A stretch of DNA of 64,000 nt, from positions 42,206,769 through 42,270,768 of the forward strand of contig CM047428.1 in NCBI GenBank assembly GCA_026168455.1, in the 5' to 3' direction. Source of the DNA: Theocolax elegans (lineage: Eukaryota > Arthropoda > Insecta > Hymenoptera > Cerocephalidae). Of the stretch, positions 1 through 64,000 are shown in pieces. A program made the translations under genes and the position numbers. Position 1 is the first letter of the stretch; the number at the start of each line of letters is the position of its first letter. Below the pieces are notes generated by a model, which had not been told where the DNA came from, did not search any database, and saw nothing but the letters and a program-made list of their open reading frames with translations.

Positions 1-1419
1 GTTGGTATAGCCACAAACGCCATCAATGCTGGTCGGAGTGCAAGGCGGATGAGTGCCATCATCACCTTGGACATCCGGAATGCCTTCAACTCTGCCAGAT
101 AACACGACATCATGTTGTCCCTGCAGCACTTCCAAGTGCCACTCTATCTCAGGGAGGTCATCTCGAGTTACCTGACTGACCGTACTCTGCCCTACGACAC
201 CGACGACGGTGTGCACTCCCACAACATCACGGGAGGCGTGCCGCAGGGTTCGGTCATTGGGCCCCTACTCTGGAACGCTGTCTATGACGGCCTGCTTAGG
301 CAGAAACTTCCGGAGGGTGTCTCGATGGTGGCTTTCGCGGACGACGTGGCGCTAGTGGTGGTCGCAAAGAGTGTCGAAGAGATCGAATATCTCGGAGACG
401 TCTCTATAGAAGTGGTCGCCACATGGTTGAGAGACCACGGACTTAGTCTGGCGGCGGAAAAAACGGAGGCGGTGCTCATCTCTCGCACAAAAAAGGAGAG
501 GACCGCCACCTTCACGGTAGGTAAAGAACGGATACGGTCGGTGAAAACGTTGAAGTATTTAGGGGTCACACTAGACGCGCGGCTATCGTTCAAACACCAT
601 CTCGCGAACGCAGGCTCAAAGGCGGCAAAGGTGGCCCGTGCGCTGGCGGGCATCATGCCCAACATCGGGGGACCCCAGCAACCACGAAGGTCCCTCCTTG
701 CCTCGGTAGTGAGCTCCGTAATTTTATACGGAGCTCTTATCTGGGCTGATGCCTTGAACAGGCACAAGAGCTTTGGTGCTCCGTGCCAGAGAGCCTGCAG
801 GATAGCTGCACTAAGGGTGGCCCGGGCATACCGAACCGTATCTGACATTGCGCTCTCGGTGGTCGCGGGGACCGCCCCCTTCGACCTGCTGGCAGCCGAG
901 AGAGCTGAAAGACACCGTGAGGGCGGGCGACGTCTAGAAGAGAACCGCTGCGACAACCGATGGTCATTGCGGACCGTAGAGGAGTGGCAGCGGAGATGGG
1001 ACTCAGCCAGGGACGGCCGCTGGACCTACCGCATCATCCCGCGGATCCGGGAGTGGGCGAGCAGGAAACACGGCTTCGTCAGTTTCCAGCTTACCCAGAT
1101 GTTGACCGGGCACGGATGCTTCCGTAGCTACCTATTTCGTATAGGGGTCTACGGCAGCGCAGAGTGCCCGGCTTGTCCAGGGGTGGACGAAGACGTGGAA
1201 CACGTCCTCCTACGGTGTCCTCGTTTCAGGGAGGAACGGGACCAATTTCAAATCACTTGGAGCGGTCCCCTCACCCCTGAGGACATCGGGGCGTGCCAGC
1301 TTGGCTCCCAGGAGGGATGGAACGCGGTAGTGACCCTCTGTACGTACGTAGTGGACAGGCTGGGTCTCATCAGAAGAGAAGAGGAGAGAAGAGTTGCGAT
1401 GGCAGCAGTAGTGGCCTAG
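1..1419 (+). pseudogene. R1-clade ORF2: reverse transcriptase C-terminal part, in-frame stop
   Basis: ORF2 of an R1-clade LINE encodes endonuclease and reverse transcriptase for target-primed reverse transcription. Frame 1 is open from base 1. RT block A (LDIRNAFNSAR) is at about 67-99, and a TAA at 100-102 sits where copy 3 (38546) has Trp. The strongest open segment then starts at ATG 112 and runs 435 codons. Block B (GGVPQGSVIGPLLWN) is at about 232-276 and block C (FADD, both catalytic Asp present) at 334-345. A C-terminal CCHC-type zinc motif (CPAC...HVLLRC) lies at about 1167-1220, as is usual for this clade. One nonsense codon separates it from an intact frame; the N-terminal part lies outside the window. 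Copy 2 (31076-32170) is highly similar. Confidence 0.85.
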
Positions 1420-1610
1420 TCTAGCCGTTGCCTCCCCCCGCGAAGTAATGCCTTGCGGCGGCTCCCGCGGGGGAATAAAGGTAAGTAAAGAGATGGAGTT
1501 TTAGTGGGTATGCCTTTCGACATCCTTCGGTAGGAGAGTCCCACACACGGGGAGTCTCGCATGGCTCCAGTCATGGTGCATTAAGCATTTCTCCACCTCT
1601 TCGGAAAAAG
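1..1610 (+). mobile_element. R1-clade LINE, copy 1 (3' half)
   Basis: This is the 3' half of an R1-clade non-LTR retrotransposon, starting inside the reverse transcriptase at the window edge. Coding sequence runs to 1419, followed by a GC-rich 3' UTR (1420-1605) and an A-rich tail. The same UTR, ending in the same CACCTCTTCGG, recurs at 32171-32355 in copy 2, which fixes the element's 3' end at about 1605. The tail here (AAAAAGGAAAAA) merges into the terminus of the adjoining foldback element. Confidence 0.85.
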
Positions 1611-1611
1611 G

Positions 1612-3076
1612 AAAAATTACTACGAAAATTTGGGGTGCATTATGCTGGCGAGGTCATTGAGCGATATTAAAAAAAACCTACAGGAACATTTAGCTACATT
1701 TTAGCTAATTTATTACCAATTCCATTAGTTTATAGCCGTTACCGATCACTTTTTCACACCGCGACATACCAGCTTAATAGTTTAGCTGGCCCGACTCTTT
1801 AATAACTCTGGTTCTAATAGAGCTACAAATCCATGCTACAGCTCAAAATTTTTAGCCTGTCGAGTACTTTCAGATAGGCTATTGTCAGTTTAAATAATTT
1901 CTAAAATGATGAAATAAATAACTAAAAATATACTTCATCATATTGAATCATTTTATATTACTTCTTAATCTGTAGAGGACAGGATGGCCCGTATACGGGC
2001 CAGGGACAAGATTTTTGAAAAGTCATCAAATATTTGCCAAACGACCTATAAGAATCTGACATAAGTTTTGGGGAATTTACAATTAATTTTAATTTAATAA
2101 TTTAATTTCATACAAACATATATGATATATGATAGATGATATCCGGATGACCTGGAGGTTACCCTGGTCACCTAGACATCGTCTCTAGGAAGTAATCATT
2201 TTTTTTCAAATTCATGCATTTTAGCATGTAGACTTCTAAGTAAATGATATTCGGATGACCTTGAGGTCGCCCTGGACACCTAGACATCGTCTCTAGGAAG
2301 TTACAATTTTTTATCAGATTCATGCATTTTAGCATGTAGAATTCTAAGTAAATGATATTCGGATGACTTTGAGGTCACCCTGGACACCTAGACATCGTCT
2401 CTAGGAAGTTACAATTTTTTTATCAGATTCATGCATTTTCGTATGTAGACTTTCCAGTAGATGATGTCCGGATGACCTGGAAGTCACCTAGGCCACCTAG
2501 ACATTGTCTCCAGGAAGTGATCATCTTAATATAAATATAAAAAATCATAAACAAAAAAAATTCAAACTTTTGAACTATGTAGAAGTTTGTTAAAATCGTT
2601 TACCCAAGTATTCTAATACTTTTTTTCAAATACTTTATTTGAAAAAAAGTATTCGACGAATTCTTTGTTTCTAATCAATATTCGAAATGATCTATTCGAC
2701 GAATACATCCATTCGAATACTGTATTCATTTTGAAGGATTCGCCGAATACTCCTTCGAATACTTCAGTAATCGCTTTTAATCAACTTCTACATTGTTCAG
2801 AAGGTTGAATTTTTTTTTTGTTTTTTATACTTTTTTTTCTCATTTTTTCATTTTATCATTTTCCCTCTGCATTTTAGGCTTGGGACTATCATATTTTATG
2901 AATATAGCTGCATTAAAAATGGGTATTATTATCTTTTTTTTGTTTCAAGTAATATTTGTAAGTGCTATTTTTTTTGGCTGCTGCTTTGTTTAAATATATT
3001 TATTATTAATTAATAATAACAATTGTAAGAATTATTGTTTTTAGTTGTTGCTTTGATTAAATATACACTATAATTA
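1612..3076. repeat. Left inverted arm of the giant foldback
   Basis: About 1465 bp, complementary to 6037-7688. Outer 500 bp are unique AT-rich sequence, then four 108-bp units, then stretches rich in TATTCGAA-type motifs (about 2610-2770), then an AT-rich segment with two copies of the GCAGC/GTTTAAATATA unit that is amplified at 5690-6140. A 66-codon open frame (2793-2993) has a mirror in the other arm, but its composition (mostly F, L, I and S) follows from poly-T and I do not call it a gene. Confidence 0.8.
2138..2530. repeat. 108-bp tandem repeat array, left arm (about 3.7 units)
   Basis: Units begin with GATATCCGG or GATATTCGG at 2138, 2246, 2354 and 2463, a spacing of 108-109 bp. Each contains GGATGACC..GAGGTCACC and ACCTAGACATCGTCTC(T/C)AGG, so each unit has short internal dyads. 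Divergence between neighbouring units is low. Confidence 0.85.
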
Positions 3077-3308
3077 GGGCTTCCGGTTAAGACTCGGAAC
3101 GATTCGCACGCGCTCGCGAAGGGCTTCCGGAAAAAGTAACAAATCGAGGGCGAATGGCAAAAATTGATCTCGGTAATTAGCTTCAAAAGGCAAAAGGATA
3201 GTGAAAAGTGTTAAGGAAAGTATTATCTAAAAAAATAGCGAAAAATACAGGAAAGAACGAAGTTTGAAAAAAAGGCTAGACTAAGAGGTTAGTTGGAACT
3301 GAGTTATC

Positions 3309-4520
3309 ATGGCGGATGAAAAAGGGCGAAACGAAGAGAAAACGGAGAAAGATATTGGTGAGAAAAACGTGGCAGAAGCAGACCGAGAAAGACTAAAGAA
3401 GAAGACAAGGATCAGAACAAAATAGATAGCTACTTAAACAGCAATAATATAGCTTTTGAAGTGAGTTTTGGGCAACAGAAGATAATGCACTCGCCGGTAA
3501 AAGACAAGGACGGAGAGAACGGCACGAAGACGCGAGAAACCAGTGGCGCGCACGCGCAGGCGCAGTATATACCGAGCGTGACTAACGTAGATAAAGTAGA
3601 GACGATAGTAGAGAGGGAGTTACTGCCGGCAAGAAAGATCGGTAGCACAATTGCGAGCGAGCGAGACACAGAAGCGAAAAGTAAACAACGTGGTATCGGC
3701 AAAGAATTAAACGCAGAGATACTTATAACATTGTTTAACAAGATAGAGGTGTTGGAAAGTCGAACTATAGCGTTAGAAAAGGAGGAAGTCAAGTTGGCAA
3801 ATGAAATTGCAGAGCTCAAGTATAAGATAGAAGAAGACAGGAAAGCATATAGAGACGACTCGAAAAGCACAAGAGAGGAAATCAAAGACTACGGAAATAG
3901 GTTAGAAATTTTCATAAATTCAAACAGAGTAGAAGAAAAGGAAGAGGAAAATAACAACAAGGAAAAAAGTCTGTCTAGTAATAATACGGAAAGGATAGAA
4001 AATGACAATGATATAATAAACGAAGAAGAGGAACTGGCTAGAGAATATTTAAAAGTGATACCGGAAGCATTAAGTAATCAAGAATTGGAATACGAACTTC
4101 AAGAACGAAAGGAAAGGAAGAAAAACATTATGGTGAGAGGAGTGAAAACAGTAGGCAGAGTAAAAGAGGAAATGAAAGAATTGATAAAAGGAAAATTAGG
4201 CTTACCGGCATATATAAAAAAAATTAAACCGAGGAGGACTATTACTGGAAATGGAATCGATGGGAAATAAAATTGAAATCATGAAAATGATGAAACTATT
4301 AAAAGGAATAAAAGTATGGATGGACCATGATTTTACAAAGAGGGAAGAAGAGATACAAACATGGCTAAAGAAAATTGAAGAGGAGGAAACGATTAAAGGA
4401 CACGAGGTTACAATTGGATACATGAAGATCAAGGTAGACGGAATATGGTACGCATGGAACGAGACGATGGGAAAACTATCAAGAATGGAGGAGAAGCAGA
4501 CATTTCGGAACAGGAAGTGA
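3309..4520 (+). pseudogene. LINE ORF1 (coiled-coil nucleic-acid-binding protein), frameshifted
   Basis: ATG 3309 opens a charged N-terminus that stops at 3425; a second frame takes over by 3461 and runs to 4270, and a third from 4251 to 4520. Together they read as one ORF1 of about 400 codons broken by two frameshifts. The middle is strongly predicted coiled coil (heptad-like E/K/L region, about 3740-3900). It is followed by KKNIMVRGVK (about 4120) and a C-terminal block with GNKIEIMK and a W-rich IWYAWNE motif, as seen in ORF1 proteins of I/Jockey- and L1-like LINEs. ORF1p binds the element RNA as multimers. The gene sits inside the foldback. Confidence 0.65.
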
Positions 4521-4530
4521 GAAGAAGGTA

Positions 4531-5680
4531 AAAGGGAAAAAGATTAGGTTAGTCACTTGGAATATAGCAGGAATTAGGAAAATTTTGGAAACATGGGATT
4601 ATTTAAAAAAGTTTGATATTCTGTTACTGCAGGAAACATGGCTAGAAGAAAAAGGTGAAAAGAAAATTATAAAAAATCTAGATAAAGAGTTTGATTGGGA
4701 AACTAAAAAAGCAATTAGATTAAATAGGAAAGGGAGGGCAAAAGGGGGAATTATAATAGGAATAAGAAAAGAAATTAAAGGAAAAATAGAGATAGAGAAC
4801 TGGAAATTAGGAATGACAATTAAAATATAAAAATAAATAATGAGGGTAATTCGAGAATTATTGTAATTTACAATAATGGTAACATTGATAAACTAATAAC
4901 GGAGTTAAAAATACAGATTGAGGAAGGTTTAGTAAACAATGAACAAGTAATAATGGTAGGAGATTTTAACGCAAGAGTAGGAGAATACAATATAGGAAAT
5001 CAGGGAGAATTAGGACTGTTCAGGAAATCGGAGGATAGACATGTAAATAGAGACGGCAGAAAATGATTACCATTATGCGAAGAAGTAGGTGCGAAAATAA
5101 GAAATGGAGAATAGGAGGGGGACAAGGAAGGTAAAATAACATTCGTAGGAGAGGGTAAAGGATCGGTATTAGATTTAGTATTGGAAATAGAAACTAATGG
5201 TAGTAGCATTATTAATAGAATAGAGGTAGTAACCAGGACAGAATCGGACCACTTACCAATCGAAATATTAATTGATACTAACATAGAAACAGAGAAAGGG
5301 AAAAATAAGGAGCAAAACAGAGGAAAAGATGAAAAAATGCTAAAATGGGAAATAAATAAAGTAAATGAATACATAAACGAAATGGAAGAGAGAGCAAAAG
5401 AAATTAAAAGTGAGGGAAAATTAGCCCAGGATAGATGGGAATTTTTAATAGAGAAAATATGGGAAACGGCAAACAAACTAGATATGATAAAAGGGTTAGG
5501 AAAAGAAAGAAATAATATGTTTGCAGCATTAGGAGGAATCGAGGGGAAAAATCAGAAAAAAATAGTATGGAATAGTCTTAAAAAATGGTTAAAAACAAAA
5601 AATGAACAGGATAAGAATAATTTAAAGGCGGAAAGACAAAAACTAAATAAAACAAGGGAAGATTATTATTACCAATAGTT
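4531..5680 (+). pseudogene. LINE ORF2 fragment: APE-type endonuclease, truncated
   Basis: Downstream of ORF1, the reading frame LVTWNIAGIRK (about 4549-4581) followed by FDILLLQETWLEE matches the start of an AP-endonuclease-like LINE endonuclease; E in QETW is the expected catalytic Glu. The frame stops at 4830. Later blocks occur in other frames, for example MVGDFNARVG (about 4954-4983) and SDHLPIEI (about 5247-5270). The sequence ends near 5680 before any reverse-transcriptase motif, so the RT is missing entirely. Several frameshifts mark it as dead. Confidence 0.7.
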
Positions 5681-5689
5681 AATAATACT

Positions 5690-6140
5690 TTAATAATGTA
5701 TATATTTAAACAAAGCAGCAACTATAAACAGTTACGCTTACGAATATTACTAATAATTTAATAATGTATATTTAAAAAAAGCAGTAAATAATATTAATAT
5801 CAATTACGAATGTTAATAATATTTTAATGTTAACAAGATTTTAATATTGTATATTAAACAAAGCAGCAAATAAAAATAATATCAATTACAAATGTTATTA
5901 ATATTTTAATAACGTATATTACACAAAGCAGCAACTACAAATAGATGCGCTAACAAATATTACCATTAATTGAATAATGTATATTTAAACAAAGCAGCAA
6001 CTAATATCAATATCAATTACATATCAATATCAATATTAATTATAGTGTATATTTAATCAAAGCAACAACTAAAAACAATAACACTTACAATTGTTATTAT
6101 TAATTAATAATAAATATATTTAAACAAAGCAGCAGCCAAA
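5690..6140. repeat. AT-rich satellite, 65-70 bp units, about six copies
   Basis: Units share the core (TA)TTTAAACAAAGCAGCAACTA followed by an AT-rich spacer ending AATAATGTAT. Cores occur near 5707, 5775, 5857, 5925, 5990, 6060 and 6125. Only about two units have a partner in the left arm, so the array is asymmetric about the foldback centre. Confidence 0.7.
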
Positions 6141-7688
6141 AAAAATAGCACTTACAAATATTACTTGAAACAAAAAAAAGATAATAATACTCATTTTTAA
6201 TGCAGCCATATTCATAAAATATGATAGTCCCAAGCTTAAAATGCAGAGGGAAAATGAGAAAATGAAAAAATGAGAAAAAAAAGTATAAAAAACAAAAAAA
6301 AAATTCAACCTTTTGAACAATGTAGAAGTTGATTAAAAGCGATTACTAAAGTATTCGAAGGAGTATTCGGCGAATCCTTCAAAATGATTACAGTATTCGA
6401 ATGGAAGTATTCGTCGAATAGTTCATTTCGAATATTGATTAGAAACAAAGAATTCGTCGAATACTTTTTTTCAAATAAAGTGTTTGAAAAAAAGTATTAG
6501 AATACTTGGGTAAACGATTTTATCAAACTTCTACATAGTTCAAAAGCTTGAATTTTTTTTGTTTATGATTTTTTACATTTATATTTAGATGATCACTTCC
6601 TGGAGACGATGTCTAGGTGGCCTAGGTGACTTCCAGGTCATCCGGACATCATCTACTGGAAAGTCTACATACCAAAATGCATGAATCTGATAAAAAAATT
6701 GTAACTTCCTAGAGACGATGTCTAGGTGTCCAGGGTGATCTCAAAGTCATCCGAATATCATTTACTTAGAAGTCTACATGCTAAAATGCATGAATCTGAT
6801 AAAAAAATTGTAACTTCCTAGAGACGATGTCTAGGTGTCCAGGGCGACCTCAAGGTCATCCGAATATCATTTACTTAGAAGTCTACATGCTAAAATGCAT
6901 GAATTTGAAAAAAAAATGATTACTTCCTGGAGACGATGTCTACGTGACCAGGGTAACCTCCAGGTCATCCGGATATCATCTACTGGAAATACTACATGCC
7001 AAAATGTATGAATTTAAAAAAAAATTGTCACATGCTGGAGACGATGTCCAGGTGGCCAGGGTGACCTGGTCAAATTTGCCCCCCCCCCCTCTTAAAATTA
7101 CACTCCCCACCCAATATTTTTTAAAAAAATCTACTGAAAAAAATTATCAAAATTATCTTCAACGCATATGTATGTATATGTTTGTATTAAATTAAATTAT
7201 TAAATTAAAATTAATTGTAAATTCCCCAAAACTTATGTCAGATTCTTATAGGTCGTTTGGCAAATACTTGATGACTTTTCAAAAATCTTATCCCTGGCCC
7301 GTATACGGGCCATCCTGTCCTCTACAGATTAAGAAGTAATATAAAATGATTCAATATGATGAAGTATATTTTTAGTTATTTATTTCATCATTTTATAAAT
7401 TATTTAAACTGACAATAGCCTATCTGAAAGTACTCGACATGCTAAAAATTTTGAGCTGTAGCATGGATTTGTAGCTCTATTAGAACCAGAGTTATTAAAG
7501 AGTCGGGCCAGCTAAACTATTAAGCTGATATGTTCGCGGTGTGAAAAAGTGATCGGTATCGGCTATAAACTATTGGAATTGGTAATAAATTAGCTAAAAT
7601 GTAGCTAAATGTTCCTGTAGGTTTTTTTTAATATCGCTCAATGACCTCGCCAGCATAATGCACCCCAAATTTTCGTAGTAATTTTTTT
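6037..7688. repeat. Right inverted arm of the giant foldback
   Basis: This is the reverse complement of 1612-3076, but about 190 bp longer. It has one more 108-bp unit and about 80 bp of extra sequence at 7060-7140, including a poly-C run (CCCCCCCCCC at about 7081). Confidence 0.8.
6590..7080. repeat. 108-bp tandem repeat array, right arm (about 4.5 units)
   Basis: The ACTTCCTGGAGACGATGTC-type start recurs near 6595, 6704, 6812, 6921 and 7029. Units are in reverse complement to those at 2138-2530. Copy number differs between the arms, so the arrays have expanded or contracted independently. Confidence 0.85.
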
Positions 7689-8800
7689 TTTTGATAAAGC
7701 CGAGTTTCAGTGGTCCAACTTGTGGTGAAACACCATAACTTTAACCTTTTAGTCTTTTTAATTAACCCAAAATTATAAAAAAGATTTTAAAACAATAGAA
7801 ATTTGTCATATTTTGGCAATACTTTAAAAAATGTCAAGAAAATAACTGTTTGATTTTAACACTGATCATTTCGGCTTCGAATTAATTAGAGGACCAAAAT
7901 TATGGCTAACTTACTTTTTTTATAGTATAACAACATACTAAATTTGTAATAAAATCGGTTCATCCAACCCCCTCCCCACCCCCCAAATGAAAAATATTTT
8001 ATGTGTGTACATTTTAAATATATAAAATATGTGGACATAATTCACTTTCTTTCTGACCACACGCACACACACCTTCTTTATAGTAACCTATAATGATCAT
8101 TTTACATAGACAGAATATATATACTTATTTTTTACTATTTGTCATCTTTATTTTCTTTCTGTATTTTATTTCTATCATTACTAGCGCCAAAATTTAACAG
8201 TATACTTATCTTGCCTTAACTTACACTGTTACAGAGCCCTTTTTTAAAAATAATTACTACTTTTTCATAAAAAAATTATAACACTCTTTTTGAGTTATGT
8301 CGGCAAGGTAAACCGCCATTTTCCCTTACACATTGACTTAATACAAGTACTATACCAAAATGTCAACATATTTAATATAGGACGCTTTATAATGAATATA
8401 AAACATTATAAAGTGATATAGATATGATAAGTATATATATAATATATACCAAAATATCAACATATTTAATATAGTACACTTTATAATGAATATGAAATAC
8501 AAATCTTTTTAAAAATAATTACTACTTTTTCATAAAAAAATTATAATACTTTTTTTGAGTTATTTCGGCAAGGTAGACCGCCATTTTCCCTTACACATTG
8601 ACTTAATACAAGTACTATACCAAAATATGAACATATTTAATATAGTACACATTATAATAAATATAAAACACAAATTTTTATAATTATATAAACTAAATGT
8701 ATTGACTGTAATAGTACACATATAATATTACAATATATAAAATGCCGCCGAACGAGCGTTAGCGAGTGAGGCAACTGTTGCTAGTTAATAATTAAAAGGA
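7689..8800. other. AT-rich gene-free stretch with a direct repeat
   Basis: No coding sequence or RNA gene is seen. A block of about 145 bp (8246-8390) is repeated 265 bp downstream (8511-8655), containing AAAAATAATTACTACTTTTTCATAAAAAAAT and GGCAAGGTA(A/G)ACCGCCATTTTCCC. Its tail (ACCAAAATATCAACATATTTAATATAG) occurs a third time near 8440. Confidence 0.6.
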
Positions 8801-8857
8801 ATCGATGTCGAGGGTCAGTTTTTTAAATAAATAAACACTATTTATTTAAATTTTGTT

Positions 8858-8900
8858 GTACAGCGTTTCGTCTGCGTGGTTTGCAGACCTCTTCAGGTAC
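8858..8900 (-). other. Hammerhead-like motif in the Penelope-like element
   Basis: On the minus strand the order is GTAC, CTGAAGA, a perfect six-pair helix GTCTGC/GCAGAC closing an AAACCAC loop, then GAAAC and a second GTAC. CTGANGA...GAAA is the hammerhead ribozyme core, and Penelope-like elements are known to carry hammerheads. One extra G sits at the base of helix II and I see no good helix III, so this may be an inactive relic or a minimal form. Confidence 0.4.
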
Positions 8901-9189
8901 TATAAATTTATTGAACACAAAATAACAATTTTAATAATTACAAATTAACGGACGAAATATTGAATTAATTGACGGAAGAAAATATTACCATTGATACACT
9001 GAAACGTAGAAGTAATAAGCCCAGATAGGCATCGTCGAATAATAAGAGTATCCGAAATCGAGCGAATTTATACAAAACAAAGCAAGTGTCTGCGAGTACA
9101 TGTGTATGTATGTTTACAAATTAAAAGTCAATTTCTTAGAAATACTCGGATATAAAAAGTCTCTTTAAATCATATCATAATACTTCTAT

Positions 9190-10220
9190 ATTGTCGGTTT
9201 AAATATTGTACGTCTTCTTTTCTATTGATAGTCGAATTATAATAATTAATGTGTAACATATCTGAAATAATTCGTTTTTTGTAAGATGACTCTCTATCTA
9301 ATATTTTTACATTGTTCCAATCGAACTCATGATCCGCATTTTCAACAATTTGTGCAGTAACAACAGCTTCTGGATTTTTATTTTTCTGGTGTTCTTTAAT
9401 TCTGTTTTTTGGCCAGCGTTTAGTTTCTCCGATGTAAGTTGCCGGGCATTTTTACAATTAAATTTGTATACTACCCCTGTCATATCCCATTTTTCAGACG
9501 AGTTTTTGCCTAATTTTATTATATTATTAAATTTGTGATTAATTAATGGAATTTTATTAATGTTAAATTTTTTTAACATGTTTGAACATTTATTAAAAAA
9601 CTCTTGATTATAAGGTACTGATTTAGTGCAAATTGGAAGCTGTTTTCTTGTTTCGCTTGTGACTGTGAATTTAATTTTACGTAGTCTGTTTTTAATTGCC
9701 AAATTAGTGAAATCATCGGGATAGTTATTCGTTTTTAAGAAGTTTCTAACAGTCATTATATTTTGTTTGTGAAATTGTTGATGAGATAAGATAATTGCTC
9801 TGTCTACTAAATTATAAATTATGTTTCGTTTTTGTTGAATAGTATGATTTGATTCAAAATTTAGTATACGATTAGAATTCGTTGATTTTTTAAATCAATT
9901 GGTTATAATGTTATTATCAGTTTTAATCAATCTAAGATCCAAAAAATTAATGCAGGTACTTTCTTCCATTTCATGTGTAAATTTTAAATAATTATTGTAG
10001 TTGTTAAAAACTTGTAAAACCGTATTTATGTGTTCTTTTTGTATAAATAAAAGTATGTCATCTACGTATCGATAGTAAATTAATGGGGAACAATTGTGTT
10101 TCTCTTTTAATTCTTTAAGGCAATGAGTCTCTAAATCATCCATTACTAAATCAGCAAATAATGGTGATATAGGAGAGTTCATTGGAGAACCGAATATTTG
10201 TTTGTATATTATATTGTCAA
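9190..10220 (-). pseudogene. Penelope-like ORF, C-terminal half: RT active site plus GIY-YIG nuclease
   Basis: The minus strand from 10220 reads DNIIYKQIFGSPMNSPISPL, then YYRYVDDILLFI (YVDD catalytic box, about 10060). After a linker comes a basic region with cysteines and GVVYKFNC...TYIGETKR, the GIY-YIG nuclease core (about 9425-9485). Breaks: a TGA replaces an expected Trp codon near 9900, and a frameshift between the C-K-N and TYIG blocks (about 9450) puts the nuclease core in another frame. The role would be template-primed reverse transcription at nuclease-made nicks. Confidence 0.75.
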
Positions 10221-10224
10221 AAGC

Positions 10225-11346
10225 TATAACGGTAAGCGAGTTACCGATCAGGTGAGTAACCGAAAAGAGTATCGAGATTGATGCGCGCGCAGGGAACGCG
10301 CGCGAGTATCGTGCGCGGGGAGAGTAAGGCGATAGAGTTCGCGCGCGCATGGCAACAACAACGTGCTGGTGACCGGCGTTAACTTTTTACGGGAAAAAGA
10401 ACCGAAGTGTCGGTGCATTTGGTGAGTGGGTGTGAAGTTTTCCTCCCCACCAATCTCCACGTCGGCGTGCGGAGCAGCACGGCCCACATAAAATGAGAGA
10501 AGGAAGCAAGGAGTAGCCAGCCTTCCCGACCGTAGGAGTGAGAGAGAGAGAAAGATACACGAGTACGAGCTCTCTCTCAGTGGCACAGCCTTTTCCCGCC
10601 TAGACGAGATATCTAGATTCGCGGTAAGTGGTGCACCACGTTTAGACCCGCGTGTCCGCCTAATATTTCGTGTCCCGATTTACCTGGTACGGTCCAGGTG
10701 AGGAAGCGTTTCTCCTTTCCCTCTCTCGTGACAAATGCCGCCCGGGTAGACAGGTCGGTAGTTCGCGGGAGCCACTTCACGAAAGAAGGCGCGCGTGACG
10801 TAGGAAGCTTCTACGTCAGAGCTCCCTACGCCAGAGATACAAACGTCACACGGTGTGACGTATGCCATCAGGTTAAGCAGCCGATCATTCCCGGATTGGT
10901 TGCTCGTAACTCGTTAGTTAATAGATTTTAAATACTTGTTTTCACGCTGACCTCGGGGGTAGTCATCGGTACGACTCCCCGTAAATTGTTAACGTTAATT
11001 TATAGTCAATTTGTTAATATTCAATTGTTAATTTAATAAATTGACTCGGCGAGACAATCTTTCTCGCCGATTAACGTCAAATATCGATTGTTGATAGTGT
11101 TTTACCGGTTACTGTTCTATCCTACGAATACCGCCCTCTCCGGTGTTTATCGTAGTTGGCAATTTTGGGCATAGGGCCCAACATACGGTATCTAAGTCAA
11201 ACGAGGTGTTTGACGTTGTTAACGGCATTGCAAGGGAATCAAAGTGATTCTCGGCCGCATCGTGGGACTGCACACTTAGGTTGGTAAGTTGGGACAAATT
11301 GGGCCTAACCGAGGCCTTACATTTCCCCAGTATCCACCCCGTTACA
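10225..11346. mobile_element. Solo LTR inserted in the Penelope-like RT
   Basis: The block starts TATAACGG and ends CCGTTACA (inverse: TGTAACGG...CCGTTATA), the TG...CA inverted ends of an LTR with one change. It is flanked by AAGC (10221-10224) and AAGT (11347-11350), a 4-bp target duplication with one mismatch. Deleting the block and one duplication joins the two halves of the RT in frame. Length is 1122 bp. No internal coding region is present, so it is a solo LTR, by duplication length likely Ty3/Gypsy. Open frames inside (for example 10698-10931) are not recognised as genes. Confidence 0.75.
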
Positions 11347-11349
11347 AAG

Positions 11350-12345
11350 TAAAAAAAGTATTATTAAATAAAAATTCAACTATATTACGTATTTCGTAAA
11401 AAGGTATCTTGCATTTATTGTGAATATATTTAAATCGTTTGTCTAAGCTATTAAGAACTTCGTTCCATGAAATGTTTGTAAACATTGAGCTGACATCTAA
11501 AGATAACATGTTATAATCGTCGGGAATATTAATATTGGACAGTTTCTTTTTTAATTCAAAGCTATTATTAATGTGCGATTTTGGAACTGGAATTATATTT
11601 TTAAGTTCATTATATACAATTTTGGCTAAATAATAAGTTGGAGAATTTACGGTAGAAATTATTGGTCTAAGTGGAACATTATTTTTGTGTATTTTAAGTA
11701 ATCCATAAGCTTTAGCTAAATTATTATTAGTTTGAGTTAAACTGATTATTATGAAATTCCTTAGAGATACTTATTATCATTAAGATTTTTAACATAGAAC
11801 GAACTTCTAACTGTAGTTTTTTGAGTGGATTCTTTTTCAAGATTGTATATGTATTGATATCATTCAATAAATCATTAATTTTTTTGAAATATTTAGTTTT
11901 GTTTAAACATACTGTTACGTTACCTTTGTCTGCATTAGTAAAAATTATGTCTGAATTATCCTTTAAGTAGCTTTTAAATTGTCATAAATTTATGTTCTTT
12001 AACCGATAAATGAGTTTGATTTTTGTAACAAATTTAATGCTTTCAACATCAATGTCTCTTATCTCATTTTTAGATTCTGTATTAAATTCTATTTTATCCG
12101 AACTGTGTTCTACATTTTTTATAGTTGAAATAATATCACTATTAGAAAATTTTGATAATGTATTAAATTTTGGACCAAGCGAAACAATTTTTACTACATT
12201 ATCTGGAATTTCTGTCGTAGTTAAATTTTTAGTCCATTCATGTTTAATATTATCATACTCCGAAGTATTTTTAATTTTCATTAATTTATACAATTTATTC
12301 TCGTGAATTTTAGTAATGCTATGGTAAATTCTTAAACTTTTTTCT
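11350..12345 (-). pseudogene. Penelope-like ORF, N-terminal half: RT fingers and palm
   Basis: The minus strand encodes an N-terminal region (open 12293-11982) and then RT blocks in changing frames: ITNADKGN-like FTNADKGNVTV (about 11920), RPIVSTVNSPTYYLAK (about 11650) and LSLDVSSMFTNI (about 11500), all typical of Penelope-like RTs. The frame stops at 11982 and shifts again near 11760. It ends at the solo LTR junction with NNTFFT and continues at 10220. Confidence 0.7.
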
Positions 12346-12539
12346 TCGGTAAATTGAAAAAAACGGTCTAGAATCTTTATGTCTAATTTACTATTAATAC
12401 TCCAGTTTTAAAAAGTAAAATATATTAAATATATAAATTAGAAACAGCCCAAAATAATTTAACACACAATAACACAATAACATATTTAGCAAAAGGCAGT
12501 CAAATTGGTAAAATAACGAAATCTAAAATCTCAATGGAA

Positions 12540-12826
12540 GTAATTTTTATAAATATTATTATTGGATGTCGAATAACTTCCGTAAAAGTGGCCATTGGCA
12601 AGAGATAACTTGGCTTTCTTCATATTTTTATATTATAAAAGACATACCAAAGTTAGGATGAGATCCGTTTCCCGGAGGTCATGTACTTCCCTTGTTAGTG
12701 AAGAAAGTACTTGGTGAAAATACATTCCTCAGTGGTGCTTGTATCAATCGGCCGGGGCCAGGAATCGAACCTGGGACCTCCAGATTATGAGCGCGACGCC
12801 TAACCGACCGAGCTATCGCAGGCCTC
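12540..12826 (-). mobile_element. tRNA-derived SINE, copy A
   Basis: Reading on the minus strand, a tRNA-like head (12749-12824) is followed by a body of about 200 bp. The body is repeated on the plus strand at about 29080-29255, with GACCTCCGGGAAACGG and CTTTGGTATGTCTTTTATAATA shared. A Pol III-type head with an unrelated tail defines a SINE. A decayed head-only relative lies at about 13800-13870. Confidence 0.7.
12749..12824 (-). pseudogene. tRNA-like head of the SINE (CAU anticodon position)
   Basis: The box A-like TAGCTCGGTCGG and a perfect box B, GGTTCGATTCC, are present. The T arm is perfect (CCAGG/CCTGG). The acceptor stem pairs in 5 of 7 positions. The anticodon loop reads CTCATAA, so the anticodon is CAU (Met-like), but the anticodon stem is poor. 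I take it as a tRNA-derived promoter and not a working tRNA gene. Confidence 0.6.
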
Positions 12827-13104
12827 ATACATATAATTTTATTGAGTGTTTCTGTATTTCTTTGTTTGTAATGTTTGATTATTTATTTAATTTATTTAAT
12901 TTAATTAAATTATTGAATTTTTAATTATTAACTGTTTTTAAATTAAAATGAAGAAGAGATAAAAGTGTTACTTAGAATACTTTATCTAGCTTCTATGAGT
13001 ATTCTGTCAAGTAATTATTTAATCTTGTTGTTATCTTTATAAGTAAATAATGTGATATACTTAAAATTGTAGGTAAGTAGTGAGATTCAGGGGCAACCTA
13101 TAGT

Positions 13105-13138
13105 TAATTCATATTTATATTGAAATTACCAGTGACTA
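13105..13138 (-). pseudogene. LINE endonuclease, third piece
   Basis: On the minus strand this reads VTGNFNINM, the conserved (T)GDFN block of a LINE endonuclease, with the usual Asp replaced by Asn. It directly continues the piece at 14208-14350 once the palindromic element between them and one TA are removed. Similarity is lost after this block. Confidence 0.6.
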
Positions 13139-14207
13139 CCCTATTGAAAATAAATACGTAATTTTGTTACGTAACAAAAGCACGTACCAAAATTATGTAC
13201 CAAAAGTACGTATTGTTACATGCTAAATTCGAACATTTTGTTACGTACATATTGGCGCGTAGATTTGGCACGTAATTTTATTACGTATTTTTGGTACATA
13301 ACTTTTCTTTTCTTTTTTTTTTTTTGCATAAGGGGATGCCACACAGTATAAATTGCCGAATTGATTTTTCAAATTAAATGTTGAGTTTTTCGTTTATCCT
13401 GATTTTGCGATCATAGGTACATTCTGCACGATTAACAGATTGTGCGTCAACTTACATACACTTCCTTACATTTCCTTGTCTAAATGAAAAATTGTAATGT
13501 ACTAAAAATTGTAAATGTTTACCGACATTGCAGTTTTTACAAACTATTTTTCATTTAATTAAATGAATATGTCGAATTTTAAGATTCTGCGAGTTGACAC
13601 ACAATCTGCAAATCATGTAGAATGTATCTATATGCACGCACAATTGGAATAAAAGATAAACTGAAGATTTAATTTAAAAAATCAAATATGTCGGTAATAC
13701 GGCAACCCTTTAACGTCGCTCTCACACTGATGCGTATCATCAGCGACCACTGAGGTATGTGCGATATCTTTTGTAAAAGCATACTTATTGAAAATACACT
13801 AATCAATCGGCAGACACAGTAAGGGCACGAGCTGGCATCTCCGGATTAAGCTTTACGGACCAAGCGTAACAGTTAAAAGATGTTTTTTTAATATTTTTAT
13901 TGAGTTACGTACCTGAAGTACGTAATTGAGTTACATACCTGCAGTACGTAAATGAGTTACGTACCTGAAGTACGTAATTGTATTACATGCAGAAGTATCA
14001 TCAGTGTGAGAGCGACGTTAAGCAAAAAAAAAAAAAGAAAAGAAAAGTTATGTATCAAAAGTACGTAATAAAATTACGTGCCAAAACTACGCGCCAATAT
14101 GTACGTAACAAAATGTTCGAATTTAGCATGTAACAATACGTACTTTTGGTACGTGCTTTTGTTACGTAACAAAATTACGTATTTATTTTCAATAGGGTAC
14201 AGCATGC
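13139..14207. mobile_element. TA-flanked palindromic element B with nested hairpins
   Basis: Terminal inverted repeats of about 190 bp (CCCTATTGAAAATAAATACG...) are flanked by TA on both sides (13137-13138 and 14208-14209), as in Tc1/mariner-type non-autonomous elements. The arms are rich in ACGTA motifs. Two inner inverted repeats lie inside: about 13360-13680, and 13712-14017 with ends AACGTCGCTCTCACACTGATG. A short tandem array of about 30 bp (GAGTTACGTACCTGAAGTACGTAAT) occupies 13902-13985, and a decayed SINE head about 13800-13870. No transposase is encoded. Confidence 0.75.
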
Positions 14208-14350
14208 CCATGAAGAGGAAGAATTTCCGGGAGAGTCTCAAAAAGGTTGGCTGGATAAGCAGCCGATGGTCTACGATAAACTGTGTATAAAACAACAGTG
14301 AACGTTTTTCCTGTAAAATGCAATATGAGAAATTCACTTGAATTAGTGTA
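14208..14350 (-). pseudogene. LINE endonuclease, second piece
   Basis: On the minus strand this reads VYRRPSAAYPANLFETL then ILPLHGHA, colinear with VYRRPTAAYPSELFDVL and LPSHGHA in the endonuclease at 43376-43455. It is flanked by palindromic elements on both sides, each ending in a TA target duplication. A small frameshift lies near its upstream end. Confidence 0.7.
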
Positions 14351-16486
14351 TCCCCGTTGAAAAAGTTCCTAATTCAGTATTGATTCTGTGATGAAATCGT
14401 CATGGAATTAATAAATAATAGGTACTGATATTGATCAAAATCAATACTGACTCAGTAGTAAGTTATCACCAAAACGCAAAACTGATTTCTTACTGAATTA
14501 GTACAAAATCAGTAATGAATCAATGTTATATCATTACGGAATCAGTACTGTATCAATTTTGAAATTATTCAATTGAAGAAGGGCAATGTGCCCTTAAAAA
14601 TTCATTATTCAATCAATTCAGAATCAGTGTCAAATCAATACCCTGTTAAAAATATTCACGCTGATTCAGTACTGAATTCTCTAAAAAATAAATAAAATAA
14701 AACTTTTTAGATAATTCTCTAAAAAAATTAGGTAAAAACAAATAAAATTGTAAAAAAAACATAAAATAAATAAAAAAAAGTATTACACATTATTCTGTTT
14801 TTGTTAGTTATTCACCCATCCACAGTTACGAAGATAATAAAAACATATTTGTAGACATTTCAAAAAGCCCAGTTAGAATTGATTTTAATGGTATTAATTT
14901 TAATGGAATAAACATATTTTTAAAAATATGGACAATTTCATACAAGTTAAAATTTTAATGTACATATCGGTACCATATTAGAAGAACAATATATATTTAG
15001 TAATATATTGCAGCAATTTCATGTTAATTGTAACTAGGCTTTTTGAAACGTCTACATATATGTTTTCATTATCTTATTGTAACTGTTGTGAATGTAGCAG
15101 ATAGAAGATAGTAATAAATCATGCTATAGAAAATACTAAAATTAGTATGGAAGTAATAACATTTCTTTAAGATTATATTATTTAACATTTCAAGTACATA
15201 TATATCATTAATCCAATTATTTTACTTTCAACTACACTTTAGCAATTCTTATCTTACTTTATAAAAACTTACTGCAACAGAAAATACTGGAATCAAAATG
15301 GAATCATCAAGTTTTCTGCTGAAAAATTTAATACATTTACTCAAAAAGTATACTACACAAAATTTATTTCATGATTGTTAGCCCTGGCGTATCTTGCATC
15401 AATAAATAAGCAATATAATATTAATAATAATATTCATTAGTGCATATTAATGTCTCCATATGTATTGAAACGTAAATATCTCTTTTTTATTGGTTTAAAA
15501 TTATTTTTTGTATTTTTTTTAAACCAGTAAAATAGAGATATTTACGTTTTAGTAGATATGGAGAAATAATATCATACAAATGAATGAATATTTCTTCCAT
15601 ACTGATTTTAGTATTTTCTATTGCATGATTTACTATCTTCTATCTGCTACATTCACAAATAGTTACAAAGATAATGAAAACATATTTGTAGATGTTTCAA
15701 AAAGCCTAGTTACAATTAATATGAAATTGCTGCAATATATTACTAAATATATATTGTTCTTCTAATATGGTACTGATATGTACATTAAAATTTTAACTTG
15801 TATGAAATTGTCCATATTTTTAAAAATATGTTTATACCATTAAAATTAATACCATTAAAATAAATTCTAACTGGGATTTTTGAAATGTCTACAAAAATGT
15901 TTTTATTATCTTTGTAACTGTTTGAGAATGTAGTATGTTGTTTGAGAATAGACTGAGAAATTGACTGAGATTGATCATGAAAGTGAAGCAGCATTGACCG
16001 TGGTTAATAAATGGATGGGTGATTATCTAACATAAAAAGAATAATGTGTAATACTTTTTTTTATTTATTTTATGTTTTTTTGACAATTTTATTTGCTTTT
16101 ACCTAATTTTTTTAGAGAATTATCTAAAAAATTTTATTTTATTTATTTTTTAGAGAATTCAGTACTGAATCAGCGTGAATATTTTTAACAGGGTATTGAT
16201 TTGACACTGATTCTGAATTGATTGAATAATGAATTTTTAAGGGCACATTGCCCTTGTTCAATTGAATAATTTCAAAATTGATACAGTACTGATTCCGTAA
16301 TGATATAACATTGATTCATTACTGATTTTGTACTAATTCAGTAAGAAATCAGTTTTGCGTTTTGGTGATAACTTACTACTGAGTCTGTATTGATTTTGAT
16401 CAATATCAGTACCTATTATTTATTAATTCCATGACGATTTCATCACAGAATGAATACTGAATCAATAGGAACTTTTTCAAAGGGGA
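14351..16486. mobile_element. TA-flanked palindromic element A, 2.1 kb, nearly all stem
   Basis: Ends TCCCCGTTGAAAAAGTTCC and GGAACTTTTTCAAAGGGGA are flanked by TA (14349-14350, 16487-16488). The arms remain complementary over roughly 800 bp each, and the loop region holds its own hairpin (15452-15570). It is a foldback/MITE type with no coding capacity; open frames inside arise from the arms. Confidence 0.8.
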
Positions 16487-16777
16487 TACTTGATCGAAGT
16501 GAGTAAGAATCTTAACTTTGTACTCCTCTCGAACGTATGCTACTACTACTCCTCCCTCCTTGACAACATGATATAGACGATGAAGGACATAACTGGGAAG
16601 GGCTATAATATCAGAGGAGTCATTTACGTTAAGAAGACGCTTAGTTATGGTTATGACGTCGTAGGTAAGAGTAGAGCTTCGATGGAGGCTAAATGGGTCT
16701 TTAATCTATTTATATTGAATGAAAGATGGAAAAATGGTAAGGGGGTTAACATGAGGGGACTGACCGTTTTTATATCA
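16487..16777 (-). pseudogene. LINE ORF2 start and endonuclease, first piece
   Basis: On the minus strand this reads FNINRLKTHLASIEALLLP (about 16700) and then, in another frame, ALPSYVLHRLYHVVKEGGV and AYVREEYKVKILTHFDQ, ending at the palindromic element. These align with NINRLKTHFSSLEALVFP and the following blocks at 43065-43310. It is the first piece of the same interrupted endonuclease. ORF1 ends just upstream at 16778. Confidence 0.7.
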
Positions 16778-17056
16778 TTATAAGTTACGAGCAGGAAGAG
16801 ATGTGCGAGTGCTAATATCAAGCTTAGAAAGCACTGATATCAAGGACCCATTCCTTGATTTATGCACGAAGACATTAAGGTAAATAATAGTAGGCCTCGC
16901 ATAGCCATGCTTAGTTGCAGTGTTGCCAGATAGAGGTGTTTTTTCTTTGTTGCACTCACACAGTATGACCTCATTTACATTAGATAATAGAGGACAGAAA
17001 AACACTAAATGGTAACCCTGCTTAGTTGACCGTCGAAAAGCCTTGGTCCAAAGCTG
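16778..17056 (-). pseudogene. LINE ORF1, C-terminal piece
   Basis: The minus strand from the LTR junction reads LWTKAFRRSTKQGYH, and near its end GSLISVLSKLDI, then stops at 16778. It matches LWSVAVRKAKELGY and GSLIRINAEADL in the ORF1 at 42858-42985. The upstream part lies at 27640-27920, on the other side of the Ty3/Gypsy element. Confidence 0.65.
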
Positions 17057-18567
17057 TGTAACGCTGCACTGGGGATCAGGGTGCAGGTTATATAGGGTCA
17101 ACAATTAATATAAATAAAATAAGCCTTTATTACCAGAAACAATAATTAAAGGGGTGGGCGCCAGCCGCGTTAATACGCGACGAATATCGATAACACGCGG
17201 GTTATCTTAGCCTGACACAATATAAAGGGCAGTACTCTCGTCGTTCCGAAACGTGGCCGAGTTTCGGTTGCACCGGGTTATGCTGTAAGGAGGGGAAGGG
17301 GAAGGACGGGAACGAACGGGATGCTCGCACGCACTTTATGCGGTACACGGCGGTACCGTCAGCAGAGAAGCAAATAATCACCAACATTAACGAAGCCTCT
17401 TGGGAACACCAGGTTGGGACGCTGTTGCTCTCTCTCTCTTTCACACACCCTCGCTATTCTACTCGAATTCGAAAACACAAACACGCTGTCTCGCTGCTAT
17501 CTCGATTTCGTCCGTTCAAGACGGCGGACCGTAGAGCTCTGGCTGCTCGAGAGCCCCGTGTTCGTACCGCGCGCCTGCGCAGTACGTACTCGTGCGCGGC
17601 ACCTCGATCTCGCGTCTCGCGAGCGAGTCGAGTGCCGCTGTATTCAGACGGTATCGGCATAACTCCGCTGTATGTTGCTGTATGCTGTGTGATGGTGACC
17701 TGGTGCTGCTGCCGGCTCGGAGACGAGGTACAACCTCTTCCCAGGTAACTAATAATTCATTAGTTATTAACTGCGTTCTTCAATGGGTACGGCATGAGTT
17801 TCAGGTACGAAGCTCACCCGCCGTCGCTTGCTGCTCTAGGCCGAGTCACTCCTCTCTCTCCTCGACGACGTAGACCTCGTTGATGACTAGCCTCTCCGTC
17901 TACGGCTCTAGGTGGGTATTTGGTCGTGAGGTTTACACACATATGTGTATTTGTATGCATGATCGTCCGGGAGATCGGCTGTACACGTTGTTTGTGTACA
18001 TCAACCTAACCTCAATTTACCCTATGATGTTCCTTGTACAGCTGTAGTAATTATATACAGCTGTACATATCTTTCCTTGTCTTTTGTCTTCTTGGCTATG
18101 GCTATTTATCCTCGTCCTTGCTCCTTACCCTCTTACTGTGTATTAGTTCTTATAAAGTATTCCTTTTACAGCTGTATCTTGCTTGACGTTGGAGGTTCTT
18201 TGGCTTCCTGCCTGGGTACCACCTCATCGCCTTGACTGCTATGCTGTGAGGCTTCGGAGGGTCTTCGGAGGGCTTCCTGGTGATCGTCTCCCTTGAATAT
18301 CCTGTTTGCTGTGCCAGACTCGGAGGAGCCCACCTGATACTCTGAGCTCGCCCCAGATCCTCATCGCCAGGACCACCTCAGTGTTGTGTACTGTACTTGG
18401 GAAGGGGGATTTAGTATGTGAGGGTAGGCAGGACGTAGTTAATGTGCGGGTAGGTAGCTAGGGAATAGTATGTGGGTAGGTAGGTGTAACTAGGGACTCG
18501 TCTAGCTTATACGTGTAGGCAGGTGTTCGCCAGGGGTTCTGTCGCTCGCTCTTGACATGTGCAAAGC
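17057..18567 (-). repeat. 3' LTR of the Ty3/Gypsy element
   Basis: About 1.5 kb, ending (element sense) in GCGTTACA at 17057. Its start at about 18567 follows a purine-rich tract (GAATGGGAAGAAG, about 18575-18600) as expected for a plus-strand primer. Its first bases lack about 9 bp found in the other LTR. The open frames inside are antisense or chance. Confidence 0.85.
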
Positions 18568-18724
18568 TGACGCGCTTCTTCCCATTCTTTCCATTCTAAG
18601 GAAAAATAATTATTCTTAGTTCCTACCCTTGCTTAATACTTACCCGTTGCTATTATCAGGTTTGGTTCGTATTATTTGCTAGGAAGAAAAAAGAAGAAAA
18701 AGAAGAAAAAAAAAAATTTTCTAT

Positions 18725-21701
18725 TTAAATTTTACGGGGCCTACCTCGCTTTCTAGGTGGGTTATTGCTACACGGGGCGTTTTGCTGTATATTTTGTGCT
18801 ATTGGACGCTGCGAAGGGGAAGAATGAATTTTAGGTGGGATAACGTTTCTAGGAGGAATATAACGCTTAAGATCATTTACGTAGACTTTGACCCTCCGCT
18901 TAGTATCTTCGTCTTCAACAATATAATAGTTTGCCGAAACTACTTCTACTACTCTCGCGGGGCCTATGTTGATTGGTGCCATTTTTACTGTAAAATGATT
19001 ATCTTTTGACGACAATACCCTATTGCGTCGACAAACTCGATCGCCGACTTGGTATTGTACCAGTCTACGTCCTTTATTATAGTGTCCAGCTTGTCTAGCC
19101 ACTGCTGTGTCTATATGTCTTCTAACAAGATCATATATTGCTGGAAGTCTATGTAATCTTTCGATCCATGCTGCTGTATTTGGTGCTGGAGGGGGGTCTG
19201 AGGACTCTAGGTGCTTTCTTATAAGGGCTGTTGGGATAGGGATTCTGCCAAAATTTAAAAATGCTGGGCTGTATTTAGTTGTAGAGTGGACGACTGTATT
19301 GAGAGCGAAGCAGAACTCTCCTAAATGTCGATCCCACTCCCGATGATCTTCCTCAATGAAGCTGTTTATCATCGGTTTTAGGTTTCTATTTACCCTTTCT
19401 ACAGGGTTAGCTTGTGCGAAATAGGGCGGAATTAATGACTGTATAATTCCGTACTGCTGTAATTTCTCTGCAACTTGGCGATTTGCAAATTCTGTCCCAT
19501 TGTCCGGAATTAGGTATTTGGGAATCGGTTAATGACTAATTCATCGAACGCATGGAGTACGCTTTTTGCGTCGGCTCGTCTCAACGCTTTCATTTCGACA
19601 TAACGGGTAAATAAGTCCTCAAAGACAATTATGTACCTGAAACCTTGCTTTGATGGTGGTTTCGGTCCCATTATGTCGACTGCTACTACTGTCCAAGGTC
19701 CGTCTATGTTTCTGCCTTCCATTATTCCTGCTGGAGCTTGTTGATTGCTCTTATGAGCTTGACACTCTTGACAAGCTCTCACGTAATTGCAGGTATCATA
19801 GTATATCCCTGGCCAGTAGTAGTAGGTGGCTAACCTTGCATACGTTTTGTCATTTCCCAAATGACCGGCTTGCGGGGTGTAGTGCGCTTCATAGAGAGCT
19901 TTCTCTCTATCAGCTGCTGGCAGAATCAGCTTCCAAGCATCTAAGTCGGGGACTAATGAGTCTACGAGGGGATTAGGACGGTGTGCGTATAAAAGGTTGT
20001 CTTTTATACATAAATCAGGGTATTTTTGGGGAGATTTTATTACTGCTTGGATCTTTATTTGGTACCAAGGATCGCTTGTATTAATTGTAGCTGTAGCTGC
20101 TAATGCTGTATCTTCATATGCTCTTGAAAGTGCGTCAGATACCTTATGATATGCTCCTTTCCTGTGCACAAATTTAAATTTATAATTTTGCAGGATTGTG
20201 TTCCATCGAGCCAATCTGCCTGTCGAATCCTTGATGTTGTGAAGCCAGAGAAGGCTGTGGTAGTCTGTTACCACGGTAAATTCTTCACCTTGAAGGTAAC
20301 CTTTTAGTCTTTCAATAGACCACAATACTGCCAAACACTCCTTCTCTGTCACCGTATAATTACGTTCCGCTTTACTCAGTGTACGGCTAACGTAATATAT
20401 AGGGTGTTCTTCACCATTTATTTCCTGGGTAAGCACACCGGCTATAGCGTAGTCGCTAGCATCGGTTTGGAGGGTAAAGGGGAGGGAAAAATCGGGGCGG
20501 GCTAAAACAGGGGCTTGGGTAAGGGCTAGCTTCATTTTCTCGAATGCATCCTGCTGTTCCTGATGCCATTGCCATCTGACATCCTTTCGCGTTAAATAGT
20601 TTAACGGTGCTCCGTATTCAGCTAATTTCCCAATAAACCTTGAATACCAACCAATTAAACCAGTAAAGCGTCTGAGTTGCTTTAAATTGGTTGGGGCTGG
20701 ATACTCTAGTATTGGTCGTACCTTATCTAGATTTGTTTTGAGGCCATCCTCATTAACAATGTATCCTAGATAAGTTACTTCCGCGCAACAGAATTCGGAC
20801 TTTTCTCTGTTTATTTGCAAGTTTACCTTTTTGAGGGCGGCCAGTACTATACTTAACCATTTTAGGTGTTCCTCAAAGGTTTTGGCTGTAATTATAATAT
20901 CGTTCAGATATGCGAATACGTTTGGCTCCCATTCTGGCTTTATGAGCTTGTCCATTATTTTCTGGAATATTGCAGGTGCATTCAATAGGCCGTAGGGGAC
21001 TCGGGTAAACTGAAATAATCCTTTACCGGGAAGTGAAAAGGCTCTAATTTCGCGGCTTTCTGGTGCTAGAGGGACTTGGTGGTAAGCTTGCGATAAATCA
21101 AGCTTACTTATGTAACGACTTTCTCTCAACTGATCGAGAATGTCGTCCATATTCCGCATAGGATACGCTATTTTCTTGGTTACCGTATTAACCTGCCGGA
21201 AATCTATGCAAAAGCGGTATTTTCCGTTTGCTTTCGGAACTATAATTGGGCAGTGCACCACGGGCTTTCTGAAGGTTCTATTATACCTTCCTTTAACATT
21301 CTGTCAATTTCCTCGTATCCAGCCTGCAGCATCCTCGGCGAATAAGGACGGTTTCGTTGACGAATAGGTTCGGCACCTTGCACATCGATTTTATGGGAAT
21401 CTAGGTTAGTTACACCTAGTGTTCTTGGTGTTGGGGGAATCATCTCATTTAGTAGCTGCTGTACTCTCCTTTCTTGTTCTGCTGTAGCTCGTTTCAATCC
21501 TCCTATGCTGGCTAGGGCGGGTAAGCAACTCAGGTCTTTGCCATACGGATAAAAATGATGAATGATACCTTTATCAGTCCACCACGTATCGTTTTCATTG
21601 CATATATTCATGTTCGCTCTACGTTTAAAGTCGATACCTAATATGCAGTCATAATGCAAGCCGTCTGCTACTTTAACGGCTGAATTGCTGGATTGTCTCA
21701 A
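18725..21701 (-). pseudogene. Ty3/Gypsy pol: protease remnant, RT, RNase H, integrase
   Basis: Domain order on the minus strand is a retropepsin-like tail (ILGIDF, about 21640; no clear DTG upstream), RT, RNase H (TDASDYA, TEKECLA, VVTDYHSL), integrase HHCC zinc finger (HYTPQAGH...CQEC, about 19760-19880) and the DDE core (VAVDIMGP about 19680; DNGTEF about 19505; ERVNR about 19400), ending at 18725 with a basic tail. Defects: a frameshift near 21250 between the pre-RT region and RT, a frameshift near 19525 inside the integrase core, and a catalytic-box change to YLND (20899-20910), where YLDD is usual. The product would copy and integrate the element; this copy cannot. Confidence 0.85.
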
Positions 21702-21849
21702 TTTATAGCTGTAAGATTCTGTCCGTTTAATTCTATGTTAAAGAAGTGACGTGGATCGATGCCGGGTATTTGCTGTATTAGGGAATTATTTGCTGCTACA
21801 TGGGAGGGTATTGACCCTTTTGGGTGTTTGGGTGAGAAAATACGGGTCT

Positions 21850-24306
21850 CTATTTTCTCTGGCTGTAGTTTCCCTGGCTTCTGTTTTTATTGCAGCTGCA
21901 GTTTGCGTAATTTGTGCCTTGAGCACCGCAATTACGATAGGTTGCAGGTTCTGGACATTCTGCTATCCAATGCCCAAGTTTATTACACCTATAGCAAGGC
22001 TCTTTGAATTTCCTTGGGTGAATTTGCTTTTGCGCTCCGTAATTTGGTGTGCTGAATTTATTTGGCTTGAATTCCTGCTTTTTGGGTGATTCAGCCCTTT
22101 GCTCATTACTTTGTGTTCGCTGCCAATAACTGCTGGATTTATTATTCTTTACAGCTTCGCTGTACTGCTGCTTCGACTCTTGCTTGGGAGGTGCTGTATA
22201 TTTTCTTGCTGCTTGAGGGCTGTTTGGCTTCCATGGGTACTGGTGCTGTATTTTCTTTTGTGGGTTGGTGGCTATGGGTGCTATTGACTTTGGGGGTACT
22301 ACAATATTTTCGCTTTGCTCTGAGGAAACTGCTGCTAATTTGCGGGTTTTTGTATGCATAGGATCAACATATGCATACTTTGCTAAGCCGTAATTTTGAA
22401 TGACTGGTGGAGGTTTGTACGTTTCATCCATCAAACGTCTTGCTTCCTCCTTTTTACCAAGTCGCTGCAGCTGTATGAAATTATCGAAATGGTGTCTTTC
22501 GATTTTCGATCTATAGCTAGGGTGCAGGTTGCGATACGCTCTATCCAACTGTTCGGATTGAGGTATCGTTGGCTTGACCTGGTCTAGCATGCCTTTTAAC
22601 TTAGTGAGGTATGTGGAAATATCCTCACTAGGTCCTTGTGTCCTATTTTCAATAGCTTGTCTAAGCTGGCTTTGTGTTTCCTCCGTCCCATATTGTAGTC
22701 TTAGCGCATCTACAAAATCTAGGTAGTCTTTCCAGCTGCTTTTCTCACGCCTGAACCATTCCCAAGCTTCGTCATCTAGGACTGATGGCAAAGCTTTAAA
22801 TATATCCTGAGTCGAGAGACCATAGCTTTCTCTACATTCCTCAAGATTCGATAAGAATGTCTCCGAATCATTCTTCTTAGCTCCTTTAAATTGGATATGG
22901 TGGCGTGAGAAGATTTGCGCCGTCCTTTTCTCCCTTATAAAGGTAGCGTCTTCTAAGCAGGTTTCGTACGAACGGCTGTATCTGAATGCTGGGTTAAACG
23001 TACTTTGCTGTGGCTGTATGTGTGGGTTAGCTGGGATCGAGTACGTTTCGTTGTTCTCCTGTTGCACTGGCGAACTGCTATGCTGTCTATTTTGCTGAGA
23101 GCTGTGTATTTCGATCAATTTGCTGTATAATTGCTGCATTTGCTCTATTTGCTGCTCCAATCGCCTGAATTGTTCATCATATTTATTTTCGAGCTCTTTC
23201 TCATTATTTTGTGTCTTTTCTTTTGGGACGTTGGGTTCTGTAACTCCATCGTCTTCCCAATGGACACTCTGTACATTCCTATGTACATTGCTCAGCTGTG
23301 TGCTGCTTGTGGGGTTATGTCTGTTTCTGCATGCCTGATTGACTCTTTTTCCTTGGGTCGCTATTTCGGGTTCTTCATTGCTGTGTAGCGTATTTGCTCG
23401 GCTTACTGGGCTAGGTACGAGTGCAATAGGGGAAAAAGGGCTTGTGCTTATTGGACGAAAAGCTGAGGGTTGGATAGTTTGGGTTGATCTAGGTTGGGTA
23501 TCTGTATAAATGTTGGTACTGTATGTCGTAACTGGAGCTGTATATTGGGTAAATGGGTTATCGATGAGGTCTGGGTTTATGGGAGATGAAAGGGCTAATG
23601 TGTGGATAGGATAATTGGAAGTCGAATTTATGCTCAACTGCGTCGTCGTTAAGCTTGGGACTGTATGCGTTAATTCCATCATCGAATTATCGCATACTGG
23701 TGACGGTGGACTCAATCTATATGCTGTAGATTGTGCTTGAGGACGATTTGCTGCGCTGCTTATCCTTAAATTTTCAATATTTAATCGCTGTAAATTTTCC
23801 ATCGCGTTAGTGTTTTTCCTTATAGCTGATTGCACTTCCGATCCGTATTCCATTTCCGGTAATGACAACAAATTCTCATTACTTATGAAGATTGGATCTC
23901 GGTACTGTCCTCTTGATTGACCGGTTGGCAATTGAATGTAAAGCATCCGTCTTGCTTTACTGCTTCTTTCTGGGGCTGTATCTATAGCGATAGTGGGGAT
24001 ATTTCCTCTTTCTGATTGCGTTAGGGACAAATCTGTTTCAATAATCGGGTTTGCCTCGCCTACTGCTGCATTCCAGTCAGCAGACGATGGTCCAAAATTA
24101 CGTCTAATTTCGTACCTAGCTAACCTATCTCTAATAATTTTACAATCCGAATCTATATTTATTCCGACTTTGCTCGCGTATACCGTGATTCTACCATCAC
24201 TGGTATTATTAATACTGCGTCTTATTACACCGGCACCTACTGCTGGTTGTAACACCGATAAGTCTTCTTCCAATATTAAATCAAGGTCATCACCGTTGTG
24301 AGACAT
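21850..24306 (-). CDS. Ty3/Gypsy gag polyprotein
   Basis: An 818-codon open frame from ATG 24306. A low-complexity, S/T/P/Q-rich N-terminal half is followed by a coiled coil (about residues 360-405), a capsid-like region (blocks FSRHHIQFKGAKK, AWEWFRREKSSW, LRLQYG) and C-terminal zinc knuckles. CYRCNKLGHWIAEC fits CCHC; the second knuckle is degenerate (C-G-A...C). Gag would bind RNA and form the virus-like particle. The long N-terminal extension makes it larger than most insect Gypsy gags. Pol follows in another frame after about 150 bp. It is the only intact gene of this element. Confidence 0.85.
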   Translation of the reverse strand: MSHNGDDLDLILEEDLSVLQPAVGAGVIRRSINNTSDGRITVYASKVGINIDSDCKIIRDRLARYEIRRNFGPSSADWNAAVGEANPIIETDLSLTQSERGNIPTIAIDTAPERSSKARRMLYIQLPTGQSRGQYRDPIFISNENLLSLPEMEYGSEVQSAIRKNTNAMENLQRLNIENLRISSAANRPQAQSTAYRLSPPSPVCDNSMMELTHTVPSLTTTQLSINSTSNYPIHTLALSSPINPDLIDNPFTQYTAPVTTYSTNIYTDTQPRSTQTIQPSAFRPISTSPFSPIALVPSPVSRANTLHSNEEPEIATQGKRVNQACRNRHNPTSSTQLSNVHRNVQSVHWEDDGVTEPNVPKEKTQNNEKELENKYDEQFRRLEQQIEQMQQLYSKLIEIHSSQQNRQHSSSPVQQENNETYSIPANPHIQPQQSTFNPAFRYSRSYETCLEDATFIREKRTAQIFSRHHIQFKGAKKNDSETFLSNLEECRESYGLSTQDIFKALPSVLDDEAWEWFRREKSSWKDYLDFVDALRLQYGTEETQSQLRQAIENRTQGPSEDISTYLTKLKGMLDQVKPTIPQSEQLDRAYRNLHPSYRSKIERHHFDNFIQLQRLGKKEEARRLMDETYKPPPVIQNYGLAKYAYVDPMHTKTRKLAAVSSEQSENIVVPPKSIAPIATNPQKKIQHQYPWKPNSPQAARKYTAPPKQESKQQYSEAVKNNKSSSYWQRTQSNEQRAESPKKQEFKPNKFSTPNYGAQKQIHPRKFKEPCYRCNKLGHWIAECPEPATYRNCGAQGTNYANCSCNKNRSQGNYSQRK

Positions 24307-24602
24307 TTTGATTAATTATTGTAGCTTATTTTATCTTAATAATTAAATAAATATTATTTTTAATAGCTCTTATTAGCTCGATTGCCGTGAAATATCTTAG
24401 CTCTTGTTTAATTATATCTAATTTAAATTAAACATACCAAGCAAAAATCAAAAGATAAAATACCAATGAAAGAAAAAAACAATTTTTAAGCTAATCTAAT
24501 TAAATCAATTTCACTTTCACTAAGCAATCCACAAATAGCAAAAAAAATAAATAAGCTTGCTTTATTATCAGCTGGGCAGTATAGAAAATAAATACAGCGG
24601 GA

Positions 24603-24637
<35 letters not shown>

Positions 24638-24961
24638 TAATCAATCGGTACTTATGCCGACAAATTCTTACGGGAAATGGGAATTGTGCTTACTTTGGGG
24701 TAATTATGCCGACGTCAGCATAATTCCACCGAAAATTCAACCATGTATCCGTACTTATGCCGACACACAAAAAATCGGAAAATTATCTTTGTATTTAGGT
24801 ATTTGGGTTATTGGATATTTGGGTTATTGGTTTTTTATGCATTATTCTGTCAATTAATATTCTCCCCCTTATATCTGAGTCGTTACATATGTTTTATAAC
24901 CTCAAAACACCAAGATAACACGAAGTGTCACCATAAGTACCGATACTGGTGTTTATATATA

Positions 24962-25032
<71 letters not shown>

Positions 25033-26095
25033 GTTATCAATTATTATATTGTATCTTATACAGCTTATTATTCCGGGAAATTAATATATACAGCTTTTAC
25101 TACATACCAAAATATTCCTTAAATATTTCATATTAATAATACTACAATCAATCAGTATTGGGGTATATGTGCAAGGGACGTGCAAATTATGCTTATATAA
25201 ATAAAATATACTCTAGGTTAGGCAGGCAGCAAATAACAATAAACAAAAATTATGCAGTATTATTTTTGTATCTATTATTATGGGGAGCAATGAGGGAGAA
25301 ATTAAGTTTTTGTTGCAATGGGTATAGCAGGTCAAGCTAAATGGATTATTATTATTTATTAAGCTACAATAAATAACACTAGCAAAATGTGTGATTATTT
25401 TTAATCAGCCTTAATTGTATATAAGCAAAAAGAAAAACACAATTTAATCAAACGTGATAATAGCAGTAGGGATATTAAATAGCATTAATATATAATATAT
25501 AGCCAAAGGAAATTAATATGCTTATAAAAAAAACAAATTATAAATTATGCTTCAAGTAGCTTGAGTTATAATTAAAACTATGAAATGCAAATTGGTTATC
25601 AATTATATGTATTACAATTTAAACGAAAAATAATAAAAATATTATTCTCTTATAAAAACACTAAACAAAAATTTAATACTTGGTTCATATAGCTGCATGG
25701 GTTAGGAGAAGGAGATGGAAAATGAATTATATTTATATTTTCATTAACCAGCATACCCAAAAAAAACAACTATTCATAACCAAAAATATCCAAATCAGTG
25801 CAAATAATATATAAAAAGAAAAAACTAATTTATATTGTCCGTGCACGTGCTCAATTATTAATTATAAAAATGGCCGTCAAAATGGCCGACCGGCTTCTTC
25901 CGGTGTGTGTGCGAGCTTTGCTTAAGGAAAGGAAGGGCAATATGGCTGCTTTTGCGTCACGCTTCGACGCTTACAAAAATTCTATTCGCACGCTTTTAAT
26001 ACACAGAGAGAAAAAAAAAAAAAAAAAACTATTATATACGCCAATTTAATGCTGCTACTGTTTATAATTTACTTTATCAAAGATCCCTTAAAACA
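24307..26095 (-). other. Leader of the Ty3/Gypsy element
   Basis: About 1.8 kb of AT-rich untranslated sequence between the primer binding site and gag. It contains (AT)n runs at about 24609-24636 and 24953-25030. I see no coding signal in it. Confidence 0.6.
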
Positions 26096-26111
26096 ACCAC
26101 GTTGGGCGCCA
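26096..26111 (-). promoter_or_regulatory. Primer binding site
   Basis: On the minus strand the LTR end ...GCGTTACA is followed after one T by TGGCGCCCAACGTGGT. A TGGCGCC start next to the LTR is the usual form of a tRNA primer binding site. The tRNA species is not assigned. Confidence 0.75.
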
Positions 26112-26112
26112 A

Positions 26113-27639
26113 TGTAACGCTGCACTGGGGATCAGGGTGCAGGTTATATAGGGTCAACAATTAATATAAATAAAATAAGTCTTTATTACCAGAAACAATA
26201 ATTAAAGGGGTGGGCGCCAGCCGCGTTAATACGCGACGAATATCGATAACACGCGGGTTATCTTAGCCTGACACAATATAAAGGGCAGTACTCTCGCCGT
26301 TCCGAAACGTGGCCGAGTTTCGGTTGCACCGGGTTATGCTGTAAGGAGAGGAGGGGGAAGGACGGGTCGGAACGGGATGCTCGCACGCACTTTATGCGGT
26401 ACACGGCGGTACCGTCAGCAGAGAAGCAAATAATCACCAACCTTAACGAAGCCTCTTGGGAACACCAGGTTGGGACGCTGTTGCTCTCTCTCTCTTTCAC
26501 ACACCCTCGCTATTCTACTCGAATTCGAAAACACAAACACGCTGCCTCGCTGCTATCTCGATTTCGTCCGTTCAAGGCGGCGGACCGTAGAGCTCTGGCT
26601 CTCGGCGTGCCCGAGAGCCCCGTGTTCGTACCGCGCGCCTGCGCAGTACGTACTCGTGCGCGGCACCTCGATCTCGCGTCTCGCGAGCGAGTCGAGTGCC
26701 GCTGTATTCAGGTGGTATCGGCATAACTCCGATGTATGTTGCTGTATGCTGTGTGATGGTGACCTGATGCTGCTGCCGTCTCGGAGACGAGGTACAACCT
26801 CTTCCCAGGTAACTAATAATTCATTAGTTATTAACTGCGTTCTTCAATGTGTACGGCATGAGTTTCAGGTACGAAGCTCACCCGCCGTCGCTTGCTGCTC
26901 GAGGCCGAGTCACCCCTCTCTCTCCTCGACGACGTTGACCTCGTTGATGACTAGCCTCTCTGTCTACGGCTCTAGGTGGGTATTTGGTCGTGAGGTTTAC
27001 ACACATATGTGTATTTGTATGCATGATCGTCCGGGAGATCGGCTGTACACGTTGTTTGTGTACATCAACCTAACCTCAATTTACCCTATGATGTTCCTTG
27101 TACAGCTGTAGTAATTATATACAGCTGTACATATCTTTCCTTGTCTTTTGTCTTCTTGGCTATGGCTATTTATCCTCGTCCTTGCTCCTTACCCTCTTAC
27201 TGTGTATTAGTTCTTATGAAGTATTCCTCTTACAGGTGTATCTTGCTTGGCGTTGGAGGTTCTTCGGCTTCCTGCCTGGGTACCACCTCATCGCCTTGAC
27301 TGCTATGCTGTGAGGCTTCGGAGGGTCCTGGAGGCTTCCTAGTGATCGCCTCCCTTGAATATCCTGTTTGCTGTGCCAGACTCGGAGGAGCCCACCTGAT
27401 ACTCTGAGCTCGCCCCAGATCCTCATCGCCAGGACCACCTCAGTGTTGTGTACTGTGCTTGGGAAGGGGTATTTAGTATTTGAGCGTAGGCAGGACGTAG
27501 TTAATGTGCGGGTAGGTAGCTAGGGAATAGTATGTGGGTAGGTAGGTGTAGCTAGGAACTCGTCTAGCTTATACGGGTAGGCAGGTGTTCGCCAGGGGTT
27601 CTGTCGCTCGCTCTTGACATGTGCAAAGCACATTGTCAC
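26113..27639 (-). repeat. 5' LTR of the Ty3/Gypsy element
   Basis: About 1.5 kb, nearly identical to 17057-18567. It begins (element sense) GTGACAATGTGCTTTGC next to the target duplication and ends GCGTTACA at 26113, before the primer binding site. Confidence 0.85.
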
Positions 27640-27920
27640 AGCTGATACAAGGCTTTAGGCTATAACGGACGTAGAAATAAAGCAGTGTCTCTTACCCCTC
27701 CAAGTAACTATCTGGCCGTTGTGCACTTACGAAGAGGTGCTTTATCATTTGTCAGATCATGAGCAACAGGAGAAGAGAGCCAAAAGACTAGTCCCTTGGA
27801 GGGAGAGAAGAGATGCCGAAATGGAGCCTGGAGGATGCTTTAAAGGATTAGTACCCGGTAAAAAGAGTTCGCATGAGTCTTAGCATACGGTGTCCAAGGA
27901 TTCCAGAATTTGCTGCGAGA
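27640..27920 (-). pseudogene. LINE ORF1, upstream piece
   Basis: The minus strand reads KGLVFWLSSPVAHDL, later LGGVRDTALFLRPL, a stop where the related ORF1 (42838) has Trp, then PKALYQ up to the LTR junction. This is colinear with RGLVFIVTSPSVRDI and SSLFIRPLWPKAVHAL at 42700-42857. It joins to 17056 when the LTR element is removed. Similarity fades beyond about 27920. Confidence 0.65.
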
Positions 27921-28786
27921 GTAATCGTAGGTTAATTGCAGAGAGAACCCGTATAACAATATCGCTATCCGATATAAATGTTTATTGTTTACATTATTTA
28001 AATTGTAATATTTAGTTTATTCATTTGCTTTAATATGTATTCAATCAAGGTGTGCTAGTATATTTTTAAATGCATCAATAAAAATAATGTTTTTGAGTAG
28101 ATAATTCTTTCTTTCTTTATAGCACTAGTAATTTAATAACTATTTATATTCTTATAAATCTAATGTATTTATTTCCTTGGTAGGTGTAAAATTCATTGTA
28201 AAATTTTGCAAACACGTGTAGGAAAATTTTTATTATTATTTATTAGTAAAAGTCTAACGCATACGCAAGGGGGTTAAAACTGAGAGTACTAAAGATAATA
28301 TACAAATTATATGGTAAAAGAGAAAAATTAATAAATCATATCTAAAAATATTTAATTAAATTATAACCAAAGTGTTCATTATTATAATCGCCCTAATATA
28401 CAAGGAATCAGAGATCTACAAAAGAAGAGATACAAAGTAAGTATACAATTTATATAACAATAATTAATATTACTGTGGAAAGAGCTTTCCTGCTTTCCTA
28501 CCACTAGATAATATGGTTAGATCCTGTAAAACATACTCTTAGTTTTCCTAAACATTCCCTAGGTTCAAGTCCTGGCTAAGTGATAGGCGTCATTGTTTAG
28601 GTTAAACTTTTAGTATTCAGGACAAAATAAAATTAGCTCGATGAGATCATTTCTTTTTATTTATTTGCTATAAATAAAAAAATTGTATGATTATAAAATG
28701 TGAATTTTTTCAAATAAATTCGAGAAATTATTGCTTGTTTACATTATTCGTTATATTATAAATGAATTTATTGATCTCTACAAGCC
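27921..28786. other. AT-rich stretch without recognised genes
   Basis: No coding signal is seen. A GGTTCAAGTCC sequence near 28562 resembles a Pol III B box, but no convincing box A or cloverleaf surrounds it. Confidence 0.5.
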
Positions 28787-29020
28787 AAAGACCAAGGCAA
28801 GCTAAGTCAAAATAAGAATTTCAAATTAAGGTATAAATTTAAATATAGCGGAAAAAGAAAAAAAATTTGTATGTATTTCGCCCTGAGTATTCCTGGTGAG
28901 CTCATCAGTAGAGTCCAGGCATACTCAGGGCAAAATACATAAAACATTTTTTTTTCTGCTATATTTAAATTTATACTTTAATTTGAAATTTTTATTTTGA
29001 CTTAACTTGTCTTGGTCTTT
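28787..29020. mobile_element. Hairpin MITE, 234 bp
   Basis: Arms AAAGACCAAGGCAAGCTAAG and its complement ACTTGTCTTGGTCTTT run inward for about 105 bp each, and the loop itself folds (GCCCTGAGTAT...ATACTCAGGGC). No target duplication or coding capacity was seen. Confidence 0.65.
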
Positions 29021-29079
29021 TTTCAAACACTCATCCTGTGAGGTTATTAAAGTGGCTGGTATTAATACGGTCCGCCTTA

Positions 29080-29255
29080 CTGACAAGGGGAGTACTTGAC
29101 CTCCGGGAAACGGGTCTTATCCTAACTTTGGTATGTCTTTTATAATACAAAAATGTGAAGAAAGCCAAGTTATCTCTTGCCAATGGCCACTTTTACGGGA
29201 GTTATTCGACATCTAATAATAATATCAGTAAAAATTACTTCCAATTTGATCGCTT
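29080..29255 (+). mobile_element. tRNA-derived SINE, copy B (5'-truncated)
   Basis: This body-only copy, on the opposite strand from the one at 12540-12740, shares TGACCTCCGGGAAACGG, CCTAACTTTGGTATGTC and GCCAATGGCCACTTTTACGG with a handful of mismatches. The tRNA head is absent. Confidence 0.65.
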
Positions 29256-29906
29256 ACAACTCGGAAACAAATAGAGATAGGCAATTAAACCAAAAACTAG
29301 AAGAAAGTTGAGTTCAAGTAGATAAATTGTATGTTTGATATTTGACTACTAAGTGTGACTTTTTCAACATAGCATAAATATGGTATACAATTTTCTTCCC
29401 TGAACCCCGGAACAAAAATATTTACACTTTCCGAAGAATATATGATAATACTCTGACTATATTCTCGTCTAATGATTTTATGCGAAGAATAAAAAACTGA
29501 GCGTTTTAATTAATTTGTAATAAAAAGTATTGAATTAAAAAAACTCTAAACCTATAACACCATGCTATAATGTAATGTAATTATTACTTATTTTTATTAA
29601 GTTTTAATGTATTTTAAATTGGGGAAAGCCTTATTTTTGCATTTAAAAAAATTGTTTGACTCTAAGATTAGAGAAAATTCCATTAAAGAAAACCTCGCAA
29701 TTTCGAACTGAAATTTCGTGATTCCTCTTACAAATTTATTTATTGTAGAAAAATAAAATTTGCAAGGAGCGGTTCCACCTTCCAGGAAACGGATTTCGTT
29801 GCAACTTTGAGAGCTGTTTTCTGGTTTCTAAAAATGAAAAAATTCATATGAAATTCAATCTCATAGGCTGTTTGGCGAAATTTATATGCAATTAATGAAA
29901 AAGGAT
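29256..29906. other. AT-rich stretch, nothing recognised
   Basis: I see no open frame of note, RNA gene or repeat boundary here. Confidence 0.4.
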
Positions 29907-29940
29907 CTCAGATTCGGATATCCGGATATCCGAATCTGAG
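29907..29940. repeat. Perfect 34-bp palindrome
   Basis: CTCAGATTCGGATATCC is followed immediately by its exact reverse complement. Degenerate TCCGGATA and ATTCGG motifs continue for about 50 bp beyond. Confidence 0.9.
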
Positions 29941-29999
29941 GTCCGGTATTCGGAGATTTAAGATACCCGGATCTGCAGATATCCGGATAGTTCCCAGCT

Positions 30000-30702
30000 C
30001 TAGCTGCGACAATCTTGACAGCGTAAATGAAAGGGGAAGAGAGAGTAACCCCAGTTTCGTCATAGGACGAAAGGTACGTGGTGCACCACATAATAAAGCG
30101 GGCCACCGAAGCCACGTAACTACTAGCGATCCACCTAGGATGACTCGCCCGCGCGCGAGTCCTACGCATAGGCGCTGGACGCGATCGCGTACGTGAAACG
30201 GGGAGGGGGGGAGAGCGAGAGCATAGCCTAATTGGGTGCCCCCTTAGTTATAGACGGAGAGACCTCACGCAACCTATTCATTCTTGTGTAGTTGGTTTGT
30301 TTGCTTTTAATTTTCCTTATTAAATTTACTTTCTAATTTTTTTGTTAGTAATAATTAAATTTCGTTTGTAATTAATGATCATGTACGAGTTTGATTATTA
30401 ATTACCGGCATTCGAATACCGCCCTCTCCATTTCAGGAGCGGCCGAGGTAAATTTACCGCGAATTTATTCCATTTTATTCGCGGTCCTTTTCAGCTCACG
30501 ACTTCTGCAGCTGTGCAAAGACGCGAGATCGGCAAGTTATCTCGGGATTATAACGGACATCGCAACGGTAGGCCGTGCGCGGCATCTGCTTATTTGGATC
30601 CGCCGCGCACTTTCGGGGTACCGCCTAGGGAGTATCACTAGGCAGTGCCGTAGCAACCGATCTCTTTGCCCCTACAAACGCCAAAAATTATATCCCATTA
30701 CA
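30000..30702. mobile_element. LTR-like relic
   Basis: This GC-richer block ends CCCATTACA at 30702 and contains CGAATACCGCCCTCTCC (about 30412). The solo LTR at 10225-11346 has the same 17 bases at about 11124 and ends CCCCGTTACA. Both also contain GTGGTGCACCAC (30080; 10629). I infer a related, 5'-truncated LTR; the left limit is uncertain. Confidence 0.4.
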
Positions 30703-31007
30703 ATAATTAAAATATAATTAAAATATAATTAAAATATGAGACAAATATTAAAATTACTGCGGAGGTACAAAACAAATGTGTAACAAGTTTGTACAAAATG
30801 TCCAATTATATACAAGAATTTTACAAATTTTGTATGAATCATGTACGAAGTATGTATGACACTTGTACGAAATTAATTAGAAATTTACATAAAATTTATA
30901 CGTATCATGTACGAATTTTCTACGAAATATATGCAGATTTAGTGTAGATGCAAAACTAAATCCAATTTTAAGAAAAAATATTTATGTCGCCTAATCATAA
31001 ACGCAGT

Positions 31008-31008
<1 letters not shown>

Positions 31009-31069
<61 letters not shown>
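31009..31069. repeat. (CA)n microsatellite at the 5' junction of R1-clade copy 2
   Basis: About 27 CA units run directly into R1-clade coding sequence. A second CA run follows the element's poly-A tail at 32368. Confidence 0.9.
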
Positions 31070-31070
<1 letters not shown>

Positions 31071-32367
31071 ACTCGATGGTGGCTTTCGCGGACGACGTGG
31101 CGCTAGTGGTGGTCGCAAAGAGTGTCGAAGAGATCGAATATCTCGGAGACGTCTCTATAGAAGTAGTCGCCACTTGGTTGAGAGACCACGGACTTAGTCT
31201 GGCGGCGGAAAAAACGGAGGCGGTGCTCATCTCTCGCACAAAAAAGGAGAGGACCGCCACCTTCACGGTAGGTAAAGAACGGATACGGTCGGTGAAAACG
31301 TTGAAGTATTTAGGGGTCACACTAGACGCGCGGCTGTCGTTCAAACACCATCTCGCGAACGCGGGCTCAAAGGCGGCAAAGGTGGCCCGTGCGCTGGCGG
31401 GCATCATGCCCAACATCGGGGGACCCCAGCAACCGCGAAGGTCTCTCCTTGCCTCGGTGGTGAGCTCCGTAATTTTATACGGAGCTCCTATCTGGGCTGA
31501 TGCCCTGAACAGGCACAAGAGCTTTGGTGCTCCGTGTCAGAGAGCCTGCAGGATAGCTGCGCTAAGGGTGGCCCGGGCGTACCGAACCGTATCTGACATT
31601 GCGCTCTCGGTGATCGCGGGGACCGCCCCCTTCGACCTCCTGGCAGCCGAGAGAGCTGAAAGACACCGTGAGGGTGGGCGACGCGTAGAAGAGAATCGCT
31701 GCCATAACCGATGGTCATTGCGGACCGTAGAGGAGTGGCAGCGGAGATGGGACTCAGCCAGGGACGGCTGCTGGACCTACCGCATCATTCCGCGGATCCA
31801 GGAGTGGGCGAGTAGGAAACACGGCTTCGTCAGTTTCCAGCTTACTCAGGTGCTGACCGGGCACGGATGCTTCCGTAGCTACCTATTTCGTATAGGGGTC
31901 TACGGCAGCGCAGAGTGCCCGGCTTGTCCAGGGGTGGACGAAGACGTGGAACACGTCCTCCTATGGTGTCCTCGTTTCAGGGAGGAACGGGACCTGTTTC
32001 AAGTCACTTGGAGCGGTCCCCTCACCCCTGAGGGCATCGGGGCGTGCCTGCTTGACTCCCAGGAGGGATGGAACGCGGTAGTGACCCTCTGTACGTCCGT
32101 AGTGGACAGGCTGGGTCTCATCAGAAGAGAAGAGGAGAGAGGAGTTGCGATGGCAGCGGTAGTGGGCTAGTGTAGCCGTTGCCTCCCCCCGCGAAGTAAT
32201 GCCTTGCGGCGGCTCCCGCGGGGGAATAAATGTAAGAAAAGAGGTGGAGTTTTAGTGGGTATGCCTATCGACATCCTTCGGTAGGAGAGTCCCACACACG
32301 GGGAGTCTCGCATGGCTCCAGTCATGGTGCATTAAGCATTTCTCCACCTCTTCGGAAAAAAAAAAAA
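31070..32367 (+). mobile_element. R1-clade LINE, copy 2, inserted in (CA)n
   Basis: A 5'-truncated insertion that starts inside RT, just before block C. It has a full 3' UTR (32171-32355) and a poly-A tail (32356-32367), with (CA)n on both sides. AC-rich microsatellites are known targets of some R1-clade families (Waldo and Mino types). Confidence 0.85.
31076..32170 (+). pseudogene. R1-clade RT C-terminal fragment (5'-truncated)
   Basis: There are 364 open codons with no stop: FADD box (31085-31096), thumb region and the C-terminal CCHC zinc motif CPACPGVDEDVEHVLLWC (about 31917-31970). The apparent ATG at 31076 is internal to the RT, so this is a dead 5' truncation and not a start. It is colinear with copy 1 from 325 onward, with a few substitutions. 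Confidence 0.85.
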
Positions 32368-32384
32368 ACACACACACACACACC
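32368..32384. repeat. (CA)n at the 3' junction of R1-clade copy 2
   Basis: Eight to nine CA units follow the poly-A tail and precede an inverted R1-clade copy whose truncated end starts near 32400. Confidence 0.8.
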
Positions 32385-32589
32385 CCGTGCCGGGTTTGCT
32401 GGTCCCGCATCGTGGCGCTTTCCTAGGTGGTGGATCGGGGAATGCTTTCCATATATGGATGGTACCGAAAAAATCAAATATTCGGGGCGAACCAAAACCA
32501 GATAGGGGAAGGCACCCCAAAATTAAACCAACTATGAATAGTGAGGTTAAAACAACACTACCCCAAGCGAGCACGGCAGGTATTCCATC

Positions 32590-33179
32590 CGGCCCTGGAG
32601 CTTTACGGATGGATATTGTCCTTGCAATCATTTTCAGCTCGGTTATGCTAATATCTGGCGGCGCGACTGCACTGTCGGTTCCCATTAGGCCTGTCTCGGC
32701 TGCTCGTTCCTGATGTTGTGGGAATTGAGGCGCCTCTGGGTTTGATCTTATTCATCACCATTTTGTAGGGCATACCCCAGGGATTGCCGTCCACTTCCTC
32801 GCAAAATTCTTTAATGGCAGCTTTGAACTCTTTCTGTTTTTCCTCGTAGGCCGCGGTTAGTTCTTCGTACCGCGGCTGGTTCCGAGTTGTCTTGTGTAGC
32901 CGACTCCATAGACACTCACGGCGTATTTTTGCGATATTCTCATTTTACCAGTAAATAGGTGGACGGCCACGGGGGATGGATTTCCCGGCCATAGAGATAT
33001 CGCAAGCCGCTGTTATGTCACGCGTAAGTTCCTCGGCTCGTTCTTCCGGTGTTCCTTTGACAGCGACTTCTGCTATGGAGCAGAGGAACATTTGTCGGTC
33101 GAAGGTAGACGGTACCCGTCTCTTGTATGCGAAGCATTTTCGGCGAGTTCGGACCTGCTGCCCTGCTAATCAGGGTCGC
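32590..33179 (-). pseudogene. R1-clade ORF2 linker and RT N-terminus
   Basis: The minus strand reads GRPPIYW, a stop, then NENIAKIRRECLWSRLHK, KEFCEEVDGNPWGMPYKMV and the RT entry block KAPGPDGIP (about 32590). Stops and frameshifts interrupt it (about 32945, 32720). This linker with its W-rich GMPYK motif is typical of R1-clade ORF2. Confidence 0.65.
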
Positions 33180-33781
33180 TCACTGTGTGATGTGATCATT
33201 AACTTTCCAGGTAAACCCTCCCTTCATTAATCTGGGATCGATGAAGGTTAGGTCTATTATAGACGACCTTCCCGCCTTGGTAAAAGTGGGAGTAGCTCCG
33301 GTGTTAACAATCTCCAACTCCAATATCGCAAAATCCTCGAGGAGTGTACGACCACGACTGTTCGTTTTTGCACTACCCCATCTGTCGCCCAAGCATTAAA
33401 ATCCCCTCCGATGACTATTGGCAATCGGGAGGAACTTGCACTAGTAACGATGGCATCAAGGGGTCCCAGAAATTCGTCGACGTTATCACTAGGTGGGAGG
33501 CAGCAACTGTATATTCGCGTTACCGCCACCTCGACCCAGGTAAATTTGGGGAGGGGAGCGGCCATTTTTCCGGGTACATGCATGTTTCCACATGCCCAGA
33601 TGGCCGCACTGCCAGTGACATCACTCACCCATTTCGATTCAATGAGATCCCTATGCTCCTCGCTGACGATAACAATGTCAGCCTGCTTTTCTCTGACCAA
33701 GTGTGGCAGCAGATCCTGGGCCACAGCACAGTGGTTTAGGTTGATTTGTAGCACCCTAACCATTTCTGTCAGATGCTTCAA
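33180..33781 (-). pseudogene. R1-clade endonuclease (APE type)
   Basis: The minus strand from 33781 reads MVRVLQINLNHCAVAQDLL, VIVSEEH (catalytic Glu region), IVIGGDFNAWA (33390-33420), then in a second frame GSAKTNSRGRTLLEDF, RSSIIDLTFIDPRL and VNDHITQ. The blocks are in the right order for an R1-clade endonuclease that nicks the target. A frameshift lies at about 33390 and the SDH-type motif reads NDH. Confidence 0.75.
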
Positions 33782-33783
33782 TC

Positions 33784-34880
33784 CTAGGCGCGGCTATGTT
33801 CTCATCCGCCGCGCAAGCCACTGCTTTGTGGTCCTCTTGGCTTCGTGGCATCGGTAACAACGCCAGATCGGCTCGCGGAGCCGAACCTTGCAGTGGACCC
33901 AGCCTATCCGAAGCTTCCCATTCTGTAGCACCTTGCTGCTGATGAGGGAAGAAGGACACTGGTCATCTGAGTGCTTCCATATGACCTTCTAAGCTTTATA
34001 TTCCCAAAAGGTACCATATTTATCCCGATCACCGCAGAGATTGCCTCTGCCACTTCCCCTGCCGTTGTGGCCTCGTCCATGTCCTTTATAGTAATGGACT
34101 CTTTGTGGGTCAGTATCTGGACCTCTGGTAACCCACCGCTGCCTCGAGATCTAGAGTTTCTACACCAGTCTTCCAAGCTCAATGAGCATATCTTCTCCTC
34201 TGGTACGCCGCATACGGGAGACTCTTTCTCCCAGCGGCTTGAGGATTGACCCGTGTGGCCCGTATTTACCGAAGGATGTCTGCATAGGCTCGCTCTCCTG
34301 ACACTTTAATCTTAATGGCGTCGGGACGAGCTGGTTTTACGACTGCTTTAGGTTATTTGGACACCTTAGGCGGTCCTCCGACATCCTTGGCTTGCTTCAG
34401 CTGCGTATTCTGCTAAGCCTCTTTCTTTTTGCCCTTGCGCACTACAGTAGCCCAGTCAGGGACCTTTGACTGGTTCCCACCAGTCTTAGGAACGGATGAC
34501 GAAGCATCTACTGGCCCATTTTTGTTAGTGGGCTGTTTCGATCCCTTCTTCCTTTTCTCCGGAGGATGCTGAGGTGGTAAGGGCATTTCCCTCTCCACCG
34601 GCCTCCTTTGACGCTCTTCAGCGCGGAAGATGGCAATGTTTGGCACATTCCATCCTTACGCGCATCTGCCATTATAAGCACTGCTCACCCGCGCATATTC
34701 ATTAAGAGCCCTGCTTGTTGCTCTCGCCATACTCTTCAGCTCTTTGTGGATGTTGTTCTTATTAAGAACAAACTCCTCTAAGGTGTCTGTCTTCTCATGC
34801 AGACGGAGGAAAGATCTGTCAGCGTCACTCGACATCCCAGTCGAGAGCAGGTCACACGTAGCATTTGATGCTACTGTAAC
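33784..34880 (-). pseudogene. R1-clade ORF1 (gag-like), multiply broken
   Basis: Pieces in order on the minus strand: DADRSFLRLHEKTDTLEEF (about 34800), the open frame 34646-34413 with DWATVVRKGKKKEA, the frame 34182-33904 with IKDMDEATTAGEVAEAI, and WRCYRC (about 33860), a remnant of the CCHC knuckles usual for this family. At least four frameshifts or stops. Confidence 0.6.
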
Positions 34881-34885
34881 GTCGG

Positions 34886-36317
34886 CCGAAAATAAACGAA
34901 AATTTTTTAATTTCCCTGGCCTCTTTCTTTTTCAATATTGTTTCCACTTAGTTAGTGGAACCTTTTTTTTCTTTTATTTTTGTCTAAAAATTATGACTTT
35001 CCTTAGAAAGTAAAACTCGGTATCTAGCCGATGCACTTCTACGAAAAGTCATAAAACCTTATGAAAAAAAGGGATCTCTATCTGTCCTTAGCGCGGTCAC
35101 TTACTGCTACAACGCATAGATTCTTTACAACGGAAAATCTGTCGCCTATAAGCAATAAAGATCGACATACAGCAGATATTCCGATGGGAAGAAATTTTAG
35201 AAACTAAAAGTATGCGTGCATAAAAACATTTTACAAATAGAATTTTAAGTCTAGTAACGTTAGTATATATATATGTATATATGTATATATATATACGTAT
35301 ACATGTGTGTATTTTATTCGTATGTGTGTGTATGAATGTATGAATAACATTATTTTTCTACCCTTATATAATGTTATTTCCCCTTAATTTATAACTTGAA
35401 TTTTAATTCCTTTTATATATAAAATAAGAAATACAATATTTCTATTAAATAAATATTTTCTTATCTTTATGCACTAAGTAACTCTATAATTATAGGAATT
35501 AAATATCTACATAAAATAAATTTATATTTGTATTTTTGCAATTGCATTAATAGGATACAATATAATAACATTAGTTTTTCATATATTTTATACATTATTC
35601 TAACTTATATTTACATCTATTATTTAAGAAAGGAAATAACATTTTTAAGAGTTTTATTTTCTATTTATAATTTGTTTAAATAACGATAATATAAAATATA
35701 TTTGTTTAAATAATAAGAAATAATATCTATTTTTATGAATAATGGTATTATGTATAAATAATAATGTCAATCAAATATAACTAAATTTTAAATAATTAAG
35801 TAAAGAATATGTAAACTTTTAACATATTTAACTTATATATTCTTAAATAAACTACATTATTCCTTTATTATAATCTTTGCAGCTATTTTGGTAGTAAAAT
35901 AAAGTAAGTTAAACATGTTAAAAGACTTGTATTTGTATCGAACACATAAATAGAATAGATAACTCCATCTTTTTAAATTTTCAACAACTAAAATTACCGA
36001 CGGGAAAATTAAATCACGCCCTCCGCACAAGATCAAGACCGCCTTGGGCCTGCCGAAAATCAAAAAGAAAACAACTTTTCGTAAGGGGCATGTTTCTCTC
36101 ACCCCTCTTATCCTCACACGCAAGGGTAGGGGTCGGAAAATAGCGTCTCCCAGGTGATGAGCCGAGAGAAAATACACCAACAGTTCAGTTCAAAATTCGA
36201 GTTCAAAATTCAAGTTTCTAAATTTTAAACCTACAATTCTACGTTAGAATTTCACTGTGTTTTTTTAGTAAATTTAACAATATCTATACAGATATATACA
36301 TATATAGATTTATATAT
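34886..36317. other. AT-rich stretch, nothing recognised
   Basis: Mostly A/T with TATATG runs (35265-35330). Open frames such as 35857-36180 match nothing I recognise and lack coding character. Confidence 0.4.
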
Positions 36318-37313
36318 GGGGTATTCCACGTGAAGTGGTCCGATCAAAATTTTAAAATGCACCAAATTTTGGGTACACTTTGCAAATGTTTTTCAGAATA
36401 CAGAAAAAAATTTTTAGGTACTGGAATCTATTTGCTCAAAAGTTATTCTAACCTCAAAAAGTGAATTTTTCCATATTTTTTTCAACACCAGCTGGGTTTA
36501 CCGCTATATAACTTAAAATCTATCAACTTTTACTATAGAACATTATATGTAACATTCGTTGCTAATTATATCTAGAATTTATTCTTCTGGGTTAGAATTT
36601 CTAATCTCAAGGTCAATGTTACATAAACTACATGTCAATATTCAACTTGAAAAAAGTGCAAGTGCGCCACCTTTGATTTTTTCATCCATAAGTCTGAAAG
36701 AAAGCTTGAAGCAATACCTTTCAAATGGTCTGTAGCATTTTTATGGCCTCCAATTCTGTAAAAAGTTATGACAATTTAAAGAAACACGAAATTTTTTTAA
36801 AAATTTAAATGGGAATTACCATGTTAATTTTTGTGAATTTTTTGTCTTTCTTTAAATTGTCATAACTTTTTACAGAATTGGAGGCCATAAAAATGCTACA
36901 GACCATTTGAAAGGTATTGCTCCAAGCTTTCTTTTAGACTTTTGGATGAAAAAATCAAAGGTGGCGCACTTGCACTTTTTTTAAGTTGAATATTGACATG
37001 TAGTTTATGTAACATTGACCTTGAGATTAGAAATTCTAACCCAGAAGAATAAATTCTAGATATAATTAACAACGAATGTTACATATAATGTTCTATAGTA
37101 AAAGTTGATAGATTTTGAGTTATATAGCGGTAAACCCAGCTGGTGTTGAAAAAAATATGGAAAAATTCACTTTTTGAGGTTAAAATAAGTTTTGAGCAAA
37201 TAGATTCCAGTACCTAAAAATTTTTTTCTGTATTCTGAAAAACATTTGCAAAGTGTACCCAAAATTTGGTGCATTTTAAAATTTTGATCGGACCACTTCA
37301 CGTGGAATACCCC
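36318..37313. mobile_element. Nearly perfect 996-bp palindromic element
   Basis: It starts GGGGTATTCCACGTGAAGTGG and ends with its complement, flanked by TATATAT and ATATATA (target TA or TATA). The arms are about 470 bp each around a 50-bp AT-rich centre; I count about nine mismatches between them, so about 98% identity. It has no coding capacity and is a foldback/MITE type. Confidence 0.85.
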
Positions 37314-37690
37314 ATATATATATCTATATTATTTTACTACTATTTTACTTGTTACTATTTTAACCACTATTATTATTGTATAATACAATAATCAGATCAG
37401 TTAATATTTTAAACAAAAGTAAGTAAGAGCAAATTATATTTTCCAATTATTTATTAAAATCCTACAATTTTATTCTTTTCTATACTGTTTTCCTCCAATA
37501 ATAATATCAGTCCTCGCTAAAGTCGGGACAAGTGATTTTAATCCTAGTTCAATATTAAAAGTCTCTATCCTCAAAATAAAGGAAAATTCAACAAACTGTT
37601 TGTAAAATTACCCTCGCTAGTAGAGTAAGAATCTAGGCTAAAAAAATATATAGTAAACAAAATATATTATATAACACCGACGTTACACTA
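37314..37690. other. AT-rich stretch, nothing recognised
   Basis: No feature could be supported between the palindromic element and R1-clade copy 3. Confidence 0.4.
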
Positions 37691-39768
37691 CAGAGGCCGA
37701 GTGACCAACCTCCGCAGCACTTACCATTTTAACGGTATGAGTTTGGTCCCCTACAAAATTCGTGGGACCAGCACTGACCACCGGGCCTTTCACCCTATCG
37801 GAAACAGTTGCGGGATTTGACAAGATTGCTGTACCCGCTTGGGATAGTGAGGTTTTAACGAATTTTGCGAGGAAGTGGACCGCGATCCCTGAGGTAAGCC
37901 CTACAAAGTGGTGATGAATAAGATCAAACCCAGGGGCGCCTCAATGCCATCGTGTCCACATTTTCTTGACAGAGTGGTGCACCACCTATTCCCACAACAT
38001 CAGGAACGGGCAGCCGAGACAGGCCTAATGGGGACCAATAGTGCAGTCGTGCCGCCAGACATTAGCATAACTGAGCTGAAAATGGTTGCAAGGACAATAT
38101 CCATCCGTAAAGCTTCAGTGCCGGATGGAATACCTGGTCTGGCCATTAAGACCGCTGCGCTGAACGTGCCACAAATTATTGCGGACACATTTAGTGCATG
38201 TTTGCAATTAGGATGCTTCCCAGCACGGTGAAAGGTACAGAGGCTGGTGCTTCTCCCAAAGGGGAGCCACCCACCGGAGAACCCTTCCTCGTACCGTCCA
38301 CTCTGTTTGATGGATATAGCTGGGAAGCTTTTCGAGCAGGTCATTTGTGCCAGGCTTCAAGCAGCCATTGCACAGGCAGGCGATCTGTCCGACAATTAGT
38401 TCGGTTTTCGGTAAAGGCGCTCAACTATTGACGCCAGAAGTCGAATTGTTAAGCTGGCCACCAATGCCATCGGTGGTATTAGGTATTCTAGGCGCATGCG
38501 TGCTATCATCGCACTGGATATCCGCAATGCCTTCAACTCGACTCGATGGGACAGCATTATGTTATCCTTGGAACAATTAAAGGTGCCGCTCTACCTACGC
38601 AAAGTCATCTCGAGCTACATCACAAAACGGATTCTCCTCTATGACACCGACGATGGCGCGCACTCCTACAACTTCACCGGAGGCGTGCCACAGGTTCGGT
38701 TTTGGGACCTCTTATTTGGAACATCATTTACGATGGGCTGCTTAAGCAGCAGCTTCCAGAGGGAGTGTCGATGGTGACTTTTGCTGACAATGTGGCTTTC
38801 GTCGTCGCAAGGAGCATTGATGAGATCTATGAATATCTCGGAGATGTCTCTATCGCGGTAGTGGCTGCATGGTTGAGCACACATAGGCTGTGTCTGGCGG
38901 CCGAAAAGACTGAGATCGTACTTATCTCCAAAACGAAGCAAAGGAGGTACACCATCTTTACTGTAAATGGTAAGCCTATAAGATCGGCGGACACGGTGAA
39001 ATACCTAGGAGTCATCTTGGATGCGCGGCTACATTCAAGGAACATCTACAGAGTGCAGGGTCGAAAGCCGCAGGAGTGGCTATAGAACTTTCTCGGACAT
39101 AATGTCCAATATCGAAGGGCCAAAGCAGCCACGTCGAGCCCTCTTAACGACAGTGGTAAGCTCGGTAATTTTATATGGAGCCCCGATTTGGGCGGATGCC
39201 CTAAGAAGTAATTTAAGCTTTGGTGCATACTGTCGGCAAGCCTGCAGAATAGCCGCACTAACGGTGGCTTATGCTTATAGAACCGTGTCAGATATAGCCC
39301 TCTCGGTGATTGCGGGAATTCCTCCCATCGATCTGTTGGCGATAGAGAGGGCTGATACGTACAGAAAAGGTCGGCGTACCTTAGAAAACAACAGCAAAGC
39401 AGCACGTGGTAGTAGCAGTCGATGGTCGAACAGGACCATCGAACTGTGGCAGCAGAGATGGGATTTGGCAAGCAAAGGTCGCTGGACCCACCGCGTCATC
39501 CCAGATATCGCCAAGTGGACGAGTAGAAAACACGGATCACCGCACCACATGCACGAGACAGTGAGGTGATTGCCGTTCACGAAGGGCCAAACGTGGCCTA
39601 ACTGCCCCTCTCGAAGTGATGCCTTACGGCGGTTACCCAGGGGGGAAGATCAGTCGAGAGAAGGAGCCCTGCCAAGACCAATGGCAGGGTGGTTTTTTAG
39701 CTAGTATGGGTCACGCTGACCGAGTCCCACGCTCCGTGCGTAAAGAGCATTTTTACCGCATCCTCACA
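37690..39768 (+). pseudogene. R1-clade LINE ORF2, copy 3, heavily decayed
   Basis: Blocks in order, across frames: the end of the linker (PYKVVMNKIKPRGA region, about 37900), SITELKMVARTISIRKA (38058), RT block A ALDIRNAFNSTRWDSIM (about 38511-38560), block B GGVPQ followed by a one-base loss (38694), block C FADN (about 38780; the second catalytic Asp is Asn), the thumb, and WQQRWDLASKGRW-type sequence (about 39450). A deletion joins distant parts near 39060. It ends with an A-rich tail (39768-39782) and AC-rich repeats. Confidence 0.75.
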
Positions 39769-39782
39769 AAAAAGAAAAAAAA

Positions 39783-40538
39783 ACACACACACACCCACCC
39801 ACACACACCCACGCATGCTTGCACTCACGCATGCACACATACGCACACATGTGCGCACGCACTACACACGCAGAGTAGGATGTTCTCGTCAAGTCAAGAA
39901 CCGTCTTAAATTCTAGCCAATAAACTTAATAAGAAAACGCACGACAAAAAAATAAATTAATTATACAACGATGTAACCAAGTCTGATTGGTTAAGAAGAA
40001 CCAAAGCTCCACCCAAACCCTTGATATAAATAGGGATGTCGCGCCGGGTGTCGGAGCTCTTGCACCTTAGTCTTTCCTTTAGTAAGGTAAATTTGTATTC
40101 AAAAACAACGTGTAAACTTAACGCGAAATAAAGCGAGAGAATCGAAAGTTATTTGCTCAGTCTCTGTAAATCATTACACACCTGTCATTTTTGTATCCCT
40201 TTAAATTCCGGCTAGTCTATACCGCATTCATGTTGTATGAGAGCGGCTGCGCCTAAGTTCAACGAGAGCGAGAGAGACGGCAGAGCAGTTGCAGCCACCG
40301 GTTAGCTGTAGATCTCCCGTTCGATTAAGGTAGGTTATTTTCCTTACCTCGCCTTCCCTCATTGTTGCACCTCTGACTCACCCATGCACATATATTTCGG
40401 AAGGGTCTATGACCTGTGCTATAACGAGGGACATTGCCACCCATCCTTGACGCTATACGCGTACTAAAACGGGAAACCTCTATTTCAATTTAAATTCATT
40501 TCCTTTTATTTTTCTTCTTTACGTCTACCCACGTAACA
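39783..40538 (+). mobile_element. Lone LTR of the errantivirus-like element
   Basis: Homologous, in opposite orientation, to the LTR at 52336-53098: AGTAGGATGT(T/C)CTCGTC, the TATA region, CCCCGTTTTAGTACGCGTAT and the end ACGTAACA all match. It holds TATAAATAG (40025-40033) and AATAAA (40127-40132), and ends at 40538. Its first part is AC-rich and joins the tail of R1-clade copy 3, so the R1-clade element probably inserted in the LTR's own AC repeat. Internal genes are absent. Confidence 0.7.
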
Positions 40539-41360
40539 TTTACAACAATTATTTTTTACTTATTTGGTACACAACAATTAACATACATTTGAAATAGAGA
40601 TTTTTGTAAATTTAGTACATACTTTGTACCATCTTTATACAAATCTTATACCAATTTCATGTTAAATCAGTCTGAATTTTGCGCTTATTTAGAACCATAA
40701 ATTCGGACTTTTGTGGTAAGAATTTTATACACATTTTGTACGAATTTTGTACTAGTTTTGTGCTGATTTAGTTCTGAATTCAAGCGCTGATATTGTACAA
40801 AATTCTTACTATTTTTTCTAATAGGGAATATCTTTTTACAAGTTTGATTAAAAATAAGTTTTTTGCAACTCTGCTGCTTTAGGCATGTTACACTTGCGCT
40901 TCAGCAGAAATATACAGGAAGTCGGAAACAGACAAGTTGTGGTTCAGCACAATCGCAATCGCGCAATGTGTGCTACCAGGGTAACTATTAATATCGGCGT
41001 TTACAACAAAAAATGATTTACGCGATAAAGTCTATTTTAATCAGTTCCGGAATCACAACGTTTTGGGCCTTATAAAGGCATGAAAGTAGGTCACACTAGT
41101 TTTTATGTGGATTTCTAGGAATAGAGGGTATTTGAGTGAGAAGCAGGAATAGTGGATAGTTTCTAATTTTTTTGGATGATGCATCTCGCAAAGAAACAAA
41201 TGAGTCAGAAAGGAATTGAGGAGATAATATTATTTTGCTAATTCAATTCAAACTTTTTCATTACAGATATCATCATCGTGATATGATGTAAGTGCAATTA
41301 CTTATATTTTATATACACACTTTATCATTTTAATGTAAATTTATAAATTTTTTTAATTTT
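40539..41360. other. Gene-free stretch with GTAC-rich repeats
   Basis: At 40600-40820 TTTTGTAC and GTACNAA motifs recur in both orientations; a similar GTAC-rich stretch lies at 30770-30950. No gene is recognised. Confidence 0.4.
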
Positions 41361-41797
41361 CAAATAAAGATAAATGTATCTATTTATGTCTCTCTCTCTC
41401 TCTCTCTCTCTTGCTCTTTGCGCGCGCAAGGTGAGTCGACTAGTCACTATTCACTTTCGCTCCGTATTTATATCTTTGCCTTTTTCTCACATCTGTTCCC
41501 GAGCTTTACAGTGCAAACTTTACGTGGGCGGACTGACTGCAGCTTGCATTTTTCGATAAAGTTCGCTTTAGCAGTTAGTTTTTCCACCTCAATTTTCGCT
41601 GCAAACAACCTGTCAACATCGACGTTATTTTCGCTTGGAGTGGCAATTAGGCGGTAAAATTATTCGCACACCTACGTGAGCGCCCCTCTAGGATTCTAAC
41701 GGAACTACGGCATCTCATCTCGCCGCCGCACCTGTTGTGACGTCACACATTACGCCAGCTCTGTATCGCCTCGCCTCACCTCATTGATATTGACACA

Positions 41798-43021
41798 ATG
41801 GCTTCCGCGAGATGTTGTTTCGTCTGTAAATTGTGTATTACACGTAAGGAATACTCTGTGGTATGCCCGGCGTGCAATAGTATTATGCATTCGCATTGCG
41901 TTTCAATTTTATGATGTGATTTAGCACGCATATCTGCGATCTCGTACGTTAGTGGCGACTTACACCGAACGGGGACAGCACCTACTTGGTCGCAATTCGC
42001 GAGCGCGACGGTGAGCGGGACAGCTGCGGAGACTCTCGCAACTCCCCTCACTATGTCAAGTGCAAAGCGCTTGGCCTCGCCCCCATCGCCATTATTGACG
42101 CAGGTTGCCAAGCAACCTCGTACGATCACGCCTATTATGACCAATATTAGTCATTCGGGCGGCTCACTGGATTCCGCCGCGATGGCGCATACTCCACCGG
42201 CGTGGTTCACTCGTTTCAAGCGCACTATTTCGGCATTCACGGAGAAAGTTGAAAATAAAGTTGATGCTGTTGGCTCGAAATTAAATTCTATCAGTGTTGA
42301 ACTATTTTCGTTGCGTGAGTGTGTTAATGGTATCGAATCCTTAACGAACGAACGTTTCAATGAGCTGGAGGGCCGTATTACAAGACTCGAGGATGGTGTT
42401 GGAGCTTTGCGTGAGAGTGCGTGTGCTTCTGCGTCGCAAATAGCCGATTCTCCCTTGAATGTAAATTCAATTAAAGATGATTGTGAGCTACTGCTTTTAG
42501 GCTTACCGTTAATATCTAAGCTAAACGATCGCGCTCTTATCGAAAAAACTCTAGATGTCATGAATTTGCCGCTCGTTCACTTGCATCTTATTGAGATTCG
42601 TCCGTGGATTCCGTGTTCCAAAAGGGCGGTTAATACCTCGTTTATGCATGGTGTTCCCGATGATACCTCAGCAGTGTCTGCTGGCACTACGTTCTCGAGA
42701 GGATTAGTTTTCATTGTTACTTCGCCTTCGGTGCGCGATATCATAGTCGAAAAATCTTATCTATTGAAAGGGAAAACTGCTTTGGGCGTTTTCGGAGAGG
42801 GTAATGATTCGTCGTTATTCATAAGACCGCTTTGGCCTAAGGCAGTACATGCGCTTTGGTCAGTAGCCGTGCGTAAAGCGAAAGAATTAGGGTATTTACG
42901 GCCGATAGTATTAAATTCAATTGTTTATCTGAGAAGAGAGAAGAAGGGATCATTGATTCGTATAAATGCTGAAGCTGACCTCCTCTCCCTTCCTTCTAAT
43001 CCTGGGTGTCCCTCGCAATGA
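41798..43021 (+). pseudogene. LINE ORF1 (zinc finger, coiled coil), one nonsense codon
   Basis: ATG 41798 begins a PHD-like cysteine/histidine region (CFVCKLC...CPAC...HSHC). An in-frame TGA lies at 41912-41914, and the same frame then stays open to 43021. Later parts are a Ser/Thr-rich linker, a coiled coil (about 42240-42420) and a C-terminal domain with LLLLGLP, RGLVFIVTSPSV and IRPLWPKAVHALW. Such ORF1 proteins bind element RNA. Read through the TGA, length is about 407 codons; only that one stop is visible. Confidence 0.7.
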
Positions 43022-43048
43022 GGCGATGTTGGTCAGGCGAATAATTTG

Positions 43049-43480
43049 TTTTTAATTATTCATATTAATATTAATAGGCTCAAAACTCATTTTAGTTCAT
43101 TAGAAGCATTGGTTTTTCCGCAGACACATGATGTGATTGCGCTTACTGAAACATTTTTGAAAGAATTAGATGCCTCAGATATTCTTAAGTTACCGGGTTA
43201 TACGTTATATAGACTTGATCGTTTGGGTAAAGAAGGTGATGGCGTATCTGCGTATATTAGAAGTGATTATAGAGTAGTTACGTTGGCACATTCTGATGGA
43301 CAGTTCTTTAACTCACCGGAATGTCTTTTGTTAAATATTTCAGGTAAATTTTCGTCGTTAGTTCTGGAAGTTGTCTATAGAAGGCCAACGGCAGCTTATC
43401 CTTCAGAATTGTTTGATGTATTGTCGGATTTACTTCCGTCGCATGGCCATGCTGTTATTACGGGTGATTTTAATATAGAA
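43049..43480 (+). pseudogene. LINE ORF2 part 1: APE-type endonuclease
   Basis: The frame reads HININRLKTHFSSLEAL, DVIALTETFLKEL (catalytic Glu), a GYTLYRLDR block, VVYRRPTAAYPSELF and VITGDFNIE, then meets the LTR-like block at 43481. A start near TTG 43046 is only nominal. The C-terminal third of the endonuclease, including the SDH motif, is missing: when sequence resumes at about 44280 it is already the linker (QWVTTEIRNLIKARN). Confidence 0.7.
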
Positions 43481-44271
43481 TGACGTCACGAGCGGCAATT
43501 TTAAAGTTACAAATTAATCATCATCGAACTGCAATTGCAGACTCGACTTAAAGGTGAATAGCGAGCCTCCACCATCAGCGCCACACTGCAGTATAAGAAA
43601 CCTCCCCCACTCCTCAACTAATAATAAAAAGAATAAAAAGAGAACTGCAGTAGGCTATCCTTCCATAAGATTTTTAATGAGCATGCGTCATTAATTACAG
43701 CGCCGCTGATGATCAATTTATCAATTAATCACGCAACCGCGAATTGCAAATAATCCAACACACGAATTTAATATTCATATTAATTAACCCAAACGCCAAT
43801 TACCATAAAGCAATATTAAACACTAATAAAATTATCATTCATTATACCAGTTAACATAATCATTAAATCGCCAATATTAACAATTAAAATTATCCATATC
43901 AACTCGTATGTTCATGTGATCGCGCCTTTAATATTCACCGTACATAAAAGTAAGTCTTAACCTATCGCTATCATTATCTAGAACTATCTCTTTTCAATAC
44001 TCGTGAAGGAGATGTCTGGGTTACCGGTAATCCCTCGTACGAGTTCTCCATTACACGGTAGGGGTCGCTGAGGGTACAGCTACGCAGGGCGACCTAGTCA
44101 ACGCGCGCGCAGGATCACGCGTAGCAGCTGACAACATGGCCAACAAGTGCGTAGTATCCTCTCTCCCGGTTCGCGAATAACTTGCCTCCGGAATCGGTTC
44201 CGTCGAGGCAATAATTAATTTCATTATAACCAAGTGCATATTTAATAGTGACGTGCCGGTGCAACGTCACA
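43481..44271. mobile_element. Probable solo LTR replacing part of the LINE endonuclease
   Basis: It starts TGACGTCACGAGCGG and ends GCAACGTCACA, LTR-like inverted ends, with a GCAGTATAAG TATA-like sequence at about 43594. AATATA occurs on both sides and could be a target duplication, but about 100 LINE codons are missing across the site, so a deletion accompanied it. No coding capacity. Confidence 0.4.
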
Positions 44272-44633
44272 ATATATAAGCAATGGGTTACAACTGAGAT
44301 CAGGAATCTGATCAAAGCTAGAAACTTCCCTACTAGCACACAACATTGTGGCAACGTTGTGGCAACGTTGTTTTGACAACGTTACAACGTTGTTATAAAA
44401 GTTGTTGAAACGTTGGAGAAACGTTGCTACAACGTGGGATATGTCCGCTAAAATTTTTGTAAGTTGCTGCGATAGGTGGAAATAACGTTGTAACAACATT
44501 TGAGCAACGATGAAAATGCCTTTTACAAATGTATTTCATATAAAAATTTAAAATATGTCCTGGGCAAGCTAAAAAATACATTTTTAAATCCACAATATTT
44601 TAATTAATAAATAAAAATATTTCCCATCCGCGG

Positions 44634-44706
44634 GAGTTGAACCTCGGATCTTCAGTTCCGAAGGCTTACTCTCTACCAACTGAGCTATTTTGTTGTTCCT
44701 GTCATT
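44634..44706 (-). pseudogene. tRNA-like sequence in the left arm
   Basis: The minus strand has a perfect box A (TAGCTCAGTTGG) and a box B (GGTTCAACTCC) at normal spacing, with an anticodon-arm-like CTTCGGAACTGAAG. Acceptor pairing is poor. Probably a tRNA relic or Pol III promoter. Confidence 0.5.
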
Positions 44707-44784
44707 AAATTAACTTTAGGTTATTAATTTCGGAGCATATTTTGATAGTAGTTTATAACCAAAAGTTAATTTAATGACAGGAAT

Positions 44785-44860
44785 AACAAAATAGCTTAGT
44801 TGGTAGAGAGTAAGCCTCTGGATCTAAAGATCCTAGGTTCAATTCCCGCGGGTTGAAAAT
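44785..44860 (+). pseudogene. tRNA-like sequence in the right arm
   Basis: Box A TAGCTTAGTTGG and box B GGTTCAATTCC are present, with CCCGCGGG at the 3' side. It is the inverted partner of 44634-44706, with differences in the anticodon region (GGATCTAAAGATCC). Confidence 0.5.
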
Positions 44861-45139
44861 ATTTTTTAATTTTTTTTTTTTAAATGTATTTTTTCGCTTG
44901 TCCAGGACATTTTTTAAATTTTTATATGAAATACATTTGTAAAAGGCATTTTCAACGTTGCTCAAACGTTATCACAATGTTATTTCCACCTATCGCGGCA
45001 ACTTACATAAATCTTAGCGGACATATCCCACGTTGTAGCAACGTTGCTCCAGCGTTTCAACAACTTTTATAACAATTTTGTAACGTTGTCAAAACAACGT
45101 TGCCACAACGTTGCTGCAACGTTGTGTGCTAGTAGGGTT

Positions 45140-47092
45140 GGCTTTTAAGACTTTTCAAGTCCCACGACATATAGATGATTATGAATGGTATAAGATTCTA
45201 AGAAATAGAGTTTCTAATATGCTTGATAGCAATAAGTACAAATACCTTTCTGATAAACTGTTGAATGCTACAGATCCTAGGGCTAAATGGAGAGAGCTGA
45301 AAGGGTTTGGATTGGGCACTATTCTGGGTTTATCACCACTAGAATTTTTTTACCTCTCAGCAATTAAATGTCCATTATGCATTTGTTTCGAATCGTCTTG
45401 CACCTCTTCCTCCATCTTTTCTTGACTCATTGTTTCAGGTGAATGAAGGTGATCTTATTACTCCTGCTAGATTTGAGTTTGATACCATCCATCCTAGAGG
45501 AGTTCAGCGTGTTCTTGGTAGAGCAAAGTCGAGGGCTATGGGGACAGATGGGTTATTAATAAAAATTCTAAAACTTTTAGAATCGCAATTAATTCCGCAT
45601 TTAGTTGAAGTCTTCGACAAGATATTAACGATTGGATTTTTCCCGGAATGTTGGAAGCGAACCTTATTGTTTCCGCTGGCGAATTCGAGCAGGATTCGGA
45701 CTTGCTCTGATACTAGACCGATAGCTAAACTCTGCGAAATCTCGAAACTTTTGGAACGTTTAGTTCATTTTCAGTTGTCGTCTTATTTAGAAAACTATCA
45801 ATTATTAAATCCAAGACAAGCGGGTTTTCGCAGAGGTCATACGCAGACTGCGCTTTTAAGGGTCCTGGATGATATTAGAAGGGCTATAGATTCCCGAATG
45901 ATAATAGTCTTGGTTCTGTTCGATTTCTCAAAAGCGTTTGACTCTGTACCGCATGGGCTGCTTCTGCTTAAATTGCGTAGGTTGGGTTGCACTAACATTG
46001 TTCTGAGATAGTTTTATTATTATTTAGTAAGTCGTACGCAGGCGGTTGTGGATGATTTGGGTGGTTGCCCGGACTGGCTTGGGCTGAATTCGGGAGTGCC
46101 ACAGGGCAGTGTATTGGGTTTATTATATTCTCCATCTTCATTACTAATTTGCCGGACGTCCTTCAATTTAGTAAATTCATGCTTTATGCTGATGACGCCC
46201 AGATTTATCATTCTTTTCCACCAGCGGATTTTGAGATGGGTGTGCATCGAATTGCACAGGATGCGAACGCGTTAGCTTTTTGGGCTCTATCAAATGGTCT
46301 TGCACTAAACGTAAACAAAACAAAGGTTATGATCCTGGGCAGTCAGACATATGTTTCACGAGTGGATCTGGCTGTTGCTCTCCAAATTAAGCTGTTGGAT
46401 GCCCATTTGGATTACGAGAATGAGGTTAAATCGTTGGGTGTTTGGTCGTCACCCACCCTAGACTGGTCAAAGCAGGTATTGTTAATATCGCAGAGGGTCC
46501 ACGAGGAATTGCGTTAATTGCGGTTCCATAGGAGGGCATTCTCTTAGAGCACTAGAAAATATCTCGTGGAGACACTTATTATGCCTCATTTTGATTATGC
46601 GTGTGTGATGTATATAATAATATTGATCAGGTGCGGAACCTAAGACTTCAGCGACTCCTCAATGCGTGTGTGCGATTTTTATAGGGAACTCTGCGTATAC
46701 GGGATCATGTAACACCGTATAGATTACATTTGCGATGGCTGTCAGTTGAGTCTAGACGTTTGTATTTTATTGGATCATTGGCTTATAGTGATATTGCTCG
46801 AAATTCGCCTCATTATCACGCTGAACATTTCACTCAAATCGACCATACAGTAGATCATCTTAGATATCCTTCTCGTTTTCCTCCTAAACCCTTAACCTAT
46901 CTTCCTCCACGTACAGAATCCTTAAATAAATCTTTTATAATAACTGCCTCTAAATTCTTAAATTCATTTCAGTTTAATTCATTCATTCCATTTGATCCAT
47001 TGCATAATAATCATTTTAAAACTTCCTTATTCAAATCTCATCTGTCCTCAAATTGTTTAATTGTAGGCCGTTTTATGCTGCGTAAGATTTGA
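45140..47092 (+). pseudogene. LINE ORF2 part 2: reverse transcriptase, several breaks
   Basis: After the palindromic element the frame resumes with LAFKTFQVPRHIDDYEWYK. RT blocks follow: MGTDGLLIKIL (about 45538), DTRPIAKLCEISKLLERL, FDFSKAFDSVPHG (block A, about 45918), SGVPQGSVLG (block B, about 46091), FMLYADDAQIYHSF (block C, about 46179) and a thumb to 47092. Breaks: a frameshift at the T run 45346-45352, a TAG at about 46009 where Trp would fit, and a frameshift between blocks B and C. Both catalytic Asp of YADD remain. Confidence 0.8.
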
Positions 47093-47340
47093 CTTTATTA
47101 TTTTATCACTATTATTATATTTTATATTATAGCTTTATTGTTAGTTTTATCTTTGCGTCGTTATAAGCGATGAACGTAATTTTTTGTTATTGCGCTAATT
47201 TTTGTTATTTTTGTTATATTTATTTTTGTTTTTATATAAATTCTTAAGTGATTTGTTGTATTAATGTGTTAACGGGGTTTCTACCCCTATAAACCCAATA
47301 AAGTTTTATCTATCTATCGATCTATCTATCTCTCTCTCTA

Positions 47341-47711
47341 AGGTACAAATTGATTTGGATAAAGTTGGGGAGAGTGGAAATAATAATTTATAGCAAATCC
47401 GTTAGTGATATACTTTATTTTCTCTTTTATTGTATATTATAATGAAATACACCTATAATACTAAGTATTTACTATAATACTTTATTACTTTATTAAAAAG
47501 TTTTCCTAATGTTAATTTTAAACTTATTCCCCCTCCACTCATATCCTGTAGCATAAGAGCTAAGAAATATATTTACTACTTAAACGATATCTATATATTA
47601 TTTCGATTTTACCATGAACGTTGCATATATTTACTGAATAATAAATCCATGTAGAAATTAATACGTTAATAATATAATATGTTAATATATAATATGTTAA
47701 TATATAATAAG
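47341..47711. other. AT-rich junction between two LINEs
   Basis: No gene or RNA is recognised. The last 80 bp repeat TAATATATAATATG(TT). Confidence 0.4.
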
Positions 47712-47723
47712 ATGTATGTAAAA

Positions 47724-49121
47724 ATGGCGTCAGGAGGTGAAGAGCCTCCTGACAACGACGAAGAAGTTTTTTTATAAATGTCATCCAAAAAGTAAAGTTA
47801 AAGTAGTTATTTGTTTAATATGTGAAAGTATTTATCACAAAAGTGATTATGTGAGAATAAAAAGTGGTATTACATTAAGCAGTTCACTAATAATATGTCC
47901 GGAACATAAAGGACTAAACTTAACCTCAAAAAAATCAAATGAAGCAGCCTTGAGTGAAACAGCAAAGTATATTATAGCACAAATTAAATTATTACAAAGA
48001 ACGCAGATACGAGAAGAATATCTAAATGATATAATAAACGAAACGAACAATATTGATTGCAATATTAATGATGAGCAGACTGGAACTGAAACTTTAAGAA
48101 TTGAAAACACCTTACTGAAACAATTAGTGGCAGAAATGAATGATAAGAATCAATTATTAAAAAGTGCTTTAGAAAAGGAGAATTCAAACAAGATAGAATT
48201 TAAAAAACAAACATATTCACAAGTTGTAAATAATGTACCACCTAAGCCAAACAAACTTCCTAAACTAATAGTTAAAAAGAAAAGGAAAGAAGATACTTTT
48301 GATCTAAAAAAACATGTAAATCACTATATGATAAAAAAGAAATCAATTCAGACAAAAAATATATTTATGAAAAGTGATGATGAAATTATAATTGATTATA
48401 TGAATGAAACAAGTATTACAGAAGCTGAAAAGATATTAAAAGAAAAATTATCTAGTTTATGTGAAGTTAAAAAAGAAGAGTTATTAAAACCCAAAGTGAA
48501 AATTATTGGTATACAGAATATAGAAAAAATGGATAAATTGTCTTTTGAAAATGATATAAATGAAAGGAATTTTAAAGATTTCTCAACTGGCTGTAAAGTA
48601 TTGCATAGCTATGTAAATGAAAAATTAAAACAAGAAAGTTTAATAGTTGAAGTTACAAATGAAATATATAAAAAATAAGAGAAAATAACTATAAAGTGTT
48701 CGTTGGTTTTCAATACTGTAAAGTATACGATATAATAAATACAAGACCATGTTTGAAGTGTGGAAGATTTGGTCATAATAGTTACAAGTGCTTAAATGAA
48801 AAAGTTTGTTTAAAGTGTTCAGGTCATCATAATACAATTGAATGTACACAAACAGATAATCTAAATTGTGTAAATTGTACGTTTCATAACCAAAAATATA
48901 AAATGAATTATGACTGCAAACACGTGGTTAATGATAGCATGTGCTGCCAAGTGTTGAAAAATAGAATCAAGAAGGAATTAGGAAACACGGATTATCCTAT
49001 GAGTCCGATAATACCAAGATATATCGGTAATATAGAGATCTTTCAAAATGTTACTAAGAAGAAAAGTATTTTGAAATCAAGAACATTAACATCGATTTCA
49101 TCATTGACTTCTAATAAATAA
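47724..49121 (+). pseudogene. LINE ORF1: zinc finger N-terminus, CCHC knuckles, two frameshifts
   Basis: ATG 47724 (or 47712) starts MASGGEEPPDNDEEV and meets a stop after a run of seven T (about 47767-47773). The main frame, already open across that run, has a PHD-like start (YKC..., CLICESIYH...ICPEH), a coiled coil and a K-rich middle, and ends at 48678 after an A run. The third frame (to 49121) carries knuckles CLKCGRFGHNSYKC and CLKCSGHHNTIEC. Read as one gene it is about 465 codons. It would package the element RNA. Confidence 0.75.
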
Positions 49122-49159
49122 TATTTAAGTAAATTTAAGAAATTCTAAATAAGAAAAAG

Positions 49160-51984
49160 ATGGATAACTTTAATATTATTGATAACATAATTAATTGTAA
49201 CGTATTAAAAGAAATTATCGTCAGCGATATCGACACTCTTAACAAATTTGCCAATTCAAATAAGAATTTTATACTTTATGTTAATATACGAAGTTTGAAT
49301 GCTAATTTCAATAAATTGAAAATTTTGATTAATCGTCTTGAAATTAAACCATTTATGGTCATTTGCGTAGAAACTTGGTCACTTCAATATTATAAATATT
49401 TTAGTTTAAAAGGTTACAAAATTTATTATAACAATAGTCAAATTAATAGAGCAGATGGAGTTGTTGTTTATATGGCTGAAGATATAACTGAGAATACAGA
49501 CATTATTCAAATAGATAATTTAAGAATGTTGAATACAAACATAACCTCTAATCATGAAAAAACCATCGAAATCACTTCTTTATATAGATCGCATGATATT
49601 CATAAAGTAGAATTCTTAATGAGTATAAAAGAACTATTAAAATTAAAGAGAAATGTTGCTAATCATATTATTGTTGGAGATTTCAATATAGACATCTCTA
49701 GTCATGATAACATTAGTCAGGAATTTTTAAATAATTTTCTTGAATATGGGTACATACCAAGTTTTCAAACTGGAACAAGATTAGCAAATACTAACACAAT
49801 GGGTTCATGTATAGATAACTTCCTTATTAAAAATAGTAATGTAAATGTTAAGACGGTTAAATTAACTGATTCATTTACGGATCACTTTCCATTATTTTTA
49901 TCAATAAAAAATATAAAACATAGTGGGAACTATAAAATGCGATCAAAAATTTGTTATGATAAACTTAATAAAATTGCTAAAAAACTTAATTGGAATCAGA
50001 TATTATTAATGAAAGATCCATCATTGGCAATTAATTGTTTGATTGATAATATAAAGGAATGTATTAATAGTGCAACATTTAGAATTAATAATAAAAAATC
50101 AGATAAATTGAAACCAAGAAAATCTTGGATTACTAAGGGAATTATTGTTTCATGTAATAGAAAAGAAATGCTTTATAGAATTTGGATGATGGATGTAAAT
50201 AATTTTGATAACAGGATGGAATACAAAAATTATGATAAAGTGCTAAACAGAGTAATTAAAGATGCAAAAATTAAATATGAATATGATGTGATTAAAAAAG
50301 CTATTAATAAACCAAAAAATTTATGGAATATTGTAAATCAAAAACTAGGTAAAAATACTAAAAAACAAGAGAAAATTACTGCTATCCTTGATAAATATAA
50401 AAATAGAATAACGAATACAGAGGATATTGCTAATGTTATGAATAATTACTTTACTGACATTGGTATTGAATTGAGAAATAAAATTCTTGAAATTGATAGT
50501 GTCGATATCCGGTTGCCTGATTTCAATAACAAAACTATATTTATGATTCCGACAGATCCGATAGAAGTTTATAATATAATAAATGATTTTGAAATAAAAA
50601 ATGGTGGTTCGGATAAAATCGACACTAGAACATTGAAGTCACTAATTAAATATATTTTGGATCCATTAGTTCACATTTTTAATTTATGCATAGAAAAATC
50701 TGTTTGGCCTGAATCACTTAAAAACGCAATGATTATACCAATTCATAAAAATGGTAGTAAGAAGAAAATTGAAAATTATAGACCAATTTCACTAATTTCT
50801 AATTTAGCAAAAATTTTAGAAAAGATAATATATATAAGGATCTGTAAATTTTTCAAAGAGTGTAACATATTCTCAGAGAATCAATTTGGATTTATACAAA
50901 ATAGAGGCACTAATGATGCCCTACAGAAAATAACCAATAAAATTTATAATAACTTGGACAACAGTAAACCTTTGGCTATAGCATTTCTAGACTTGGCGAA
51001 GGCTTTTGATACGGTAGATCATAACATATTACTGAATAAACTTTACAATTATGGAATTAGAGGTAATGCACATAAATTAATGTTTTCATATCTTACTAAT
51101 AGACAGCAGATAGTAAGAATTGATGATACTGTAAGTCATAATAATATTGTTAAAACAGGCGTTCCTCAAGGAACTATACTTGGACCTTTGCTTTTTATAA
51201 TATATGTAAACGACATGTTAAAAGAAAATATAATCTCATATGCAGATGATACAGCATTAATTGTTACCGAAGATACTTGGGAAAAAGTTAAAAATAAGAT
51301 GAATATTGAATTAAACTGGATTGCAAATTGGTTAGCCTTAAACAAGTTATCTTTAAATATAGAAAAGTCAACATATATTACATTTGGAAATTATATAGAT
51401 AGCGTTCCAGATTATGAAAATGATAATTATGATATCCAAATTAATAACAATAAGCTAAAAAGAGTGAAAAATACCAAATATCTAGGATTAATATTTGATT
51501 ATAGAATGAATTGGTCTTTACATATAGAATATTTAGTTAATAAAACTAAGTACCTATAATATTCATTTTTCATAAACTTGCAAATTATATGAATATAACA
51601 ACACTTAAAATGTTATATTATGCACTGTTCAATAGTGTTATTAGTTATGGTATTATAGCATGGGGTGGTGCGTATATGAATAGTATAAGTTTGCTGCATA
51701 ATTTACAGAAAAAAATATTAAAAATAATAAATAAAAATAAATTTATAACTAAAGATTACCCGTTAAATATAGAACAATTATATGCGTTAAATTGTTTATC
51801 ATATCATTATAATAGTTTAAGTAATCTGTTTATGTCTTCGAACAGTATAACTAGAAATAAGAATCTACCTATTCCAAGATTCAAAAAAACTGTTAGCAAA
51901 AAAAATAGTTATATCAAAGCTATAGGTTTGTTTAATATGCTACCAATTAGTCTAAAAGAATTAAATAAAAAAATAAAAAGATAA
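49160..51984 (+). pseudogene. LINE ORF2: endonuclease plus reverse transcriptase, one frameshift
   Basis: ATG 49160 opens 799 codons. Endonuclease: LYVNIRSLNANF, CVETW (Glu), IIVGDFNIDI (about residue 173) and TDHFPLF. RT: NYRPISLISNLAKILEKI, AIAFLDLAKAFDTVDHN (block A, about residue 607), TGVPQGTILGPLLF, SYADDTALIV (YADD at 51239-51250) and TKYLGLIFD. A stop at 51557-51559 follows a frameshift, and the thumb continues in another frame to 51984. All catalytic residues are present, so only this frameshift blocks a full protein of about 940 residues. It does target-primed reverse transcription. Confidence 0.85.
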
Positions 51985-52303
51985 AATTGAAAGACTGGAT
52001 AGTTAATAATATTTAAAAAATCTATACAAATTTTATTTATAAATTGAATCTTTATTATGATTGTTTTGTTTAATGTTGCCTTAGTGATTTTATGAGTTAG
52101 TAGCCTCTTTATGGATGTTATATAGTATATAGTGAAAGAATTTAACTATGTCATTTTAGTATGTAAGTATATTATGTAATTTTAGTATATAAGTCTTAGA
52201 TACTTTAGTATCTTGCCAGTTCCACCAACAGATATGTGCATTATATCTCTGTGGGGAAATCTATGTAATTCTAAGGAATTCTATGTATTTTCTGATACTG
52301 GTA

Positions 52304-52326
52304 AATAAATAAATAAATAAATAAAT
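52304..52326. repeat. (TAAA)n LINE tail
   Basis: Five to six TAAA units mark the LINE 3' end. Confidence 0.85.
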
Positions 52327-52335
52327 AATAACTTT

Positions 52336-53098
52336 TGTTACGTCCTAGGGTAGACGTAACGTAGAAAAATTAAATAGACTGAATTTAAATTAAAAATAGA
52401 AGTTCCCCGTTTTAGTACGCGTATAGCGTCAAGGATGGGTGGCAATTCTCCTCGGTATAGCACAGGTCATAGTCCCTTCCGAAATTTACGTGCATGGGTA
52501 AGCCCGAGGTGCAACAATGAGTGAAGGCGAGGAAAGGAAAACAACCAACCTTATCGGGCGGGAGATCTACAGTTGACCGGTGGCTGCAACTGCTCGGCTG
52601 TCTTTCTCGCTCTCGTTGATCCTCGATACAGAGACTCCCTTACAATAGAAATGCGGTATAGACTAATTTGGATTTTAAAGGGAATAGGAAAAAGACTGGT
52701 GTTTGAAGGTTTAAAGATACTGAACAATGACTTTCGGTATTCTTGCTTTATTTCGCGTTAAGATTTGGATACAGGAGTTTACCTTACTTGAGAAAGGACT
52801 AAAGAGCAAGAGCGTACACCCCTGCGCGACATCCCTATTTATATCAAGGGTTTGGGGTGGAGTTTTGGTTCCTCTTGACCAATCAAATATTGTACATTTA
52901 CTTAATTAATTTATTCTTTGTCATGCGTGACCTAATTAAGTTATTGGCTAGAATTTTTCAAGGCGGTTCCTGTCTTTGACGAGGACATCCTACTTTACGT
53001 ATTAAATATGTGCGCACGTATGTGCGTATGTGTGTGTGCGTATGTGTGTGTGTATGTGTACGCGCATGTGTGTACGTTGCGTCTATCATGACGCGACA
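52336..53098 (-). repeat. 3' LTR of the errantivirus-like element
   Basis: In element sense it starts TGTCGCGTC at 53098 and ends CGTAACA at 52336 (TG...CA), 763 bp. It contains a (CA)n-rich stretch near its start (about 52985-53085), a TATA box (TATAAATAG, 52835-52843) and AATAAA (52747-52752). A second copy lies at 39783-40538. Confidence 0.8.
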
Positions 53099-53109
53099 CC
53101 TCTCCCCTT
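53099..53109 (-). promoter_or_regulatory. Polypurine tract
   Basis: AAGGGGAGAGG on the minus strand directly precedes the LTR's TGTCGCG, the standard position for the plus-strand primer. Confidence 0.75.
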
Positions 53110-53492
53110 AGAGAAGTTTAACGCCAGGCGTAAACGTCCACACGTTTGTTGTCTTGTTTGTTTTTTGTTTGTTTGTTGTTTTTTTTTGTTTATTTGTTTG
53201 TTTATTTTTTTGTTTGTTGTTTTTTTTGTTTGTTTATTATTTATTTATTTATTCATTTTTTTTTTTTTTTTCTTAAAAACTAGATATTACAATTATCGCT
53301 ACATAAATCGGTATATATATATATATATATATTATTGTATTTTGTTTATAAAAACATTTATGCATATGAATATATTTTTTTATTTTTCTTTCATTTGTGC
53401 ATTTATTCTAGTAAATCTAAAAAGAGGAAGAAGGAGAGAAATGAGAATAAACATGAGGAAGGAAAAGCTAAAGGAAAAAAATCATGCATTTG
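53110..53492. other. Low-complexity T/G-rich stretch
   Basis: (TTTG)n and T runs at 53150-53270, (TA)n at about 53311-53330. It is untranslated sequence between the last ORF and the polypurine tract. Confidence 0.5.
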
Positions 53493-54155
53493 TCAATACT
53501 CTTGTCCAGCTATCCTTCTTTGTCTTCTGAGGAGGTGGTATACTTCCTCCTTGCATGAGTCACAGACGTGGAGTGATAAGTCTCCGTATTCCCAGATGCA
53601 CCAACAATTCAATCCTTGGTATCTGGGGATGTCGAATCGGCCAATGAACTCGCATCGCGGGCAATAATGCCGCGTGTTCTTCACCCTCAAACCGCATTCC
53701 ACGCAACGAGCCGGTCGTTCGACTTCTTCCGTGCTGCCGTAATTTAAGAGGGATAATCCCTCTAGGTTTAGATCGCTGTCCCAATGGTTTGTTACTCCTG
53801 GCTCCAGTAATCCGTCCATTACCTTTTCCAGAAAACTACGGTACTTCTGCCTGTGGTACCGTACCGTATTTGGATCCAAATCATTGCAGATCCTCTCTTG
53901 TACATGTTGTGTATGCCACCATTGGCTGGCTATTCTCTCATCAGCAGTGTATGCTGGGTAGTGGTGTCCGGCTATTCCTATCCGGGCACGAGTGGTTCGT
54001 CGTACTTGACCGTCTCTCATTATGTATACCCATAAAGAAAAATATTTTCTTAGAAACTGCCACAGGACTGTCGTTTTTCTTAAAGCACGTCGTTCCGTCA
54101 TCCATCCCACTGACGAATCGAGTTCTATTTCCATATCCCAGTTGTCGTTGCTCAT
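53493..54155 (-). CDS. Zinc-ribbon protein of unknown function
   Basis: A 220-codon intact ORF from ATG 54155. The N-terminal two thirds are W/R-rich (for example SQWWHTQHVQERIC). The C-terminal part has paired cysteines: C151-x2-C154 with C165-x2-C168, and C184-x-C186 with C198-x2-C201, forming one or two zinc ribbons. I do not recognise the family. It is the last gene before the 3' LTR, where complex retroviruses keep accessory genes; a regulatory or nucleic-acid-binding role is a guess. Confidence 0.65.
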   Translation of the reverse strand: MSNDNWDMEIELDSSVGWMTERRALRKTTVLWQFLRKYFSLWVYIMRDGQVRRTTRARIGIAGHHYPAYTADERIASQWWHTQHVQERICNDLDPNTVRYHRQKYRSFLEKVMDGLLEPGVTNHWDSDLNLEGLSLLNYGSTEEVERPARCVECGLRVKNTRHYCPRCEFIGRFDIPRYQGLNCWCIWEYGDLSLHVCDSCKEEVYHLLRRQRRIAGQEY

Positions 54156-54519
54156 CTTGGTGTGTGAGGGTTGACGTGTGGCCGTGTTGTTGCTACAAGT
54201 AAGAATAGATTGTCAAGCGTGAAACCCCCCTATTTATAGGCTGGTACTGTTGGATTTTATGTTTTCTCCACCCCCGTGACTTAATTATGATTCAGGGAAA
54301 GCCATGGATTGGATAAAAAGAAATAGATAAAATCAAGGGTTTTTTTTTATAATCTACATCCTATTCATATACATATATTTACTTATTGCGCAAGTTCGAA
54401 AGTTATTTTAATTTATTTATAAACAAATATTTATATTTAAATGATAAGCGAGCATACTGTTTACATTATGTATTTTATTATAATAAGTAATTGTTAATTA
54501 TAAGTCATTTTTTAATGCC
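54156..54519. other. Intergenic stretch in the element
   Basis: AT-rich; contains CTATTTATAG (54229-54238), which on the minus strand reads CTATAAATAG, a TATA-like sequence about 75 bp upstream of ATG 54155. No coding signal. Confidence 0.4.
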
Positions 54520-56280
54520 TTAAACATTGTTACTTGGTTCAGTTTTCTCGGATAAAACTGGCGTGTTCGGAGGTGGTTCTGGTTCATACGTCTTGGGTGG
54601 TGTTCTCGGAGTTGCATATACGTGTTCTCGAGGTAAGAAATTCCATTGTATTGTCGGATCAACTGGTCGCATTGGGACGTACTCTACTTTGTCTTTTCTT
54701 GATTTCCTAATACATTTTTGGAAAATATATCGACATAGTATTAAGCATCCGGCAAAAAGCATTAGTATAATAACCATTCCATGTAAGTAAGCATCAGTTA
54801 TTTGATTTTCAATTTTAACATTAATAGTTTTATCCGGTTTTAAATCGCTCGGAAGGTTTTTTCCTGCTCCGATCAACTGCAATGGTGGTAAATAGTACGT
54901 GTCCTTTTCTCTCACCAGCAGCTCTGAAGCGTAGTAGATGTTATCGTGAACCTTAAAGTGGCAGCCCGCTGAGAGGGAAATCGTTCCTGCTTGTTGAAAA
55001 GTGTATGTCTCCTCGAATCCTGGACAAAATACATTTACGAGTGTAGGCTTTGCGACTGAGTAAACATAGTGTCTTGGATGAGCAGTTTTAATGATGTATA
55101 AGTTCTTGCCTTTCATAAAATTAATTCTACATGAACTAAAAGTTGCATAGTCTTGTTCCAGTAATAATTTGCTTTCACACTCTCGTTGGAGATGCACAGG
55201 GTTTTCCCTTACGCATATATAATTCCTTTGTAATTTAATGCATCTCGACAGCTGTGTTGTACTTAAAAAGGTGTGTTTTTCCCCGTTGGGAAGAGAGGCT
55301 ATAAAATCGTCCCTGGGTTGAATGTACGCTGCATTATGGATTAAATCCCCTTGTTGGAAAACTGGCACTGGTAGCATTTTGTACAAAGTGTGCGTTTCCT
55401 TTTCTACCATTGGTATTATTATTTGCATAATTATGTGATCTTTATAAATTGTTAATTCTCTTGGAGCGAACTCGGCAATTATCGCTGCATTTATTTGTTC
55501 AATTTTTACCGGACTCTTGGTTTCGGATACTTTTTCTATCATTTTTAAAATAATTCTTAAATTTCTTGTAGCGCCGGAAAACTTTGTTGTTGACAATAAA
55601 CTTGTTATCGTGTTGGCTACATCCAAGTAACTATCCAAATTTTGTAATGCTAGATTGATTGTTTCCTCAACTCCTGATTTGTCAATATCTATTACTCCTT
55701 TTTCTCCTTGTAGTATTTGTAATATCGCTTCCAGTTGCTTCATTTCTACAGACATTTTTTCTAAAGTTTGCATGATTTCATTATCTATGTATGCCTTTGC
55801 TGTACCTCTTCCTAACATTGCTTCTCGAGAGTGATGTCTCATTTGCGTAATAATTGATACTATAGCTAGTGATGAATTTTTTGTAAATGCGTTTTCGTCC
55901 CCCCCCCCCTTATCTAAAACTTCGTCCCCTGACGAATATGAAGTCGCTGAAGTGATATAAGCGTCTCTTATTCTAGAGAACTCGCGCATTTTTTCTTGTA
56001 ATAAATAAATTCTGCTTATCGTTACCGCGTCCTTCAGCCTTGTATACGTGTCGGATTGTACAATATCTTGTATTATTTTTGTAAAATTTTCTTGGATTCC
56101 AAAAACTTTCTGCGTGTCAATTGTAGTTATTATACACCATTCTTGTTTAATAAAGTCTATTTCTTGCAATCGATTAAAAATGATGCCGGGGTTATTTCGC
56201 TCTGTTACAATTGCCTTATTTTGAGTCGTCGCAATCACAACGTGAAACACGATGAAAAATGCGCACATAATCTTCTCCAT
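54520..56280 (-). CDS. Envelope-like type I membrane glycoprotein, possibly errantivirus/baculovirus-F type
   Basis: A 586-codon intact ORF. It has an N-terminal signal peptide (residues about 1-20, hydrophobic FFIVFHVVIATT), a long helical ectodomain half (about 150-270), a cysteine-bearing second half (LSRCIKLQRNYICVREN then CESKLL, about 340-375), one transmembrane segment (about 499-520, MVIILMLFAGCLILC) and a 66-residue Pro-rich cytoplasmic tail. Layout and the C..YIC..C pattern resemble F-like Env proteins of gypsy-type errantiviruses, which would fuse membranes. I see no clear furin site. Family assignment is moderate; the membrane topology is clear. Confidence 0.6.
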   Translation of the reverse strand: MEKIMCAFFIVFHVVIATTQNKAIVTERNNPGIIFNRLQEIDFIKQEWCIITTIDTQKVFGIQENFTKIIQDIVQSDTYTRLKDAVTISRIYLLQEKMREFSRIRDAYITSATSYSSGDEVLDKGGGDENAFTKNSSLAIVSIITQMRHHSREAMLGRGTAKAYIDNEIMQTLEKMSVEMKQLEAILQILQGEKGVIDIDKSGVEETINLALQNLDSYLDVANTITSLLSTTKFSGATRNLRIILKMIEKVSETKSPVKIEQINAAIIAEFAPRELTIYKDHIIMQIIIPMVEKETHTLYKMLPVPVFQQGDLIHNAAYIQPRDDFIASLPNGEKHTFLSTTQLSRCIKLQRNYICVRENPVHLQRECESKLLLEQDYATFSSCRINFMKGKNLYIIKTAHPRHYVYSVAKPTLVNVFCPGFEETYTFQQAGTISLSAGCHFKVHDNIYYASELLVREKDTYYLPPLQLIGAGKNLPSDLKPDKTINVKIENQITDAYLHGMVIILMLFAGCLILCRYIFQKCIRKSRKDKVEYVPMRPVDPTIQWNFLPREHVYATPRTPPKTYEPEPPPNTPVLSEKTEPSNNV

Positions 56281-56500
56281 TTTGTCTGTAACATAATAAT
56301 AAAAAACTTTATTATGTCCAACATATTGTTCCTTTATTTATGTGCGTTTGTATATATATATATATTTTTTTTAACATATTTTTCCTATGCGTTCCAGTTT
56401 ATCGTATTATGTTAACTACACATATTTTTATGTTTCTCTGAGATTTATTTCAATATGCGCTTAATATCATCGGTATATGCATAGTTTCTCTCATTCAGCT
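56281..56500. other. AT-rich spacer
   Basis: Short AT-rich spacer with a TATATATA run; nothing recognised. Confidence 0.4.
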
Positions 56501-56974
56501 TCATTTTCTTTTTTCTTGAATCTTTGGATTTGTTGATTCCGCTCTACTGGTTGCTGTATGTTGGTCGATTCCTTTAGTGCTTCGTTTACATAATACTTTC
56601 GTGCTCTCTTCGAATAGAATACTATTTTGTTTATTTACTCGCGTTGGAGTCAAGAAATTCCATTTAAGTTGTTCTCGAGGTTGTAATTGCGATGTTATAC
56701 ATTCGTGTAGTCCGCCATTTACGCGCGTTAGTACATATCCATTGCATTTAACTTCTTGCTCGATAAGACAACTTTTGAAAGGAATTGGGAGTCCGCAACA
56801 AAAACATTTGAGATCAGTAAAAGTACAAATTAATTCGCGTATCGTTCGTGTAGCACTTAATGAAAACCGAATTTTTTCTAGGTGTGATAATTTCGTCGTA
56901 TAACAATAATGACACAGGTATGTATTATGACAAAAATAGCAAAGTCGCTCCCAATTTCTTACTAAAACTGACAT
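56501..56974 (-). CDS. Cysteine-rich small protein, unknown
   Basis: A 157-codon intact ORF. Eleven cysteines lie in the first 95 residues: C12-x2-C15, C21-x2-C24, C50, C57-x-C59-C60, C69, C77, C92, suggesting two zinc-binding modules. The C-terminal 50 residues are polar and basic. A KWNFLTP block resembles QWNFLPR in the tail of the glycoprotein at 54520-56280, which could mean a shared exon or duplicated piece. Not recognised; possibly an accessory or regulatory protein. Confidence 0.6.
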   Translation of the reverse strand: MSVLVRNWERLCYFCHNTYLCHYCYTTKLSHLEKIRFSLSATRTIRELICTFTDLKCFCCGLPIPFKSCLIEQEVKCNGYVLTRVNGGLHECITSQLQPREQLKWNFLTPTRVNKQNSILFEESTKVLCKRSTKGIDQHTATSRAESTNPKIQEKRK

Positions 56975-57042
56975 TTTTTTTTATTAATATAGTATACTGT
57001 TTAAACTTATAGAATATTCCTATACTGTCTAAATATAGGTAT

Positions 57043-57077
<35 letters not shown>

Positions 57078-57449
57078 TTAATTCTTAATTAAAATTTTAT
57101 ATCGATAGGCAAACCACAAACAGTAGCAAGTAAATAAATAATGAACTATATATATATATATATATATATCTATATATATTACGTTCCCTTATTTTACGTA
57201 ATATTAATTTTTAGTCCTAAGATTAATTGAGTCTTTTGTCCCTAAAGTACTTAGACAGATTTGCTAATAATATTTCATTAGTATTTATCGCAAAAGGTTC
57301 CTATAATCTTGCGTAGAAAAGAACTGGATGCGGCAGAATTGGCCTGTAGCATGAAAGGTTTCGATTTGCCCATCGATCTACACCATCGTCCATTCAATTC
57401 TGTATGGATAAAAAAAAAGTCGATTATTTATTTTATGTATTTAAATTAA
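56975..57449. other. Spacer with (AT)n microsatellites
   Basis: (TA)n at 57048-57074 and 57147-57170. No ORF of note is recognised. Confidence 0.5.
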
Positions 57450-57845
57450 TTACTGTAGAATAATCGAACATCGTTTTCTAAACATTCTCAAGTCATCTAA
57501 ATGATATTGAATGTTGCGCGCATGACGAATTGCATGGTCCAGATTTGTGTAGATTTCCGGTTTATAAATGTATCTTTTGACTTCCGGTCGAAGCCCCTTT
57601 AAAAATGCCCTAAGTGCTAGATTTTCGCGTTGTAGGCATGAATCGGTTATTTCCCTGCATTCTTCTTGTGCTATTTCTCCCAATGTTTTATAATTATGTA
57701 ACATTCTTTCCATTCGTGCGCCGAATTGGAAAGTGCTTTCGTTTCGTTTTTGCGATGCCCATGTAATTTGAATTCTCAAATTAATCAAAGCGCTCATAAC
57801 ATTATATCTTTGTACTTCTGCTAATGTATATATTTTTTTTTCCAT
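57450..57845 (-). CDS. Small gag-like (capsid C-terminal type) ORF
   Basis: A 131-codon intact ORF. The central helices and the block FLKGLRPEVKRYI (residues about 81-93), followed by LDHAIRHARNI, resemble the end of a retrotransposon capsid domain, where F-x-x-G-L-R and an A-rich helix recur. No zinc knuckle follows. Gag belongs upstream of pol, so its position between two glycoprotein genes is odd: a duplicated gag piece, a remnant of a nested element, or a restriction-factor-like decoy. Assignment is by motif only. Confidence 0.5.
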   Translation of the reverse strand: MEKKIYTLAEVQRYNVMSALINLRIQITWASQKRNESTFQFGARMERMLHNYKTLGEIAQEECREITDSCLQRENLALRAFLKGLRPEVKRYIYKPEIYTNLDHAIRHARNIQYHLDDLRMFRKRCSIILQ

Positions 57846-57927
57846 TTTACAATTTTTTTATTTTATAAATGACACCTTTTATTTTTTTTGTTTAAAAAAA
57901 AAAAACCTGTAGTTGAAATAGCAAAAT
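57846..57927. other. Short spacer with poly-A/T runs
   Basis: Contains poly-A and poly-T runs only. Confidence 0.4.
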
Positions 57928-60044
57928 TTACACGTTATCGAATTTGCGTTTTCTGCGTGGCGGTAGAGAAGATATATCCGGTTCTATAAATATTTGCGGA
58001 TATAGATTATTTTGAGCTCCGCAACTTACTATTTTACCCCCTGTTGACTCATTGACTCTTACCACAGTGGGTTGTGCCGTGTAGGTGCTAGGTTCGGGCG
58101 GGGCGAAAGGTACGTGCGAGTCCGAAAAATGTTCCGCTCGAGTGCCCGCTACTTCCGAAGGCGTAGCTTGTTCTTCCCTCTTTTTCCTTGCGTCACGCGT
58201 TGGTTTATCCCTTGTGACGTGCAGCAATAATTGAGTGACTGAATTCCAAATGGCTCCTATAATATGAAGTGACCACCCATATAAACTATACAAAGCATAA
58301 CCATGTAAAATGGAATCAACTAAAAATTTTATTAAACGCCCTATCATAAAAATGCTTATAATAGCTGCGCTAAATGATCCGAAAGTACATAATTGCCCCC
58401 AAATTTTCATCCAAGTGTTATTGGCTAATTCTGTCAACGCTTCTTCATCGAATAATCGGGTAATAGACATACCGTTTTTATCTACCTTTTTCCCGGTCAT
58501 TCCTAATGCAATTGTGTTCAACATGGCTGGCCTTTCTACGGGAAACATAAGGTGTTGTCTTAGTGCTTGGATCTCCGCTTGGGTGTAAATTCCGCTTTTT
58601 GCAAGTTCGGTTGGCTCTGTGTAATTCCAGTTATTTTTAGTAGTTGGTTTTAAAATGTCTGGTTTTCTCCCTTAGTTGTTCCTCTTGGTAAAATAGTAAA
58701 CCAATCTTCCCCTAGTAAGAACATAGGAGGAATCAGAACACTGCAGGCAGCTTCGGTTCCATATTGTTTTAAAATATGTGTCCTTGGCGTCAAAAAATAA
58801 TCTTTGCCGTCTTTGGTTACTGGTAACTCTTGGTAACATTTTGTAGTTTCTCTTCGTTGAACGTCAATTTGTACGCACTTCATTAAGTGCACAACTTCTC
58901 CGGCTACCAAGCCCATGTAACCACTTTTTTTCATGATTTGATATGCAAAAACGTCAGGTGCTGTTGCTGCAATGCTTAATGCATTTGATATAACTCTTCT
59001 TTCCAATTCGCATTTTTGCAAAATTAAATTGCGATATAATGTTTTTAATTGTCCTTTAATATGTTTTTCTACGTAAACGAATTTAGAGTTTACGTATGCA
59101 AAAATGTCGAGATTATCTATTGACGGATTTCTTACGGCTTGGAAGGTTTCTGTTATTGGTCCTTCTAAAAAAAATAATTTTGGGTGCTCTGTTCTAATTA
59201 ATTCATACGAACACACCGGAATTTGTCCTAAAATCGTAAAAGCAAAGGTTATCTCGCTCGATTCCATTACATATACCGGATGTTGCTCATTGCCTTGTTC
59301 TACAACTTTAATAACATAACCCGCGTATAATTCTGAGTATTTACTGCGTTCGCATGCCTGTACTGGTAACCTATCCCAAAAGGCGTACCCTGCTTCTACG
59401 TCAATACAATCATCTTGATTAAACTTACAGCGCGTACCAGATCGTAAAATAACCTCGTTAGCATTTAAGTTTACCGGTGCATAGTAATCCCTTAAAGTAA
59501 TGGTAACATAGCCCGTGACTATAGTATCGTCAAAAATACCATATGGATCCGCGTACATTCCTGCGTTACTACAATCTCCTGCTTGATCTACCCTTCCAGC
59601 AAACGTCATTGGGTGGACAATCGATCCGTTCAGTTTTAAGTTACTTATTACTTCGTCTCGTACTCGGTGTGCGCGGTATACATGCATTCTATTACATTCT
59701 TCCCTAGAAATTTCATGAATAAACTGAACCTCCCCTCTGTTTTTGTCTTTTCTATGCGAAAACGCGCCGCAGTATGTTACCGATCTTTTTATTTCTACTT
59801 TACAAAGCTTTACATGAGTGCTTGAAAAATCATTTAATTGCAATAGTCGTACATAAATTTTTGTTGTATTTACTACCGGTTCAGGTATGTCGCATTCTCC
59901 TACGTGAATTAACGAAAATGTTGTTAAATTTGAGACGTGCTGCGAACAGTCGTACCCTATGATTGCGTTAATATAGATTTTCCTTGGTATAATAGTTGTG
60001 AGATAAATGATGGCCAATAGTGTTTTACAACTCATCTGCAACAT
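57928..60044 (-). pseudogene. Chuvirus-type glycoprotein captured by the LTR element, one frameshift
   Basis: The N-terminal frame runs from ATG 60044 to a stop at 58650 (464 codons). A signal peptide (residues about 8-28) leads a Cys-rich ectodomain, and an NIA-type ISNALSIAATAP block sits at about 350. The C-terminal part lies in another frame (to 57928), open from about 58660, before its first ATG at 58548. It has FPVERPAMLNTIALG, a hydrophobic segment (AAIISIFMIGRLIKFLV) and the LHGYALYSLYGW block, then a polar tail ending in a basic RRKRK. These blocks match my recognition of glycoproteins of chuviruses (Jingchuvirales), which are common as endogenous copies in ants and in some insect LTR elements. 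One small frameshift at about 58650-58670 breaks it. It begins 240 bp after pol, the env position. Confidence 0.75.
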
Positions 60045-60283
60045 TAAATAAGTTCATGAAAGCGTTCTTTTTTTTTTTATTTATAGAACCGTTGCAAAAA
60101 TGCTTAGTTTTATCTTCCCGTTTTTTTTTTAAATTATCAGAATCTATTGACTGATTCTTTATTGATTTCCTTAGCATTTTTGCATTTGTGAAAATACATA
60201 TCATTGTTAGAGTTTTGCTATATACATGGCTTATTTTTTTTTATTTACATTCGTCATGCTCTTAAATTTAAATACCAACAAGC

Positions 60284-63200
60284 TTATTCGGTTTCAATAT
60301 GGGATTTGCGTAAGCGATTTATGTGCACTATTTTATTTTTATTTCCATTTATTTGAATTTTTACATTCCCATTGTCGGAAACGTCTAGAACTAAAAATGG
60401 ACCCGAGTATTGATCGTCAAATTTCTTAGGTTTTGGCCCCTTTTGCAGCCATACGTAATCACCGATTTGTAGTGTTAAAACGTTTACCTTACGATCGTAG
60501 TATTTCTTGGCTCGAAGTTTTGCCTTTAAAAGGTTTTGTTGGGCTATGTTTTGTAGACTGTTTAGGCGCTTGACTAAATCTTCAAGATAACCATCGTATG
60601 TAGGCGCCAGGTCTTCTGTTTCGACCGGTGCGTTCGAGGGTGTGCGTGCCAATCGGCCGAACACGAGTTCAAACGGCGTATACCATGTAGACTCACTAAT
60701 TCCCGTGTTAAAATTAAAGGTAGCCAAATCCAGGTAATCGTCCCAATCTGTTCGATTACTATGTACAAAAAATTTCAAGTATTCAATGAGACTTGAGTGC
60801 GATCGCTCAAGTCCACCGTTTGATTGTGGGTGGAACGCCGTGGTTTTAGTTTGTTTAATTCTAAATATTTTTGCTATTCTTTTCATTAATTTACTCATGA
60901 AATTCGTACCTTGATCCGTAAGGATTATTCGAGGTGCGTCAAATATGCATATGACTTTTCTTATTAAACCATTCGCTACATCCATGGCCGAAATTCGCGC
61001 CAAGGGCTCAGCTAATGCGAATTTAGTTAATAAGTCTTGGAAGGTTAAAATGTACTCGTTTCCCCGATTGGTTTTGCATAGAGGACCAACAATATCCATA
61101 CTTATTCGGTCCATAGCGTGCGTTCCCGAGTTTGTAATAACCATTGGAGCTCTAGTTTTAACCCTAACCAATTTTTTTAATTGGCAATTCAAACATTTTC
61201 TTATAAAATCTTGTATCTCTATCTTTAAATTCTCCCAGTTATAATTTTGTTTAATACGGTTATAGGTTTTTGTGACACCTCTATGTCCTCCTATAGCCGA
61301 ATAATGAGCTTCTTCTATAATCGGAATTCGATCGTCTAGTGTCGGATATCGTATTAGACCTAAACAAACAATTAATTTTACCGTGCTTTGACTAAAAACT
61401 CCTTTTAGTTTTTCTAAATCTAACTCCCACTCTAAATTTTCAATTCTATCGGTTTTCGCTATACTTATTGATTTTATCTGTAATGTATCTAAAGTTAAAT
61501 ATAGATTTTCGCATAATAAATTTAGGTTATTATCAATTCCACTTAGCCCGATTAACGATTCTGTTCGTATCGGTAATGCTATATGAATTTTTGTATTTAC
61601 ATTTATCAAAACTGGTATTCCAACCTGCATTTCCTTGAATCTTGGTAATTTATTCTGTAATTTTAATTGCGAAGCCCCATCGTCGCATGGTTCTCCTGTT
61701 GTAGTAACAAAATACATATAATTGTCCTTACGCATAAATAATTTTTCTCTGCATGTAATAATTACTTGTTTATCGTTAATTTGATTAAATTGTTCTTCAT
61801 AGATCGACGTCTCTTCGTTTATTTGATCAGGACTGAATTGCGGATCGTTTTCAAGTAATGATTCATTAACATGATCAAGATCTTCGTGTAAGCGTAATCG
61901 CGCATTTTCCGAGTGAACGAGGGGTTCCGGCTCGAAAGTTTCCACCTCCGTATCGTCGTGCGTTCCTTCTCCACGGTCCGGTGATTGTTCGTTCGCTCGC
62001 CTCTCGTTTTTTCTTCCCCTTTGCGGGCGTAGAGCCTCTATCGCGTCTAAATATCGCTGGCCTACCTGGCGACCCGCCTTCGCTCTCGTGGTCATACCCC
62101 GCGGTGGTTCAACTAGGCTAGACTCGGGCTCATCACTTGCCGCTATTGCCTTGCTTCTCGTAATAACTAGGACCTTGTCTATGGGGTTTCTAGACAGTGC
62201 GTCTGCTACATTTAAACGACCCGGTCGGTATTTAATTTCGAAATCGTACTCCGCGAGCATAAGACGCCATCGCGTAACTCGTGAGTTCGGGTCCTTATGC
62301 GTTTGTAACCATACCAGTGGTTTATGATCTGTTATAAGATAAAATTTTCTTCCAAATAAATACGGTCGGAAATGCTTAATGCAAAATATTATTGCTAGTC
62401 CTTCTTTGTTACACGTGTCCCAACGTTTTTCAACATCCGAAAGAACTCGAGAGACGTATGCAACGGGTTGATCTTTCCCTATCTCACCCTGACTTAAGAC
62501 TCCAGCAATTACATATCCCGAAGCGTCGGTCGTTAGATTGAAAGTAATTTCGAAATTTGGAAAAATTAATACCGGTTTTTCGCATAAACTAATGCGTAAT
62601 GTCTCAAATGCCTTTTCTGTTTCTTCTGACCATTTAAATTGAACGTCCTTTTTTAATAAATCCGTTAAAGGTTTTGCAATTTTTGAAAATTGATAAATAA
62701 ATCTTCTATAGTATCCCGCTAAACCCAAAAATTGCTTGATATTTTTAGCATTTTGAGGGCGTGGAAATTTTCGTACAGCTTCAATTTTCCGCGAATCTGG
62801 TTTAATTCCTTCTGCACTAATAACATGACCTAAATATGTAACTGTTTTTTTAAAAAATTCACATTTCTCTGGTTGTAATTTTAAAACCGCTTTTCGCAAT
62901 CTAAGAAATAAATTCTCTAATCTTTAATATGCTCTTGTAGAGTCTCCGAATAACATATAATATCATCAATAAAGCAAAAAAGTTCTTTATTGATAAGTCC
63001 AGCGAGTGCAATTGAAAGTGCTCTTGAGAATGTAGCCGGCATTGTTCGTAGTCCAAAGCTTCCTCGGTTAAAATGGTACAAATCTCCGTTTGTAACAAAC
63101 GCGGTTTTGTGACGGTCTCGTTCGTCAATTTCTATTTGATGATACGAAGCCTTAAGATCAAAAGTTGAGAATTTTTTGATCCGCCCAATTTAATTTGCGA

Positions 63201-63600
63201 TAGTCGATCACCATTCTGTATTGCTTGCGTCCTTGTATGTCCTCTTTCTTAGGAACTAGAAAACAAGGGCTTGAGTACGATGAGGTAGATGGTTCGATAA
63301 TGCCGTCTTTTAATAAGTCTTGCACTTGTCTTGCTATTTCTTCTTTATGTACCGGAGGTAATCGGTATTGTTTTGAAGTTATTGGTACATCATCCGTTGT
63401 TGGGATTGTTAGTTTTAAAATATGTGTTGCTGTTAATTTTTCACCCTGAAGGTAAAAGATGTCGCTATATTTCTCAATTAATTTTTCTATTTCTTCTCTT
63501 TCATCAGTAGCCAAATGGTCAAGTCGTAGTAATGATTTTACCTTTTCCGCTCTCCCTTTTGGTATGACACATGCTAAGCGATAAACTTTATGACTACCTT
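60284..63600 (-). pseudogene. Ty3/Gypsy (errantivirus-like) pol, broken in RT
   Basis: From 63600 the minus strand reads a pre-RT region (LRLDHLATDEREEIEKL), RT entry (DGIIEPSTSSYSSP, VIDYRKLN), a deletion plus frameshift at about 63170-63180 removing the residues before the FSTFDLKASYHQ block, and the FIDD catalytic box (about 62965), with a stop and frame change at about 62900-62935. The last 871 codons (to 60284) are open: RNase H (TTDASGYV, TCNKEGL, ITDHKPL), a long charged linker, the integrase HHCC finger (HYSAIGGH...CLNCQ), the DDE core (SMDIVGPL, LTDQGTNF, GLERSH) and a GPF chromatin-side motif (SGPFLVLD). Integrase and RNase H look intact. No protease DTG/DSG is visible. Confidence 0.8.
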
Positions 63601-63625
63601 TTAGTTTCTTTCCGCCTTTTCCTTT

Positions 63626-63988
63626 TCAATTAATTCTTAATTTAAGTAAATCCTCTAATGTATCTTTAATAACATTTTTATGAGATTCTCCCCCAAAGGC
63701 ATGTAGTTTTACATAATTTCCTAATTTATTTAGATTTTCTCTTAATTCCTTTGAGTTATTTGTTGAGTTGTCATGATACTTTATTTCCATTAGTAGATTA
63801 CTTATTAACATTTCCATGTCTTGGTTATTATTCCACAGAATTCCATTATTTATTAAACCTTCCTCTAGAATTTTTTGTAACATGCGTGTCGAAATTAACA
63901 ACCTTTCTTCATCGAATTCGTTTGCGTCTACATTTTCATTTTGTGCTAATGCCTTTTTATTTTTTGTATTATTATCGAGACCTACCAT
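63626..63988 (-). CDS. Unidentified ORF at the window edge, possibly gag region
   Basis: 120 codons from ATG 63988, with the frame still open upstream to the window end, so it may be longer. It is rich in N, L and E and probably helical. There is no zinc knuckle and no aspartic-protease motif. Its position just before pol suggests gag, but I do not recognise it. Confidence 0.4.
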   Translation of the reverse strand: MVGLDNNTKNKKALAQNENVDANEFDEERLLISTRMLQKILEEGLINNGILWNNNQDMEMLISNLLMEIKYHDNSTNNSKELRENLNKLGNYVKLHAFGGESHKNVIKDTLEDLLKLRIN

Positions 63989-64000
63989 ATCTTTTCTCTT

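Follow-up and report, generated by a model that had tools for sequence, protein, structure and literature searches.

Retroelements turn infectious through the capture of envelope genes, and the DNA described here raises the question of whether one insect element carries two of them. In the window (the whole 64,000-nucleotide stretch of Theocolax elegans DNA that was analyzed), the minus strand read from 64000 to 52336 comprises, in order, a 124-aa frame, the reverse transcriptase (RT), the remainder of pol, a chuvirus-type glycoprotein (G), a 131-aa ORF, a Cys-rich ORF, an F-type glycoprotein (F), a zinc-ribbon-like ORF, a polypurine tract (PPT) and a long terminal repeat (LTR) (Table 1). An earlier, sequence-only reading had placed this row of genes on the same strand, in agreement with the ORF positions, and had offered either a complex, retrovirus-like element or a nest of two elements as its explanation. 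We favor one Ty3/Gypsy (Metaviridae) element whose accessory region downstream of pol is long, rather than two fused elements, with a probability of about 0.58 and on the basis of the one copy seen. On this reading the copy is the 3' part of a decayed Ty3/Gypsy provirus and, because its RT is interrupted and its G gene runs in two frames, it is dead and incapable of activity as it stands.

Table 1. Features of the minus-strand gene row, from its upstream end to the LTR, and of the related and neighboring repeats
Feature	Positions	Strand	Basis or remark
124-aa open frame, continues past the window edge	63626..64000	-	ORF list
Reverse transcriptase region, broken by frame changes and a stop	62900..63514	-	Three-frame translation
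pol part: RNase H, H2C2, integrase core, p58_C	60284..62899	-	Pfam
G, N-terminal piece	58650..60044	-	PF24664, 1.7e-151, profile 2-449 of 653
Acceptor-like site directly before second ATG of G	near 60035	-	Rank 11/423
G, C-terminal piece, with hydrophobic stretch	57928..58548	-	PF24664, 1.1e-38, profile 492-636 of 653
Acceptor-like site 61 nt before 131-aa ORF	57906..57908	-	Rank 4/423
131-aa helical ORF	57450..57845	-	ORF list; gag label unsupported
Cys-rich ORF, 157 aa, 12 Cys	56501..56974	-	ORF list
Acceptor-like site 5 nt before F ORF	56285..56287	-	Rank 3/423
F-type membrane glycoprotein, 586 aa, uninterrupted	54520..56280	-	PF12259 Baculo_F, 1e-11
TATAAATAGGG, candidate internal promoter of zinc-ribbon ORF	54228..54238	-	83 nt before ATG
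Acceptor-like site 37 nt before zinc-ribbon ORF	54192..54194	-	Rank 14/423
Zinc-ribbon-like ORF, 220 aa	53493..54155	-	CxxC pairs 151/154, 165/168, 198/201
Polypurine tract AAGGGGAGAGG, 11 bases, adjoining LTR	53099..53109	-	Sequence
LTR, 763 bases, TGTCGCGTC...GACGTAACA	52336..53098	-	Sequence; ends set by eye and script
TATAAATAGGG TATA in LTR	52843 (5' end)	-	Sequence
LINE	ORFs 49160-51559 and 51589-51984	+	Adjoining TAAA repeat
Related LTR stretch outside the element	39827..40565	+	79% identical over 753 columns

The pol gene is of the Metaviridae (Ty3/Gypsy) type, with RNase H followed by H2C2 and integrase domains, a GPF motif near its end, and Ty3 Gag-Pol as the best PDB sequence match (1.1e-69). 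The GPF/Y motif is reported to be a hallmark of Metaviridae and some other groups (PMC12440569). No BEL/Pao-type pol was recognized in the row, given the Ty3 match in the PDB and Pfam domains that are the same as those of the window's other Gypsy pol. The Troyka lineage was rejected because Troyka is described as encoding no envelope and as not observed in Hexapoda (PMC12440569). No protease was recognized upstream within the window, and the 124-aa frame at the window edge gave no Pfam match at E values up to 10.

The interval from the pol stop to the LTR spans 7,185 bases and contains, on the minus strand, exactly six ORFs of at least 60 aa that begin with ATG (586, 464, 220, 206, 157, and 131 aa), all of which had been named previously. 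The plus strand of the same interval has four ORFs of at least 60 aa, with sizes of 62–92 aa. In a control set of 300 first-order Markov sequences, the longest ORF had a mean length of 73 aa and a maximum of 152 aa; none contained an ORF of at least 157 aa, and 2% contained one of at least 131 aa. The frames of the F, Cys-rich and zinc-ribbon ORFs stayed open over their full length in 0 of 2,000 Markov copies, and that of the 131-aa ORF in 1 of 2,000. When frames were scored with a codon model built from the pol and G genes, the F, 131-aa and zinc-ribbon ORFs did best in their named frames, with the zinc-ribbon ORF negative in every frame; for the Cys-rich ORF the named frame tied with another.

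A chuvirus-type glycoprotein had been noted after pol, and it is there, although interrupted in this copy: the Pfam family PF24664 (Monjiviricetes_fusion) matches two successive pieces, so that G is mostly present yet split over two frames. Chuvirus glycoproteins are termed type III fusion glycoproteins in the literature (PMC13172572), and from its family G is likely to be a membrane fusogen.

The second membrane glycoprotein announced by the sequence-only reading was likewise confirmed. The uninterrupted F ORF matches Baculo_F at 44.6 bits (cutoff 24.1), placing an F-type envelope gene downstream of pol as in errantiviruses, and its product has hydrophobic residues at 1–19, one further hydrophobic stretch at 494–524, and a tail of approximately 60 residues. 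The furin consensus RX[KR]R is absent from the F protein, in which the looser RXXR occurs at 239 and 525 only. The cleavage region, which we take from the Pfam coordinates to lie at about residues 110–135, is acidic and Gly-rich in this protein and contains an 11-G run at 55899-55909, so that an assembly length error at this point is kept in mind. It is followed, at residue 136, by a mildly hydrophobic 12-mer that could possibly be an altered fusion peptide. The best agreement of the F protein with the fusion-peptide consensus reported in PMC6085415 is 2 of 6 positions, which 500 of 500 shuffled sequences equaled or exceeded. The protein thus shows neither the furin nor the fusion-peptide consensus of an errantivirus envelope; silkworm elements with envelopes lacking both have been reported (PMC6085415). 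The element had been proposed to have gained a second entry gene. Two glycoproteins of different families (PF24664 and PF12259) are indeed present, but the entry role was overstated: since F lacks RX[KR]R and scores no higher than shuffled sequences for the fusion peptide, G is the likelier fusogen.

The three small ORFs fared differently. The Cys-rich ORF, with 12 Cys in 157 aa, gave no Pfam match at E values up to 10. For the 131-aa ORF, previously called gag-like, no support was found in Pfam (no match at E values up to 10), in the PDB (best sequence match 0.45), or by BLASTP against the window's other gag (0.93). A single-sequence structure model of this ORF reached a pLDDT of 56, and the best Foldseek E value was 0.71, with no capsid among the 50 matches listed of 272; gag was not retained as a firm identity. 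The zinc-ribbon ORF is present with its CxxC pairs, but the corresponding Pfam match falls below the cutoff (E 0.0014, 19.8 against 28.9 bits), and a structure model was uninformative (pLDDT 31). It has a GC content of 47% and is an outlier in codon usage (0.26 to pol).

Errantivirus env is reported to be expressed from spliced RNA (PMC12992720), and splice-acceptor-like sites stand before most gene starts of the row. With a matrix that was set by hand after some of the sites had already been seen, and with G taken to start at its second ATG, 423 AG sites were ranked, and four of the five gene starts were found to have a score of at least 7 within 70 nt (P 0.0013 against all positions; P 0.0054 against spacers and 0.0019 against 153 ATGs, 20,000 draws each). 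The leaders from these four sites contain no upstream ATG. The Cys-rich ORF has a weak acceptor-like site only (rank 41); the top-ranked site of all, at 57399, is near no start, and a leader running from it to the Cys-rich ORF would contain five upstream ATGs.

The zinc-ribbon ORF is preceded by a candidate internal promoter. Counted over both strands, the window contains its TATAAATAGGG motif three times, against 0.14 expected: in the LTR (52843), in the related LTR copy (40025), and in the spacer upstream of the zinc-ribbon ORF (54238). Two further words, CTCCACCCC and AATTARGTCACG, chosen after being seen, occur twice each, one occurrence being in the LTR and the other in this spacer, with CTCCACCCC oppositely oriented in its two places. 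When 1,239 overlapping segments were ranked by exact words against 200 hand-chosen LTR bases, the spacer was among the top four; two of these four represent the spacer, and the remaining pair belong to a single locus (1101-1350) with a slightly higher score. Looser TATA-like sites are about equally frequent on the opposite strand (6 against 4). The spacer as a leftover piece of LTR was rejected, and because its alignment to the LTR is not significant (P 0.157), the relationship is taken to be one of shared motifs rather than of a copy. To read the motif as an internal promoter of the foamy-virus kind, built like that of the LTR, is speculative.

A row of this kind could also have arisen by fusion or nesting, if a Gypsy element carrying G lost its 3' end and came to adjoin the 3' end (small ORFs, F, zinc-ribbon ORF and LTR) of an errantivirus-like element that had lost gag and pol, both sources having worked as ordinary one-envelope elements. 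We regard such an origin as possible but less likely. It would fit with known elements described in two accounts as having one envelope type each (PMC12992720, PMC7642597), with the deviating composition of the zinc-ribbon ORF, with the crowding of the region by other retroelement pieces and, weakly, with the breakage of the pol and G side beside intact ORFs on the LTR side, an asymmetry for which P is 0.16, 0.085, and 0.046 if three, four, and five lesions are assumed. Set against it, no second LTR was found between pol and the one that ends the row, including the stretch between pol and 53493, where such a find was to have told against the sequence-only reading. No spacer from pol to the LTR contains a polypurine run (the six runs listed are within or close to RT, pol, G2, and F), and the only repeats flanking the block are AT-rich and of low complexity. 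Spacers are AT-rich throughout, at 16–30% GC, and codon usage is similar on both sides (likeness of 0.74 for pol and G1, 0.80 for G1 and F, 0.64 for pol and F, and 0.62 for pol and the Cys-rich ORF), a similarity that partly reflects AT-richness, because F and G1 also resemble the LINE ORF (0.75 and 0.69). Against a single element, the 131-aa ORF is closer in codon usage to the window's other gag (0.69) than to pol (0.53). Among 24 comparisons of spacers with LTRs, one reached P 0.010 (the spacer after G, in reverse, against the LTR copy), which is compatible with chance.

Some of the genes might instead be solo insertions of viral fragments, or host genes, that ended up next to a Gypsy pol and LTR. 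Chuvirus-type glycoprotein insertions are reported as abundant in ants and as often flanked by Gypsy sequences in Hymenoptera (PMC6540820, PMC10084718), and a cellular F-like protein is known in Drosophila; the tandem order on one strand up to the PPT and LTR and the acceptor-like sites before most starts make this origin quite improbable. Counted for a single element are the one PPT and LTR, found after the last ORF as claimed and directly abutting each other, the six tandem ORFs, the alike spacers and codon usage, the acceptor-like sites, the TATA form common to the LTR and the zinc-ribbon spacer, and the Pfam assignments of pol, G, and F. Counted against it are the single copy, whose 3' part alone lies in the window, the lesion asymmetry, the AT-driven part of the codon likeness, the outlying zinc-ribbon ORF, the one spacer-to-LTR comparison at P 0.010, the hand-set acceptor matrix, the location of the best acceptor-like site (57399) near no start, and the weak site of the Cys-rich ORF.

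As a single element, the intact ancestor of this copy would have used its LTR to drive full-length RNA for gag-pol and genomes, and separate mRNAs would have come from splicing that joined a 5'-proximal donor, outside the window, to the acceptors before the 3' genes. G, by its class III family, would have acted as the membrane fusogen. For the F-like protein, a role in attachment, budding, or interference is more likely than one in fusion, by analogy with group I baculoviruses, and the zinc-ribbon protein, perhaps made from the candidate LTR-like internal promoter, might speculatively have had a regulatory role like that seen in foamy viruses.

The closest overall resemblance is to the errantiviruses (Metaviridae; gypsy, ZAM, Idefix), which share a Ty3-type pol, a downstream F-family gene with an acceptor-like site, a PPT, and an LTR, and whose envelopes are reported to be of F type (PMC12992720). 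In contrast to these, the element adds a chuvirus-type G and three small ORFs, its F lacks the furin and fusion-peptide consensus, and a zinc-ribbon ORF separates this F from the LTR. Anakin, a BEL/Pao element of mosquitoes, is reported to have taken a chuvirus glycoprotein (PMC7642597), and a glycoprotein of this type likewise follows pol here, as identified by PF24664; however, pol in the present element is of Ty3 and not of BEL/Pao type, and a second glycoprotein family is present. Type III fusion glycoproteins are described in some gypsy elements (PMC13172572), and in Hymenoptera Gypsy fragments are said to flank chuvirus glycoproteins, with no clear Gypsy capture reported in that account (PMC10084718). 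These cases share the combination of Gypsy pol and class III glycoprotein, whereas the F-type neighbor gene of the element has no counterpart in those descriptions.

Two further parallels concern function. Group I baculoviruses are described as having an F-like protein without a furin site and as fusing by means of GP64 (PMC4864199), itself a class III protein (PMC2288602); the pairing of a class III fusogen with an F relative lacking a furin site would work alike in the element, although these alphabaculoviruses are large DNA viruses and not its relatives. Foamy viruses have an internal promoter and tas (PMC7828637), to which the candidate promoter upstream of a small ORF by the 3' LTR may be compared; foamy viruses are unrelated, and in the present element both promoter and regulator are putative.

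It is tempting to speculate that the locus represents complex endogenous retroviruses of insects, a lineage with three accessory genes, one of them expressed from an LTR-modeled internal promoter, and with two glycoproteins unrelated to each other, one being a class III fusogen and the other an F partner that has lost its fusion parts. Such a lineage would have arrived independently at the plan of complex retroviruses and, by convergence, at the GP64-plus-F arrangement of baculoviruses. This broader proposal is tentative, and we consider it doubtful. If true, envelope capture would be able to add and not just replace, an envelope switch would have been caught in progress, and it would become testable whether F proteins retain a second job after takeover by a class III fusogen; with accessory genes and an internal promoter, an insect element would also add a new example of the design of complex retroviruses. 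A literature search, mostly at the level of titles, found no description of a chuvirus-type G and an F-type gene in one element. Relatives of F, G, pol, the zinc-ribbon ORF, the Cys-rich ORF, the LTR pattern, and the alignment of the two pol sequences were absent from a viral contig collection, as were those of F and the LTR pattern from a genome contig collection; the collections scanned are not of insect genomes and single-protein scans catch close relatives only, so these results carry little weight. Rfam gave no match and PHROGs nothing useful.

Other retroelement pieces crowd the surroundings of the row, among them another Gypsy pol and gag in the window. The stretch at 39827-40565 is the only other LTR-like sequence in the window, and BLASTN matched no internal sequence next to it. 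A few bases separate the end of the element's LTR from a TAAA repeat (52302-52328), which follows the plus-strand LINE. A match of 31 bases is also seen between 57422-57452 and 12877-12907.

The long terminal repeat (LTR) of the main element, a decayed Ty3/Gypsy element that probably carries both chuvirus-type and F-type glycoprotein genes, has a relative at 39827-40565 on the plus strand, which is 79% identical to it and lies in the opposite orientation. The 5′ end of this stretch disappears into a CA-rich repeat, downstream of a LINE-like stretch, and no internal sequence matching the main element adjoins it. With this stretch, the LTR family has more than one member within the window.

Other features are listed in the table. 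Given two further reverse transcriptase (RT)-matching ORFs, the window is retroelement-rich. The endonuclease match of the LINE falls slightly under the cutoff; a TAAA repeat follows the LINE, and the main element's LTR adjoins this repeat. The long fold-back encloses a second inverted pair.

Other features of the window
Feature	Position	Strand	Content
RT-matching ORF	112-1419	plus	RT match
Second Ty3/Gypsy element	18725-24306	minus	gag + pol
RT-matching ORF	31076-32170	plus	RT match slightly under Pfam cutoff
Long fold-back	44328-45137		arms 261 bases, 92% complementary
LINE	47737-51984	plus	matches to RT (PF00078, 1.4e-30) and endonuclease-like

The gag of the second Ty3/Gypsy element matches PF03732 and has a CCHC motif; its pol, comprising RT, RNase H, and H2C2, is 39.6% identical to that of the main element across 250 residues. 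In the main element pol (60284-62899, minus), RNase H is separated from the zinc domain of the integrase by approximately 300 residues (218-524) that have no Pfam match; the same interval spans fewer than 90 residues in the other Gypsy pol.

Segment 1101-1350, within an RT-matching ORF, has as many exact words in common with the LTR promoter region as does the zinc-ribbon spacer (the candidate internal promoter upstream of the zinc-ribbon ORF); for this segment, the sharing is probably chance. Within the F-type glycoprotein ORF, an 11-G run (55899-55909, minus) falls at the expected cleavage region and is a possible site of slippage or assembly error.
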